Assembly (NCBI GenBank): GCA_027491415.1 | Contig: JAOZFH010000020.1 | Location: forward strand, 1-40,147 | Reading direction: 5' to 3' | Origin: Thermoproteota archaeon | Lineage (GTDB): Archaea > Korarchaeota > Korarchaeia > Korarchaeales > Korarchaeaceae | DNA: 40,147 bases | Shown here: positions 1 through 40,147 of the stretch, in pieces | Layout: each line of letters opens with the position of its first letter | Position numbering within the stretch: position 1 is the first letter of the stretch | The notes under the pieces: model-generated | Told to the model about the DNA's origin: nothing | The model's database searches: none | The model's input: the letters and a program-made list of their open reading frames with translations, nothing else | Made by a program: the position numbers and the translations under genes

Positions 1-581
1 GGCGGCATCGCGTCGGCCGGGATGTCGAGCACGACGTTCCCGAACCTGTCAACGTGCAGGACGTGCCCCGAGATCGAGTCTGGTTCGACCTCGTAGCGGA
101 GCAGCTCGATCCTGATCAGGTCCTCCTTCCTGGGACCCACCCTCTCCATCGGCACCCCGGATGCTATGTGGGCGGCCACCGGGGCGAAGACGTCCCTCCC
201 GTCGAATGTGCCCGACCTCGGGAGGGTGAGTTCGCCCTCCTCCACCCGCCTGACCTCCTCTATCCCGAGCGACGCCGCCGCCGGGTACAGGACCCCGTTG
301 TCGGGCCCCACCAGGTAGTGCCCGCCCGCCCTGACGACCACGGCGTCCCTCTCGCTCCCTACCCCGGGGTCCACCACCACCACGTGGACGGTCCCCCTCG
401 GGAACCACCTGACCGCCTGCCAGAGGACGAATGCCCCCTCAAAAATGGAGAAGGGGGTGATGCGGTGGGTGATGTCGACTATCTGGACTTCTGGGGCTAT
501 GCCCAAGATCACGCCCTTCATCGCCGAGACGTAGTAGTCCCGGTCGCCGAAATCGGTGAGCAGAGTGATCACGGGCCTCAA
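1..581 (-). CDS. SAM hydroxide adenosyltransferase (DUF62), 3' end outside window
   Basis: Read on the minus strand this frame is open from a TTG at 581 to the window edge, about 193 residues without a stop. It begins MRPVITLLTDFGD and contains DYYVSAMKG, VVDPGVGSERDA and GPDNGVLYP, the hallmark blocks of the DUF62 family (SAM-dependent halogenase relatives), with the Asp and Arg of the DPGVGSxRD block present. In archaea and bacteria these enzymes hydrolyse S-adenosylmethionine to adenosine and methionine rather than halogenate. The start is supported by a G-rich ribosome site 4-5 nt upstream; a GTG at 572 is the alternative. It lies 20 nt after the stomatin gene on the same strand and is probably the third gene of that operon. 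Family confident; reaction inferred from family. Confidence 0.9.
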   Translation of the reverse strand, partial: MRPVITLLTDFGDRDYYVSAMKGVILGIAPEVQIVDITHRITPFSIFEGAFVLWQAVRWFPRGTVHVVVVDPGVGSERDAVVVRAGGHYLVGPDNGVLYPAAASLGIEEVRRVEEGELTLPRSGTFDGRDVFAPVAAHIASGVPMERVGPRKEDLIRIELLRYEVEPDSISGHVLHVDRFGNVVLDIPADAMP

Positions 582-601
582 GGGCGCCCCCCTAGATGCG
601 A

Positions 602-1489
602 TCACTCGGAGCCCTTCCCCGACCCGGCCCGCTTGAGCCAATCCTTGACCATCTCGAGGAGTTCGACCGGCAGCAGTATCTTCGTCGACTCCCCGGTTCC
701 AATGGTCTTGAGGCCCTCCAGGTACTGGAGCTTCATGGTGTTCTCGTCGAGCCCCCTCGCCACCTCCGCTATCGTCTTGAGGGCGATCGCGTAGCCCTCG
801 GCCCTGAGGATGGCGGCCTGCCTGTCTCCCTCAGCCTTCAGTATCGCGGCCTGCTTCTCGCCCTCCGCCACCCTTATGGCGGCCTCCTTCTTGCCCTCCG
901 CCTCCGTCACCATGGCTCTCCTGTTCCTCTCGGCGGCCATCTGCTTGATCATGGCCTCCTGGACCGGCCTGGGCGGCAGGATCTCCCTGATCTCTACGTT
1001 GGTTATCTTGACGCCCCACCTCTCTGTTACCTCGTCCAGCTTGACCCTCAGTATGTTGTTGATCTCGTCCCTCTTGGCCAGGACCTCGTCCAACATCATC
1101 TCGCCTATGACGGCCCTCAGCGTCGTCGTGGCTATCCCTATCGCGGCGCCCCTGAAGTCAGAGACGTTGAGGACCGACGCCGCCGGGTCGACGACCTTGT
1201 AGTAGACTATGAAGTCGATGTCCGTCGGCGCGTTGTCCTTGGTGATGCACGTCTGGTGCGGCACGGTGAAGTAGCTCTCCCTGAGGTCGACCCAGACCAG
1301 CTGGTCGATTATCGGGATTCTGAAGACTATCCCCGGGCCTCTGACGCCGATGAACCTTCCCAGCCTCAGAATGACGAGCCTCTTGAACTCGGGGACTATC
1401 TTGATGGCCGAGGCGACCAGCGCCACGACCACCAGGGCCACGAATATCGTGAACAGGTTCCCGAACAGCACGTCAACGGCCTGCTGCAT
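602..1489 (-). CDS. Stomatin/prohibitin-like SPFH membrane protein
   Basis: 295 residues. An N-terminal hydrophobic segment (about residues 8-32) is followed by the SPFH core: the blocks RLGRFIGVRGPGIVFRIP, DFIVYYKV and RAVIGEMMLDEVLAKRDEIN are typical of archaeal slipins. A charged, Ala/Glu-rich helical region follows (several AEGxxxAAI repeats), then a C-terminal hydrophobic tail. It starts with ATG and sits 6 nt after the NfeD-like protease gene. In Pyrococcus the equivalent protease (PH1510) cleaves the stomatin partner (PH1511) in its C-terminal hydrophobic region. The gene order here suggests the same membrane quality-control pair. Scaffold function in the membrane is inferred from family. 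Confidence 0.95.
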   Translation of the reverse strand: MQQAVDVLFGNLFTIFVALVVVALVASAIKIVPEFKRLVILRLGRFIGVRGPGIVFRIPIIDQLVWVDLRESYFTVPHQTCITKDNAPTDIDFIVYYKVVDPAASVLNVSDFRGAAIGIATTTLRAVIGEMMLDEVLAKRDEINNILRVKLDEVTERWGVKITNVEIREILPPRPVQEAMIKQMAAERNRRAMVTEAEGKKEAAIRVAEGEKQAAILKAEGDRQAAILRAEGYAIALKTIAEVARGLDENTMKLQYLEGLKTIGTGESTKILLPVELLEMVKDWLKRAGSGKGSE

Positions 1490-1495
1490 CCGACC

Positions 1496-2719
1496 TCACC
1501 TCGCCCTCCTGACCACGAGCTTGAACCCCTCGACCCCGACCACCTCCACGGCCTCCCCCTCCCCGATCCCCTCACCCGACTCCGACATTGCGGTCCAGAG
1601 CTCGGAGCCCACCAGGACGACGCCCTCTCCCCGGGACTCTATGGCCCTCTTGACGACGCCCCTCCTCCCGACCAGCTCGCTCAGGTCGCCCCAGACCCTC
1701 TTGAGCCTGAGGGTCTCCCTGATCTTGTACAGGTAGAACCCCACTATCCCAGAGGCGACCACCGCGCCAGCCACGGCGGTCCCGACGCCGGCGCCGGCCG
1801 AGAGTAGGGGGCTCGACCTGTACACCATCATGAGGCCGATGGCCGTCATCGCGGCACCCGTGAGGGCCAGGACTCCGTGCCCGGTCTTCAGCTCTAGGAA
1901 CATGGTGACCACGCCAGCCAGCATCAGGGCAGCGGCGGCCAGGCCGACGCCCATCAAGCCCATCCCGGCCAGCCCGAGGACCAGTATGCCCGTCCCAACG
2001 CCCTCCATGACGAAGGTCGGGTGGGATAGGCCCGCAAGCAGCAGGAGCCCGCCGAGGATCACCAGGGCCCACGCGTGGAGGGGCTCGGTTATCAGGATCA
2101 CGATGGACGTCCTCGGGCTGGGCCTGACCTCCTCGGCCGGCGCGGGCCAGCCGATCTCCACCAGGAACTCGTCGAGGCTGTCTGCCACGTGCTCGATCAC
2201 TCCGAGCTGGAGGGCCTCCTCGGCCGAGAGGGCCAGGTTCTCCGTGACGAAGGCCTCAGCAGCCGTGGCGTTCCTGCCCGCGCTCTTCGCGAGGCTCCTG
2301 AGCCAGCTCGCCACCGCGTTGGCCACCTTCTCGTCGTAGGGCCTCGGCTCCGCGGCGCCCACGGCGGACCCCGGCCCCATTCCGGCGTGGTCGGCGGCCA
2401 TGAGGATGATGCTGCCGGCGGAGAAGGCCCTCCCGCCCGGCGGCACGTAGACCGCCACCGGGACCTCCGACTCCCTGATCGCGAGCACTATGTCCTGGGT
2501 GGCCTCCAGGAACCCGCCGTTCGTGTTGAGCGAGATCACCACGCCGGTCGCGTCGACGGACTCGGCGTAGTCTAGGGCCTCTCGAATGTAGTCGGCCACG
2601 CCCTGGGTTATGGTCCCGTCCACGGTCACTCGGACAACCACCCCACGGGCGGGTTCGAGGGCGGCGACGGCCGCGGGGGTCAGGAGTAGAAGGAGCGCGA
2701 GAGCCAGGCTCTTGGTCAT
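1496..2719 (-). CDS. NfeD-family membrane serine protease (ClpP-class domain plus OB fold)
   Basis: 407 residues. A signal peptide or anchor (1-20) is followed by a ClpP/SppA-like domain with the nucleophile motif GGRAFSAGS (Ser100) and the GRNATAAEAFV block seen in PH1510-type proteases. Lys131 or Lys145 are candidates for the general base. Residues about 205-325 form several membrane segments, and the C-terminal ~70 residues (RRGVVKRAIESRGEGVVLV onward) match the soluble NfeD OB fold. The length equals that of full NfeD-1b proteins. It is the first gene of an operon with stomatin. A TATA-like element lies upstream on the minus strand. Expected role: cleaving stomatin or membrane stubs. Confidence 0.95.
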   Translation of the reverse strand: MTKSLALALLLLLTPAAVAALEPARGVVVRVTVDGTITQGVADYIREALDYAESVDATGVVISLNTNGGFLEATQDIVLAIRESEVPVAVYVPPGGRAFSAGSIILMAADHAGMGPGSAVGAAEPRPYDEKVANAVASWLRSLAKSAGRNATAAEAFVTENLALSAEEALQLGVIEHVADSLDEFLVEIGWPAPAEEVRPSPRTSIVILITEPLHAWALVILGGLLLLAGLSHPTFVMEGVGTGILVLGLAGMGLMGVGLAAAALMLAGVVTMFLELKTGHGVLALTGAAMTAIGLMMVYRSSPLLSAGAGVGTAVAGAVVASGIVGFYLYKIRETLRLKRVWGDLSELVGRRGVVKRAIESRGEGVVLVGSELWTAMSESGEGIGEGEAVEVVGVEGFKLVVRRAR

Positions 2720-2741
2720 GGGGCAGTAGAAGGACCCCGCC

Positions 2742-2754
2742 AGGGGTAATAAAC
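2742..2754 (-). promoter_or_regulatory. TATA-box promoter of the NfeD-stomatin operon
   Basis: On the minus strand the short gap before the NfeD gene reads GGTTTATTACC, an AT island in GC-rich DNA. It sits about 25-30 nt upstream of the ATG, which fits an archaeal TATA box with a very short leader. Confidence 0.5.
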
Positions 2755-2765
2755 CTGACCCAGGG

Positions 2766-3341
2766 TCAGCCCCCTCCGGCCCGGAGGGGTATGGAGGCGA
2801 GCGTCTCGTATATCGGACCCTTGGGCGTTAGGGTGCTCTTCTTGAGCCTCATCTCCCTAACCTCGATCTCGCCGAAATCCGTCGAGAGCAGGGACGACAG
2901 CACCCTCCTGAGGGACTCCCTGTCCCTCAGCCACTTGACCCTCGCGATGGTCAGGTGCGGGTGCGGCTCCCTGTCCTCTTTCGGGAACCCGAGGCGCCTC
3001 AGCCTGGAGTCCACCCACATCATGAGCCTGACCAGCTCCTCCCTCCCCTCCTCGACGCCGACCCATATCACCCTGGGGCGCGACATGTTCGGGAAGGCTC
3101 CCACGCCGAAGAGCCTGGCCCTGAAGGGCGCGACGTCGGGCCCCTCCAGGGCCCTCGCGATCTCGGGCACCAGGGCCTCGTCCACGCTGCCCAGGAACTT
3201 CAGGGTGATGTGCAGGTTCTCCAGCTCCACGGACTTCACTCCGTTGTCGGTCGCCTCTATCCCCCTCTGGACCTCCCCGATCTTCGCGGCTATATGGGGG
3301 TCCTCGAGGTCGACCGCCACGAAGGTCCTGATCCTCCCCAT
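2766..3341 (-). CDS. thpR: RNA 2',3'-cyclic phosphodiesterase (LigT/2H family)
   Basis: 191 residues, the normal length for ThpR. Both 2H-phosphoesterase motifs are intact: HIT at residues 44-46 within ENLHITLKFLG and HLT at 129-131 within HPHLTIARV. The N-terminus (RTFVAVDL) is the family's first strand. Members hydrolyse 2',3'-cyclic phosphate to 2'-phosphate on RNA and were first noticed as 2'-5' tRNA ligases. The start is ATG. A TATA-like CTTATAT lies on the minus strand at about 3370-3378, so the gene probably has its own promoter although it is convergent with nothing nearby. Confidence 0.95.
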   Translation of the reverse strand: MGRIRTFVAVDLEDPHIAAKIGEVQRGIEATDNGVKSVELENLHITLKFLGSVDEALVPEIARALEGPDVAPFRARLFGVGAFPNMSRPRVIWVGVEEGREELVRLMMWVDSRLRRLGFPKEDREPHPHLTIARVKWLRDRESLRRVLSSLLSTDFGEIEVREMRLKKSTLTPKGPIYETLASIPLRAGGG

Positions 3342-3410
3342 GGCGGACCACGTCTGCGAGGGGGCTAGCCGATATAAGGAGGGGTGTGGGGAGTCGCCGT
3401 GCGCGAGTCA

Positions 3411-3420
3411 GTTATATACT
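3411..3420 (+). promoter_or_regulatory. TATA box upstream of the 3454 gene
   Basis: TTATATACTT is an AT-rich island 34 nt before the GTG start at 3454. A strong ribosome site, AGGAGGT at about 3440-3446, follows, so this transcript has a short leader. About 40 nt to the left lies the minus-strand CTTATAT for thpR, making a compact divergent promoter. Confidence 0.6.
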
Positions 3421-3453
3421 TCCTGAGCCCCCCAACGCGCCAGGAGGTAGCCC

Positions 3454-4410
3454 GTGAATACGAGAAGCGGATCCGGGGTCGCGGAGATAACCAGGCTGGA
3501 GCTGGAGGAGTTCTTACTCGGTGTGCTCTCCGACCAGGGCCCCTGGATCCTCGACCCCCACGAGCCGTCGACCTTCAGGTTCCAGAGAGAGCTGGAGCCG
3601 GGCGGGCTCATCGTCGGCCTCCTGCTGGCGGTCGGCAGCGGCGGAGCGGAGGGGGGCTCTGGCGGGAGGGTCGCCCCCTTGGTCTTCTACAGGGACGAGG
3701 ACGGCTGGTACGCCTCCGTGGGCTTCGAGGCGCTCCACGGCTGGGCCGGCTACTACCTGGCAAGGAGGGTGACCGACTCGCCCGAGCTCATGCTCTTCCC
3801 GAGCGAGGTCCTCCGGGACCTGTCGGAGAGGGCCAGGTGGCTCCCCACTACCGGCGCCAAGATCGAGGACCCGAGCGGCCTCACCCCTCGGCTGTCCGGG
3901 TTCGACGAGGCCGACTCGAGGTGGGTCCGGTCTGTCCTGAGGAGGTTGATCGAGCTCGGCGTGGTCAGGGACGAGGGCGTGAGGGTGGAGGCCAGCCTGT
4001 CCTTGGTGCTGGGCAGGTGGTCCGCGGAGGAGTTCAGGCGGGACTACGGGCTCTCGGCCGAGTTCACCGATCGCGTCGAGACGGCGGCCCGGAGGGAGGC
4101 CGGCCGCGCCGCGGCGTCCAGCATCTCGGAGTTCGTCCTCGTCGGCAGGCTAGACTTCGAGGCAGACCGGGGCGGGGACAGGGTGGGCGTGCGGGCCGAG
4201 GTCTCTCTGAGGGGAGTTGGCTTCGAGCTGAAGGGTGAGCTGCCCGGCCAGCCGAGGATGGTTGAGAGGAGGGTCACGCTGGGCACCTCCAGGCTCGACC
4301 TGCTGCCTTCCAGCGGAGAGGAGCTCGATGAGTGGCTGGGGGAGCTGAGGAAGGCCATCAGGCGCATCTTGGTCACCTCCCTAAAGAGCGACATAGCCCC
4401 GACCGCCTGA
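3454..4410 (+). CDS. Conserved-looking protein of unknown function, 318 aa
   Basis: I do not recognise the family. The GTG start is chosen because AGGAGGT lies 7 nt upstream. The protein has no signal peptide or membrane segment. Residues 1-110 form a mixed region rich in Trp and Gly (PWILDPHEPSTFRF, DEDGWYASVGFEALHGWAGYY). A helical, charged middle part (about 150-215) looks like a winged-helix or helical bundle (VRSVLRRLIELGVV), and a C-terminal part of alternating strands (residues 220-290) ends in an amphipathic helix. Codon use matches neighbours, so it is a real gene. It stands alone between thpR and speD, with its own promoter. Confidence 0.75.
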   Translation: MNTRSGSGVAEITRLELEEFLLGVLSDQGPWILDPHEPSTFRFQRELEPGGLIVGLLLAVGSGGAEGGSGGRVAPLVFYRDEDGWYASVGFEALHGWAGYYLARRVTDSPELMLFPSEVLRDLSERARWLPTTGAKIEDPSGLTPRLSGFDEADSRWVRSVLRRLIELGVVRDEGVRVEASLSLVLGRWSAEEFRRDYGLSAEFTDRVETAARREAGRAAASSISEFVLVGRLDFEADRGGDRVGVRAEVSLRGVGFELKGELPGQPRMVERRVTLGTSRLDLLPSSGEELDEWLGELRKAIRRILVTSLKSDIAPTA

Positions 4411-4658
4411 ATTCGGCCGAGGGGGCGGCCAAATCTCGACTCGTTTCGACCGGAGTGCTCCTCAACGTGTCCATCTCGGGGGGAGGGGGGAGGGGGGTCC
4501 CCCCCATGTCGATACGGTCTCGTTGGAAATCCATTTTGGCAAGAAAAGACAGCATTTGACCGCTCCATTCCGGATTTGGCCGAGCCAGGCGCTGTAACAT
4601 CAAGTTTTTATTGCCCTACTTCGGCGCTTCAACGTGCGGACGACGGAGGTGATGCCCC
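4411..4658 (+). promoter_or_regulatory. Intergenic region with speD promoter
   Basis: No gene is seen here. It contains a G/C-skewed stretch (4478-4507) and then an AT-rich part with a TATA-like TTTTTATTG at 4605-4613. GGAGGTGATG immediately precedes the speD ATG. The expected transcription start is about 4635-4640. Confidence 0.5.
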
Positions 4659-5045
4659 ATGCCTGAGGCCTTTGAGTTCCACGTGATTGGCGAGCTCAGG
4701 GGAGTCGACGAGAGCCTGCTCACCGACGAGGCTTTCGTGAGGGACGCGCTGGTCAGGTCGGTGGTGGAGGCGGGCCTGACGCTCTTCGACGTCTACGTCC
4801 ACCGCAGGGGCGAGGGGGTCATCGGCGTCGCGGTCATAGGCGAGAGCCACGTGGCTGTCCACACCTGGCCCGAGCACCGCGTCGTGACGGTCGAGGTCTC
4901 GTCTTGCAAGGACCCCGAGAGCACTTGGGAGGTCTTCGCCCTTCTCAGGGAGACGTTCGGAGCCGAGTCCTACAGCGCGGTGGACCTGAGAAGCGGAATA
5001 GCCCTCATGGAGAGCCTCAAGGGGGCGGCCGGGGCCACGGCCTGA
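4659..5045 (+). CDS. speD: S-adenosylmethionine (or arginine) decarboxylase proenzyme, SpeD family
   Basis: 128 residues, the size of archaeal/bacterial class 1B SpeD. The self-processing motif GESHVAVHTWPE is present (residues 67-78), with cleavage expected before the Ser of ESH to give the pyruvoyl cofactor. The downstream Cys of VSSCKDP matches the usual catalytic Cys. The family makes decarboxylated SAM for spermidine-type polyamines. In Sulfolobus a close paralog is instead an arginine decarboxylase, so the substrate cannot be fixed by sequence reading. Start: ATG with GGAGGTG upstream. Monocistronic, with its own TATA box. Confidence 0.93.
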   Translation: MPEAFEFHVIGELRGVDESLLTDEAFVRDALVRSVVEAGLTLFDVYVHRRGEGVIGVAVIGESHVAVHTWPEHRVVTVEVSSCKDPESTWEVFALLRETFGAESYSAVDLRSGIALMESLKGAAGATA

Positions 5046-5140
5046 TCTGCGGACACTCCGGCCCTAACCCAACCCGACCCAACTCAAGTGACCCCAGCCT
5101 CCGCTGAGGCTGTTTCATCGGGTGCCCCCCGCACCTCTCG

Positions 5141-5968
5141 TCAGCCCTTTGGGGAGAACCTGATTATCCCCAAGCCGTTCTGCCTGTGGGCACCCACGCC
5201 CACCAGCTCCCCCAGCCTCAGGAGCCTGCTGGCCCAGGTGGACATCTCCTCGTGCTCCTTCGGGGACCAGTTGGGGTGCATTATGCACTTGTAGTGGGCC
5301 CAGCCGACGAACCCAACCACGTTCTCCCCGCTGACCTCTATCGGCCTCGACGTGCAGAGCTCGTGGCCGGTCTCCACGACGCTCAGTCTCGCCCAGGACA
5401 CCATGTCCCTGACCCTCGGCCCGTCCTCCCTGAGCCTGTTCCAGCTGCTCGCTAGGCTGTGGATCAGCATGGAGGGGAGCGGGAAGAGCCTACAGTACGG
5501 CGTCGACTGCCTGCGGAACAGCGTTGGGGTGAGGAAGTTCACCCTGAAGGCCTTGACCGGCTCGTCGACGTATATCTCCTCCCAGCCGAGCCTCTCGGCC
5601 TCCACGGAGCTGACCTCGAACTCCATGCCGGATAGCCTCACCTTTGGGCTCCTGGCCGCCCAGTTCCTGATCAGCGCGGAGGCCGCGTCGCTGAAGGTCA
5701 CCACCCTGGCCCTGTAGGTGGCCCCCCGCGATATGCCCACCGCCCGCTCGCTGCACTCAACCAGCGGCCGCAAGCCCGTGTACAGGGGAGACGCTATGAT
5801 CTGACCCCTCGGTCCGGCCATCCTTATGGCCCTCGCCGTCAGCGGGTCGGCGGACGACATGACCCTCAGGATGGCCCTCCTCAGCGGCTCCCCGGTGGCG
5901 GTCAGCTCTCCGTCCTCGTGGGCCGTGAGCTCCAGAAGGATCGTCCATATTGGCGGGGGTTGCCCCAA
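5141..5968 (-). CDS. cas6: CRISPR-associated endoribonuclease Cas6
   Basis: 275 residues with two ferredoxin-like halves. The C-terminus has the family's Gly-rich loop, GVGAHRQNGLGIIRF, and the N-terminal part has the typical GELTATGEPLRRAILRVMSSADP block. Cas6 cuts pre-crRNA within the repeat and leaves an 8-nt 5' handle. Its likely substrate is the array at 36.4-37.1 kb, whose repeat forms a 5-bp hairpin followed by GTTGAAAG. Start TTG at 5968 is supported by GGAGGGTGA about 6 nt upstream on the minus strand. No other cas gene is beside it, so the locus is dispersed. Candidate general-base His residues (for example in AHYKCIMH) are visible but not assigned. Confidence 0.85.
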   Translation of the reverse strand: MGQPPPIWTILLELTAHEDGELTATGEPLRRAILRVMSSADPLTARAIRMAGPRGQIIASPLYTGLRPLVECSERAVGISRGATYRARVVTFSDAASALIRNWAARSPKVRLSGMEFEVSSVEAERLGWEEIYVDEPVKAFRVNFLTPTLFRRQSTPYCRLFPLPSMLIHSLASSWNRLREDGPRVRDMVSWARLSVVETGHELCTSRPIEVSGENVVGFVGWAHYKCIMHPNWSPKEHEEMSTWASRLLRLGELVGVGAHRQNGLGIIRFSPKG

Positions 5969-5983
5969 ATTAGTTCACCCTCC

Positions 5984-6030
5984 AGAGCAGGCTTTGGGCA
6001 GTCCTTTCCATTAATCTTTTATCACCCGCC
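5984..6030. promoter_or_regulatory. Divergent promoter region between cas6 and the UPF0200 gene
   Basis: An AT-rich core, ATTAATCTTTTATC at 6010-6023, lies between two divergently read genes. Read to the right it is 15-25 nt before the TTG/GTG starts at 6036/6045, suggesting a leaderless mRNA. Read to the left it serves cas6 with a ~30-nt leader carrying GGAGGGTGA. Confidence 0.55.
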
Positions 6031-6035
6031 CCGCG

Positions 6036-6638
6036 TTGAGGAGCGTGCGACGTCGCGTCCCCGGGGCCTACCGGTGCGTCATGCTGGTCGGCCTGCCGGG
6101 CTGCGGAAAGAGCGCGGTGGCCTCAATTTTGCGGGACGAGCTTGGATATGAGGTCATCGACATGAGCGACCTCGTAAAGGAGGAGGCGCGGAGAAGGGGC
6201 AGGGGGGTCGACAGGGAGAGCCTCAGGAAGACGGGCGAGGAGCTGAGGAGAGAGATGGGGAGGTCGGCCGTCGCCAAGCTCGTCCTGAGGAGGATAAGGG
6301 AACTAGAGGCGAAGGCGCCGAGGCCGGGATACGTCGTCTCCGGGATCAGGAACCAAGAGGAGGTGGACGAGATCAAGGCCGCCTTCGGCGACGAGGCCGT
6401 CTGCGTGGCCATACACACGCCAAAGAGGCTCCGGTACCTGAGGATGATCAGGAGGGGGAGGAGGGGGTTCGACGCCCCCACCCTGGAGGAGATGGAGAGG
6501 CAGGACAGGAGGGAGGTGGAGTTCTTCCGGATGGGCGAGCCCTTCATACTGGCCGACGAGCTGATAGTGAACTCGGGCTCCCTCGAGGAGCTGAGGTCGA
6601 GGGCCCTGGCAGTGGTCCTCAAGATACCAGGGGGCTGA
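6036..6638 (+). CDS. UPF0200 P-loop kinase-like protein (nucleoside/dephospho-CoA-kinase-like)
   Basis: About 200 residues. Walker A GLPGCGKS lies near the N-terminus, followed by EVIDMSDLVKEEARRRG, then VVSGIRNQEEVDEIKAAFG and VAIHTPKRLRYLRMIRRGR. The last conserved part is PFILADELIVNSGSLEELR. This order is that of archaeal UPF0200 proteins, P-loop kinases related to adenylate/dephospho-CoA kinases whose substrate is not established. The start is uncertain: TTG 6036 or GTG 6045 fit a leaderless transcript from the TATA element just upstream. Confidence 0.88.
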   Translation: MRSVRRRVPGAYRCVMLVGLPGCGKSAVASILRDELGYEVIDMSDLVKEEARRRGRGVDRESLRKTGEELRREMGRSAVAKLVLRRIRELEAKAPRPGYVVSGIRNQEEVDEIKAAFGDEAVCVAIHTPKRLRYLRMIRRGRRGFDAPTLEEMERQDRREVEFFRMGEPFILADELIVNSGSLEELRSRALAVVLKIPGG

Positions 6639-6665
6639 CCCCCCGCCCGCCCCTCCCCCCTCCCC

Positions 6666-7757
6666 TCAGCTCACCGACCTCCACCTCAGGCCCAGCCGCT
6701 CGGCCTCCTCCCTCGCCCTCACGATCTCCTCCCTGGTGGGGCGGCGGGCTATCTCCGGGAACCTGTGCGCCCGGTACTCCGGCCTGTACTGGTCCATCAC
6801 GTTCACCAGCGCCCCCGGGGTGTTATCGGCTATCCACCTGAGTATCGGCACCGTGCAGCAGTCCACGTGCCCGGGCATGACGAGGTGGCGGATCACCATC
6901 TCCGGCCAGTGGTCGTACGCCATCCTGATGTTCCTCGTCACGACCTCCCTGTATCTGGGGGCGGAGCTGTACTTGAGGGCGTGTGGGTCTTCCCAGTACT
7001 TGAAGTCCGGCAGCCAGAGGTCTATTACTCCAAGGAGGAGCTCTGTTGCCTTCTCGCTCATGTACATGTTGGAGTTCCACACGACGGGCACGCTCACCCT
7101 GGTCAGCCTCAGCGCCTCGAGTATCCAGGGCAGGTTAGGCGTCGGCTCACCCCCGACGAGGTTGACGTTCCTCGCGCCCCTCTCCCTCAGGGCCTCGAAC
7201 AGGGACGCCAGGTAATGGGCGTCGACGGGCCTGCCGGAATCCGGCTCTTGGGAGATGTCCCAGTTCTGGCAGAAGACGCACCTGAAGTTACAGCCGGAGA
7301 AGAAGACCGTCCCCGAGGGGGTTATGGGGGCCTCCTCACCCATGTGGATGAAGGCGGAGGCCACCCTCGGCGCTCCCCCCACGCCGCAGACCCCGGCAAG
7401 GCCGGAGAGCCTGTCCACCCCGCAACGCCTCTCGCAGAGCGTGCAGGGGCTCGCCAGCTCCCTGGCCAGCCTGACCTTCAGGTCGAGGAGGCTGAACTCA
7501 GGTCTCTCCGGCAGGGGCGAGCCCGAGTCGACCTCCCTGATCAGGTCCCTGAGTTCTCCGACGAGGGCCCGGTGCTCCTCCCATGCGCGCTCCCCGGAGA
7601 GACCAGAAGGAGCCTTCAGCCTCTTGGCTAGGACGAACTGGGCCTCGACCTCACCCCTGGCGGCCTTAACGTACCGGGGGAGCGCCTCGAGTATCTCACG
7701 GTCGCGAAACGCCATCGCCGCGTCCGGGCGGAGGACCCACCAGCCGGCAACCTCCAA
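6666..7757 (-). CDS. Radical SAM protein of the PflX/COG1313 (pyruvate formate-lyase activase-like) type
   Basis: 363 residues. The radical SAM motif CNFRCVFC uses Cys156, Cys160 and Cys163 and is followed by QNWDIS, typical of COG1313. An N-terminal Cys group (Cys105, Cys108, Cys112, Cys124; CTLCERRCGVDR) may hold a second cluster or zinc. Downstream blocks NLVGGEPTPNLPWILEAL, DLWLPDFKYW and RHLVMPGHVDCC are family features. The substrate is unknown in this family. A TTG start is used. It is convergent with the UPF0200 gene and separated by only 27 nt. Confidence 0.9.
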   Translation of the reverse strand: MEVAGWWVLRPDAAMAFRDREILEALPRYVKAARGEVEAQFVLAKRLKAPSGLSGERAWEEHRALVGELRDLIREVDSGSPLPERPEFSLLDLKVRLARELASPCTLCERRCGVDRLSGLAGVCGVGGAPRVASAFIHMGEEAPITPSGTVFFSGCNFRCVFCQNWDISQEPDSGRPVDAHYLASLFEALRERGARNVNLVGGEPTPNLPWILEALRLTRVSVPVVWNSNMYMSEKATELLLGVIDLWLPDFKYWEDPHALKYSSAPRYREVVTRNIRMAYDHWPEMVIRHLVMPGHVDCCTVPILRWIADNTPGALVNVMDQYRPEYRAHRFPEIARRPTREEIVRAREEAERLGLRWRSVS

Positions 7758-7794
7758 ACAGACACCCTCTCTCCCTCAGCCGTCCACGCGAGAG

Positions 7795-8040
7795 AAAACC
7801 GAGGGGCCGGGGGAGGCCCCCCGGGCGGACGACGGAGGCGACCCCCCGGAGGGCCGCCGGCGGCCCTCAAAGAGGGCCGTGTCCCGTGCGGGGTGACCCC
7901 GCAGAGGAGGGGGCCAATGGTGGGCCCCCCTCACCCCCGAGGGGGCAGCGTGCGCTGGCCGCCCCTGTGGGGCTGCGGGCCCTGCAGGCCGCCGACGGCC
8001 CGTGTAATGTAGGGCCGAGGGGGGTAATAAAGGCTCCGCG
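7795..8040. other. GC-rich, hairpin-dense intergenic region (possible structured RNA)
   Basis: This ~250-nt stretch lacks a convincing gene. It is dense in inverted repeats: a 20-bp perfect palindrome at 7849-7868, CCCTC/GAGGG just after it, GCGGGG-TGA-CCCCGC near 7888-7902, CCCCC-GA-GGGGG near 7934, and CCCC-TGT-GGGG near 7964. On the minus strand a TATA-like CTTTATTA lies at about 8026-8033 and a TTTTC run ends the hairpins near 7795, so a leftward RNA of about 200 nt is conceivable. I could not find the conserved RNase P or SRP RNA motifs. Identity unknown. Confidence 0.35.
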
Positions 8041-8054
8041 GGGATCCCCCGTAG

Positions 8055-8070
8055 TTGGGTTAATTCTTTT
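8055..8070 (+). promoter_or_regulatory. TATA box of the endonuclease IV-like gene
   Basis: GGTTAATTCTTTTTG is an AT island about 38-50 nt before the TTG start at 8108. It is the only such element before this gene on the plus strand. Confidence 0.5.
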
Positions 8071-8107
8071 TGCGACCCCTCGGGTGATGGGCTGAGGGGT
8101 CTCGACG

Positions 8108-8989
8108 TTGGAGCTTGACAGGGTGAGGTTCGGGCCGGCGGGCTTCCCGATAGACGCCAGCAGGCAAGAGGCCTTCAAGTACCTAAAGAAGATCGGGCTC
8201 GACGCGATGGAGTATCAGGCGGTCCGCTCCGTCCCCAAGAAGGAGGAGACCCTGCTCGCCATCGGGGAGGATGCCGGGAAGCACGGGATTCTGCTGACCC
8301 TCCACGCCCCCTACGCCCTGAACCTGGCCGCTGAGGACGAGAAGAAGAGAGAGGGGAGCATAGAGAGGCTGTTCAGGGCCTGCCGGGCCGCCCACGTCAT
8401 GGGCGCAAGGCACGTCACCTTCCACCCGGGATACTACGGGGGCCTCGACCCCGCAGAGGCCCTGGAGAGGACTGTCGACGCCGTAGAGCGCGTGATAGCC
8501 ATGATGAGGGAAGCCGGCTTCGTGGTCGAGCTCGGACCCGAGACCACGGGGAAGCCCTCTCAGGTGGGCTCCCTGGAGGAGGTCATAGACCTGGCCCAGA
8601 GGTTCGACGAGGTCTGGCCCACGGTGGACTTCGCCCACCTACACGCCAGGGAGGGGGGCTCGATCAAGGGGAGGGAGGACTACGCCCGGATACTTGACCG
8701 CCTGGAGGAGGGCCTGGGGACGCTGGACGGGCTCGTGATCCACTTCTCCGAGATAGAGATGACCAAGTCGGGCGTCGGGGAGAGGATGCACCACGACCTG
8801 GGCTCCGGTTACGGGCCGGACTTCGAGCCCCTCGCGCGGGAGATGGCCGAGAGGGGCGTCAAGTGGGTCGTGATCTGCGAGACCCCCCTCCTCGAGAGGG
8901 ACGCCTTGAAGATGAAGGAGATCTACGAGAGGGTCTCCGGAGCCCGCCCCAGGGGGCGGGCGAGAGGCCGGAGACGGAGGCGGCGCTGA
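8108..8989 (+). CDS. Endonuclease IV-like TIM-barrel protein (AP endonuclease family 2)
   Basis: 293 residues. The sequence follows the endonuclease IV/xylose-isomerase-like TIM barrel: RFGPAGFPI at the first strand, LTLHAPYALNL, HVTFHPGYYGG, ELGPETTGK, PTVDFAHLHAR, and HFSEIEMTKSG then HHDLGSGYGPDF. These supply the His, Glu and Asp residues expected to bind a zinc cluster. Family members cut DNA at abasic sites. The Arg-rich C-terminal tail (from about residue 278) is unusual and could bind nucleic acid. TTG start with a TATA box upstream. Function inferred from fold and motifs; a divergent sugar isomerase is less likely. Confidence 0.82.
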   Translation: MELDRVRFGPAGFPIDASRQEAFKYLKKIGLDAMEYQAVRSVPKKEETLLAIGEDAGKHGILLTLHAPYALNLAAEDEKKREGSIERLFRACRAAHVMGARHVTFHPGYYGGLDPAEALERTVDAVERVIAMMREAGFVVELGPETTGKPSQVGSLEEVIDLAQRFDEVWPTVDFAHLHAREGGSIKGREDYARILDRLEEGLGTLDGLVIHFSEIEMTKSGVGERMHHDLGSGYGPDFEPLAREMAERGVKWVVICETPLLERDALKMKEIYERVSGARPRGRARGRRRRRR

Positions 8990-9619
8990 TCGAGCGCCTC
9001 CCCAGCGCCTTGAAGCATGCCAACATGAGCTGCGGGACCCCCGGCGCGGCGGCGTGGGACAGCGGGTCCAAGAATGGGACGGTCTTCAGCCCGATCCTGA
9101 GCCAGGAGTAGGCCGCGGAGTTCGCCGAGAAGGGGGAGCCGGAGATCAGGGACTCCACGCTTAGGGCGACCATCAGGGCGATCCCAACGACAGAAACGCA
9201 GCCCGGTCGCGTAACCCGCCTCCTGCTTATGAGCTCGGCCGACACTGGGTTTCTGTCGTCTTTTACCTGGTCGAAGACATCGTCGGCCCCCCACGTCATT
9301 GAGTGAGTACGCGAAGGCCGTGTACAGGAGCTTCGCCGCGTAGGCGAGGAGCGTCCTCAATCTCAGAAGGAGGCCTGGGGCCACGACCTCGATCATGGGA
9401 AACACGAGCGTCAGCTGGATGACCTATCCTCCGGCCCTAGACAGGCTCAAGGCCGCAGAAAAATACCTTGGGAATAGTAGCGGCCGCATCAAGCTATTTC
9501 ACGCGCACAGGCCAAGGGCGCGAGGTCGCACGGTAACAACGTTTCCTGACCCGGGCGGCCACCATATCTGCGATCGAACTCTCCAGTTCCCAGACGAGAT
9601 AAAAAGAGGGGAGAGGAGG
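8990..9619. other. No intact gene; degenerate sequence with an 11-bp inverted repeat
   Basis: Frames on both strands are short and interrupted. A plus-strand fragment at 9025-9110 ends at TAG and continues readable afterward, suggesting a decayed gene of unknown kind. An 11-bp inverted repeat, ACGACAGAAAC at 9187-9197 with GTTTCTGTCGT at 9249-9259, encloses 51 nt. Base composition falls toward AT near 9450-9600, where the reductase operon ends. Confidence 0.4.
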
Positions 9620-10576
9620 TCAAATCGCCGGCACCTGCAGGTAACCTGCGGAGAGGACGCAGTACCTCAGGGCCAGCCCGCCGATCAGCACCATGAGGCC
9701 GAGGAGGAGAGCAGTGTAGAGCTTCGACCTCTCGACCTCGTGAGGTCTGCTTAGGTAGCCGAGGATGATCGCGGCCGGTATCAGGAGGCCAACGACCACC
9801 ACTCCCAGGATGAAGACCGGCGCCAGCTCTCCGCTCAGGAGGAGGCTCACGGCCGCAGAGGAGCCGGCGGGGCCGTAGGACTCCACCAGCAGGTAGGTGA
9901 ACAGCACGACGATCTCGAAGAGGATCACGTAGCCGTCTAGCAGCGTCATCCTGTGCAGCGCCTCAGCGACCTCCCCTCCCTCCCCGGTCAGCTTCCCCCT
10001 GGACAGCAGCCACGGGGCCAAGACCACGTCATACGCCGCCAGCCCAGTAGATGCCGCCGAGACCAAGAACAGCAGCGGCAGAGCTGGCGTGTGCCAGAAC
10101 GGCACGGCCTCAACGATCCCTATCAGGATCCCGGTGTATATGGCGACCCCGACGCCCGCGATAGCCGCGAGTCCGCCGAGGAGGTTCATGACCCCCTCTC
10201 CGCTCCACTTGGAGGTGAGCGGCTTCAGAAAGCCGAGCGGGCCCTCCGTCAGCAGGGGTGCCGAGAACAGTACGGCGAACACGGTGAACAGCGTCAGTAG
10301 AAGAGACCCGATTACTATCCAAGAATCGAAGTTCAGCTTGGGACTGGTCAGCACCAGGTAGAACTTCTCCGGGTGCTCGAGGTCGAGGATGAGGGCTAGG
10401 ATGCCAACTATCACCGAGACTATGCCCACCAGCGATCCGGCGGCGACGACCTTTCCGCTCCCCTTCCTCCTCCAGATGAGGTAGGACGCCACGAAGGCCA
10501 TGGACCCGAGTCCACCCAGGAACAGGTAGATTGCTATGAGGGGGCCCCAGAAGGTCTGCCTTATCAACTCATACAT
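9620..10576 (-). CDS. NrfD/PsrC-type integral membrane subunit
   Basis: 318 residues with about nine to ten transmembrane helices. It begins MYELIRQTFWGPLIAIYLFLGGLGSMAFVAS and contains DLEHPEKFYLVL, both standard for NrfD/PsrC. This family anchors polysulfide, thiosulfate, nitrite or similar reductases and passes electrons between quinol and the Fe-S subunit. Start ATG 10576 is chosen because GAGGTGAT precedes it by about 4-5 nt; a GTG at 10585 overlapping the upstream stop is possible. Last gene of the three-gene operon. Confidence 0.92.
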   Translation of the reverse strand: MYELIRQTFWGPLIAIYLFLGGLGSMAFVASYLIWRRKGSGKVVAAGSLVGIVSVIVGILALILDLEHPEKFYLVLTSPKLNFDSWIVIGSLLLTLFTVFAVLFSAPLLTEGPLGFLKPLTSKWSGEGVMNLLGGLAAIAGVGVAIYTGILIGIVEAVPFWHTPALPLLFLVSAASTGLAAYDVVLAPWLLSRGKLTGEGGEVAEALHRMTLLDGYVILFEIVVLFTYLLVESYGPAGSSAAVSLLLSGELAPVFILGVVVVGLLIPAAIILGYLSRPHEVERSKLYTALLLGLMVLIGGLALRYCVLSAGYLQVPAI

Positions 10577-10581
10577 TCGGA

Positions 10582-11151
<570 letters not shown>

Positions 11152-11161
11152 AACCACCTCC

Positions 11162-13708
11162 TCATCCCACCCTGTAGACCCTCACCACCGCGTCTTGGTC
11201 GGCTGAGGAGCCAGACGGATCACTGTAGTTGGCGTAAACCGGCTTTATAGCCCCGTCGGCTGGTGCGAAGCCGTGGGACGACATGAACGGCGAGAGCTGG
11301 GCCAGCCCGTGCGGGACGAAGACGCAGCCCGGCCTGATCATGTTGGTCACGTGGACTCTGCCCTTCACCCTCGCCGGCGACGCCTCTACGAACTCCCCGT
11401 CCCCGGGGCTGTAGAAGCACCTGACGGCCTCGACGATCACCTCGTCTCCCTCCGTCACGCCCAACCTCGCGGCGGCCTCTGGGTGCAGCCAGATCCTGTT
11501 GGCGTGGTGCTTCTCGAGAACCCACCTAACGGCCTCGACGTTGACATTCTTGGCGTGCCTGTTCATGGCGAACACGCTGGAGACGAGGATGAACTCGCCG
11601 TCTCCCAGATCCCCGACGGTGAACTCGTCGCGCCAGGTCGGCAGCGGGTTGTATCCGTTCTCCAGGAGCATGATCGGGTAGATCTCGATCTTCCCGCTCG
11701 CTGTGCCGATCGAGGAGAGGTACTTGGGCTTCCACTCGACGCTGATCACCTTCTTTTCCCTGAGCTCGTCCAGCGTGATCTGAACGCCGTACTTCTTCGA
11801 GTAGGACTCTATCTGCCTCTGTAGCTTCTCATCCTTGGAGATCACCATGGACTCCGGCAGATACTCGGCCTTGAGGGTCTCCTCATCGATGCCGAGCTTG
11901 GCCCCTATCCTGAAAGCCAGCTCCTTGAATATGGAGCTGTTGCCCTTCGTGTCCGGGAACGGGTCGGAGACGCCCTCTATCCAGTTGATCCTGGCGGTTA
12001 TGTCGAAGGACTTGGAGAACCCTATGCCGCTTGAGCTGTAGAAGGTCCTGTCGGGCAGGACGTAGTCGGCCAGGGTGGCCATCTCGTCCGGGTAGATGTT
12101 GATGTTCACCACGATGCCCCCGTTCTCGACGACGTGCCTGATCGCCTCCTCGACGAGCCTGTAGTTCATGGTGGACGCGAGGCTCTGGGCGGCTATGATC
12201 AGCACCTTGACAGGGTAGGGGTCGTCGTGGAGGATGTTGTACCAAACCTTCTGGTAGAGGCCCTCCTTGGTGTATTTGTGGTAGACGGAGAACCTCTCGC
12301 CCTCGTCGATGATCTTGCCCCTGTACTCGTCGGGTATCGGGTACAGCGTGGCGAAGCTCTTCTTGGCCTTGGTGCTCACGACCTTGGCGATCGCCCCCTT
12401 CGCCGTCCTGTTGAAGACCCACCCTCCCCTGACCTCCACGTTTCCGGTCAGCGCCATCAGGATGGCGGCCGCCTTCAGGGCCTCGACTCCCTGACCTCTG
12501 TTCGGCCCGAGGCCGCCGTCCCTCTTCCAGTAGGGGATGCAGGCGGGCTTGGTGAACGCGAACTCCCTGGCTATCTCCACTATCTTCTCCGCGGGAACTC
12601 CGCTCTTCTCCGAGGCCCACTCTGGGGTGTACTGGCTCACGCCGTCCGCGATGAACTTCAGGGCGGTCTTGACGGCCCTGCCCTCGTGCTCGCCATTCCA
12701 CATCAGGGCCGGCCTCATCGCCTCGTCCGCTGGGACGACGGAGCCGGAGGCCTCGTCGTACACGAGGAACCTGCCCTCATCGTCCTTGACGGGTGCCCCG
12801 CTCTGGTCGACCAGGTGCGGGCCGTTGGTGTACTTCCTGACGAACTCCTCGTCGTAGAGCCCCTCGGAGAGGACGACGTTGAGCATCGCCATGAGGACGG
12901 CCGCATCGGTCCCGGGCTTGATGGGTATCCACTCGTCCGCCAGGTTGGCCGTAGCGGAGAGCCTGGGGTCGAACACGATCACCCTGGCCCCCCTCCTCCT
13001 TGCCTCAGCGAACTCCCACACGAACGGGTTCTTCGACTTGCCCGGCATGTCGTGGCCGAACGAGAGGATGAGCTTCGAGTGCTCGAAGTCGGCGATCGGG
13101 AGCCCGCCGCCGAACATGGGCTTTACGACGGCGTCCCGAGTCGAGTGGCAGGTGGTGTGGTGCTTGACCACGTTTGGCGTGCCGATGAGCGAGGCGAGGT
13201 CCTTACCCTTGCCGTGCCCGATGAACACCACCGAATGGGGCCCGAACTCTCGGATGGCCCAGGCTATCTTCTCGGCGATTTCGTCCAGGGCCTGGTCCCA
13301 GGAGACCTCGACCCAGCCGGGGTCCACGACCCCGACCACAGCGCCGTTCTCGTCGTACTTCAGGCCCCTCTCTTGATTCGTCCTTTTGAGGGGCTTCTTC
13401 AGCCTGTCCGGGTCGTAGAGTATCCTGAACGAGGTTCTCCCCTTAATGCACGGTCTGCCGTGGGAGACCCAGTCCCGAGGGTCGCCTTCGATTTTCACGA
13501 TCCTGCCGTCTTCGTTCAGGTGCGCCACCAGTACGCATCCGGCGCCGCAGACGCCGCACTTGATGTACCGAGTCCCTCCGGCCTGCGTGAGGTCCTCCCC
13601 GACCTCGGTGAGGGTCCTCAGGACGGCCCTGCCGGGGCCACTCCCGACCAGGCTGAGCGCCCCGGTCACTCCAGCGGCCTTCAGGAAGCCACGTCTTGTC
13701 ATTCTCAT
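11162..13708 (-). CDS. Molybdopterin oxidoreductase catalytic subunit, polysulfide/thiosulfate-reductase type
   Basis: 848 residues. A twin-arginine signal, TRRGFLKAAGVTGAL (Arg5, Arg6), predicts export as a folded complex. The N-terminal [4Fe-4S] site uses Cys51, Cys54, Cys58 and Cys87. The likely Mo/W ligand is Cys187 in HHTTCHSTRD, the position that is Cys in PsrA/PhsA-type enzymes. Domains continue with SFGHDMPGKSKNPF and FDPRLSATANLADEWIPIKPGTD, then a C-terminal dinucleotide-binding barrel (VSSVFAMNRHAKN onward). With its membrane and Fe-S partners it should reduce an external sulfur compound with quinol. Tetrathionate, thiosulfate, polysulfide or arsenic substrates cannot be told apart by reading. 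First gene of the operon. Confidence 0.92.
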   Translation of the reverse strand: MRMTRRGFLKAAGVTGALSLVGSGPGRAVLRTLTEVGEDLTQAGGTRYIKCGVCGAGCVLVAHLNEDGRIVKIEGDPRDWVSHGRPCIKGRTSFRILYDPDRLKKPLKRTNQERGLKYDENGAVVGVVDPGWVEVSWDQALDEIAEKIAWAIREFGPHSVVFIGHGKGKDLASLIGTPNVVKHHTTCHSTRDAVVKPMFGGGLPIADFEHSKLILSFGHDMPGKSKNPFVWEFAEARRRGARVIVFDPRLSATANLADEWIPIKPGTDAAVLMAMLNVVLSEGLYDEEFVRKYTNGPHLVDQSGAPVKDDEGRFLVYDEASGSVVPADEAMRPALMWNGEHEGRAVKTALKFIADGVSQYTPEWASEKSGVPAEKIVEIAREFAFTKPACIPYWKRDGGLGPNRGQGVEALKAAAILMALTGNVEVRGGWVFNRTAKGAIAKVVSTKAKKSFATLYPIPDEYRGKIIDEGERFSVYHKYTKEGLYQKVWYNILHDDPYPVKVLIIAAQSLASTMNYRLVEEAIRHVVENGGIVVNINIYPDEMATLADYVLPDRTFYSSSGIGFSKSFDITARINWIEGVSDPFPDTKGNSSIFKELAFRIGAKLGIDEETLKAEYLPESMVISKDEKLQRQIESYSKKYGVQITLDELREKKVISVEWKPKYLSSIGTASGKIEIYPIMLLENGYNPLPTWRDEFTVGDLGDGEFILVSSVFAMNRHAKNVNVEAVRWVLEKHHANRIWLHPEAAARLGVTEGDEVIVEAVRCFYSPGDGEFVEASPARVKGRVHVTNMIRPGCVFVPHGLAQLSPFMSSHGFAPADGAIKPVYANYSDPSGSSADQDAVVRVYRVG

Positions 13709-13759
13709 TCAGATCACCTCCCCTCTCGTGCCGGGGGGCGGCGCGGCTAATACTGATCA

Positions 13760-13850
13760 AATATAACTATTGCAAGTAATTTTACCGTTAGAAATAAAAG
13801 GCAGTTATAGAACTATTTTTACGAAAACTACGTAGTTTTAGGTTTTCGTT
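13760..13850 (-). promoter_or_regulatory. AT-rich promoter of the reductase operon with nested palindromes
   Basis: This is the most AT-rich stretch of the left half. It includes a 16-bp perfect palindrome, AAAACTACGTAGTTTT, at 13824-13839. Around it lies a second inverted repeat, ACGAAAAC at 13821-13828 and GTTTTCGT at 13842-13849. TATA-like candidates between 13760 and 13815 lie downstream of the palindromes for leftward transcription, so the palindromes are placed like an upstream activator or repressor site. Confidence 0.6.
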
Positions 13851-14316
13851 GATGATGAAGGAGCCGGCTTCTAGCGAACTTATTGGCGCGTCAGGACGTT
13901 ATTCCTACCGGAGAAAACGCGCTAACTTGGCAGATTCCCTTGGGAGTCGCGCTCGAATGAGATAACCCAGTTATACCGAGTCGGAGAGCGATATCCTGGG
14001 GTCCCTGACTGCACCTCTCATGCAAAATTCCCAGTTTAGCGAGACAAGGTTACCCAAGCTTATCGAGGGCTCTCAGAGCGTTAGCAACGATCGCCTTGGG
14101 TGCCGTCGGGGCGGGCCGTTGCCCAACCGCAACGGGACGCCTCCGAAGCACAGCGGGACACATGCTCCGTTACATCGTTCGAGACCTGACGAAGCGGCTT
14201 ATCCTTTGGATTCAAGCGAGCTCATTCCTTTACAGTGACCCACGCCCCCACGACAGCCCCGATCGCCCGGGGGGCGCTTCAATAATTCTCCCCCCTCGTC
14301 TCGGTGGGCGACCGAC
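13851..14316. other. No convincing gene; promoter for the 14317 gene at its right end
   Basis: Two overlapping open frames here (14020-14238 and 14096-14383) lack ribosome sites and recognisable products, and codon use differs from that of neighbours. At 14279-14287, TTCAATAATTC is a TATA-like island about 30 nt before the ATG at 14317, implying a leaderless or nearly leaderless transcript. Confidence 0.4.
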
Positions 14317-15678
14317 ATGTGCAGGAGAAGGCTCCACTTGGTGGCGGCGCCGACCCTCTTGGTCGTCACCGTCGGGTTCCTGATCCTCCTCTCGCCGCAG
14401 TTTACAGACGTCAGGGTTGCGATCGGCCTACCGAAGCACCTCCCGGGCTCGAGGTTCAACTCGACCATTGGGGCGGCCGAGATCCTGGCGCCCGGGGAGG
14501 CTGGCGAGGAGTACCTCGGGAGGCTGACCTTCGCATACCACGCGGTCTTCGCAACCCTGCTGTACGCCACCCTCGTGCCGGCGGTCAGAACCCTGGATGA
14601 GCGCCTCAGGAGGTCTATCCTGTCACTTGCCGGCGCCGGAGCCGTGGCAACGGCCCTCGGGGGCTTGGCCTATGCCTACGGCGGCGGGTTCCTCTGGCAC
14701 GGGACCTTCGTGGCGGGCCTTGCGTTCCTCTTCTGCTCCGGCGTCCTCTTCCTGCTCAACCTCAGAACGCCGGACCTGGTCTGGGTCAACCTGGCCGTCA
14801 CGGTCCTCCTGATGATGGTGGGCGGGCTCATCGGCGGCTGGCTGGGATCCAGCTTCATGGAACACAGGCCGGAGTTCCTCGAGGCTCTCGCCAAGGCGAG
14901 GTTCAACCCGGACCTGGCTGAAGAGAACATCTTCTGGAGGGCTCTGACGGCCCACGAGCACGCGATGGTGGCGCTGGCCCTCACGGCGGTCTTCCTCGTG
15001 GGACTGAGCTTCTTGGACGTTCCAGAGACCCGGTCCGGGAGGTGGAGCATGTACTTCGTCTTGGTCGGCCAGGTCCTCACGGCGTCGGCGAGCTTCGCCG
15101 TCTGGTTGGCGGGGAAGGTGGCGCACCTGGTCATTACCCCGGCCGCCCTCCTCCTTGTGGTGGCGACCACTGCCGCCGGCCTCGCGTCCAAGGGTCCGAG
15201 GCACCTCAGGCTTGGGCTCGTCGCCGGGAACCTCGTCCTGTGGGCCTCAGTGATAGTGCCGGGCGCGCTGGTGGCCGCGAGCCTCAGGAAGCCGCTGTTC
15301 TTCGATCCGCCCTTCAGGGACCCAGCCTGGGACTGGGCGGAGCTCGCCTTCAACGTGGGGCACTGGCACATCCTCCTGGGGCTCTGGGGAGCGGTCCTCC
15401 TCTTCGTTTACGCGCACTGGCCCGAGGACCTCACGAGCTCAAGCCTCGCGAGGCTGGCCCTCTGGCTGGCGATGGGTGGGTTCGCCGTCGCAGCCGTCTC
15501 GGTCAACCTGTACATGCTGGCCAACCCGCCGGGCCCGTACAGCCCGAACCCGTACGATAACATCTACCTCAGGTACCTAGTCGAGCCGGGCCTCGTCGCC
15601 ATGTCCCTAGGAGTGGCGCTGGGATACCTCACCCTGCTGGCGAGGGAGTTCGGCCTCGGTCACGAGCCTGAGGACTGA
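14317..15678 (+). CDS. Twelve-helix membrane protein resembling heme-copper oxidase/NO reductase subunit I
   Basis: 453 residues, with about 12 hydrophobic helices by inspection, the number in heme-copper oxidase subunit I. Helix 2 has a single His (His75, LTFAYHAVF) where the low-spin heme ligand is expected. Helix 10 reads VGHWHILLGLWGAVLLFVYAHW, with His349 and His351 spaced like the paired heme ligands of oxidases and NO reductases. Helix 6 has AHEHAMV (His213, His215), but the HPEVY/HH copper ligands of classical oxidases are not evident, and the His pair of helix 7 is missing. It may be a divergent NO/O2 reductase or a non-catalytic heme protein. Next genes encode an ODP protein and a hemerythrin-type sensor. 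Confidence 0.5.
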   Translation: MCRRRLHLVAAPTLLVVTVGFLILLSPQFTDVRVAIGLPKHLPGSRFNSTIGAAEILAPGEAGEEYLGRLTFAYHAVFATLLYATLVPAVRTLDERLRRSILSLAGAGAVATALGGLAYAYGGGFLWHGTFVAGLAFLFCSGVLFLLNLRTPDLVWVNLAVTVLLMMVGGLIGGWLGSSFMEHRPEFLEALAKARFNPDLAEENIFWRALTAHEHAMVALALTAVFLVGLSFLDVPETRSGRWSMYFVLVGQVLTASASFAVWLAGKVAHLVITPAALLLVVATTAAGLASKGPRHLRLGLVAGNLVLWASVIVPGALVAASLRKPLFFDPPFRDPAWDWAELAFNVGHWHILLGLWGAVLLFVYAHWPEDLTSSSLARLALWLAMGGFAVAAVSVNLYMLANPPGPYSPNPYDNIYLRYLVEPGLVAMSLGVALGYLTLLAREFGLGHEPED

Positions 15679-15683
15679 GGTTC

Positions 15684-15709
15684 GCCGCCCGGCCGCGCGG
15701 CCGGGCGGC
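15684..15709. terminator. 26-bp perfect GC palindrome after the 14317 gene
   Basis: Starting 6 nt after the stop codon, a perfect palindrome with 13-bp arms (GCCGCCCGGCCGC and its complement) would form a very stable hairpin. It is probably a 3'-end stabiliser or terminator; no T run follows closely. Confidence 0.5.
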
Positions 15710-15782
15710 CCATGAAAACCCAAACAGAGCCTCGTTCGAGTCGAGCAAACCTTTTTTGGCCCCTCAACTCCGCCAGCCTGCC

Positions 15783-16520
15783 ATGCCGGTTCTCCACTCC
15801 TCTGGAGATCACGCCGTCCACTACTTCCGGGATCTGACACCCAAGGGGGCTGTTCAGGCCAACCAGTACGCCGTGGTCGACTCGGGGGAGGCAATGCTCC
15901 TGGACCCGGGCGGGAGGCTGGTGTTCAAGAGGCTCCTCGGCGAGGCTGGTAGGGCGTTCCCAATAGGGCGGCTGAGGGCCGTCTTCGTCTCCCACCAGGA
16001 CCCAGACGTCGTCGCGGCCCTGCCGTCCTGGGTTCTTGTGGCCGGAGACGTGAGGGTCTACGCCCCGGCGGCGTGGACGAGGTTCCTACCCCACATGTTC
16101 TCGGAGAGGCCCGAGTGGGACTTCGTGGTGGAGGTCCCCGACGAGGGCTCGGAGATCCCACTGGGAAAGGTGACCTTGAGGGCCATACCTGCGCACTTCC
16201 TCCACTCGGCGGCCAACTTCTCACTCTATGACCCTGAGTCCAAGATCCTGTTCAGCGGGGATGTTGGGGCGTCGATCATACCGCCGGAGGAGGACTCGGA
16301 CTTTGCGGGCGACTTTGAGTCCCACTTGAGGTACATGGAGGGCTTCCACAGGAGATACATGGCCTCCTCGAGGGCCTGCAGGAGGTGGGTCTCCCTAGTA
16401 AGGGAGCTGGACGTGGAGGTAATCGCGCCCCAGCACGGGGCGATAATAAGGGGGAGGGACAACGTGCAGAGGTTCCTGGACTGGCTGGAGGGACTGGAGT
16501 GCGGCGTCGACCTGCTCTGA
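15783..16520 (+). CDS. ODP-type (oxygen-binding diiron) metallo-beta-lactamase-fold protein
   Basis: 245 residues. The lactamase-fold core has SHQDPDV in place of HxHxDH, then HFLHSAANFSLYD, FSGDVGAS and APQHGAIIRG. These supply His, Asp and bridging Asp ligands in the pattern of the diiron domain of flavodiiron proteins and bacterial ODP sensors. No flavodoxin domain follows. Family members reduce or sense O2 or NO. ATG 15783 is chosen because a TATA-like TTTTTTGG lies about 30 nt upstream (15748-15755). The location between a heme-copper-like protein and a hemerythrin protein supports an oxygen/NO role. Confidence 0.85.
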   Translation: MPVLHSSGDHAVHYFRDLTPKGAVQANQYAVVDSGEAMLLDPGGRLVFKRLLGEAGRAFPIGRLRAVFVSHQDPDVVAALPSWVLVAGDVRVYAPAAWTRFLPHMFSERPEWDFVVEVPDEGSEIPLGKVTLRAIPAHFLHSAANFSLYDPESKILFSGDVGASIIPPEEDSDFAGDFESHLRYMEGFHRRYMASSRACRRWVSLVRELDVEVIAPQHGAIIRGRDNVQRFLDWLEGLECGVDLL

Positions 16521-16550
16521 CTACCACGGTAGGCCGGGGGACGCCGCTGG

Positions 16551-17864
16551 TCACTTCCAGTCCAGTATCCTCCTCTCGCCCTCCAACCTCTTTATGTCCG
16601 TGACATCCTGCACGACCTCCAGCGTGCCGAGGTACCTCCCGTCCCTTCCCCTCACGGGGAAGTAGCGGATGTGGATCAGGCCGTCTCCCCTCCTTATCCA
16701 GAACTCGGCCACGTCCCTCCTGCCGGCCCTGAACTCCTCCAGTATCTTCTCCACGACGTGGACGCTCTTGGGCGGGTGGCACAGCTTAACAGGCCTGCCG
16801 AGCACGGCCTTGGCCCTCGGGAATATCCTGTCCCTGCCGTGAGAGTAGAACCTGACCCTGTCCGACGCGTCGACGAAGGAGACGTCCACCGGAAGGGCGG
16901 AGAATATGGCCTCCACCTCCTCGGGGGAGAGGAAGCCGGTCTCGAACTCCAAGTCCTCGTCTCTCTTCAGGCTGAAGTCCACCGGCCTGGCACCCTTTGA
17001 CGAGAGCAGGGCCCTCACCTCTTGGGGGAGGTTGCTCATCTGCTCCTCCGTGATCTCCGGGCTGACTTGGTGTGGGAGCAGGGGCTCGGCCCTTGGGGCC
17101 CAGCCCTCCTCGGGCTCGACCTTGTAGTACCCGATCTCGTCGTCCATCTCCCTTATCGCGGCCCACTCGCCCTCGGACAGGAGGACCCTCAGGGTCGGGT
17201 AGAGTATGTTGTTCTCCCTGAAGGCCATGTCTACGAGGGCCTTGGACAGCTCCCCAGCTCTCTTCGCCACTAGGGAGGAGAAGGGAGCCCAGTCCGACGG
17301 GTCCTGTTGGACGAGCCGGTTGAGCCCCCTTATCATGTTTCTCACCTGGTCGTGCTTCGTCCACAGCACCCTGGGGACGGCCGTGAGGCCCCGCCTCTCG
17401 ACGTAGGGGAAGACCACCGTCTCGTCCTTAGCGTAGTGCCTCGATACCCCTCTAAGCTCCCTCGCCAGCCCCCTGAGCACCTCCAGGGAGTTCTCCCTCG
17501 CCTCACCCTCCACCATGCCCATCGAGCGTGCGTACAGCCCCAGGACCTCGGCGTCCCTGACTATGTGCTCGTTCTCCCTCAGCCGGGTGTGGAGGGGGTG
17601 GCCGGGCTCGACCTGATCTGGAGACAGGGCACCCGAGACGGCCTCCCTGAAGAGCTCGACGTGGACATCACACAGCCTGGCTATCTCTCGAACGGGGACA
17701 CCCTCGGCGACGAGCTCCTGCTCTATCAGCGGTATCTCCATCGGGCTGACGGACCTCAGTATCTCCTTGAACTTCTCCCTGAGCGAGGACATGTCCTCGC
17801 CCTCGTGGAGCCTCTTCAGGAGCGCCTTGATCTGCTCCTTCCTCTCGCGCATTTCGGCCGCCAA
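16551..17864 (-). CDS. DUF438 - hemerythrin (HHE) - PAS domain protein
   Basis: 437 residues. Residues about 1-90 form the DUF438 domain (ALLKRLHEGEDMSSLREKF and SPMEIPLIEQEL). Residues about 105-255 are a helical HHE domain with spaced His/Glu ligands (HYAKDETVVFPYVE, WTKHDQVR, ENNILYP). The C-terminal ~110 residues form a PAS domain ending IRYFPVRGRDGRYLGTLEVVQDVTDIK. Such proteins occur in anaerobes and are thought to sense O2 or NO through the diiron site. Start TTG 17864 fits a leaderless mRNA from the TATA box at 17895-17905. It is convergent with the ODP gene. Confidence 0.9.
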   Translation of the reverse strand: MAAEMRERKEQIKALLKRLHEGEDMSSLREKFKEILRSVSPMEIPLIEQELVAEGVPVREIARLCDVHVELFREAVSGALSPDQVEPGHPLHTRLRENEHIVRDAEVLGLYARSMGMVEGEARENSLEVLRGLARELRGVSRHYAKDETVVFPYVERRGLTAVPRVLWTKHDQVRNMIRGLNRLVQQDPSDWAPFSSLVAKRAGELSKALVDMAFRENNILYPTLRVLLSEGEWAAIREMDDEIGYYKVEPEEGWAPRAEPLLPHQVSPEITEEQMSNLPQEVRALLSSKGARPVDFSLKRDEDLEFETGFLSPEEVEAIFSALPVDVSFVDASDRVRFYSHGRDRIFPRAKAVLGRPVKLCHPPKSVHVVEKILEEFRAGRRDVAEFWIRRGDGLIHIRYFPVRGRDGRYLGTLEVVQDVTDIKRLEGERRILDWK

Positions 17865-17892
17865 ACCGACACCTCTGGGCGGGGATCGGGAC

Positions 17893-17906
17893 CATTGTAT
17901 AAAAAT
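17893..17906 (-). promoter_or_regulatory. TATA box of the DUF438 gene
   Basis: Minus strand CATTTTTATACAATGG, centred about 32 nt upstream of the TTG start, is a textbook archaeal TATA box. Confidence 0.7.
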
Positions 17907-18048
17907 GACTCAAGGATAACGCCCGTGAAATCATTTTATGATCACCGTTATGGCCCACATCTGTGTTAACAATTGTCCCAATTGCGGTTCAGCGGGGAGC
18001 CTGCCCCGGCCTCAGGGGGCTAAACCCTCCACCCAATCGGGGCCCAAC

Positions 18049-19083
18049 TCAGATCAGCCCCAGCCTCTCCAAGATCGCCTGAGTCAGGGCTGCGTCGACC
18101 GCTGGGACTCCCAACACCGTGTAGAGGACCCTTCGGCCGACTCTCTCACCCCTCACGACGTCGGCTAGCTCCAGAACGCGGAACCTCCTGTCCGTGAGCA
18201 TGGTCCGTATCTTCAAGGCGAACGTCGCCGGGCTCGGCATCTTCCTTAGGTCGAGGCTGTCGAACACGTAGGTGTCGAACTTCGAGGCTAGGTTCAGGTC
18301 CAGGGAGTGCTTTCCGACATCGGCGTATATCACCTCCTCCCCGAGCTCCCTCACGAGCCCGGCGGGCATCTTGCCCGGGAGGGAGATGCAGTCCACCACC
18401 ACGTCCGCGCTGAGAGCCTCGTCCAGAGTCTCGCAGGGGACGAGTTCCAGCGCCTCTCCGACCTCGGGGTCGAGTTCGCTGGCCATTTGGGCCAGGCGCT
18501 CCCTGACCGTGTTGAACCTCCCCCTGCTCTTTGCCGCGAGGAGGACCCTGCGGGGCCTGGCCCTCAGCGCGGATAGGGCCAAGATGACCCGCCTGCCGAC
18601 CGCGCCCGTGGAGCCGAGGACGGAGGCTTCGTAATCCCCTCCTGAGCGCCCCCAGGCCGTGACGCAGGCCTCAACGCCCACGGCCGCTATGGAGGCGGTC
18701 CTGAAGTCCGATATCAAGTTCCCCTCCATCACCGCGACCAGCTCGGTCGTCTCGCTATCGAAGACTGCGCACAGGTTCGTGGAGAGCCTCCTCCCCTTGG
18801 CCCTGTTCCTCTCGTTGGCCGCGAAGGAGCGGACGCACGTGTACCTCCCCCAGGCCCCGGCCATGGTCCTGACCTTGGTGGGGTAGTCGGGGTCCGAAGT
18901 CGGCACGTAGATGGAGAGCTTGTCGAAGACCAGCTCCCCCACCCTGGATAGGACCTCCCTGGTGAGGCTGTTGACCCAGCGGAACGTCTCGACCGTGGAG
19001 GACAGCACCTCGGCGACCTGGGAGTCCGAGACGACCGGGACCTCCCCCATAGACAGCCTGACCTTCCGAACCTCTGGGCCCAT
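18049..19083 (-). CDS. Ornithine cyclodeaminase / mu-crystallin family NAD(P)-dependent enzyme
   Basis: 344 residues, the normal family length. The N-terminal substrate part includes KLSIYVPTSDPDYPTKVRTM and the conserved VMEGNLISDFRTASIAAVG. The Rossmann motif is VLGSTGAVGRRVILAL, and VVDCISLPGKMPAG with VIYADVGKHS completes the dinucleotide domain. Family members act on ornithine, alanine, ketimines or similar amino acids. The usual pattern around the catalytic Lys and Asp is present but not diagnostic of substrate. Starts with ATG and stands alone; it is divergent from the toxin-antitoxin remnants. Confidence 0.85.
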   Translation of the reverse strand: MGPEVRKVRLSMGEVPVVSDSQVAEVLSSTVETFRWVNSLTREVLSRVGELVFDKLSIYVPTSDPDYPTKVRTMAGAWGRYTCVRSFAANERNRAKGRRLSTNLCAVFDSETTELVAVMEGNLISDFRTASIAAVGVEACVTAWGRSGGDYEASVLGSTGAVGRRVILALSALRARPRRVLLAAKSRGRFNTVRERLAQMASELDPEVGEALELVPCETLDEALSADVVVDCISLPGKMPAGLVRELGEEVIYADVGKHSLDLNLASKFDTYVFDSLDLRKMPSPATFALKIRTMLTDRRFRVLELADVVRGERVGRRVLYTVLGVPAVDAALTQAILERLGLI

Positions 19084-19234
19084 CCGGGCTCACGTCCGGG
19101 CGAACCTCTTAGGCTTGGCGCCCCCACATCGGCGCCGACGGATACGGCCAGAACCCAGGACTGGCAGGTCGCAATCCGGTGCCTCCCGCGCCTCTGGGCC
19201 AACCGGCGAGCTCACTCGGTACGACATCCTGGCA

Positions 19235-19546
19235 ATGCGGTACCTGGTTATACAGCTCGTTGAGGCGGCCTCCAGCGCCTGCCTGCACCTGCTCGCGGCC
19301 CAGGGCGAGAGGGCCGAGGGGTACCCAGAGTGCTTCCTCAGGCCCTCTCAAAAGGGGATGATGTCGGATAGCCTGGCCTCGAGGCTGGCGTCGGCCGCCA
19401 AGCTCCGAAACCTCCTCGTCCACAGGTACTGGACGATAGACGACGAGAGAGTATTCGAGGGCGTGAGGGAGGGATTGAGGGACTTCGAGGAGTTCGTCCA
19501 CATCCTAAGGGACATCCTCGATCGCGAGTCAAGGGTCGGGAGGTGA
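19235..19546 (+). CDS. HepT-like HEPN toxin (COG2445 type), N-terminally truncated
   Basis: The frame matches HepT proteins from the helix AMRYLVIQLVEAASSACLHLL to the RNase motif RNLLVHRYW (R-x4-H) and the final helix VREGLRDFEEFVHILRDIL. Homologs of this type begin about 30 residues earlier with a coiled helix. The upstream codons here are Arg/Pro-rich, contain no such helix and offer no ribosome site, so the 5' end appears lost. The first ATG in the conserved part is given as start. It is followed 5 nt later by a broken MNT antitoxin gene, so the pair is probably decaying. Confidence 0.65.
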   Translation: MRYLVIQLVEAASSACLHLLAAQGERAEGYPECFLRPSQKGMMSDSLASRLASAAKLRNLLVHRYWTIDDERVFEGVREGLRDFEEFVHILRDILDRESRVGR

Positions 19547-19550
19547 GGGC

Positions 19551-19965
19551 GTGCCCGGGCCGGGCATCAGGTACCTGGAGGCGACGGAGCAGGAGAGGGG
19601 GAGGCTGGTGGAGGAGCTCAGGAGGGCCCTCGAGGGGGTCAAGAGCGTGGTCTTCGCCTACCTGCACGGGGGCTTCGTCGATAGGGAGTTCTTCCGCGAT
19701 GTGGGCGTGGCGGTCTGGCTGGGGGACCTGGGAGATCGACGCCTGGTGGAGGTGGACCCCCCGGCCCGGCTCGAGGCCAGGCTGGAGGTTCCGATCGACA
19801 TTCGAGTCCTAAACGGGCCCCCCTGCCCTTCAGGTATCACGTCTTCTCGAGGGGCGTGCTCCTGTTTTCTAGGGACGAGACCCTGAGACTCAGGCTGATG
19901 GACGAGAGACCCTGAGACAGTACTTCGACCTCAAGATGCTGAATGAGCTCGCGGGTGGGCGGTGA
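19551..19965 (+). pseudogene. Broken MNT-type nucleotidyltransferase (MntA-like antitoxin)
   Basis: The first frame reads GVKSVVFAYLHGGFVDREF, the nucleotidyltransferase start. The GS motif has become GG, and the catalytic DxD reads RDVGVAVWL, so one Asp is lost. After PIDIRVLNG the frame breaks at a run of six C (19818-19823). Adding one C restores PFRYHVFSRGVLLFSRDETL. A second break near 19908-19914 (two extra bases in GAGAGA) is needed to reach RQYFDLKMLNELAGGR and the stop at 19963-19965. Two frameshifts plus motif loss indicate a pseudogene. It pairs with the truncated HepT upstream. Confidence 0.75.
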
Positions 19966-20032
19966 GGGGGGCTCGTCCCCGATCATCACCACTTTAATTA
20001 TCCCCCCAGAGCAGTTCTGACGGGCGCCCGAG

Positions 20033-20440
20033 TTGGGCAGCCGAGAGGTCTCAGAGGCGCTGAAGAGGAGGGGGGAGGACTTCCTGAGGAGCGCCAAGTA
20101 CAACCTCTCCGTGGGGGCCTACGACCTGTCCGTATTCGACGCGCACCAGGCCGCCGAACTCTACCTGAAGGGGGTCCTCCTCACGCTGGTTGGGACGTAC
20201 CCCAGGACCCATGACCTGATGGAGCTGGTGGAGGACTGGATGGCGGAGGCGTGTGGGGGGGCCGTTGAAGAGTTCTTGTCGGCCTGGGGAGACAGGCTTG
20301 ACCACCTCACCGACGCCTACTTCAGCTCCAGGTACGCGGTGAGAAGCTTCAAGAGAGGCCACGCCGAGGCGTTCATACGCGTCGCGCAGGAGGTGATCGA
20401 GCTTGCCAAGAGGTGTGAGGAAGAGGCTTCAGAGGGCTGA
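20033..20440 (+). CDS. HEPN-domain protein, probable toxin of a HEPN/MNT pair
   Basis: 135 residues. The sequence has the HEPN opening SREVSEALKRRGEDFLRSAKYNLSVG, the AHQAAELYLKGVLL block and HDLMELV, typical of PF05168 proteins that pair with MNT nucleotidyltransferases. A late Arg/His stretch (RSFKRGHAEAF) may be the RNase motif. TTG start, with a TATA-like TTTAATTATCC at about 19992-20002, implying a short leader. The next gene overlaps its end by 26 nt, so the two are translationally coupled. RNase activity is inferred from family. Confidence 0.82.
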   Translation: MGSREVSEALKRRGEDFLRSAKYNLSVGAYDLSVFDAHQAAELYLKGVLLTLVGTYPRTHDLMELVEDWMAEACGGAVEEFLSAWGDRLDHLTDAYFSSRYAVRSFKRGHAEAFIRVAQEVIELAKRCEEEASEG

Positions 20441-20753
20441 GATCGTGAGAAACTGGAGGGAGTGGATCCCCGGCCTGGTAGAGGCCGCGAGGGATGCCCT
20501 CGGGGAGGGCGTCGAGGTATACGTCTTCGGCGCCGCTGCGGAGGGGAGGCTGACGGCCGCGAGCGACGTGGACGTGCTGGTCGTCGTGGACGACCCGCCC
20601 CAAGACTTCTTCGAACTCGAGAGGTTGAAGGAGGAGCTGGAGAGGCGAGCGGGCCTCCCGAGGAGGCACCCCTTTGAGATCCACCTGGTCGGACGGGAGG
20701 AGGCCGAGTTCTACCTGAGGGGGCTCGGGGTGACCGCCCTTAGGGTGGCCTGA
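20415..20753 (+). CDS. MNT-type minimal nucleotidyltransferase, probable antitoxin
   Basis: 112 residues from GTG 20415. The motif is VYVFGAAAEGRLTAASDVDVLVVVDD: the DxD catalytic pair is intact, while the Ser of the usual GS motif is Ala. A later strand, HPFEIHLVGREEAEFY, completes the minimal fold. In characterised HEPN/MNT pairs the MNT protein adenylylates the HEPN toxin near its RNase site. GTG 20415 is chosen over an earlier TTG because the conserved fold starts just after it. It overlaps the HEPN gene. Confidence 0.85.
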   Translation: MRKRLQRAEIVRNWREWIPGLVEAARDALGEGVEVYVFGAAAEGRLTAASDVDVLVVVDDPPQDFFELERLKEELERRAGLPRRHPFEIHLVGREEAEFYLRGLGVTALRVA

Positions 20754-20768
20754 CCCGCCAGCTCGAGG

Positions 20769-20776
20769 GATTTTTA
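20769..20776 (+). promoter_or_regulatory. TATA box before the ABM pseudogene
   Basis: TTTTTATC lies about 33-40 nt before the ATG at 20809 in otherwise GC-rich DNA, so transcription signals survive although the gene is broken. Confidence 0.45.
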
Positions 20777-20808
20777 TCCCGGCCCCGCGCGGGGGCGCCA
20801 CGCCCGTC

Positions 20809-21113
20809 ATGAGGATCTGGCACGGCAGAGTTCCCCTGCGGAGGGCGGACTAGTACGAGAGGTTCCTGATCGAGAGGGCCGCACCGGACTACGCGTCAGT
20901 CGGTCGAGGGCCTTCCTCAGGCTCTACTTCACCCGGAGGGACGAGGGCGACGTGGCCCACTTCCTCCTGGTCACGGTCTGGGACTCGATGGAGTCTGTGA
21001 GGAGGTTCGCCGGGGGCGACCCGGAGCTGGCAAAGTACTACCCGGAGGACGACGAGTTCCTGCTGGAGAAGGGGGAGCGGGTCTCCATGTACAGGGTGTT
21101 CTACGAGCGGTAG
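20809..21113 (+). pseudogene. Broken ABM-like (antibiotic biosynthesis monooxygenase-type) small protein
   Basis: The frame starts MRIWHGRVPLRRAD, meets TAG at about 20851, then continues YERFLIERAAPDYASV. A frameshift near 20905 leads into RAFLRLYFTRRDEGDVAHF, LLVTVWDSMESVRRFAGG, ELAKYYPEDDEFLLEKGE and VSMYRVFYER with stop at 21111. The joined protein (~100 aa) has the dimeric alpha-beta-barrel pattern of ABM-type monooxygenase or heme-degradation relatives. The TAG probably replaces GAG (Glu) by one base change. One stop and one frameshift indicate a pseudogene. Confidence 0.7.
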
Positions 21114-21857
21114 CCTCCAGGCGAGATGGGCTCGAACTGGGCCTTGGGGGGCGAGGCCTCCGCCAGCCGGGCGGGGTGGTGAGGGCTTAGGGGCTGGGAG
21201 CCGCATCCTCGCGGTCCTGTCGACTGGCTGGATCCCCTGCTTCCACTCGGAGGCGATGTTCTCGTCAAGGCGGAGGTCCCTATGCGAGCTCGGGCTATTC
21301 GTCTCTGACGCGCTGGTCCTCGCCTCCTCCATGGTCGGGAGGTGAGGGCCGACCTCATCACGGAGTACTCTCACCTGCTAGCGGAGAGGGTGAGGAGAGT
21401 TCGCGGAGGAGAGGAGAGCGAGGGTTCTCGGCCAGGCCGACCCACGAACCGTTGGATCCAGGGCTCTGGCTCGGACGACCGTGGACTGGCTGAGGCCCAC
21501 CCTGGGAAATCGCTGGAGACGCCCAGGCTTCGCTGGGTGCCACACGGCCGCGGCGCGCCGGACTCCCCCTCAGGGTCGCACGTCGGAGCAGTCGGGGGAC
21601 GGCCGGCTCCCGGGTTCTCTCGTGGGGGCCCTGAACGGGTTCTCCATGCGGCTGGCGAGGCCGTCCCCCTTGTGCAGGGGCCGGCGCGACGGGGCGTATA
21701 AACCTTCCCTCAGAACGGGGTGACGAGTCCTAGGGGCTGCCCTCCCCCCATCCATTCCCAACGGGCCTGCTCTCCCGGTAACCGAGGAATTCCCAAAGTC
21801 GGTTCTTGATCGCTCAGCTTTTAGGCTATCCCTCGCACAAGCCCCGGGGCATTCCCC
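21114..21857. other. Gene-poor stretch with no supported gene
   Basis: About 740 nt with only short, mutually exclusive frames and no ribosome sites. A fragment at about 21190-21345 on the plus strand ends VLASSMVGR and may be a relic. It follows two pseudogenes, so this is a decayed segment. Just before 21858 the composition is more AT-rich and probably holds the promoter of the DJ-1 gene. Confidence 0.4.
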
Positions 21858-22421
21858 TTGACCAAGAAGGTCCTCATAGTGGCGGGTGATGCCGTAGAGG
21901 CGCAAGAGCTGTTCTACCCCTACTGGAGGCTCAAGGAGGAGGGGTTCGAGGTTCACGTGGCCGCCCCCAGCAAGAAGACCCTCATGACGGTCGTCCACGA
22001 CTTCGAGCCGGGCTGGGAGACCTACACCGAGAAGCCGGGCTACAGGTTCACCTGGGTCGACAAGGAGTTCAGGGAGGTCGACCCGGAGGAGTACGATGGC
22101 CTAGTGATCCCCGGAGGCCGAGCGCCCGAGTACATAAGGCTGAACCCGGACCTGGAGAGGATCGTCAGGCACTTCATGGAGAGGAGGAAGCCCGTGGCGG
22201 CAATATGCCACGGCCCCCTGGTGCTCACGGCCTACAGGCTGATCGAGCCCGGGATGAACGTGACCTCCTACGTGGCGGTGTCGCCGGACCTCAAGGCCGC
22301 CGGCGCCAGCTGGCACGACAGGGAGGTCGTGGTCTGCAGGGATCACCTGGTGACCGCCAGGGCCTGGCCCGACCTGCCTGCGTGGATGAGGGAGTTCATA
22401 AGGCTGCTCAAGGGGCGGTGA
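21858..22421 (+). CDS. DJ-1/PfpI superfamily protein
   Basis: 187 residues. The nucleophile elbow AAICHGPLVLTAYRL carries Cys117 followed by His118, and an upstream acidic residue near the N-terminus (Glu14 in DAVEAQE) fits the family. The PfpI/YhbO group includes hexameric proteases, chaperones and glyoxalases or deglycases. Insertions such as FEPGWETYTEKPGYRFTWV set it apart from the shortest PfpI forms. TTG start. A seven-T run 17 nt after the stop looks like the terminator. Confidence 0.9.
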   Translation: MTKKVLIVAGDAVEAQELFYPYWRLKEEGFEVHVAAPSKKTLMTVVHDFEPGWETYTEKPGYRFTWVDKEFREVDPEEYDGLVIPGGRAPEYIRLNPDLERIVRHFMERRKPVAAICHGPLVLTAYRLIEPGMNVTSYVAVSPDLKAAGASWHDREVVVCRDHLVTARAWPDLPAWMREFIRLLKGR

Positions 22422-22437
22422 GCCTCCCCATTCCACC

Positions 22438-22444
22438 TTTTTTT
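22438..22444 (+). terminator. T-run terminator of the DJ-1 gene
   Basis: TTTTTTT begins about 17 nt after the stop codon in GC-rich DNA, the usual archaeal intrinsic termination signal. Confidence 0.6.
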
Positions 22445-22557
22445 GGGACTCCGATCTCGGGGGGCTGCCCCCGGTGGGACGCCCGGGGGAGCCGGAGCGA
22501 CGAGGGCAGCCCAGCCCGTGTGCCCCCCGGGTCTGATGAATGGTCCGAGTCGCCGGA

Positions 22558-23325
22558 TCAGACCTCTCGCCCCAGGATGAGTTCCACCCCCTCCTCTCTG
22601 GCCCTCCTCCTGAGCCTCCTGGCCACCTCCTTGGGGGCCGTGACTACCACGAGGATGACCCTGTCGGGCGCCCTGCCGTACTCCTCCTCGACCGCCCTAA
22701 CCTTCCTTAGGAGCTTCTGCAGCTCCTCCTCGCTCTCGGCGTGTGCCGTGACCTCCCCAACTATGAGGGGCTCCTCCAGGAACAGGTTGATCTGCTCACC
22801 ACGGACCGTGGCCTCCCTGAGCTCTGCGCCCTCGGGAATCTCTCCCGCAAGCATCCTCGACAGGAAGGCCCTCACGAAGTCCTCCAGGGTGTCCCCCGCG
22901 AACCTCCTGAGCCTGTCGAAGCCGTAGAGGACGGAACTCCTGAAGCTCTCGTACTGGTCCCAGAGCCTCCGCTGAGACCTCCTGAGCTCGACGATCTCCC
23001 TCATCATCTGGTTGAAGTCCTCCCTCAGCCTCCCTATCTCCTCCCAAGTCCTCGCCTGCTCCTCCCTGAGCCTCTCTATCTCCCTCCACGTCTTGGCCTG
23101 CTCCTCCCTCATCTGGTTGAAGTCCTCCCTCAGGGCCCCGATCTCCCTCCAGACCTTCGCCTGCTCCTCCCTGATCAGGCGGATCTCCCTGAGGATCTCC
23201 TCGAACCTCCTGTCATGCTCCTCCAGCCTCTCAAGTATCTCCCTGTATCCCAGGAGCCCCGCCACGGCCAGCCTGAACTCTCTGTCGGTCTCCAGCCTCC
23301 TCAGGAGTTCGTCAGTTATTCCCAT
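22558..23325 (-). CDS. Coiled-coil protein with C-terminal nuclease-like domain (DUF3782-like)
   Basis: 255 residues. Residues about 20-125 are a long coiled coil built of repeats of the type REDFNQMxEEQAKTWREIERL. The C-terminal domain (130-255) has TLEDFVRAFLSRML, INLFLEEPLIVGEVTAHAES and APDRVILVVVT, matching the archaeal family with a degenerate PD-(D/E)xK nuclease fold that often follows a coiled coil. The Glu of VGEVTAHAE and nearby residues are candidates for the metal site. Role unknown. ATG start; no close operon partner. Confidence 0.75.
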   Translation of the reverse strand: MGITDELLRRLETDREFRLAVAGLLGYREILERLEEHDRRFEEILREIRLIREEQAKVWREIGALREDFNQMREEQAKTWREIERLREEQARTWEEIGRLREDFNQMMREIVELRRSQRRLWDQYESFRSSVLYGFDRLRRFAGDTLEDFVRAFLSRMLAGEIPEGAELREATVRGEQINLFLEEPLIVGEVTAHAESEEELQKLLRKVRAVEEEYGRAPDRVILVVVTAPKEVARRLRRRAREEGVELILGREV

Positions 23326-23643
23326 CCGTCGATTCGGGGCCTCCCCCGGTATTTAAGTTGGGGCTGGGACACCCTCTCGGGTCGGTCGAGGGGGACCGGG
23401 GGGCCGCCGGCTCGGGCGGCGGCCGCGAGACTCGGCCCATCTAGATTCGCCCGAATATTCAGATCCGAGCGGGCTGGGCCGACCCGGCCATCGGACCCCG
23501 CACGAGTTCGCCGCTGGCCGGGCCACAGCGCCCTATCGTGAGGCCCGGGTCGCGAGCTCTCACCTCTTCGAAGTCCCAACGCCCCCGCCGGCCTCCTGGA
23601 CGGAGGCCGGCGGCCGTTCAGGTCTCCCCGGCGTTCCTCAGGG
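23326..23643. other. Intergenic region with terminator-like inverted repeat
   Basis: No gene is seen. CCGCCGGCCTCC at 23585-23596 pairs perfectly with GGAGGCCGGCGG at 23602-23613 across a 5-nt loop. This lies 30 nt beyond the end of the leftward repressor-peptidase operon and is probably its terminator. A second, shorter repeat (GGCCGCC / GGCGGCC) is at 23402-23424. Confidence 0.5.
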
Positions 23644-24453
23644 TCACCCCTCCGCCGGCAGCGGCGGCGCGGATTTCGGGGCGGGCGCCCCCTCCCCGGC
23701 GGACCTCCTCGCCATCTCGATGAGCCTGGCCACCCTCTCCTCCACGCCGGGGTGCCAGGAGAACGCCCTCCTCAAGGATCCAAGCCTGCCCCTCCTGTCA
23801 GACGCGGCCAGGAGGAGGCTCTTCACCGTCCACCTTACCGCCCTGGGCGACTCCGGCAGCCCTCCCCTGTAGGCCATGGCCACCTTGACGAGGGCGCTCG
23901 CCAGGTCCAAGGGCCTCCCCGAGGCCATCGCCCCCTCCTCGTCCGCCCTGAACTCCAGCCACCTGCAGACCGCGGCCCCCAGGAGGGTCCCGAGGGGTAT
24001 GTTCAGCACGCCCTCAACGGCCGCGAACACCCTGAGGAGGGGGTGCCTTCCAGCCACGTGGGCCACCTCGTGGGCCAGAACGGCACGGATCTCGTCGGGC
24101 GTGAGGAGCCTCAGCATCCCCCCAGTCACCAGGACTAGGTACTTGCCCGGGCCCAGGAAGAGCGTCAGTGAGTTCGGCTCGTCATCCCTCAGGACGCCCA
24201 GCTCCACCTCCTGGCCCGCCCCTAGCGCCGACCTCAGGGACTCCAGCTCCCTGGAGAGGCCCTCGGGCGGGGGGTCCACGAAGTCCCTCAGCTGCCCCGA
24301 GGCCAGCCTCCCGCTCAGCACGCTCCAGGCCGCCCCAGCCGCGGCGAGCGACCCCAGGAACGCGGCTGCCCAGGCGTTCCTGAAGTATAGGGCGAGGCCG
24401 ATGGTGGCGGCCAGCGGCGAGAGGGCCGCGAGCGCCCCGAGGGCGCGGGTCAC
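23644..24453 (-). CDS. M48-type membrane metallopeptidase partner of the BlaI repressor
   Basis: 269 residues. Two membrane helices open the protein (about 5-50), then a cytosolic or surface peptidase domain with zinc motif HEVAH at 128-132 and the third ligand in EFRADEEGA (Glu167, Asp171). A possible third helix covers 150-163. The order matches HtpX-like M48 peptidases. The start overlaps the BlaI stop by 4 nt (GTGA), so the two are co-translated. BlaI repressors are classically paired with a membrane metallopeptidase of family M56 (BlaR1/MecR1). Here an M48-like enzyme takes that place, so it may cleave the repressor when an inducer or membrane stress is sensed (inference). Confidence 0.85.
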   Translation of the reverse strand: MTRALGALAALSPLAATIGLALYFRNAWAAAFLGSLAAAGAAWSVLSGRLASGQLRDFVDPPPEGLSRELESLRSALGAGQEVELGVLRDDEPNSLTLFLGPGKYLVLVTGGMLRLLTPDEIRAVLAHEVAHVAGRHPLLRVFAAVEGVLNIPLGTLLGAAVCRWLEFRADEEGAMASGRPLDLASALVKVAMAYRGGLPESPRAVRWTVKSLLLAASDRRGRLGSLRRAFSWHPGVEERVARLIEMARRSAGEGAPAPKSAPPLPAEG

Positions 24454-24860
24454 CCTCGACTGCCCTCCCCCACGGAGGACCTCTCCGCCTCTATCCTCCT
24501 GAGGATCTCTCTGAGCTCCTCTGGGCTGAGGTGAACGGCTCCCTCCTCTATTAGCTTGACCAGACCGGGCCTTCCGAGCGTGTTCACCACTCTCTTGATC
24601 GCGTCCCGGGCCACGCTCCTCTCGTACTCCTCCCTGCTGACCCTGGGCCTGTAGACGTAGTACACCCCTCCCCTGCCGGTCCTGAACTCCCGCTCCACGA
24701 GTCCCTTCCCGTGAAGTCTGGAGAGCACGGTGCCGACGGTCGTGAGCGAGAGAGGCCTCTCCCGGCTCAGCTCCTCGAAGACCTCCCTGACGGTCGCCGA
24801 CCCCCTCTTGAACAGGACGTCCATGACCCTGGGCTCGAGCGGCTCCCTCCTCCTCGGCAA
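24450..24860 (-). CDS. BlaI/MecI-family winged-helix repressor
   Basis: 136 residues. The DNA-binding half is LEPRVMDVLFKRGSATVREV, with SLTTVGTVLSRLHGKGLVER and GGVYYVYRP, the canonical BlaI helix-turn-helix and wing. The C-terminal half (SREEYERSVARDAIKRVVN and LSPEELREILRRI) is the dimerisation part. TTG start with GGGGGTAGG upstream. The family binds palindromes of the TACA-n-TGTA type. Such palindromes lie in its own promoter and before the peptide genes at 28.7 kb, which supports it as regulator of the whole 24-35 kb locus. Confidence 0.92.
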   Translation of the reverse strand: MPRRREPLEPRVMDVLFKRGSATVREVFEELSRERPLSLTTVGTVLSRLHGKGLVEREFRTGRGGVYYVYRPRVSREEYERSVARDAIKRVVNTLGRPGLVKLIEEGAVHLSPEELREILRRIEAERSSVGEGSRG

Positions 24861-24871
24861 CCTACCCCCAT

Positions 24872-24924
24872 CTACGACATGATGTAAGGACGTTTAAATA
24901 TTTCCCCGCTTCTACATTGTGTAG
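24872..24924. promoter_or_regulatory. Divergent promoter with two BlaI-type operators
   Basis: A shared AT core GTTTAAATATTT at 24892-24903 serves both directions. CTACGACATGATGTAA (24872-24887) covers the repressor transcription start. CTACATTGTGTAG (24912-24924), a perfect 5-bp inverted repeat with 3-nt spacer, covers the rightward start. Both have TAC/GTA half sites as used by BlaI/MecI proteins. Confidence 0.65.
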
Positions 24925-24946
24925 TTTATTCCGCGGGGTGGTGGTG

Positions 24947-25141
24947 GTGAGCTTAGCCGAGGTGGTCAGGCTCCTGCTCCCCGTGATAGCCCTCCAAGTC
25001 GCGCTTCAAGTCTACAGCCTCTATCTGATCGTCAGGCGGTCCGAGTGGGGTCTCGGGACGAAGGTGAAGTGGTCCGTGGTCGTCATCGCCTTGGGGGTCC
25101 TCGGTGTCTTGGCGTTCCTGTTCCTGGGGAGGAGGCGGTGA
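24947..25141 (+). CDS. Small two-helix membrane protein, PLDc_N-like
   Basis: 64 residues from GTG 24947, chosen because GGGGTGG lies about 5 nt upstream and the frame before it runs through the operator. Two membrane helices (about 6-26 and 38-58) are separated by IVRRSEWGLGTKVKWS, and it ends LGRRR. This resembles the short PLDc_N family that often stands beside bacteriocin-type ABC exporters; some such short proteins are thought to give immunity. First gene of the rightward operon, 1 nt before the ATPase. Confidence 0.7.
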   Translation: MSLAEVVRLLLPVIALQVALQVYSLYLIVRRSEWGLGTKVKWSVVVIALGVLGVLAFLFLGRRR

Positions 25142-26113
25142 ATGGACGGGGGCGTCCTGGTGGAGGGTCTCGTTAAGGTCTACGGGGAGATAGAGGCCGT
25201 GAGGGACGTCTCCTTCGACGTCGAACCGGGGGAGGTGATGGGGCTACTCGGCCCCAACGGGGCCGGCAAGACCACCACCATGAGGGTACTCGCCTCCGTC
25301 ATCAGGCCAACGGCCGGCAGGGCCATAGTGAACGGGGCGGACGTTGTCAGGGAGAGGGACAGGGTCAGGAGGTCGGTGGGCTATCTCCCCGAGAGGTCGG
25401 GCCTGCCCGCGAGGATGACCGGCGAGAGGTACCTGACGATGTTCGCGAGGCTGCACGGCCTGGCGGACCCGGAGGGCAGGGCCAGGGAGGTGGCCAGGGA
25501 GCTCGGCATCTCCGACAGGTTGGGCTCCAAGTTGGGATCCCTCTCGAAGGGTCTAAAGAGGAGGGTGGCCATAGCCAGGGCCCTCGTCCACGACCCGCCC
25601 GTCCTGCTCCTGGACGAGCCCACGTCCGGCCTGGACCCAATCAGCAGGGCCCAGGTGCTGGACCTCATAGCCCGGCAGGCTGCGGAGGGGAAGGCGGTCC
25701 TGGTCTCATCCCACGTCCTGTCGGAGATGGAGAGGATCTGCACGAGGGTATGCCTCATCTCCCGGGGCAGGGTGCTCGCGCGGGGACCCCTCGACGAGGT
25801 TAGGTCCTCGGCCGGGAGGCCGGTGCTCAGGCTCAGGGCGCGGATGGCGGGAGACCTAGTTCCGCTCCTGGAGGCCGCCCTGCGGGAAGCCAGGCTCGCG
25901 GTCAGGCTAAGGGACCTGAACGGGGTCGTCGAGGTGGATCCGATAGGGGGGCCCGGCGACCTGCGGTCGGCGGCCGCGGTCGTCCTGAGGCGCCTCTTGG
26001 ATGAGGGGGTGGTGCCGGACCTGTTCGAGATCCACAGGCCGACGCTGGAGGAGGCGTTCGTGGCGCTCGTGGGGGGAGCGGCCCGTGCGGGGGATCTGGG
26101 CGCTGCTGGGTGA
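25142..26113 (+). CDS. ABC transporter ATPase 1
   Basis: 323 residues. Walker A is GPNGAGKTTTM, the signature is LSKGLKRR, Walker B is PVLLLDEPTSGLDP and the switch is SSHVL. The C-terminal ~100 residues form the extra domain of ABC-2/CcmA-type exporter ATPases. It should drive the permease encoded by the next, overlapping gene. A 73-nt stretch around Walker B (25566-25638) is base-identical to the second ATPase. Exported substrate inferred to be the modified peptides. Confidence 0.95.
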   Translation: MDGGVLVEGLVKVYGEIEAVRDVSFDVEPGEVMGLLGPNGAGKTTTMRVLASVIRPTAGRAIVNGADVVRERDRVRRSVGYLPERSGLPARMTGERYLTMFARLHGLADPEGRAREVARELGISDRLGSKLGSLSKGLKRRVAIARALVHDPPVLLLDEPTSGLDPISRAQVLDLIARQAAEGKAVLVSSHVLSEMERICTRVCLISRGRVLARGPLDEVRSSAGRPVLRLRARMAGDLVPLLEAALREARLAVRLRDLNGVVEVDPIGGPGDLRSAAAVVLRRLLDEGVVPDLFEIHRPTLEEAFVALVGGAARAGDLGAAG

Positions 26114-26837
26114 GGAGCTGAGGCTCTCGGCACAGAGGGCCGTCTGGACCGCCGCGGCCCTCTCCTTCTTCGGGATGGCCGGGGTTGCCGCACTGAAGAT
26201 GCTGCCCGAGCTGCTACCGGAGGGGGCCGTCCTTCCCGTTGAGATGACGGCCTCCGAGGCCGTCAGGGGCTACGTGAGGACCCTCTACCAGATAGGGTCC
26301 CTGGTGTCGGTCATGCTCGGGATGGACGTAGTCTCGGGGGAGGTGGAGGGTGGGACCCTTGAGCCGCTCCTCTCCGCGCCCGTGTCGGTGGGGTCCGTCT
26401 TCCTCGCCAAGCTGGCGGCCAGGCTGGCCGCCCTGGCCGCCGGGGTCGCGGCCTCCGCCGCGGTCACGTGGTGCTACGCCGTCAGCGTCTTCGGCCCCAC
26501 GGACCTGGCGAGGACCCTGGCGGCGTCGGCCTACGCCCTCCTACCCATCTCCTCGGGGGCGCTCTGCGCGGCGGGCGCCAGCGCCCTCTGTCGATCCCAG
26601 TCCTCCAGCGCCCTCCTCGGCGCAGCCGCCACCCTGGGGCTATTCGCCGCCTCCAGGGTCGGCCCCCGCTGGTTGACCCCCTTCGGTCGGGCGGAGCTGG
26701 CCTACGAGATCCTGGACGGCGGGCTGGGCGGCCTGGCCCGGCCAATCGTCGAGACCTCGCTCGCCCTGCTGATCCTCCTCGCCGCCGACCTGGCGGCGCT
26801 CCTGGCGGCCGAGAGGATGGAGAGGTGGTGGGGATGA
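26085..26837 (+). CDS. ABC-2 type permease 1
   Basis: 250 residues from GTG 26085, which has GGGGGGAG just upstream and overlaps the ATPase gene by 29 nt. About six membrane helices. The block MDVVSGEVEGGTLEPLLSAPVSV is the ABC-2 permease landmark (related to GERExGTLEpLLaaPvs). It should pair with ATPase 1 to export a peptide or lipid-like substrate. Confidence 0.9.
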   Translation: MRGIWALLGEELRLSAQRAVWTAAALSFFGMAGVAALKMLPELLPEGAVLPVEMTASEAVRGYVRTLYQIGSLVSVMLGMDVVSGEVEGGTLEPLLSAPVSVGSVFLAKLAARLAALAAGVAASAAVTWCYAVSVFGPTDLARTLAASAYALLPISSGALCAAGASALCRSQSSSALLGAAATLGLFAASRVGPRWLTPFGRAELAYEILDGGLGGLARPIVETSLALLILLAADLAALLAAERMERWWG

Positions 26838-27850
26838 TTGAGGTTAGCGGGCTCGTCAAGAGGTACGGCTCCGTCACGGCCATCGAGGGCGTGACCTTCT
26901 CGGTGGGGTCGGGGGAGGTGTTCGGCCTCCTCGGCCCCAACGGGGCCGGCAAGACCACCACCATGAGGATAATCTGCTGCGTGATACCCCCTGACGCGGG
27001 GTCCGTCGTCGTGGCGGGAGTAGACGCCCTTAGGGACCCGTCGAGGGCCAAGCAGTCCATCGGATACCTGCCCGAGGTCCCGTCGGTCTACAGCCGGCTT
27101 ACCGTCAGGGAGAACCTCGAGTTCTTCGCCAGGCTGTACGGGGTACCCGGCGGAGAGGCTGAGCCGAGGGTCTCTCGGCTCCTGAGGTTCTTCTCGCTGG
27201 AGGAAAGGGCGGATCAGCTGGCCTCGAGGCTGTCCAAGGGGCTGAGGCAGAGGCTGGCCATAGCCAGGGCCCTCGTCCACGACCCGCCCGTCCTGCTCCT
27301 GGACGAGCCCACGTCCGGCCTGGACCCGATAAGCGCCAGGGAGGTCAGGGACCTGGTGGTGAGGGTGGCCAGGGAGGAGGGGAAGACCGTCCTCCTCTCC
27401 ACTCACAACCTATTCGAGGCGGAGCAGGTCTGCGACAGGGTCGCGATAATAAGGAGGACGATCCTCGCCGTGGGGAGGCCGAGGGAACTCGCCGAGAGGG
27501 CCTCGATTAGGGTCCCGGTGAGGGTGGCCCTGGCCAACCCCTCGGAGGGGCTGGTGAGGGTGGCCCTCTCGGTCCAGGGGGTGACCTCCGCCAAGCTGGA
27601 GTCCGGAGAGCTCGTCGCGGAGCTTGAGGGGGATCCGGACTCGGTGGTGCCCGAGCTCAGCGCGGCCCTGGTCGCGGCGGGAGCCAAGATACTGTCGATC
27701 CGCCGAACCTCGTCGCTGGAGGAGGCGTTCATCTCGGTCGTCCGGGGCGGGCCGCGGGTGAGGTCCCGATCCGTCGGTGGTGGGGGGCGGGGCCCAGACG
27801 TGAACACGGGGACGGCCGAGATGTCTGGGGAGGGGGTGGTGCGGGCGTGA
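26834..27850 (+). CDS. ABC transporter ATPase 2
   Basis: 338 residues from ATG 26834, overlapping permease 1 by 4 nt. Walker A GPNGAGKTTTM, signature LSKGLRQR, Walker B PVLLLDEPTSGLDP and STHNLFEAEQV are intact. A C-terminal tail of about 30 Gly/Arg-rich residues is extra. It is paralogous to ATPase 1, and two blocks are identical at the DNA level, so the pair arose by tandem duplication with later homogenisation or strong constraint. Confidence 0.95.
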   Translation: MIEVSGLVKRYGSVTAIEGVTFSVGSGEVFGLLGPNGAGKTTTMRIICCVIPPDAGSVVVAGVDALRDPSRAKQSIGYLPEVPSVYSRLTVRENLEFFARLYGVPGGEAEPRVSRLLRFFSLEERADQLASRLSKGLRQRLAIARALVHDPPVLLLDEPTSGLDPISAREVRDLVVRVAREEGKTVLLSTHNLFEAEQVCDRVAIIRRTILAVGRPRELAERASIRVPVRVALANPSEGLVRVALSVQGVTSAKLESGELVAELEGDPDSVVPELSAALVAAGAKILSIRRTSSLEEAFISVVRGGPRVRSRSVGGGGRGPDVNTGTAEMSGEGVVRA

Positions 27851-28665
27851 TCAGGTGGTCGAGGGTTCTGTGCGTCCTGACGAAGGACTGGAGGGAGTTC
27901 TCTAGGAGCGGTTGGCTGGTCGGGACCGCCCTGGCGCTGACGGTCTACTTCGGCGTCGTCCTGCCGGCCATAATCGTGTTCGGGGCCAGGATCTCTGGCG
28001 GCGCCGTCGTCCCCATATCGATACCCGTCAGGCTCGGGGACCTGCCCCTTCCCGCGGCTCCCGAGGGGCTGGACGAGGTGGCTAGGTCTGTCTACGCGGC
28101 CTTCTCTCTGATCGTCCCCCCGCTCTTCCTGGTGATCCCCCTGGCGGTGTCGACCGTGATGGCGGCGGACAGCTTCGCCGGCGAGAGGGAGAGGGGGACT
28201 ATAGAGGTCCTCTTGGCCGCCCCGCTCACCGAGAGGGAGCTCTTCCTGGCCAAGGCCCTCGCGTCCCTGACGCCGGGTGTGGCGGCCTCCTGGGGGGCCT
28301 TCGCGCTGATGGCCCTGGCGACCAACCTGATGTCGGCTGACATGTTCGGCGGGTGGTGGTTCCCGTCCGGCCCCGAGTGGTACGTGGTCGTCGCCCTCGT
28401 GTCCCCGCTCTACGCCTTCCTCGCAATATCCCTCATAGTGCTGGCCTCCTCCAGGGCTAGGAGCGCCAGGGAGGCTCAGCAGGCGTCCGCAATACTGGTG
28501 GCGCCCATCCTGGCGGCGGTGTTCGGCCAGGTCCTCGGGGGCTTCGCGATCGGCTTGGAGCACCTCTTGATCTCAGCAGCGGTCCTGGCGGGTCTGGACG
28601 CCGGGCTCGTCGCCCTCGCGCCGGGCAGGTTCTTCTCTGGGGTGAGGTACATGAGGGTCGATTAG
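27847..28665 (+). CDS. ABC-2 type permease 2
   Basis: 272 residues, GTG start overlapping ATPase 2 by 4 nt. About six helices. The landmark DSFAGERERGTIEVLLAAPL is a perfect ABC-2 permease signature before helix 3. The first extracellular loop (about residues 45-85) is longer than in permease 1. It completes the second exporter; its end is 10 nt before the operator region of the peptide genes. Confidence 0.93.
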   Translation: MIRWSRVLCVLTKDWREFSRSGWLVGTALALTVYFGVVLPAIIVFGARISGGAVVPISIPVRLGDLPLPAAPEGLDEVARSVYAAFSLIVPPLFLVIPLAVSTVMAADSFAGERERGTIEVLLAAPLTERELFLAKALASLTPGVAASWGAFALMALATNLMSADMFGGWWFPSGPEWYVVVALVSPLYAFLAISLIVLASSRARSAREAQQASAILVAPILAAVFGQVLGGFAIGLEHLLISAAVLAGLDAGLVALAPGRFFSGVRYMRVD

Positions 28666-28674
28666 CTTGTCCAC

Positions 28675-28721
28675 TTGTAGTAGCTACTACAAATTGTAAT
28701 AATGCTTATATTATGTCGTAG
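28675..28721 (+). promoter_or_regulatory. Promoter and BlaI-type operators of the precursor-peptide genes
   Basis: TTGTAGTAGCTACTACAA at 28675-28692 is a perfect 18-bp palindrome. It overlaps TACAA-A-TTGTA at 28688-28698. A TATA-like TTATATTA at 28706-28713 follows, then ATGTCGTAG at 28713-28721, the exact complement of CTACGACAT in the repressor promoter (24872-24880). Transcription should start near 28735, just before the first peptide gene. Confidence 0.7.
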
Positions 28722-28743
28722 GTTGACCTCCCCAGGTGGGAGC

Positions 28744-28875
28744 GTGGAGGTGTCCGGGTACACTCCCCCCGCCATGCTGAACCTGACCGGGACCGGGGAT
28801 CAGGGGGTCGCCGCGGCCGTGGTCGTCGTCATAGGAATCCTCCTCATCTGGCTGGCCATCGACCTGACCCCGTGA
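28744..28875 (+). CDS. Putative RiPP precursor peptide 1 (43 aa)
   Basis: Reads VEVSGYTPPAMLNLTGTGDQ, then GVAAAVVVVIGILLIW and LAIDLTP. The leader carries Y-x-P-P-A-M and ends with DQG; the rest is hydrophobic with one Trp 30 residues after the Tyr. Start GTG 28744 follows AGGTGGG; GTG 28750 or TTG 28723 are possible. The first of five related ORFs in a row on the same strand, just downstream of the operator. Without a modifying context it would look like a single-helix membrane peptide; the following maturation genes argue for a precursor. Confidence 0.7.
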   Translation: MEVSGYTPPAMLNLTGTGDQGVAAAVVVVIGILLIWLAIDLTP

Positions 28876-28895
28876 GCCAAGCGAGGTGAGGGGAC

Positions 28896-29018
28896 TTGAG
28901 GACCTACACTCCACCAGCGCTGCTGAGCCTCTCTGGAGCGGTGGATCAGGGCGCGGTGGCGGCTGCCGTGGCCGTCATAGCGGCGGTGGCCCTGTGGCTC
29001 TGGCTCTGGGTCTACTGA
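28896..29018 (+). CDS. Putative RiPP precursor peptide 2 (40 aa)
   Basis: Reads MRTYTPPALLSLSGAVDQGA, then VAAAVAVIAAVALW and LWLWVY. TTG start with GAGGTGAG about 6 nt upstream. The leader Y-x-P-P-A-L followed by DQG aligns without gaps with peptide 1, and the Trp 30 residues after Tyr is conserved. The C-terminus alternates Trp (W-L-W-L-W-V-Y), the clearest candidate for side-chain crosslinking. Confidence 0.75.
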   Translation: MRTYTPPALLSLSGAVDQGAVAAAVAVIAAVALWLWLWVY

Positions 29019-29044
29019 TGACGCGTACACCGGGGTGAAGTCCA

Positions 29045-29173
29045 GTGAGGGCCTACTCGCCTCCGACGATGCTGAACATAACGACCTCCGCGAACGTGGG
29101 CCTCGTGACGCCCACCGTGGCGGTGATCATCCAGGCGCTGGTGTGGGTCTACGTCTGGGTCTGGGCGACCTGA
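29045..29173 (+). CDS. Putative RiPP precursor peptide 3 (42 aa)
   Basis: Reads MRAYSPPTMLNITTSANVGL, then VTPTVAVIIQALVW and VYVWVWAT. GTG start, with GGGGTGAAG upstream. It has the same Y-x-P-P-T-M leader, NVG in place of DQG, and Trp exactly 30 residues after Tyr, with alternating W/Y/W/W at the end. It does not overlap its neighbours; each peptide has its own ribosome site. Confidence 0.75.
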   Translation: MRAYSPPTMLNITTSANVGLVTPTVAVIIQALVWVYVWVWAT

Positions 29174-29188
29174 GGGAGGCTCAAACGC

Positions 29189-29332
29189 ATGGAGCGCCGC
29201 GCATACGCACCTCCCGCCATGCTCAACGCGATGTCCGACGGACGGGACCTTGGAGCAGTCATTCTCATGCCCATCCTCATAGCGATAGTGATCATCTGGG
29301 TGCTCGGGCAGGACTGGGGGGAGACCTCCTGA
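29189..29332 (+). CDS. Putative RiPP precursor peptide 4 (47 aa)
   Basis: Reads MERRAYAPPAMLNAMSDGRD, then LGAVILMPILIAIVIIW and VLGQDWGETS. ATG start, with GAGGGAGG about 12 nt upstream. Leader Y-x-P-P-A-M and DLG are conserved; the Trp falls 31 residues after Tyr. Its end differs from the others (polar, second Trp six residues later), so the family varies mainly at the C-terminus, as expected of a core peptide. Confidence 0.75.
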   Translation: MERRAYAPPAMLNAMSDGRDLGAVILMPILIAIVIIWVLGQDWGETS

Positions 29333-29355
29333 GCCCTGCCTGGGAGGTGAGGTGG

Positions 29356-29485
29356 GTGGAGAGGAAGTACGTCCCTCCGGCCCTCATGTCCATTAATGGA
29401 GGAGAAGGCGAAGACGGTCGTGATAGTGGCCCTGCTGGTCTGGCTCTGGGTCAAGGTCTTCGACCCCAAGGCGGCGGGAGTCTGA
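29356..29485 (+). pseudogene. Putative RiPP precursor peptide 5, frameshifted
   Basis: GTG 29356, after GAGGTGAGG, reads VERKYVPPALMSIN with the same leader motif. The frame then leaves the expected hydrophobic part. One base later, from ATG 29396, the other frame reads MEEKAKTVVIVALLVWLWVK and ends VFDPKAAGV at 29483-29485. Removing one A from ATTAATGG would join them. Either a real frameshift, a consensus error, or two very short ORFs. The [DN]-x-G turn is missing, and the spacing from Tyr to the first Trp is about six residues shorter than in the other peptides. Confidence 0.6.
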
Positions 29486-29504
29486 TCCCTCGGGGGGCCC
29501 GGCC

Positions 29505-30934
29505 TTGGCCCTGGAGCCACGGACTCCAGTGCGGCTTAGAAACCCCAAGAGGCTTCGCAAAGAGGCTTTCGGCGGCCTCTACATGGACCTCCCCCACTCT
29601 CTTTTTTTGATATTTAACGAGACGGGTTATCTGATCCTGAGGGAGGTCTCGGGGGGCTCCACTCCCGAGCAGGTCGCGGCCGCCCTGGCCGCCAGGTTCC
29701 CCCAGGAGGACCCGGACCTCATAATGGGGTCGGTAATCCGGTTCCTCGAGCAGGCCGCTGCGGCCGGCCTGGTGACGTTGGGGGACTCCCCCGAGACTCT
29801 TGGCGGCGCCGGACCCGCACCCGGCTCGATCGAACCAGCGCAGGCAGAAGGGGGCAGAGAGGGCCCCTCAGAGTACGCCAAGTCGATCCTCGATTCGCCC
29901 TACGTGCTGGGCGTCGAGCCGAACGTGCTGTCGGCCCCTCTCAAGGTCCTGATAGAGGTGACGAGGAGGTGCAACCTCAGGTGCCTCCACTGCTACGCGC
30001 GGAGCGGAGACACGGGCTCCGAGGAGATGGAGACCGAGGAGATGAAGTCCCTGCTCGAGGATCTGGTGGACTCGGGGGTCAACTACTTCGTCATATCCGG
30101 TGGGGAGCCTCTTGTCAGGAAGGACCTGTTTGAGCTCCTGGAGCACGTGGCGAGGCTCGGGGCTGAGGCGTCCCTGCTGACCAACGCCACCCTCATCGAC
30201 AGGGAGAGGGCGGCCCGGCTCAGGGACCTCGGGGTGCTGAAGGTGGAGGCCAACCTGGACTCCGCCAGGCCGGAGGTCTACGACAGGTTCCGGGGCGTTC
30301 CAGGCGCCTTCGAGATGACCGTCAGGGGAGTGAGGGCGCTGGTGGAGGAGGGCGTTCCCACGAGGCTGAACGTGACGGTGACGCGCATGAACGTGGGAGA
30401 GCTGGAGGACATCGTGGAGGCTGCCGTGGAACTCGGGGTGAGGGAGGTCGCCTTCGTCGAGCTAAAGCCCTCGGGCAGGGGGCTGGACAACTACTCGAAG
30501 CTCGCCCTCGGCCCGGAAGAGAGGGCGGAGGTGGGCAGGAGGCTGAGGGAACTCTCCAAGAGGTCAGGGGGAGGGCCCTGATCCTTGGCGGGAGCAGGGA
30601 GGACCTGGACATGGTCGACCCACACGGCGTCCTCCCGCTGTGCGGGGCCGGCAAGCTCCACTGCTCCATCACGCCGTGGGGCGACGTCAAGCCATGCGCC
30701 TTCCTCCCAGACGACCCCGCCTGCATCGCCGGCAGCGTCAGGGAGAGGAGCCTGCTGGAGATCTGGCAGAACTCCCCCCTGTTCAGCGCCTTCAGGAGGC
30801 TCGGGAATCCGATCTGCGAGGCCTGCGGCGACGCCAGGTGCGCGGGCGGGTGCAGGGTCCGGGTCTACGCCGCCACGGGATCGCTGGGTGGGGCCCCCGA
30901 CCCGAAGTGCTCCAGACTTGCCCCGGCGGGGTGA
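29505..30934 (+). pseudogene. RRE (PqqD-like) - radical SAM - SPASM peptide maturase, one-base frameshift
   Basis: The first frame (29505-30581) has a PqqD-like RRE domain at about residues 10-92. The radical SAM motif CNLRCLHC follows (Cys156, Cys160, Cys163), then ISGGEPLVRKD. It stops at 30579-30581. The second frame carries ALILGGSREDLDMVDPHG, then the SPASM cysteines (LHCSITPWGDVKPC and ICEACGDARCAGGC plus PKC). A run of five G at 30567-30571 with one G added would join SGGRALILGG exactly. Joined, the protein is about 476 residues. The family installs crosslinks or other carbon-centred changes on precursor peptides bound by the RRE. The start may instead be GTG 29529. Function depends on whether the frameshift is real, programmed or an error. 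Confidence 0.85.
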
Positions 30935-30941
30935 TGTGGAG

Positions 30942-31478
30942 ATGGAGGTAGAGGGGCTGTCCTACCCGCCTTCCGGCGAGGTGAGGGTTAGGAGGCTCTC
31001 GGAGGAGGACGACCTAACCCCTGCCTTCAGGCTGATGATGTCCCTCGACTACGGGGTCCCGGAAGAGGCGGTGACCGCGCTCTTCCCGTCGCCCAGCGCG
31101 GTTCAGGCCAGGGTGAAGATGGGCCTGGTCTCGGTGTACGTGGCCGAGGCGGACGGCGACGGGGAGCCCGTTGGCGTGGCGGTCGTCATCTCGACCCCCC
31201 AGTCGTACAACAGAGACCAGAGGGTCGTGGCCCTCGTAGGCGTCAGGCCCGGTCACAGGAGGAGGGGGGTAGGGACCACCCTCCTGAGGGCCGTGATCGA
31301 AGACTCGAGGAGGGAGGGGGTGAAGAAGCTGGTGGCGCAGGTCCCGGTTCAGAACAAGGCCTCAGCCGCCCTGTTCCTGAAGAACGACTTCAGGTTCGAG
31401 TCCTACCTGAGGGACGCCTACGGCATGGGCAGGGACTCCTACGTCATGGCCCTGAGGCTGGGAGGTGACGGCGCTTGA
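30942..31478 (+). CDS. GNAT N-acetyltransferase
   Basis: 178 residues from ATG 30942 (GTG 30936 also possible). The acetyl-CoA site reads VVALVGVRPGHRRRGVGTTL (Q/RxxGxG/A type loop), followed by the helix LLRAVIEDSRREGVKK and the strand VAQVPVQNKASAALFLKNDF, a standard GNAT motif B. Placed between the two radical SAM genes and overlapping the second by 4 nt, it belongs to the locus. A role in acetylating the finished peptide (self-protection or N-capping) is an inference. Confidence 0.88.
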   Translation: MEVEGLSYPPSGEVRVRRLSEEDDLTPAFRLMMSLDYGVPEEAVTALFPSPSAVQARVKMGLVSVYVAEADGDGEPVGVAVVISTPQSYNRDQRVVALVGVRPGHRRRGVGTTLLRAVIEDSRREGVKKLVAQVPVQNKASAALFLKNDFRFESYLRDAYGMGRDSYVMALRLGGDGA

Positions 31479-32560
31479 CGGCGGAGCCCCAGTTCACCCT
31501 CGACCTCTACTCCCCGGACTTCAGCTTCTTCAAGGCGGTCCCGAGGGGGGAGGCCGAGGCCCTCTTGAGGGAGTGGAGGGGCCTGCAGGTCCTCCCGAGG
31601 CGCCTCAGGTCTCCTCTATTTGTGCTCTGGGAGACGACCTACCGCTGCAATCTGAACTGCTCTTTCTGCTACAACAGGTCCCCCCGAAGGGTGAGTGAGC
31701 TCACCTCCAGGGAGGCCATGTCCCTCATTTCCGAGCTGGCGGACACGCTCAGGCCGTTCAGCGTCTGCGTGAGTGGGGGGGAGCCCACGCTCCGCCCCGA
31801 CTACCTGAAGATCCTCGCGTCCCTCCACGCCGCCGGGATCACCGTGGCCACCATAACCAACGGCTGGACCATGAGCGAGGAGCTCGCCTCCGGGATAGCG
31901 AGCCACGCACACACGGCCCAGGTGAGCCTGGACGGCCCCAGGCCCGAGGTCCACGACGCGATCAGGGGGAGGAGGGGGGCGTTCGAGAGGGCCTTGAACG
32001 CCCTCAGGCTCCTGAGGGGGGCTGGAATAGCCGAGCTCTCCCTCTCCTTCGTGGCGACGAGGGAGAACATACGAGACTTCCCGGACATGGTGGACCTGGC
32101 CAGGAGGTACGAGGTCGACCGGCTCAGGGTCCAGCCGGTGGTCCCCACGGGGCGGGGCGACCTGGAGTCGGTACCCACCCCCGAGCAGCTGAGGTGGCTC
32201 GAGGGGTTCCTCGAGCGCGAGGTCGAGGGGGCGGCCGAGGAGGGGCTGAGGATAGAGTACGGCGACCCCGCCCACCACATAAGGGCCGGCCTGCTGATCG
32301 GCCTCACCCTCGCCATGAACATCACGGCGGACGGGCACGTGGGATTCACCCCATACTTCCCGTTCTCGTGCGGGAACGTCAGGAGGCATCCAATCCACTG
32401 GATATGGACCGAGAGGGTCTCGAAGGCCTGGAGGCACCCGGTGGTGAGGTCCGAGCTCTCAAAGGTGAGGACGGTCTACGACTTCTACAAGGTCTCGGGG
32501 GCGAGCAGCAGGGAGCCCGTCCCCCTCGACGGCTGGGATGAGGTGGGCCTGGGGGAGTGA
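31475..32560 (+). CDS. Radical SAM peptide-maturase-like protein without SPASM cysteines
   Basis: 361 residues, TTG start overlapping the GNAT gene. The motif CNLNCSFC (Cys58, Cys62, Cys65) and SGGEPTLRPDY (101-111) are intact, with ITNGWTMSEEL and VSLDGPRPEVHDAIRG typical of the MoaA/PqqE-like branch. The C-terminal region, where a SPASM domain would be, holds a single Cys (FSCGNVRRHP), so no auxiliary clusters are expected. It has no fused RRE; the stand-alone RRE encoded next could serve it. A second, different modification of the peptide is the likeliest role. Confidence 0.88.
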   Translation: MTAEPQFTLDLYSPDFSFFKAVPRGEAEALLREWRGLQVLPRRLRSPLFVLWETTYRCNLNCSFCYNRSPRRVSELTSREAMSLISELADTLRPFSVCVSGGEPTLRPDYLKILASLHAAGITVATITNGWTMSEELASGIASHAHTAQVSLDGPRPEVHDAIRGRRGAFERALNALRLLRGAGIAELSLSFVATRENIRDFPDMVDLARRYEVDRLRVQPVVPTGRGDLESVPTPEQLRWLEGFLEREVEGAAEEGLRIEYGDPAHHIRAGLLIGLTLAMNITADGHVGFTPYFPFSCGNVRRHPIHWIWTERVSKAWRHPVVRSELSKVRTVYDFYKVSGASSREPVPLDGWDEVGLGE

Positions 32561-32573
32561 GGGGGTGTTGCCG

Positions 32574-32882
32574 GTGAGGAGCGTGGAGGTATCGGACGAC
32601 GCCGTGCCGGTCAGGGAGCCCGTGTCTTGGAGGTGGGACGGCGAGACTATGGAGCACATCGTCCTCTCCGTCCCCAAGACCAAGAACATCTACATACTCA
32701 ACCCGACGGCCGCCCTCGTGTTCTACCTATGCAACGGCCACAACACGGTATCTGATATAGCCGAGACCGTCGCGAAGAGGTTCGGGGCCGACTACCGGGT
32801 GGTCGTCAGACACGTCAGGGACTTCGTGGGGAGGCTGGTCGAGATGGGCGTGGTCTCACTCCATGGAGAGGGGGATGTGTGA
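32574..32882 (+). CDS. Stand-alone PqqD-like RRE protein
   Basis: About 102 residues. IYILNPTAALVFYLCNGHNT followed by VSDIAETVAKRFG and VRHVRDFVGRLVEMGVV is the PqqD winged-helix pattern. The family binds the leader of RiPP precursors and presents them to the modifying enzyme. GTG 32574 is chosen for its G-rich ribosome site about 7 nt upstream; GTG 32565 or ATG 32538 are alternatives. It overlaps the tldD-like gene by 4 nt (GTGA), so it is co-translated with the protease. Confidence 0.85.
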   Translation: MRSVEVSDDAVPVREPVSWRWDGETMEHIVLSVPKTKNIYILNPTAALVFYLCNGHNTVSDIAETVAKRFGADYRVVVRHVRDFVGRLVEMGVVSLHGEGDV

Positions 32883-34267
32883 GCAAACCCGTTGCCGCCC
32901 GCTCCTGCCGGGGGTCACCCATGGCGGGCGCCTCCCTCGCAGCCTTGGGCGAGGCCGCAGACCTCGTCTCCAGGGCCATCAGAGAGTCCGACTTTGCCGA
33001 GCTGGTGTCGGTCAGGGAGGAGACCCTCAGGATCTCTTCTGCCCCCGACGGATCCATTTTGGAGGATCTCTCGGTGAGGGAGCGCATCCTCGTGAAGGCG
33101 CGGGTGCGCGGCTCCTGGCTCTCGGCCACGCTCCCAGCCTCCACCCTCCCCGGGCTCCTAGAGTCTCTGAGTGAGGCGACGCCCTCCGCAGAGGCTGAGA
33201 GACTCATACTCCCTCGAATGGGTCGGGGTGTCGAGTTCGGCAACTTCTCACCGGAGGAGGATGCGGGCTACCTCTGGGAGGTCGTGACGGCTCTGGCAGG
33301 CGGGCCGGACAGCCTATCGGCCTCGTGCACGCTGAGGTCCATATCCGTCAGGAACTCCCTGGGGGTGGGGGCGGAGACCTCGGAGATCGAGACAGCGGTG
33401 GTGGCCTTCTGGCACTCCAGTGAGAACTGGTTCAGGCCGGCCGACGAGGAGGTTCTGGGCGGCTGGGCCAGGCCGAGGGACCTGGTCCGGAGCCTCGTCG
33501 AGGGTGCCGAGTCGGTCAGGTCTGCGCGGGAGGAGGGTCGAGGGGGCCTCAGGATCGTGGATCCCCCGAGGGGCGCCCCCATCGCGCTGGCCCCGAGGGC
33601 GGCCGGCACCCTCGTGCACGAACTCCTCCAACACGGGCTCGAGGGAGACGCGGTCGCGGGGGGGAGGTCTTACCTGTCGGGCATGCTGGGGGGGAGGGTG
33701 GCCCCCGAGCTGCTCACCGTGCGCTCCGGGCCCCCCCACCCGGGCTGGAGGGTCGATCACGAGGGCGTGGCCGTCGAAGAGGCGAAGCTCGTCTCCGAGG
33801 GGGTGGTCACCTCCTACCTGACCGACGTGGAGTCGGCGATCCGCCTAGGCCTGCCCCCCATCGGGTGCGGGAGGTCGGCGGGCGACGACCCACCGTCCCC
33901 GAGGGCCACGGCCCTCTCGGTGGAGCCGGTAGACGGAGGGCCGGACCTGGATGAGATGGCCTCCGAGTTCGAGACGCTCCTGCTGGTCGACAGGGCCTCA
34001 GGGGGCTCCACAGATCCTTCGAGCGGCGAGTTCAGGATCTCAGCCCCGTCTGCCCTTGTGCTCAGACGGGGTTATCCCACGGGTGTGACCCCCGCCATCT
34101 GGCTGGAGGGGAGCTGCGCCTCGGTCCTCAGGGGGCTCTTGGGCCTGGGCGGCCGCTCTGAGGAGTTCGTTACCCTATGCGCCAAGGGAGGAGGGACCGT
34201 GCTCACCAGGATCTCCAGCCCGCCCGCCGCGATCTCTGGGGAGGTGGTGCGGGTCGTCCTCGCCTGA
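32879..34267 (+). CDS. TldD-like metalloprotease subunit
   Basis: 462 residues. The zinc motif HELLQHGLEGD matches the TldD signature HExxxHxxxxD (His247, Glu248, His252, Asp257). The third ligand region is VTLCAKGG (Cys434). TldD is the catalytic half of the TldD/TldE protease, known to trim linear leader fragments in microcin B17 maturation. It lies next to a TldE-like gene, so a dimer is expected that removes leaders from the modified peptides (inference). GTG start. The N-terminal 20 residues before the first helix are atypical. Confidence 0.92.
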   Translation: MSKPVAARSCRGSPMAGASLAALGEAADLVSRAIRESDFAELVSVREETLRISSAPDGSILEDLSVRERILVKARVRGSWLSATLPASTLPGLLESLSEATPSAEAERLILPRMGRGVEFGNFSPEEDAGYLWEVVTALAGGPDSLSASCTLRSISVRNSLGVGAETSEIETAVVAFWHSSENWFRPADEEVLGGWARPRDLVRSLVEGAESVRSAREEGRGGLRIVDPPRGAPIALAPRAAGTLVHELLQHGLEGDAVAGGRSYLSGMLGGRVAPELLTVRSGPPHPGWRVDHEGVAVEEAKLVSEGVVTSYLTDVESAIRLGLPPIGCGRSAGDDPPSPRATALSVEPVDGGPDLDEMASEFETLLLVDRASGGSTDPSSGEFRISAPSALVLRRGYPTGVTPAIWLEGSCASVLRGLLGLGGRSEEFVTLCAKGGGTVLTRISSPPAAISGEVVRVVLA

Positions 34268-34310
34268 CTCGGCCCTCAATAAGGGAGAGCGAGAGCACCC
34301 CGGAGACCTT

Positions 34311-35606
34311 CTGGACGGGCTCACTGGGCTGGTCGAGAGGGCCGTCGAGATCGCCCTAGGGTCGGGCGCCGAGGCCGCCGAGTGCTTCGCTGAGAGGAGG
34401 CTGGAGTCCCTGTACAGGCCGGGCCGCCCGCCGAGGCTGAGGGTCAGAGAGGGCCTCTCCCTCAGGGTGATCTTCGGGGGGAGGGTGCACTTCGCCTCCG
34501 CCTCCCTGGGGGGCTCCGACTCGGACAGCCTGACCCGGGTCCGCCGGGCCCTGGAGTACGCGGCCTCAGCGGGGACGAGGGGAGGGCGAGAGTGGCCCAG
34601 GGAGTTCTCCCCGATGTCCGGGAGCCTCCCGAGCGTGAGGACCGCGGACCCAGCCATACTGGACGCCTCGGCGGGCGAGGGGGGCACCGCCCTGGACGAG
34701 CTGGCTTCCAGACTTGGCGGCGGGGGCGAGGGGCCGACCCTGCTGGCCTCCTCCCGCGAGGTGGCCCTGGCCACGGACGCCGGGCCGATCCTGGCGGAGG
34801 TGAGGACCAGGTCCCTGGCACTGATCCACCTGGAGTCCCGGGGGCGGGCGGCCACCCTGGTCAGGGACGGGTGGAGCCTCTCAAATCTGTTGAAGGGGAT
34901 CGACGACCTGTCTCGGGAGCTCGAGGAGGTCGGAAGGGCGGAGTGGAGGCCGGCGGCCGTCTGGAGGTCGAGCCCCCGTCGGATCGTCCTCACCCCCTAC
35001 GCCCTGACCGGCCTGAGGGACCTCCTCTACCCAGTGCTCGACCCCGACCTGTCCCCGAGGTTAGACGTGCCCATCTGCGAAGTGAGGCTCGCCGAGGGGC
35101 TCTCCTTGGTCGACGACCCTGCATATCCGGGTGGCGTCCGGAGGGCGTTCGACGACGAGGGCACGCCCTCGACCCCCGTGAAGGTCCTCGACCACCGCGG
35201 CGCGAGGCAGCTCCTCACGCTGGCCAAGGCCCAGGCGAGGTCTGCCCGACCCACGGGGAGCTCAGTCAGACCGACCTACTCATCGAGGCCCTTGGCATTC
35301 CCATCCAACCTGGTCCTCACGTCGTCGGGCCGAGAGGACCCCGTGGAGCCTGAGACCGGCGCCCCGAGGCTCAGGGTCTTGGAGGGGGCCGCGGTCGGCG
35401 GGGTGGAGGCCGGGAGGCTGGAGGTGGGCGTGACGCTGGCCGTCCTCGAGGGGGAGCAGGAGACGCTGGTCGGGGGGTTCAAGCTCGTCTCGAGCTTCAG
35501 AGAGTTCTTCTCAGAGGTTCGTCCGGTGGGGCGGGAAGTGGTGGGCTGCTACGGCTTCTACTCCCCAGAGCTCGCGGTCCCGGCGCGGGCGGTCAGGCTG
35601 GAGTGA
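34311..35606 (+). CDS. TldE/PmbA-like protease subunit, 5' end unclear
   Basis: The frame reads GLVERAVEIALGSGAEAAEC and continues FAERRLESLYRPGRPPRLRV into LRVIFGGRVHFASASLGG, which aligns with the N-terminal domain of PmbA/TldE. That domain starts well before the only standard start in frame, GTG 34467. Upstream of it no ATG, GTG or TTG exists in frame; CTG codons at 34311 and 34329 are the candidates, or an indel hides the real start. The given start is therefore provisional. No HExxxH motif, as expected of the non-catalytic TldE partner. C-terminal blocks EGAAVGGVEAGRLEVGVTLA and GGFKLVSSFREFFSEVRPVG fit the family. Confidence 0.82.
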   Translation: MDGLTGLVERAVEIALGSGAEAAECFAERRLESLYRPGRPPRLRVREGLSLRVIFGGRVHFASASLGGSDSDSLTRVRRALEYAASAGTRGGREWPREFSPMSGSLPSVRTADPAILDASAGEGGTALDELASRLGGGGEGPTLLASSREVALATDAGPILAEVRTRSLALIHLESRGRAATLVRDGWSLSNLLKGIDDLSRELEEVGRAEWRPAAVWRSSPRRIVLTPYALTGLRDLLYPVLDPDLSPRLDVPICEVRLAEGLSLVDDPAYPGGVRRAFDDEGTPSTPVKVLDHRGARQLLTLAKAQARSARPTGSSVRPTYSSRPLAFPSNLVLTSSGREDPVEPETGAPRLRVLEGAAVGGVEAGRLEVGVTLAVLEGEQETLVGGFKLVSSFREFFSEVRPVGREVVGCYGFYSPELAVPARAVRLE

Positions 35607-36038
35607 GCACGCCCGGTCTCCGCCGGTCGATCTTCTCCCCCCGGCTGGCTGCTCCGCTGGTGATCCTTGGCAGCCGCCTGAAAGAGACCTCGTGTCCCCC
35701 CTTCGGGGAGGGCTGACCACCCGCGGGAAGCCCTCCACTCTGGCTGATCGCTCCTACTCGGTCAACGCCGGTCCTCGACGCCCAGAGCGCGTCCCGTCCC
35801 CGGAGGGCCCGCACCTGCCCGAACCTCGATCTTCGCGCGGTCGGGTCGATGCACGACGGGAGGACCGTCAGGGCTGCGAACCACGCGCCCCCAGACGAGG
35901 GCGATTCCGGGGCTTGAGGGCGCCGGCCGCCTGCAGGCGGCCGGTTGGGGAGCGACCACGCCTCTCCCTCGCCGAGGGAGGGGCCCCTGGACGCGCTGCC
36001 CCGAAAAGCGGGGGCCGGGGGAGACTCATTTGCCGCGC
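35607..36038. other. Intergenic region with 22-bp palindrome
   Basis: No supported gene. CCGGCCGCCTG at 35923-35933 and CAGGCGGCCGG at 35934-35944 form a perfect 22-bp palindrome. It lies between the rightward peptide locus and the leftward 36039 gene and may terminate either. Many short overlapping frames here have no ribosome site. Confidence 0.5.
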
Positions 36039-36374
36039 TCAATCGGTCTGCGTTGCGTCGTCTCTTTTCCTCCCAACGTCGCGCCGAGGGGGCACAATCA
36101 GCTCTATTCCTTCCTGCCTCTTCAGCCTCCTTATGACGGCCCCTATCAGGCCCATCTCTGGATCTCCCCTCTCCTCGTCCTCAAGCCACGCTTCGTCCAG
36201 CCACTTGTACTCGGGGGGAACCTCTCCCCTCATGAACGCCTCGTAGAACTTCTTTCCGAGTTCCCACAGCTTCTCCATGCCGGGCTCTGGCCCGCTCTCG
36301 TGCCTCAGATAGTACGATACCGCATCAACCACGTAGTGCGTTGCGTACCCGCCGGTTATGAACGTGAGCGGCAT
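36039..36374 (-). CDS. Small protein of unknown function next to the CRISPR array, 111 aa
   Basis: ATG 36374 has a strong ribosome site (GGAGGTGAT 5 nt upstream). The protein is soluble, begins MPLTFITGGYATHYVVDAV and continues SYYLRHE and MEKLWELGKKFYEAFMRGEV. The C-terminus is basic and charged. I do not recognise the family. It lies just downstream of the array in the direction of array transcription, only 38 nt from its last degenerate repeat, so read-through may express it. A CRISPR role is not shown. Confidence 0.65.
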   Translation of the reverse strand: MPLTFITGGYATHYVVDAVSYYLRHESGPEPGMEKLWELGKKFYEAFMRGEVPPEYKWLDEAWLEDEERGDPEMGLIGAVIRRLKRQEGIELIVPPRRDVGRKRDDATQTD

Positions 36375-36411
36375 CTAATCACCTCCCCTCCTGGCACCCG
36401 GACCCAGCAGC

Positions 36412-37138
36412 GTTTCAACCCTGCCGCAAGACAAGAAAAGAAAGGGCCAATCTAATTCTTTAAAGGAATTTCCGGCCTCGTCGTTGCAAGAGGAACCTTC
36501 AACCCCGCCGCATTAGGCGGCAAATCTGCTTCTGGCCGCGGCCTGGGCCGGGTACAGGCCGAGGTCGAGCTTTCAACCCTGCCGCAAGAAGCGGCCAATC
36601 TGCTTCCCCGCTCGTCGCTCAGGAGTCTGGCGGGTTCCAGCGGGCTCTTTCAACCCTGCCGCAAGAAGCGGCCAATCTGCTTCGTGTGGGCAATAACGGG
36701 CTTCCTGTTCGGGCACGAGGTCGCTTTCAACCCTGCCGCAAGAAGCGGCCAATCTGCTTCGTCCGTGGGAGGACACAAAGAACACGGAGGGTTGAAAACT
36801 TTCAACCCTGCCGCAAGAAGCGGCCAATCTGCTTCCTGTAGGGCACGGTAGTAGTAGCGTAAAGCCTCGTAGATCTTTCAACCCTGCCGCAAGAAGCGGC
36901 CAATCTGCTTCGCGCAAGACTGCACCACGGCAGCGGAAGCATCGTGCAGCACTTTCAACCCTGCCGCAAGAAGCGGCCAATCTGCTTCGTACGCTCAGGC
37001 GGCCCAGGAGTGGGAGAGATACTACCTTTCAACCCTGCCGCAAGAAGCGGCCAATCTGCTTCACGCGATCCACGTGAACCGCTTCAGCTCTTCCACATTC
37101 TCTTTCAACCCTGCCGCAAGAAGCGGCCAATCTGCTTC
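36412..37138 (-). CRISPR. CRISPR array: 8 perfect and 2 degenerate 37-nt repeats, read leftward
   Basis: Perfect repeats start at 36570, 36647, 36724, 36799, 36875, 36952, 37026 and 37102, each 37 nt. Spacers between them are 37-40 nt. On the transcribed (minus) strand the repeat begins GAAGCAGATTGGCCGCTTCT and ends TGCGGCAGGGTTGAAAG. It contains a 5-bp stem GCCGC/GCGGC with loop TTCTT and ends GTTGAAAG, the usual 8-nt crRNA handle. A variant repeat at 36496-36532 keeps the stem but has a changed loop. A further one at about 36412-36458 is split by a short insertion. Degenerate copies at the left end mark the old, leader-distal side, so the leader is on the right. The likely processing enzyme is Cas6 at 5.1-6.0 kb. 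Confidence 0.97.
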
Positions 37139-37240
37139 CGGGTCCTTCTATCCACTCTGCTTAAAGACCCTCCGGCAGGTCCGCCCGTTTTTGGGCGGGT
37201 TCCCTACATCCGACTTCTGCGCGCCCCTTTATAAAGATGT
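37139..37240 (-). promoter_or_regulatory. CRISPR leader and promoter
   Basis: A TATA box CTTTATAAAG at 37227-37236 is 90 nt from the first repeat. On the minus strand the transcript should start near 37203. A short hairpin (CCGCCC/GGGCGG around TTTTT, 37184-37202) lies inside the leader. The region is more AT-rich than its surroundings, as leaders are. Confidence 0.65.
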
Positions 37241-37579
37241 AAGGGCGCACGAGGGGGCTTCGTCCTCACTTTGGGGGCAAATCCAAGAGAAGGGGCGAAT
37301 TCTGATGGACTTTACATGGGCAGATTGAGAGGTAGATCCCTCCCCGTCGTTCGTTTGACGTTCGTCCGCCCCTCGGTGTTACCCAAATCTGGCATTCTCA
37401 GAATCTCTTATACGATCAGACCTTAAATGGGTCTTAGATCCAAATCGAGGCCGTGGAAGGTGTGCACAGCGCCACCGAGGTATGGCGTGGCTTCAATTGG
37501 GAATGTCGCGCGGGAGACTCCCCCCTACATCTCCCCCCAGGGAGCCCGGGGGCGGCGGGCCCGGGGCCCGCCGTTTCCC
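37241..37579. other. Intergenic region; terminator-like palindrome at its right end
   Basis: No supported gene. CGGCGGGCCC at 37553-37562 and GGGCCCGCCG at 37564-37573 pair perfectly around one base, directly after the stop of the leftward CARF gene, so they probably form its terminator. Some AT-rich sequence at 37370-37440 could belong to the leader side. Confidence 0.45.
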
Positions 37580-38368
37580 CTAAACCATGCGCAGGGCGAG
37601 CCATGACCCCAACAGGGCCAAGGGGATCGTCGGCACCAGGAACCAAGGTGAGCCCAGCAGGGAGTCGAACGGGACGGCCAGGGCGATTGAGATGAGCGCC
37701 AGCGCCCTCTCGGGCCAGGTGGTCCGGACCTTCAGCCTGGACGCCGTCGGCAGGAACACGACCCTCCTCGCTGACTCGTGGATGTAGTAGGCCCTGAGGC
37801 CGCTCTCCGCCGCCAGCACCGAGAGGGCGGCCACCTCGGCCTTGAAGCCGCCCGTCAGGTTGAGGACAACGTCGCCGAACCTGTCCACCAGCGACTTCAC
37901 CGCCGACCTGAGGTTCTCCAGCGCCGACTCGTAGTCCCCGGACTGGAACCCCCTAACGGTGTGCACCGACACCGCGAGGCCCCTCTCCCTGAGGAACCTG
38001 GCCAGGACCTCGGCCGTGAGGGTCCCGGACGCCGTGTCGGAGGCTATCAGGTGGACCTCCGAGATGAGGTCGGCCGCGCGGTCGAGGTCCGCTCCCCTCT
38101 CGGCCAGGTAGGCGCCGAGGGCATTCAGCTCGGCGCACGCCCGCCGAGGGTCTCGCTCGGCGTACTCGAGCAGGCGATCCTCCAGCCCCATCCTCGCCGA
38201 CCCGCCGAGGGACGAGACGGCCCGCTCAGTCGTCCTGGGATTTGTCATCTCCCTCACGACGGCCTCGTCGAGGCCAAGGTCCAGGGAGCCGGCCAGGTGG
38301 GCCCTGGCGGCGTTGGTCAGGAGGCTTACCCCGCAGGTCACCGCGTGAACCTCTCTCCCGGACGCCAT
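37580..38368 (-). CDS. CARF-domain protein of the Sso1393/APE2256 ring-nuclease-like family with C-terminal membrane hairpin
   Basis: 262 residues from ATG 38368, which lies about 25 nt after a TATA box (38393-38399), so it is leaderless. The CARF fold shows VTCGVSLLTNAAR near the start (Ser15), HLIASDTASGTLTAEVLARF (107-126), VVLNLTGGFKAEVAALSVLA (167-186) with Lys176, and RAYYIHE. Ser15 and Lys176 sit where characterised Crn1 ring nucleases (Sso2081) use Ser11 and Lys168, as I recall them. After residue 218 the usual C-terminal domain is replaced by two hydrophobic helices (about 220-239 and 241-259). No HEPN RNase motif is seen. It may degrade cyclic oligoadenylate at the membrane, or be a membrane effector triggered by it. 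Confidence 0.85.
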   Translation of the reverse strand: MASGREVHAVTCGVSLLTNAARAHLAGSLDLGLDEAVVREMTNPRTTERAVSSLGGSARMGLEDRLLEYAERDPRRACAELNALGAYLAERGADLDRAADLISEVHLIASDTASGTLTAEVLARFLRERGLAVSVHTVRGFQSGDYESALENLRSAVKSLVDRFGDVVLNLTGGFKAEVAALSVLAAESGLRAYYIHESARRVVFLPTASRLKVRTTWPERALALISIALAVPFDSLLGSPWFLVPTIPLALLGSWLALRMV

Positions 38369-38392
38369 CGCCGCGCCCGCCCTCGGCCTGAT

Positions 38393-38399
38393 AAAACGC
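38393..38399 (-). promoter_or_regulatory. TATA box of the CARF-membrane gene
   Basis: Minus-strand GTTTTATC, about 25-30 nt before the ATG, is the only AT-rich island in this GC-rich gap. Confidence 0.55.
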
Positions 38400-38547
38400 G
38401 ATCGGGTCGACCTTTCACCCGCCCCCGGTTCGGTGAAAAATCCCGCGGCGCGCCTTTTACCGACGACCCTGCCGGCGGCCTGAGGGGTCCCGAGTTGAGC
38501 GCGTCCGTGTTGGGGCCCGAGCGACGCCACCGTCCACCTCCCTCACC

Positions 38548-40147
38548 GTGGGCGTCGCCATGAAGGGGACCAGGGAGGTGGCGTACGTCCTTAGGGACGG
38601 CGAGGTGGATCGCGGGATAGAGGTCGAGTCCTCGGCGGCGTTCGCCGCCGACGTGGTCCGCTCCGCCGTGGAGGGGGCAGACCCCAGGCTGCTCGTCTTC
38701 GCGCCGCACTCGCTGTGCGAGTCTGTCGAGCCGGGGACCCACGACCTCTCCGAGTTCGGCCTGCGATTCTCCGAGCAGCTCCTGGCTAAACTCGAGGAGA
38801 GCCGCGTCAGAATTCCCGAATCCGGGGTGGAGTGGGGGCTCCAGGAGTTCCTCAGGGATAGGCTGGGCGGGGGCTTCGACCTGGGGTCCGCGGTCAGGGT
38901 CGTGCCAATCGAGTCGGTGGGCAGGTTTCGACTGTCCGAGGGCGGGGAGAGGGTCAGGTTCCACGGTGAGCCGGCGTGGACGCTCCTCAGGATGATCTTG
39001 GCCATCGACGAGGAGCTCTCCTCGGCCGGGGGCCCGGCCGAGCTCAAGGTCGAGACGACCCACGGCCTCAACGTGTACATCCCAATCCTCCACTCGGCGG
39101 CGGAGGTTGCGGCAATGTCGCTCCGCGGCAGGGGCGTCGAGGTGGACCTGAGGCTCGTCAACTGGGAGCCGGCCATCGGCGGGCCCAGGAGGACCGGCGG
39201 GGAGCGCTCACCGTCGGCGGCCCCGGGCTCCAGGGGGGAGCCACCGGGCGGGTCCGACCCCCGGGACGGCTCAGACCTCACGGAGCTCGAGCAGCTCGCG
39301 GGGGTGGAGGAGGTGACGAAGGCCCTCGAGCTGGCGAGGAGCGCGCTGACCACGCTGGAACTCGGCGGAACCCCCATCCCGCTGGAGTTTCCGAGCCAGG
39401 GGGCGCCTGGGGACGGGTCTCCTTCCGGAGAAGTCCTGAGGACCTTGGCCGCCCTGGCCTGCGGCATGTCGGTCCCCGCGCTTCCGCTGATGCACGCCTC
39501 TCTGGTGAGGCTGAGGTCCCTGGCTTCCACGCCGCCCAGGTTGAAGGGGCTCAGAGACCTCAGGGTGACGTTCACGTACGAGGTGGGAAGGGGGGTGCGC
39601 TACAGGTATCAGACGGCGGACGGGGTCCTCATGTGCTCGCCGGCGGAGGGGTTCGCCTCCTACCTGAAGGTGGCCCTCTGGAGGATAGTCGAGAGGGAGG
39701 CCCTAGACCCGCCGGAGGACGAGGACAGGGAGGAGACAGAGGCCTACGCGGACCCGACCTCCGGCGCCGAGATCCGCCTGAGGCTGAGGCCGATGGGGCT
39801 CGGGTGGGTGGGGAGAGTCGCGCGGTTCTTCGAGTCCAGGGGGTGGGCGAGCCACCTGAGGACCCTCTGCATGGAGTTCGGGGGCCTGCTCTCCCACCAC
39901 TGCGACTGGATGAGGGTGGAGGGGAGCCAGACGGTGGGCGTCCGGTACGACGTGGCGGTGAAGGAGGCCGAGGGCTCCCCCGTGATCGTCCCGGAGAGGT
40001 ACAAGGATGGGAGGCTCCTGAGAGACTTCATCGACGCGGCCGAGCACGGCAGGCTCCCTAGTCACCAGGTCAGGCACTTCAGGGCGCACGCAGGCATGAT
40101 CCACGCCGTCGTTTACAGGGTGGACCTCGACGGAGGGGAGCCGAGGT
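38548..40147 (+). CDS. csx1: Csx1-type CARF-HEPN RNase (CRISPR accessory), 3' end outside window
   Basis: Open from GTG 38548 to the window edge, 533 residues. The N-terminus VGVAMKGTREVAYVL fits the first CARF strand of Csx1. The family's D-x-T-H-G block appears as VETTHGLNVYIPILHSAAEV (His172). A low-complexity Gly/Ser/Pro linker (about 212-245) splits the protein. Near the end, VRHFRAHAGMIHAVVY has the HEPN RNase motif R-x4-H (Arg509, His514). Csx1 proteins bind cyclic oligoadenylate made by type III effectors and then cut RNA non-specifically. No ribosome site is obvious; an ATG at 38560 is an alternative. Divergent from the CARF-membrane gene. Confidence 0.88.
   Translation, partial: MGVAMKGTREVAYVLRDGEVDRGIEVESSAAFAADVVRSAVEGADPRLLVFAPHSLCESVEPGTHDLSEFGLRFSEQLLAKLEESRVRIPESGVEWGLQEFLRDRLGGGFDLGSAVRVVPIESVGRFRLSEGGERVRFHGEPAWTLLRMILAIDEELSSAGGPAELKVETTHGLNVYIPILHSAAEVAAMSLRGRGVEVDLRLVNWEPAIGGPRRTGGERSPSAAPGSRGEPPGGSDPRDGSDLTELEQLAGVEEVTKALELARSALTTLELGGTPIPLEFPSQGAPGDGSPSGEVLRTLAALACGMSVPALPLMHASLVRLRSLASTPPRLKGLRDLRVTFTYEVGRGVRYRYQTADGVLMCSPAEGFASYLKVALWRIVEREALDPPEDEDREETEAYADPTSGAEIRLRLRPMGLGWVGRVARFFESRGWASHLRTLCMEFGGLLSHHCDWMRVEGSQTVGVRYDVAVKEAEGSPVIVPERYKDGRLLRDFIDAAEHGRLPSHQVRHFRAHAGMIHAVVYRVDLDGGEPR

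What the first reader, a model, noticed from the sequence alone, without database searches (positions are those of the whole stretch)
23644..35606. Apparently undescribed archaeal RiPP locus with two exporters, two radical SAM maturases, RREs, GNAT and TldD/TldE
Twelve genes, four of them overlapping their neighbour by about 4 nt, plus a divergent repressor-peptidase pair, surround five short related ORFs. Seen directly: the domain motifs of each enzyme, the ORF family, shared operators. Known from families: PqqD-like RREs bind precursor leaders, radical SAM-SPASM proteins modify them, TldD/TldE trims leaders, ABC-2 exporters secrete. Inferred: one pathway makes several membrane-active or signalling peptides. 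I know of no named RiPP class with this gene set and these precursors.
Basis: partly seen in the sequence, partly recalled or inferred. Interest (0 to 1): 0.93.

Follow-up and report, generated by a model that had tools for sequence, protein, structure and literature searches.

The report
Orphan archaeal modified-peptide (RiPP) gene cluster
An archaeon carries a gene cluster that looks built to make, chemically modify and release five short greasy peptides, and a sister species has lost exactly the production genes while keeping the pumps and their regulator, which fits the pattern of a toxin maker beside a resistant non-maker.

Summary
Window 23644-35606 carries an M48 peptidase/BlaI pair, two ABC-2 exporter pairs, a cassette of short related ORFs, two radical SAM proteins, two PqqD-type recognition domains (RREs), a GNAT and a TldD/TldE pair. 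The ORFs share Y[TSAV]PP[AT][ML], close to the published YxxPx[L/V/I/F/A] motif read by PqqD/lasso-type RREs. The free RRE's predicted fold is closest in the PDB to lasso RREs solved with their leader peptides. The precursor and exporter promoters share two operator types.

New facts. (1) A same-genus genome, about 97% identical here, keeps the peptidase, repressor and both exporters intact but lacks all precursors and maturases, with TldE scraps marking the deletion. (2) In four genomes of a related genus the repressor/peptidase/ABC module with the same operator stands alone, so the exporters are more likely a stress or immunity module than simply 'the secretion part'. (3) No homologue of the precursors turned up in 393 other archaeal genomes, and none of rSAM2 or TldD at the thresholds used. 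(4) Radical SAM 1 and ORF5 are frame-broken here, so production may already be failing.

Best reading: a new RiPP family, probably bacteriocin-like. The chemistry is unknown; aromatic cross-links are my leading guess.

The parts
23644..24453 (-). M48-type zinc peptidase with membrane segments; probable sensor/protease partner of the repressor (BlaR/MecR-like logic)
   Evidence: Pfam Peptidase_M48 1.1e-15; 4-nt overlap with the repressor gene; same pair conserved in L078-L081
24450..24860 (-). BlaI/MecI-family repressor
   Evidence: Pfam Penicillinase_R 2.3e-21; 57% identical orthologues in 4 genomes
24872..24888 (+). operator type B, CTACGACATGATGTAAG
   Evidence: only two matches in the window, 0.07 expected
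24913..24923 (.). operator type A, TACATTGTGTA, beside an archaeal-type TATA box (TTTAAATA)
   Evidence: same site at the ATPase promoter of L078-L081
24947..25141 (+). small PLDc_N-like membrane protein
   Evidence: Pfam PLDc_N 5.7e-5
25142..26113 (+). ABC ATPase 1
   Evidence: Pfam ABC_tran 2.3e-32
26085..26837 (+). ABC-2 permease 1 (start codon not certain)
   Evidence: Pfam ABC2_membrane_2 2.5e-10
26834..27850 (+). ABC ATPase 2, the pair found alone in related genomes
   Evidence: Pfam ABC_tran 2.1e-31; 49% orthologues next to BlaI in L078-L081
27847..28665 (+). ABC-2 permease 2
   Evidence: Pfam ABC2_membrane_2 5.8e-14; 50-54% orthologues in 4 genomes
28688..28698 (.). operator type A, TACAAATTGTA, at the precursor promoter
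28705..28721 (-). operator type B, CTACGACATAATATAAG, overlapping the likely TATA box of the precursor operon
28750..28875 (+). precursor ORF1: MSGYTPPAMLNLTGTGDQGVAAAVVVVIGILLIWLAIDLTP
28896..29018 (+). precursor ORF2: MRTYTPPALLSLSGAVDQGAVAAAVAVIAAVALWLWLWVY
29045..29173 (+). precursor ORF3: MRAYSPPTMLNITTSANVGLVTPTVAVIIQALVWVYVWVWAT
29189..29332 (+). precursor ORF4: MERRAYAPPAMLNAMSDGRDLGAVILMPILIAIVIIWVLGQDWGETS
29356..29485 (+). precursor ORF5, frame-broken near 29395: MERKYVPPALMSI / MEEKAKTVVIVALLVWLWVKVFDPKAAGV
   Evidence: tail recognised weakly by the precursor profile (0.047)
29505..30934 (+). radical SAM maturase 1 with N-terminal PqqD/RRE and C-terminal SPASM domain; frame break near 30575 separates the SPASM domain
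   Evidence: Pfam PqqD 2e-9, Radical_SAM 1.1e-30, SPASM 4.6e-11 in the other frame; cysteines
30942..31478 (+). GNAT acetyltransferase
   Evidence: Pfam Acetyltransf_1 8.3e-14
31475..32560 (+). radical SAM maturase 2, CxxxCxxC present, SPASM cysteines absent
   Evidence: Pfam Radical_SAM 2e-26; best NCBIfam model mycofactocin maturase, below cut-off; cysteine list
32538..32882 (+). free RRE (PqqD family)
   Evidence: Pfam PqqD 2.7e-11; Foldseek best matches TbiB1-leader, lasso B1-leader and PqqD
32879..34267 (+). TldD metallopeptidase with HELLQH and CAKGGG sites
   Evidence: Pfam PmbA_TldD_3rd 2e-34; aligned to E. coli TldD 5nj5
34296..35606 (+). TldE partner, no HExxxH; start codon unresolved
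   Evidence: Pfam PmbA_TldD_3rd 1.5e-11; remnants in sister genome

Best explanation
This is a RiPP gene cluster of a previously unseen family, most likely making bacteriocin-like peptides, joined to a BlaI/M48-controlled ABC-2 self-protection module. Steps: (1) the BlaI-type repressor sits on two operator types in both promoters and is released when its M48 peptidase partner senses stress (operators shown; binding and sensing inferred from BlaR/MecR logic). (2) Up to five short precursors are made, each with an N-terminal Y-x-P-P-x-[ML] leader motif and a hydrophobic C-terminal core, Trp/Tyr-rich in three of them (sequence shown; translation inferred). (3) The free RRE and the RRE of rSAM1 bind the YxxP motif (inferred from family, predicted fold and motif). 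(4) rSAM1 (SPASM) and rSAM2 modify the core. No precursor contains Cys, so sacti/ranthi thioethers are excluded; C-C or C-O cross-links between alternating aromatic residues (W-x-W-x-W/K/Y) are my leading guess, epimerisation second (inferred). (5) TldD/TldE chews the leader from the N-terminus until the modified part blocks it, and the GNAT may cap the new N-terminus (inferred from known TldD/E behaviour). (6) The ABC-2 pumps protect the producer from, or export, the membrane-seeking product (inferred). In the sister species the producer genes are gone and the regulator and pumps remain (shown), which would be a resistant non-producer (inferred).
For: Domains. Precursor family and codon pattern. 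Leader motif resembles YxxPx[L/V/I/F/A] read by PqqD/lasso-type RREs (PMC13381572; PMC12710340). Predicted fold of the RRE: the five best PDB matches of 350,542 chains are TbiB1-leader, lasso B1-leader and PqqD, E about 0.03 (model confidence modest, pLDDT 61). TldD aligns with E. coli TldD across HExxxH and Cys. Shared operators. Producer block lost as a unit with TldE scraps left, exporters intact with dN/dS 0.31. BlaI/M48/ABC module with the same operator but no RiPP genes in four genomes. TldD/E 'pencil sharpener' (PMC10885120).
Against: No product, expression or chemistry is known. No second copy of the producer block was found, so conservation of the operon across species could not be used. 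rSAM1 and ORF5 are frame-broken. TldE lacks a normal start codon. The aromatic tail could simply be the interface belt of a membrane helix. The dN/dS value includes time before the deletion, so it does not prove selection on the pumps afterwards. The sister-species reading rests on one genome.
Confidence: 0.8

Rival explanations
1. The short ORFs are unmodified small membrane proteins (for example leaderless bacteriocins or transporter subunits), and the maturases act on something else.
For: Each ORF has a 17-residue stretch with mean hydropathy 2.1-3.2, like a membrane helix; they follow two ABC-2 pairs.
Against: They are directly followed by an RRE-rSAM fusion, share an RRE-type YxxP motif, and were lost together with the maturases in the sister genome.
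Confidence: 0.12
2. A PQQ/mycofactocin-like cofactor pathway in which the peptide is a scaffold for one small redox cofactor.
For: rSAM2's best NCBIfam model is the mycofactocin maturase (136 bits, cut-off 265); PqqD-family RREs; TldD/E is known from peptide-scaffold pathways (PMC10885120).
Against: Up to five precursors with different C-termini do not fit one small product; models are far below cut-off; the pumps and repressor have no obvious place in such a pathway.
Confidence: 0.06
3. A degenerating RiPP cluster: once functional, now losing production in this genome, as already happened in the sister species. (This can be true together with the best explanation.)
For: rSAM1 and ORF5 frame breaks within about 1.2 kb and no standard TldE start, against very few frame-breaking indels in the aligned coding sequence of the two genomes elsewhere on this contig; deletion in G001.
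Against: ORF1-4, GNAT, rSAM2, RRE and TldD are intact; a single-base assembly error or programmed frameshift is not excluded.
Confidence: 0.3
4. The two ABC-2 pairs are dedicated peptide exporters, rather than a self-protection module.
For: They sit immediately upstream of the precursors under shared operators.
Against: The regulator plus one ABC pair occurs without RiPP genes in four genomes and persists without them in the sister species.
Confidence: 0.35

Closest known systems
Lasso peptides and linear polyphosphorylated peptides (discrete PqqD-type RRE, YxxP leader)
   Same: Leader motif like YxxPx[L/...] and RRE family; predicted RRE fold matches TbiB1 and a lasso B1 bound to leader
   Different: No lasso cyclase, leader peptidase B2, kinase or SpI-type peptidase here; radical SAM enzymes and TldD/E instead
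Daropeptides/darobactin (DarE radical SAM)
   Same: SPASM radical SAM; ORF5 tail W-L-W-V-K-V-F has the W-x-W-x-K-x-F spacing of darobactin WNWSKSF; one daropeptide cluster carries a putative N-acetyltransferase (PMC9055067)
   Different: Only ORF5 (frame-broken) matches that spacing; two radical SAM proteins, RREs, five precursors; relation of rSAM1/2 to DarE not tested
Epipeptide EPE/YydF of Bacillus subtilis
   Same: Radical SAM-modified membrane-active peptide with a membrane protease and an ABC transporter postulated to give immunity (PMC7026026)
   Different: No RRE/TldD/E/GNAT there by my knowledge; different precursor
Mycofactocin and PQQ pathways
   Same: PqqD-type RRE plus radical SAM; TIGR03962 is the best model for rSAM2
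   Different: Single precursor, cofactor product; scores far below cut-offs
Microcin B17 and other TldD/E-processed RiPPs
   Same: TldD/TldE heterodimer trims leaders (PMC10885120)
   Different: TldD/E often encoded outside the cluster; azole chemistry; here a divergent pair inside the cluster (two other TldD/E pairs elsewhere in the genome)
Archaeal lanthipeptides of haloarchaea
   Same: Archaeal RiPPs with antagonistic activity (PMC10105419)
   Different: Class II lanthipeptide (LanM) chemistry with Cys-containing cores; unrelated

Membership tests
RiPP biosynthetic cluster (general) | gene(s) for a short precursor with conserved leader and variable core beside modifying enzymes | tested here: met
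RiPP biosynthetic cluster (general) | RRE or other leader-binding domain | tested here: met
   PqqD in two proteins, fold match
RiPP biosynthetic cluster (general) | precursor is translated and modified | not testable with these tools
   needs expression or mass spectrometry
Lasso peptide | YxxPxL-type leader motif and discrete RRE | tested here: met
   motif from PMC13381572 (Met for Leu in three of five)
Lasso peptide | asparagine-synthetase-like cyclase and transglutaminase-like B2 protease | tested here: not met
   none among the genes of the locus
Sactipeptide/ranthipeptide | Cys residues in the core for thioether bonds | tested here: not met
   no Cys in any precursor
Daropeptide/triceptide | SPASM radical SAM enzyme | tested here: met
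   rSAM1 SPASM 4.6e-11 but in a different frame; rSAM2 lacks SPASM cysteines
Daropeptide/triceptide | aromatic-x-x cross-link motif in the core | tested here: inconclusive
   ORF2, ORF3, ORF5 have alternating aromatics; ORF1 and ORF4 have one or two Trp
Daropeptide/triceptide | maturase homologous to DarE or a cyclophane synthase | not tested
   no DarE sequence was at hand; best PDB relatives are PqqE, SkfB and BlsE-type enzymes
Mycofactocin/PQQ | score above curated cut-off of pathway maturase or PqqD model | tested here: not met
   136 vs 265 bits; 30 vs 46 bits
TldD/TldE (M103) | HExxxH and C-terminal Cys zinc site in TldD, none in TldE | tested here: met
BlaI/MecI regulon | TACA-N3-TGTA type operators at controlled promoters | tested here: met
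   operator type recalled from BlaI/MecI literature; binding itself not tested

The most novel reading that the evidence does not exclude
A new archaeal RiPP class: YxxP-led, Cys-free, Trp/Tyr-rich hydrophobic peptides cross-linked by two radical SAM enzymes and trimmed by a dedicated TldD/E, used as an archaeal bacteriocin, with a natural resistant non-producer sister species that kept only the immunity pumps and their regulator.
Probability: 0.3. Interest if true: 0.8.

Novelty: new variant of a known kind. Interest (0 to 1): 0.62.

Why it matters
Archaeal RiPPs are little explored, and in the open papers I searched the well-documented archaeal cases are haloarchaeal lanthipeptides (PMC10105419). 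This cluster joins a lasso-type leader/RRE code to radical SAM and TldD/E chemistry. It offers a natural comparison between a producer locus and a 97%-identical sister locus that lost exactly the producer block. It also defines a small BlaI/M48 operator-and-pump module in at least six archaeal genomes that can be tested as a self-protection system.

Tried and rejected
Precursor profile in the phylum, in 393 other archaeal genomes and in viral contigs: no homologue; the weak hits L046, L057 and L059, which contain YxPP strings, were inspected and look like chance reads without maturase context. rSAM2 and TldD in 394 archaeal genomes: no orthologue at the thresholds used (1e-38 and 1e-30; one rSAM2 hit, G036, is a generic SPASM protein). 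rSAM1: generic SPASM proteins in G036 and G325 without RRE or RiPP neighbours; GTDB contig scan with rSAM1 gave five distant bacterial radical SAM proteins (exact 8-residue patterns, so only close relatives could be found). Viral contigs with rSAM2: none. Plasmids with TldD: only ordinary TldD. Other TldD/E pairs of the genome are not beside RiPP-like genes. A -1 slippery heptamer at the rSAM1 break was looked for by eye and none fits well. AlphaFold on rSAM2 alone was too poor to use (pLDDT 46). Contamination of the contig considered and rejected: GC matches other contigs and neighbouring genes align at about 94-97.5% to the same-genus genome.
Full report
Setting. The window is a whole contig (C63, 40,147 bases) of a 1.78-Mb, 63-contig genome from a small phylum with 29 species genomes held. 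A HerA-Mre11 operon and archaeal MoaA and TATA-type promoters show that it is archaeal. Contig GC (about 66%) is close to that of other contigs (63-65%), and most of 238-23025 that aligns to a same-genus genome does so at 94-97.5%, so the locus is not a contaminant.

Observation. Family searches confirm the enzymes. The precursor cassette 28750-29485 holds four intact ORFs of 40-47 residues and a fifth split over two frames. They align with invariant Y, PP, L, G, I and W, and their motif codons differ often at synonymous sites. Each has a Shine-Dalgarno-like stretch upstream. The C-terminal halves are strongly hydrophobic, and in ORF2, ORF3 and ORF5 they end in alternating aromatics (WLWLWVY, WVYVWVW, WLWVKVF). 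No precursor contains Cys.

Frame problems. rSAM1 stops at 30581 and its SPASM domain continues in another frame. ORF5 changes frame near 29395. TldE has no ATG/GTG/TTG before 34467 although homology starts earlier; CTG 34311 is possible. Aligning this contig to the sister genome shows few frame-breaking indels in genes: none in the exporter block, one at 20261, and three in a gene fragment at the edge of another deletion. The breaks in the producer block may therefore be real. I cannot separate decay, programmed frameshifting and assembly error.

Recognition code. Published work gives [Y/W]xxPx[L/V/I/F/A] as the motif bound by discrete lasso RREs and a similar motif in LPP precursors (PMC13381572), and says that W/Y/LxxP motifs are shared by FusE, McjB, PqqD and StsC type RREs (PMC12710340). 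All five ORFs fit YxxP: YTPPAM, YTPPAL, YSPPTM, YAPPAM, YVPPAL (Met at the sixth position in three). The free RRE is PqqD family by sequence (2.7e-11). Its AlphaFold model, modest in confidence, ranks TbiB1-leader, lasso B1-leader and PqqD first among 350,542 PDB chains, at E about 0.03.

Regulation. Two operator types occur at both the BlaI/exporter promoter and the precursor promoter: TACANNNTGTA (two exact sites in 40 kb) and CTACGACATRATRTAAG (two sites, 0.07 expected; the degenerate pattern was written from these two sites, so the count shows similarity rather than independent discovery). In four genomes of another genus the site at the ATPase promoter extends to CTACTACANNNTGTAGTAG or close to it. 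This ties precursor expression to the repressor.

Sister genome. In G001 the block 23632-28661 (M48, BlaI, PLDc_N, both ABC pairs) is 97.4% identical with one 3-base indel. It then jumps to 34897-35027 and 35276-35743, two scraps covering the TldE 3' part, with short microhomology at the joints. All precursors, rSAM1, GNAT, rSAM2, RRE and TldD are gone, and the precursor profile finds nothing in G001. The TldE scraps show deletion in G001 rather than gain in the window genome. The retained genes are open in G001; dN/dS for the block is 0.31, which indicates constraint but cannot date it.

Stand-alone module. Permease 2 has 50-54% orthologues in four genomes of genus g3. There they sit in an M48-BlaI/ATPase-permease module without a second ABC pair, PLDc_N protein or RiPP genes in L078, L079 and L081; L080 is a short contig that ends soon after the module. 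I therefore read the exporter/regulator part as an older self-protection or stress module that the producer block uses.

Mechanism. RRE delivery, radical SAM modification, TldD/E trimming to the first modified residue (PMC10885120) and optional acetylation are the most economical path. No Cys excludes sacti/ranthi thioethers. ORF5's W-x-W-x-K-x-F equals the darobactin spacing (PMC9055067), but this is one post-hoc match in a frame-broken ORF, so I weight cross-linking at about 0.4 and leave epimerisation (YydF-like; PMC7026026) open. rSAM2 has CxxxCxxC but only one Cys in its C-terminal part, so it lacks SPASM clusters.

Uniqueness. No homologue of the precursors and no orthologue of rSAM1, rSAM2 or TldD was found in up to 393 other archaeal genomes of about 250 genera, nor in viral contigs for rSAM2 and the precursors. 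These searches sample part of known diversity; metagenomes were not available.

Verdict. A RiPP cluster is highly likely; membership in any named class is not met; biological role is probably bacteriocin-like but unproven.

Noticed in passing
window 36483-37138: CRISPR array of about nine repeats, unit spacing 74-77 bases, consensus CTTTCAACCCTGCCGCAAGAAGCGGCCAATCTGCTTC; related repeats on other contigs of the genome (C1, C5, C46, C62).
   Followed up: partly
window 37580-40147: CARF proteins next to the array: Cas_APE2256 (6.9e-28) and a Csx1-type CARF protein (weak, just below cut-off).
   Followed up: partly
window 5141-5968 (-): Cas6 endoribonuclease (2.9e-15) about 31 kb from the array.
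   Followed up: no
L078, L079, L080, L081: Stand-alone M48-BlaI / ABC ATPase-permease module with conserved operator CTACTACANNNTGTAGTAG in four genomes of a related genus; the next genes downstream read like an FAD-oxidoreductase operon.
   Followed up: partly
window 9518-15700 against L083: G001 also lacks most of this stretch (a molybdopterin-oxidoreductase-like gene and neighbours), so this contig has a second large deletion or insertion difference.
   Followed up: no
G000:C46:3453-3465: Another exact CTACANNNTGTAG site in the genome; possibly a second BlaI-type regulon.
   Followed up: no
window 20033-20753: HEPN-like and nucleotidyltransferase (MNT)-like gene pair, a possible toxin-antitoxin module, judged by eye from the sequence only.
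   Followed up: no

What the first reader, a model, noticed from the sequence alone, without database searches (positions are those of the whole stretch)
24872..28721. Shared BlaI-type operators link the repressor promoter and the peptide promoter 3.8 kb apart
The 9-mer CTACGACAT (24872-24880) occurs as its complement at 28713-28721. Each promoter also has perfect TAC/GTA palindromes (24912-24924; 28675-28692; 28688-28698) placed over or beside the expected transcription start. This argues that one repressor controls itself, the exporters and the peptides.
Basis: partly seen in the sequence, partly recalled or inferred. Interest (0 to 1): 0.72.

Follow-up and report, generated by a model that had tools for sequence, protein, structure and literature searches.

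The report
Archaeal BlaI-type repressor's shared operators
In an archaeal genome, the same short DNA switch sites that in its relatives sit only at the promoters of a BlaI-like repressor and the exporter next to it also sit at the promoter of a cluster of small modified peptides (and at one secreted cysteine-rich protein elsewhere), so one repressor probably switches all of them together.

Summary
CTACGACAT is at 24872-24880 and, inverted, at 28713-28721. The match extends to 17 bp (15/17 identical), and that 17-mer, even with two further mismatches, occurs only at these two places in the 1.78-Mb genome; the bare 9-mer occurs 27 times. Four relatives that carry the same BlaI-M48/ABC divergon have near-perfect TACTACATNATGTAGTA operators at both its promoters, mostly as the only close genome-wide matches. 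A matrix trained on those sites alone ranks three window sites first, second and third of 40 kb: 24910-24926 (exporter promoter), 28685-28701 (peptide promoter) and 24873-24889 (repressor promoter). In the whole genome six sites have at most 3 mismatches: three are inside genes; three are promoters, namely these two and one before a secreted Cys-rich protein on contig C46. Corrections: the 9-mer is one half-site of a larger operator; the 18-bp palindrome is two back-to-back half-sites in a 19-bp-phased array; the exporter module persists without the peptides (the sister species lost the block 28662-34896). The adjacent M48 membrane protease is the likely BlaR1-like anti-repressor. No binding was tested.

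The parts
23644..24453 (-). M48-family membrane metalloprotease (HEVAH motif, N-terminal hydrophobic helices), directly downstream of and overlapping the repressor gene; proposed BlaR1-like anti-repressor
   Evidence: Pfam M48 1.1e-15; model resembles Ste24/ZMPSTE24, BepA and the BlaR1 protease domain; next to blaI in all relatives
24450..24860 (-). BlaI/MecI-family winged-helix repressor (Penicillinase_R), 136 aa, TTG start
   Evidence: PF03965 76.7 bits; best PDB matches 2g9w, B. licheniformis BlaI 1p6r and MecI 1okr/1sd6; only BlaI-family gene in the genome
24873..24889 (.).
   Evidence: rank 3 in window by relative-trained matrix; same position as TACTACATGACGTAGTA in relatives; identical in G001
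24893..24903 (.). TTTAAATATTT, shared near-palindromic archaeal TATA-like element of the divergent promoters
   Evidence: sequence; centre -21.5 from O2 and about -16.5 from O1
24910..24926 (.). Operator O2 (TTCTACATTGTGTAGTT) at the expected start of the exporter transcript
   Evidence: rank 1 in window, 3 mismatches to consensus, conserved in G001
24949..25141 (+). small membrane protein (weak PLDc_N-like match), first gene of the exporter operon
   Evidence: Pfam PLDc_N 22.9 bits, below cut-off
25142..26113 (+). ABC ATPase 1 (DrrA/ABC-2 exporter type)
26080..26837 (+). ABC-2 permease 1 (start approximate)
26834..27850 (+). ABC ATPase 2
27847..28665 (+). ABC-2 permease 2
28675..28692 (.). 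perfect 18-bp palindrome TTGTAGTAGCTACTACAA: an orphan right half-site (28675-28682) back to back with the left half of operator O3
28685..28701 (.). Operator O3 (TACTACAAATTGTAATA) in the peptide promoter
   Evidence: rank 2 in window by relative-trained matrix; 3 mismatches, one of 6 such sites in the genome
28704..28720 (.). Weaker operator O4 (GCTTATATTATGTCGTA), centre 19 bp after O3, overlapping TATA-like TTATATTA; contains most of the inverted CTACGACAT
   Evidence: rank 11 in window; 17-mer shared only with O1 in the genome; three right half-sites at 19-bp steps, shuffle frequency 5e-5, post hoc
28750..28875 (+). precursor-like peptide 1 (V-S-G-YTPPAMLN..., hydrophobic W-containing tail); a start at 28744 is also possible
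   Evidence: sequence; alignment A1
28896..29018 (+). precursor-like peptide 2 (YTPPALLS...)
29045..29173 (+). precursor-like peptide 3 (YSPPTMLN...)
29189..29332 (+). precursor-like peptide 4 (YAPPAMLN...)
29355..29485 (+). fifth peptide copy (YVPPALMSI...) with a one-base frameshift before its hydrophobic tail
   Evidence: sequence; tail found by the profile in another frame, E 0.055
29505..30934 (+). PqqD + radical SAM (29505-30581) and SPASM domain (30611-30934) in different frames: one maturase interrupted by a frameshift, or a sequencing error in a G-rich run
31475..32560 (+). second radical SAM enzyme
32538..32882 (+). PqqD-like peptide chaperone
   Evidence: PF05402 44.1 bits
32879..34267 (+). 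TldD-like metalloprotease subunit (HELLQH)
   Evidence: PF19289 119 bits
34467..35606 (+). TldE/PmbA-like subunit
   Evidence: PF19289 44.8 bits

Best explanation
The window carries an archaeal BlaI-type divergon. A BlaI-family dimer binds about 17-bp operators (TACTACATNATGTAGTA-like) lying between the TATA box and the transcription start of its own gene (O1) and of the ABC exporter operon (O2), and a tandem array (orphan half-site, O3, O4, 19-bp phase) over the BRE/TATA region of the peptide operon. Bound repressor blocks assembly of the archaeal TBP/TFB/RNA-polymerase complex, so repressor, exporters and peptides are off together. The membrane M48 protease co-transcribed with the repressor most likely plays the BlaR1 role: on a signal (unknown; plausibly membrane or peptide stress) it cleaves or otherwise inactivates BlaI and opens all promoters, including a third target, a secreted Cys-rich protein on contig C46. 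Shown here: operator sequences, positions, conservation in relatives, genome-wide rarity, gene order. Inferred: binding, repression, the protease step, the signal, and the peptides' chemistry.
For: Relatives G015/16/18/19 (repressor 57-60% identical) have two 0-2-mismatch operators each in the blaI/ABC intergenic region, at the same places relative to TATA and start codons; apart from two other 2-mismatch sites that lie in or overlap coding frames, these are the only matches with fewer than 3 mismatches in their genomes. A matrix from those eight sites puts O2, O3 and O1 at ranks 1-3 of the window. G000 has six sites with <=3 mismatches: three coding, three promoters (O2, O3 and C46:3451, the last at TATA spacing -20.5 versus -21.5 for O2). 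O1 and O2 are conserved in same-genus G001. The O1/O4 17-mer is unique to these two promoters genome-wide. BlaI assignment. The blaI-M48 pair is present in all five close relatives, and an M48-family protease is the next gene at all seven more distant archaeal BlaI loci checked. The M48 model matches Ste24, BepA and BlaR1. BlaR1 cleaves BlaI directly (PMC9834060); BlaI/MecI operators are TACA/TGTA palindromes (PMC7253601).
Against: O1, O3 and O4 are degenerate (4, 3 and 5 mismatches). The peptide operators cannot be footprinted across species, since no other genome found has the peptides. Control (reversed) patterns occur about as often genome-wide, so there is no global enrichment, only placement. 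O3's geometry (upstream of or on TATA) differs from that of the other operators. The M48 protein lacks any sensor domain, and no cleavage site in BlaI was tested. CopY work shows that motif matches alone can mislead (PMC7253601).
Confidence: 0.72

Rival explanations
1. BlaI regulates only its own gene and the exporters; the peptide-promoter sites are chance similarity in an AT-rich promoter or relics of a duplicated operator region that no longer bind.
For: O3/O4 are imperfect; an AT-rich promoter favours such motifs (shuffle P only 1.8e-3); five relatives have the module without peptides; the peptide cluster shows decay (frameshifts, loss in G001).
Against: O3 scores almost as well as the conserved O2 and better than O1; O4 shares a genome-unique 17-mer with O1; half-sites repeat at exact 19-bp steps (5e-5, post hoc); another promoter outside the window also carries the operator at the standard position.
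Confidence: 0.2
2. The shared motif is the site of another TACA/TGTA-recognising regulator (for example a CopY-like metal sensor or a PadR/TrmB-type protein), and blaI is a bystander.
For: The protein also scores with CopY/TcrY and TrmB models; a PadR protein exists in the genome.
Against: In all five relatives the operators flank the blaI gene itself, the classical autoregulation layout; no CXC metal motif in the repressor (sequence); only one BlaI-family gene in the genome.
Confidence: 0.07
3. The M48 protein is an ordinary HtpX-like quality-control protease or a peptide-maturation protease, and BlaI responds instead to a small ligand (a rival to the protease step only).
For: No sensor domain; the nearest curated models are HtpX and the nearest folds Ste24/BepA; a BlaI ligand, a peptidoglycan fragment, has been proposed in Bacillus licheniformis (PMC3305447).
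Against: It sits directly downstream of blaI in genomes without any peptide genes and in distant archaeal families, which points to a link with the repressor, not with the peptides.
Confidence: 0.35

Closest known systems
BlaR1-BlaI-BlaZ / MecR1-MecI-mecA divergons (Staphylococcus aureus, Bacillus licheniformis)
   Same: BlaI-family repressor next to a membrane gluzincin protease gene; divergent promoters with dyad operators of TACA/TGTA type; autoregulation with more than one operator (PMC3305447, PMC9834060, PMC7253601).
   Different: Archaeal promoters; M48 not M56 protease and no penicillin-sensor domain; operator core TACA-N3-TGTA instead of TACA-N2-TGTA; targets are ABC exporters and peptides, not beta-lactamase or PBP2a.
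Mycobacterium tuberculosis BlaI (PDB 2g9w; identity as Rv1846c from memory)
   Same: Best sequence match among solved structures.
   Different: Different regulon; only partial similarity (E 7e-7).
CopR/CopY copper repressors
   Same: Same superfamily; operator RNYKACANNTGTMRNY; controls an exporter (PMC7253601).
   Different: CopY has a C-terminal CXC metal site; the window protein has none; operator spacing differs by one base.
Radical-SAM/PqqD RiPP clusters with TldD/TldE proteases
   Same: Short precursor-like peptides with a conserved leader-like motif, radical SAM enzymes, PqqD-type chaperone, TldD/E pair, ABC exporters.
   Different: Peptide family (YxPPxML...W-rich tail) matches no Pfam or NCBIfam model and was found in no other genome searched.

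Membership tests
BlaI/MecI (Penicillinase_R) repressor family | winged-helix domain plus helical dimerisation tail over the full family profile | tested here: met
   PF03965 positions 4-114 of 115, 76.7 bits; aligns to 2g9w, MecI and BlaI
BlaI/MecI (Penicillinase_R) repressor family | dyad operators with TACA/TGTA core at its own promoter | tested here: met
   perfect or near-perfect in four relatives, degenerate in window; core spacing is 3 bp, not the classical 2
BlaI/MecI (Penicillinase_R) repressor family | specific binding to these operators | not testable with these tools
   needs EMSA or footprinting
BlaR1-BlaI signalling pair | membrane zinc protease encoded with the repressor | tested here: met
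   M48 with HExxH overlapping blaI; same in five close relatives and seven distant archaeal loci
BlaR1-BlaI signalling pair | protease of family M56 | tested here: not met
   Pfam assigns M48, no M56 match for the window protein; some distant relatives match both
BlaR1-BlaI signalling pair | extracellular beta-lactam sensor domain | tested here: not met
   269-aa protein with only the M48 domain
BlaR1-BlaI signalling pair | proteolytic cleavage of the repressor | not testable with these tools
   biochemistry needed
CopY copper repressor | C-terminal CXC metal-binding motif | tested here: not met
   no cysteine in the 136-aa sequence
RiPP biosynthetic cluster | precursor peptides plus modifying enzyme and leader protease | tested here: met
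   gene content; product unproven

The most novel reading that the evidence does not exclude
Archaea use a BlaI repressor paired with a sensor-less M48 membrane protease as a general proteolytic switch; in this species it co-ordinates two unrelated classes of secreted product (radical-SAM-modified peptides and a Cys-rich secreted protein) with a pair of ABC exporters, an archaeal counterpart of a bacteriocin regulon.
Probability: 0.35. Interest if true: 0.7.

Novelty: new variant of a known kind. Interest (0 to 1): 0.5.

Why it matters
BlaI-type control is known chiefly from bacterial antibiotic resistance and copper export. Here the same logic, repressor plus membrane protease plus divergent operators, appears with archaeal promoters, where the repressor would have to block TBP/TFB instead of a sigma factor, and its operators have been recruited by an orphan peptide cluster. 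It gives a concrete regulon of four promoters for which binding, repression and protease-dependent induction can be tested with a purified thermostable protein.

Tried and rejected
(1) Footprinting the peptide promoter: impossible, no second peptide cluster was found in 29 genomes of the phylum, in 392 genomes of another phylum (one weak hit, antisense to another gene, rejected), or via the radical SAM protein in 85,000 species (only distant bacterial radical SAM proteins). (2) A second BlaI in the genome (C40): rejected, it is PadR. (3) A strict window consensus TACANNNTGTA as evidence by itself: rejected, 11 genome sites and 14 for the reversed control. (4) Bacterial sigma-70 promoters: none; TATA elements fit archaeal promoters. 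(5) The 18-bp palindrome as an operator in its own right: rejected, its half-sites point outward; it is better read as two adjacent half-sites. (6) The Cys-rich paralogue on C36 as another target of the same operator: no matching operator; it has a different inverted repeat with TACAGGTGTA. (7) Halocin-C8-like identity of the Cys-rich protein: a lead from memory only; no Pfam, NCBIfam, PHROGs or PDB match. (9) BlaI loci in other archaeal families: no clear TACA/TGTA operators upstream, except a half-conserved GCTACTACAG near the start of the G002 gene.
Full report
WHAT IS THERE. Reading outward from the finding: on the minus strand a BlaI/MecI-family repressor (24860-24450, PF03965 76.7 bits; best solved relatives 2g9w, BlaI 1p6r and MecI 1okr/1sd6), overlapped by an M48 membrane metalloprotease (24453-23644). 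On the plus strand, divergently, a small membrane protein and two ABC ATPase/ABC-2 permease pairs (24949-28665). Then, behind a second promoter region, four intact precursor-like peptides and one broken one (28750-29485) that share Y-x-P-P-x-[ML]-L and a hydrophobic Trp-containing tail, a PqqD/radical SAM/SPASM enzyme split by a frameshift, a GNAT, a second radical SAM enzyme, a PqqD-like protein, and a TldD/TldE pair. The genome is read as archaeal from archaeal-type TATA elements and from neighbouring genes that look like an A-type ATPase subunit and a RIO kinase (own reading); the phylum was not named by any tool.

CHECK OF THE OBSERVATION. The 9-mer by itself is not rare (27 copies in the genome), but the match really spans 17 bp, and that 17-mer exists only at these two promoters even with two further mismatches allowed. 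The 13-bp and 11-bp elements have perfect 5-bp arms with spacers of 3 and 1; the 18-bp element is a perfect palindrome.

INDEPENDENT TEST. Orthologous divergons (M48-BlaI, then ABC) were found in the same-genus genome G001 (repressor 94% identical) and in G015, G016, G018 and G019 of the same family (57-60%). In the last four, both the blaI and the ABC promoter carry TACTACATNATGTAGTA with 0-2 mismatches, between the TATA box and the start codon. Across those genomes these are the only matches with fewer than 3 mismatches apart from two 2-mismatch sites (G015:C47, G019:C203) that lie in or overlap coding frames. A weight matrix made from these eight sites only, with no window sequence in the training set, was slid along the window. 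Its best three hits were 24910-24926 (15.5 bits), 28685-28701 (14.1) and 24873-24889 (8.6); the fourth, at 7.2, is elsewhere; 28704-28720, which holds most of the inverted CTACGACAT, came eleventh (3.6). Dinucleotide shuffles of each intergenic region reach the observed maximum in 0.02% (divergent) and 0.18% (peptide) of trials.

GENOME SCALE. With at most 3 mismatches to the relatives' consensus, the window's genome has six sites. Three are inside genes (C30, C51, C5). The other three are promoters: O2, O3, and a site on contig C46 (3451-3467, TACTACATCGTGTAGAT) that follows a TTTATATA box by nearly the same distance as O2 (-20.5 versus -21.5) and precedes a 300-aa secreted protein with 20 cysteines in its last 99 residues. 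The reversed control pattern has a similar count (7), so what is meaningful is not the number of sites but that half of them lie at promoters.

FINE STRUCTURE OF THE PEPTIDE PROMOTER. The sequence reads half-site TTGTAGTA (28675), full operator O3 TACTACAA-A-TTGTAATA (28685), and O4 GCTTATAT-T-ATGTCGTA (28704). The three right-hand half-sites are spaced exactly 19 bp (28675, 28694, 28713); shuffles give such a triple in 5 of 100,000 (1 of 20,000 trials; post hoc). The 18-bp palindrome is therefore the junction of two neighbouring half-sites. O3 and O4 cover either possible TATA element (AATTGTAATAAT or TTATATTA), so bound repressor would block TBP/TFB (inferred).

EVOLUTION. G001 aligns at 97% up to the last codons of the second permease (window 28661) and resumes at 34897 inside the TldE gene, with a further gap 35028-35275: the sister species lost the peptide block and its promoter and keeps only TldE remnants, while BlaI, M48, exporters, O1 and O2 are intact. 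So the exporter divergon is probably the older unit, and the peptide cluster an add-on that acquired operators. In the window the cluster itself shows two frameshifts, so either it is starting to decay or the assembly has errors.

MECHANISM. Shown: the operators, their placement, conservation and rarity, and the constant blaI-M48 pairing (five close relatives, and an M48-family protease next to BlaI at all seven further archaeal loci examined). Inferred: autorepression and co-repression of exporters and peptides, with the M48 protein acting like BlaR1. Its predicted fold (mean pLDDT 69, weak in the membrane helices) matches Ste24/ZMPSTE24, BepA and, with lower TM-score, BlaR1. BlaR1 is known to cleave BlaI directly (PMC9834060). 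A ligand-driven alternative exists in the literature for Bacillus licheniformis (PMC3305447). The protease role is put at about even odds (0.5), the shared regulation at about 0.75.

COMPARISON. It works like the bla/mec divergons and is a member of the BlaI family, but it is not a BlaR1-BlaI pair in the strict sense: the protease is M48, there is no sensor domain, and the operator core is one base wider (TACA-N3-TGTA). Literature searches for archaeal BlaI-M48 systems and for TldD/radical-SAM peptides in archaea returned nothing on point in the held library, which is no proof of absence.

Noticed in passing
G000 contig C46:3499-4401 (L077), paralogue G000:C36:5801-6667 (L081): Two 57%-identical secreted proteins with an N-terminal domain and a C-terminal domain of 18-20 cysteines, each followed by hydrophobic membrane-type ORFs, matching no known family; a distant homologue in G011 (L082). 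Layout recalls halocin C8 (from memory, untested).
   Followed up: partly
G000:C36 about 6700-6765 (L081): The C36 paralogue's promoter has a different 10-bp inverted repeat, ACACCTGTAA...TTACAGGTGT, flanking its TATA box, with TACAGGTGTA (2-bp spacer, CopY-like) at the start site; a possible second operator type.
   Followed up: partly
29355-29485 and 30560-30620: Fifth peptide copy and the PqqD/radical SAM/SPASM enzyme each carry a one-base frameshift: decay or assembly error.
   Followed up: no
28662-34896 versus L027 (G001): The whole peptide/maturase block is deleted in the sister species, leaving TldE remnants: a natural knock-out of the peptides with exporters and repressor intact.
   Followed up: yes
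36483-37138: CRISPR-like array (9 repeats at about 76-bp steps, CTTTCAACCCTGCCGCAAGAAGCGGCCAATCTGCTTC); the contig C46 end carries a near-identical repeat judging by its translation.
   Followed up: partly
13824-13839: AT-rich perfect palindrome AAAACTACGTAGTTTT in an AT-rich intergenic stretch of this GC-rich window; not a BlaI-operator match.
   Followed up: no
L070-L076: BlaI-family genes in other archaeal families are all directly followed by an M48-family membrane protease gene, though the downstream neighbours differ.
   Followed up: partly

What the first reader, a model, noticed from the sequence alone, without database searches (positions are those of the whole stretch)
28744..29485. 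Five tandem precursor peptides with a fixed frame: Y, PP, [DN]xG and a Trp 30 residues after the Tyr
All five carry Y-x-P-P-[AT]-[ML]. Four have [DN]-x-G 13-14 residues after the Tyr begins the motif's end, and their first Trp falls 30, 30, 30 and 31 residues after the Tyr. C-termini differ and alternate Trp with aliphatic residues (WLWLWVY, VWVYVWVWAT). Conservation in the leader with variation in the core is the mark of precursor families. The even spacing of the Trp suggests it is a modification site; the exact chemistry (for example a C-C crosslink) is speculation.
Basis: partly seen in the sequence, partly recalled or inferred. Interest (0 to 1): 0.9.

Follow-up and report, generated by a model that had tools for sequence, protein, structure and literature searches.

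The report
Archaeal modified-peptide cluster, Trp-rich hydrophobic cores
An archaeon carries five tandem genes for very hydrophobic, tryptophan-rich peptides beside the enzymes, proteases, exporters and repressor of a peptide-antibiotic-type pathway; the peptides resemble no described family, and two end in the alternating Trp/aliphatic pattern of the channel antibiotic gramicidin.

Summary
Five tandem Y-x-P-P-[AT]-[ML] peptides are present; in the four intact ones the first Trp falls 30, 30, 30 and 31 residues after the Tyr. The fifth is frameshifted in this assembly. The leader motif is the [Y/W]xxPx[L/V/I/A/F/Y] motif bound by PqqD-type RiPP recognition elements. Two PqqD domains follow directly, with two radical-SAM enzymes, a GNAT acetyltransferase and an active-site-intact TldD/TldE pair. 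Upstream lie two ABC exporters and a BlaI/MecI-type repressor with an M48 protease. One palindromic operator (TACNACANNNTGTAA) occurs only twice in the 1.78-Mb genome: before the first precursor and in the repressor/exporter promoter. A sister species with 97% identical exporters has lost everything from the precursors into tldE, keeping a decayed tldE stump. This is therefore a RiPP locus. The precursor family was not found in about 500 other archaeal genomes. Two cores end in aromatics alternating with aliphatics in the same register, as gramicidin's Trp residues do, far beyond chance. I propose a membrane-active, exported, gene-encoded peptide. Whether the radical-SAM step makes D-residues (gramicidin-like) or Trp crosslinks cannot be decided from sequence. 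The first radical-SAM gene is also frameshifted, so the pathway may be decaying or the assembly wrong.

The parts
28744..28875 (+). Precursor P1, GTG start: MEVSGYTPPAMLNLTGTGDQGVAAAVVVVIGILLIWLAIDLTP
28896..29018 (+). Precursor P2, TTG start: MRTYTPPALLSLSGAVDQGAVAAAVAVIAAVALWLWLWVY (alternating aromatic C-terminus)
29045..29173 (+). Precursor P3, GTG start: MRAYSPPTMLNITTSANVGLVTPTVAVIIQALVWVYVWVWAT (alternating aromatic C-terminus)
29189..29332 (+). Precursor P4, ATG start: MERRAYAPPAMLNAMSDGRDLGAVILMPILIAIVIIWVLGQDWGETS
29356..29485 (+). Precursor P5, frameshifted: leader MERKYVPPALMSI in one frame, C-terminus ...VVIVALLVWLWVKVFDPKAAGV in another
28675..28701 (.). Operator-like site before P1: perfect 18-bp palindrome TTGTAGTAGCTACTACAA (28675-28692) overlapping TACTACAAATTGTAATA (28685-28701); AT-rich TATA-like stretch follows near 28706
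24873..24923 (.). Matching operator sites in the divergent repressor/exporter promoter: TACGACATGATGTAA (24873-24887) and TACATTGTGTA (24913-24923)
29505..30581 (+). Radical-SAM maturase 1, PqqD (RRE) domain plus radical-SAM domain; frame breaks before the SPASM domain
   Evidence: Pfam PF05402 and PF04055; frame break
30611..30934 (+). SPASM domain of radical-SAM 1 (listed ORF from ATG; the frame is open further upstream), different frame
   Evidence: PF13186, TIGR04085
30942..31478 (+). GNAT acetyltransferase
   Evidence: PF00583 8.7e-14; start chosen by inspection
31475..32560 (+). Radical-SAM maturase 2: CxxxCxxC at 58/62/65; only two other Cys (98, 299), so no SPASM auxiliary-cluster set
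   Evidence: PF04055 2e-26; nearest NCBIfam is the mycofactocin maturase, below cut-off; weak model, nearest solved folds SuiB and SkfB
32538..32882 (+). Discrete PqqD-type RRE
   Evidence: PF05402 2.7e-11; weak NCBIfam matches to PqqD and lasso PqqD
32879..34267 (+). TldD-like metalloprotease with HExxxH (HELLQH) and the Cys that aligns with a Cys near the end of E. coli TldD
   Evidence: PF19289 2e-34; alignment to 5nj5_A
34269..35606 (+). TldE/PmbA-like partner without HExxxH (first ATG/GTG/TTG at 34467, but the frame is open and homology-like from about 34269)
   Evidence: PF19289 1.1e-11
24947..25141 (+). Small two-helix membrane protein, PLDc_N domain, first of the exporter operon; possible immunity protein
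   Evidence: PF13396 at its cut-off
25142..26113 (+). ABC transporter ATPase 1
   Evidence: PF00005 2.3e-32
26001..26837 (+). ABC-2 permease 1 (ORF; true start probably near 26085)
   Evidence: PF12679
26834..27850 (+). ABC transporter ATPase 2
   Evidence: start located; ABC ATPase sequence
27847..28665 (+). ABC-2 permease 2
   Evidence: PF12679 5.8e-14
24450..24860 (-). BlaI/MecI-type repressor
   Evidence: PF03965 2.3e-21
23644..24453 (-). M48 (HtpX-like) membrane protease beside the repressor, a BlaR1-like sensor-protease candidate
   Evidence: NCBIfam HtpX models

Best explanation
This is a radical-SAM RiPP gene cluster in an archaeon. Shown by sequence: five tandem precursors with a common leader, the RRE domains, maturases, protease pair, exporters, repressor and shared operator sites. 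Inferred mechanism: the PqqD domains bind the YxPPx[LM] leader; one or both radical-SAM enzymes modify the hydrophobic, Trp-rich core downstream of [DN]xG; TldD/E nibbles the leader from the N-terminus until the modified or folded core stops it; the GNAT may cap the new N-terminus; the ABC systems (with the PLDc_N protein) export the peptide and/or protect the producer. The BlaI-type repressor, cleared by the M48 protease, switches precursors and exporters together. The product is most likely a small membrane-active peptide used against competitors. The modification is either Trp-centred crosslinking or epimerisation; neither is shown.
For: Five-fold tandem motif, about 0.1 expected, matching the RRE-bound [Y/W]xxPx[L/V/I/A/F/Y] leader motif of lasso and PQQ precursors (PMC13381572). 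PqqD, radical-SAM, SPASM and GNAT domains directly downstream. TldD active-site motif intact; TldD/E is an established RiPP leader peptidase that stops at modifications (PMC10885120). Operator TACNACANNNTGTAA occurs only at the two promoters of this locus in 1.78 Mb; BlaI/MecI bind TACA/TGTA and BlaI is controlled by proteases (PMC7253601). The sister species lacks window 28662-34896, keeps a disrupted tldE remnant, and keeps intact exporters, repressor and M48, with dN/dS 0.17-0.50. Biosynthesis was lost as one block while exporters and repressor stayed, as expected of a producer turned immune non-producer.
Against: No product or expression data. P5 and radical-SAM 1 are frameshifted in the assembly, so the cluster could be decaying. 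No precursor homolog elsewhere, so leader/core constraint rests on four paralogs. The dN/dS values cover a short divergence (dS about 0.03-0.07). The operator pattern was written from the two sites it then found. Export, immunity and antagonism are inferred from gene content only.
Confidence: 0.82

Rival explanations
1. Gene-encoded gramicidin-like channel: radical-SAM 2 epimerises alternate residues of the core to D, so the all-hydrophobic peptide folds as a beta-helix ion channel with Trp/Tyr at the membrane interface; GNAT caps the N-terminus as formyl does in gramicidin.
For: P2 and P3 have aromatics at +30, +32, +34 and +36 (W,W,W,Y and W,Y,W,W) separated by aliphatics; i/i+2 aromatic pairs not reached in 200,000 shuffles of both tails (4e-4 if only the last 10 residues are shuffled), and all five tails keep their aromatics on one parity, p about 9e-4. 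Gramicidin A is an all-hydrophobic, N-capped 15-mer with Trp at 9, 11, 13 and 15 (PMC7531004). Radical-SAM epimerases with a Cys hydrogen donor exist (YydG, PoyD; PMC5808125); radical-SAM 2 has two Cys (98, 299) outside its cluster motif.
Against: P1 and P4 do not continue the alternation. The alternation is coded by near-repeats of YTC-TGG hexamers, so DNA slippage could have made it. The YydG model matches radical-SAM 2 only weakly through the general radical-SAM core. The AlphaFold model is unreliable around Cys299. P2 and P3 are related, not independent.
Confidence: 0.13
2. Cyclophane/C-C crosslink RiPP: the maturase joins the conserved +30 Trp to a nearby residue, as in streptide, darobactin or triceptides.
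For: Trp at +30/+31 is invariant in the intact precursors; P5 has a W-x-K; radical-SAM 2 is nearest in fold to SuiB, a Lys-Trp crosslinking enzyme, and SkfB; radical-SAM 1 and its SPASM domain match WgkB, and the SPASM domain also DynA, below cut-off.
Against: No fixed X3 residue after the Trp (A, W, Y, L); fold hits reflect the shared barrel and the model is weak (pLDDT 57).
Confidence: 0.35
3. Small membrane proteins or unmodified hydrophobic peptides (for example toxin-like single-helix proteins) that lie by chance beside radical-SAM genes.
For: Each has a hydrophobic stretch long enough for one membrane helix (read); no homologs show leader conservation.
Against: YxPPx[LM] repeated five times next to two RRE domains, with the shared operator and joint loss.
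Confidence: 0.06
4. The cluster is a decaying remnant that no longer makes a product.
For: Frameshifts in P5 and radical-SAM 1; no ATG/GTG/TTG at the expected tldE start; the sister has lost the block.
Against: Radical-SAM 2, PqqD and TldD, P1-P4 and the exporters are open; the homologous radical-SAM gene of the second cluster is broken in the sister's assembly but open here, so GC-rich assembly error is plausible.
Confidence: 0.25

Closest known systems
Lasso-peptide and PQQ RRE/leader systems
   Same: YxxPx[L/M]-type leader motif and discrete PqqD-type RRE
   Different: no lasso cyclase or transglutaminase-like protease found; cores have no lasso or PQQ signature; two radical-SAM enzymes
Mycofactocin (MftA/B/C)
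   Same: PqqD-type RRE plus radical-SAM; radical-SAM 2 and the SPASM domain score best against MftC among NCBIfam models; P2 ends in Val-Tyr as MftA does (MftA from memory)
   Different: scores far below cut-off (136 and 55 bits against 265); five precursors with other C-termini; TldD/E
Epipeptides (YydF/YydG) and proteusins (PoyD)
   Same: radical-SAM maturase, hydrophobic core, ABC transporter
   Different: different leader; YydG model only weakly matched; YydG reported with two [4Fe-4S] clusters
Microcin B17 / TldD-TldE leader processing
   Same: TldD with HExxxH plus inactive TldE-like partner
   Different: here a dedicated pair inside the cluster; no azole chemistry
Gramicidin A
   Same: all-hydrophobic, alternating Trp/aliphatic C-terminus
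   Different: made by non-ribosomal synthetase; resemblance is in pattern only
Streptide/darobactin/triceptide radical-SAM RiPPs
   Same: radical-SAM/SPASM and Trp-rich core
   Different: no recognised crosslink motif shared by all cores

Membership tests
RiPP cluster with RRE-dependent radical-SAM maturase | short precursors with shared leader and differing C-termini next to the enzymes | tested here: met
RiPP cluster with RRE-dependent radical-SAM maturase | RRE (PqqD) domain | tested here: met
   two PF05402 matches above cut-off
RiPP cluster with RRE-dependent radical-SAM maturase | intact radical-SAM maturase | tested here: inconclusive
   radical-SAM 2 open with CxxxCxxC; radical-SAM 1 frameshifted
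RiPP cluster with RRE-dependent radical-SAM maturase | modified peptide product | not testable with these tools
   needs mass spectrometry
TldD/TldE (M103) leader peptidase | HExxxH and C-terminal Cys in TldD; partner without motif | tested here: met
   HELLQH and aligned Cys; no HExxxH in the partner by reading its translation
Lasso peptide | lasso cyclase and transglutaminase-like leader peptidase in the cluster | tested here: not met
   not among the Pfam/NCBIfam matches of the cluster genes
Mycofactocin | MftC above curated cut-off | tested here: not met
   best 135.9 bits against 265
Epipeptide (YydG) | epimerase above TIGR04078 cut-off | tested here: not met
   21-30 bits against 300
Gramicidin-like D/L beta-helix peptide | alternating D-residues | not testable with these tools
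   only the side-chain pattern was tested
BlaI/MecI-controlled regulon | repressor gene plus TACA/TGTA palindromes at both promoters | tested here: met
   binding itself not tested

The most novel reading that the evidence does not exclude
A ribosomally encoded, archaeal counterpart of gramicidin: radical-SAM epimerisation turns a genetically encoded, alternating Trp/aliphatic peptide into a D,L beta-helix ion channel.
Probability: 0.13. Interest if true: 0.92.

Novelty: new variant of a known kind. Interest (0 to 1): 0.62.

Why it matters
A 2025 survey calls functional characterisation of archaeal RiPP clusters limited (PMC12144867). This locus adds a precursor family with no detected relatives, a dedicated TldD/E pair inside a radical-SAM cluster, a predicted repressor/operator circuit, and a natural deletion in a sister species that separates biosynthesis from export/immunity. 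If the core is epimerised, it would show that a gramicidin-type channel can be made from a ribosomal template by a compact gene set.

Tried and rejected
Precursor homologs: none in the phylum (29 genomes), a 394-genome archaeal sample or two further phyla (120 genomes); weak hits (E at least 0.005) are partial or inside long frames. PHROGs, NCBIfam and Pfam give nothing for the precursors. Forty regions around PqqD and TldD hits in relatives held no convincing YxPP precursor, but revealed other radical-SAM peptide clusters. The genome-contig scan found one unrelated Omnitrophota radical-SAM; viral scans gave only distant ones. The AlphaFold model of radical-SAM 2 was too poor past residue 264 to test a hydrogen-donor Cys. 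Lasso, mycofactocin and epipeptide membership were tested and rejected. Literature searches for TldD with archaeal radical-SAM RiPPs and for gramicidin-like RiPPs found nothing in the held library. TldD relatives on plasmids matched only the catalytic half, at about 24-34% identity.

Full report
What is there. Four intact short ORFs (P1-P4) and one frameshifted one (P5) lie head to tail at 28744-29485. All start with a Y-x-P-P-[AT]-[ML] leader, and each start codon follows a purine-rich Shine-Dalgarno-like stretch. The motif occurs nowhere else in the six-frame translation of the window, where about 0.1 would be expected. The stated spacings are correct: Trp at +30, +30, +30 and +31. In the paralog alignment Tyr, both Pro, the Leu, the Gly, one Ile and the Trp are invariant, while the C-terminal tails differ. 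P5 has its leader in one frame and its hydrophobic end in another.

Genome context. The genome is archaeal by its small-subunit rRNA. Downstream, on the same strand: PqqD plus radical-SAM, broken by a frame change before its SPASM domain; a GNAT; a second radical-SAM enzyme; a discrete PqqD; a TldD-like protease; a TldE-like partner. TldD keeps HExxxH and the aligned C-terminal-region Cys of E. coli TldD. Upstream: a PLDc_N membrane protein and two ABC ATPase/permease pairs, and divergently a BlaI/MecI-type repressor with an M48 protease.

Regulation. A perfect 18-bp palindrome and an overlapping TACA/TGTA-type site lie about 43-70 bases before P1. TACNACANNNTGTAA occurs only twice in the whole genome: before P1 and in the repressor/exporter divergent promoter. 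The sister genome keeps only the latter. The pattern was written from the two sites, so its exact significance is not a fair p-value, but the reversed control pattern has no match and the looser TACANNNTGTA also falls only in these two promoters within the window. BlaI/MecI proteins are reported to bind TACA/TGTA, and BlaI to be controlled by proteases. One repressor controlling precursors and exporters is therefore a good inference, not a shown fact.

A natural deletion. The only other genome of the genus has 97% identical DNA over 23632-28661. It then jumps, with a few bases of overlap, to a remnant of tldE (34897 onward, with a second internal deletion and disrupted frames). Precursors, maturases, RRE and TldD are gone; exporters, repressor and M48 remain open, with dN/dS 0.17-0.50 at short divergence. 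Because a degraded stump remains, loss in the sister is a better reading than gain here. Keeping exporters after losing the product is what an immunity function would predict.

Mechanism. The leader motif is the known RRE-binding motif of lasso and PQQ precursors, so recruitment by the PqqD domains is the best-supported step. TldD/E proteases cut leaders progressively until modified residues block entry; a pair inside the cluster fits a core that becomes resistant once modified. The order of steps, the role of GNAT and the target are inferred.

The core pattern. P2 and P3 carry aromatics at +30, +32, +34 and +36 with aliphatics between, although W/Y and L/V have been exchanged; P5 shows the same habit. 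This many i/i+2 aromatic pairs was not reached in 200,000 shuffles of the P2 and P3 tails; with only the last ten residues shuffled p is 4e-4. Gramicidin A has Trp at 9, 11, 13 and 15 in an all-hydrophobic capped peptide that forms a beta-helix channel through alternating D and L residues. Radical-SAM enzymes can make D-residues in ribosomal peptides. Hence the novel case. Against it: P1 and P4 do not follow, the alternation is coded by near-repeated hexamers that slippage could create, and neither radical-SAM enzyme belongs to the YydG family. The structural model was too weak to test a donor Cys. A Trp crosslink remains at least as likely; the nearest solved fold is SuiB, but only at the level of the shared barrel.

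Distribution. No relative of the precursors was found in 29 genomes of the phylum, a 394-genome archaeal sample that overlaps it, or 120 genomes of two other phyla. Absence in these sets does not show absence elsewhere.

Caveats. Two frame breaks in about 1.3 kb mean either assembly error or decay. The homologous radical-SAM gene of a second cluster is open in this genome but broken in the sister's assembly, so GC-rich assembly error is plausible; this cannot be settled here.

Noticed in passing
G000:C1 (L093 9402-9835 and following) and G001:C1 (L094): A second radical-SAM peptide cluster in both species: two small Cys-containing peptides ending CSACCLAGGGGTLIA and PCAFCCLLAGGGTLIT, followed by a PqqD/radical-SAM enzyme and an ABC transporter; the enzyme frame is broken in the sister's assembly.
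   Followed up: partly
L072 5139-5468, 5496-6917, 6922-7830, 7916-9486: In a distant archaeon, two YVxPE-leader peptides with conserved Cys cores beside a PqqD/radical-SAM enzyme, a likely acetyltransferase and an ABC exporter: similar gene content, different core.
   Followed up: partly
36483-37138: CRISPR array, at least nine repeats at 74-77-base spacing; a Cas_APE2256-family gene at 37580-38530(-) and Cas6 at 5141-5968(-).
   Followed up: partly
24947-25141: Small two-helix PLDc_N membrane protein at the head of the exporter operon, possibly immunity.
   Followed up: no
34264-34467: tldE has no ATG, GTG or TTG at the expected start although the frame reads as a TldE-like N-terminus; CTG or another start, or an error, is possible.
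   Followed up: no
L118 1498-2317: The 16S rRNA match covers only the first part of the archaeal model (positions 1-802 of 1478); the gene may be interrupted, or the locus simply ends there.
   Followed up: no
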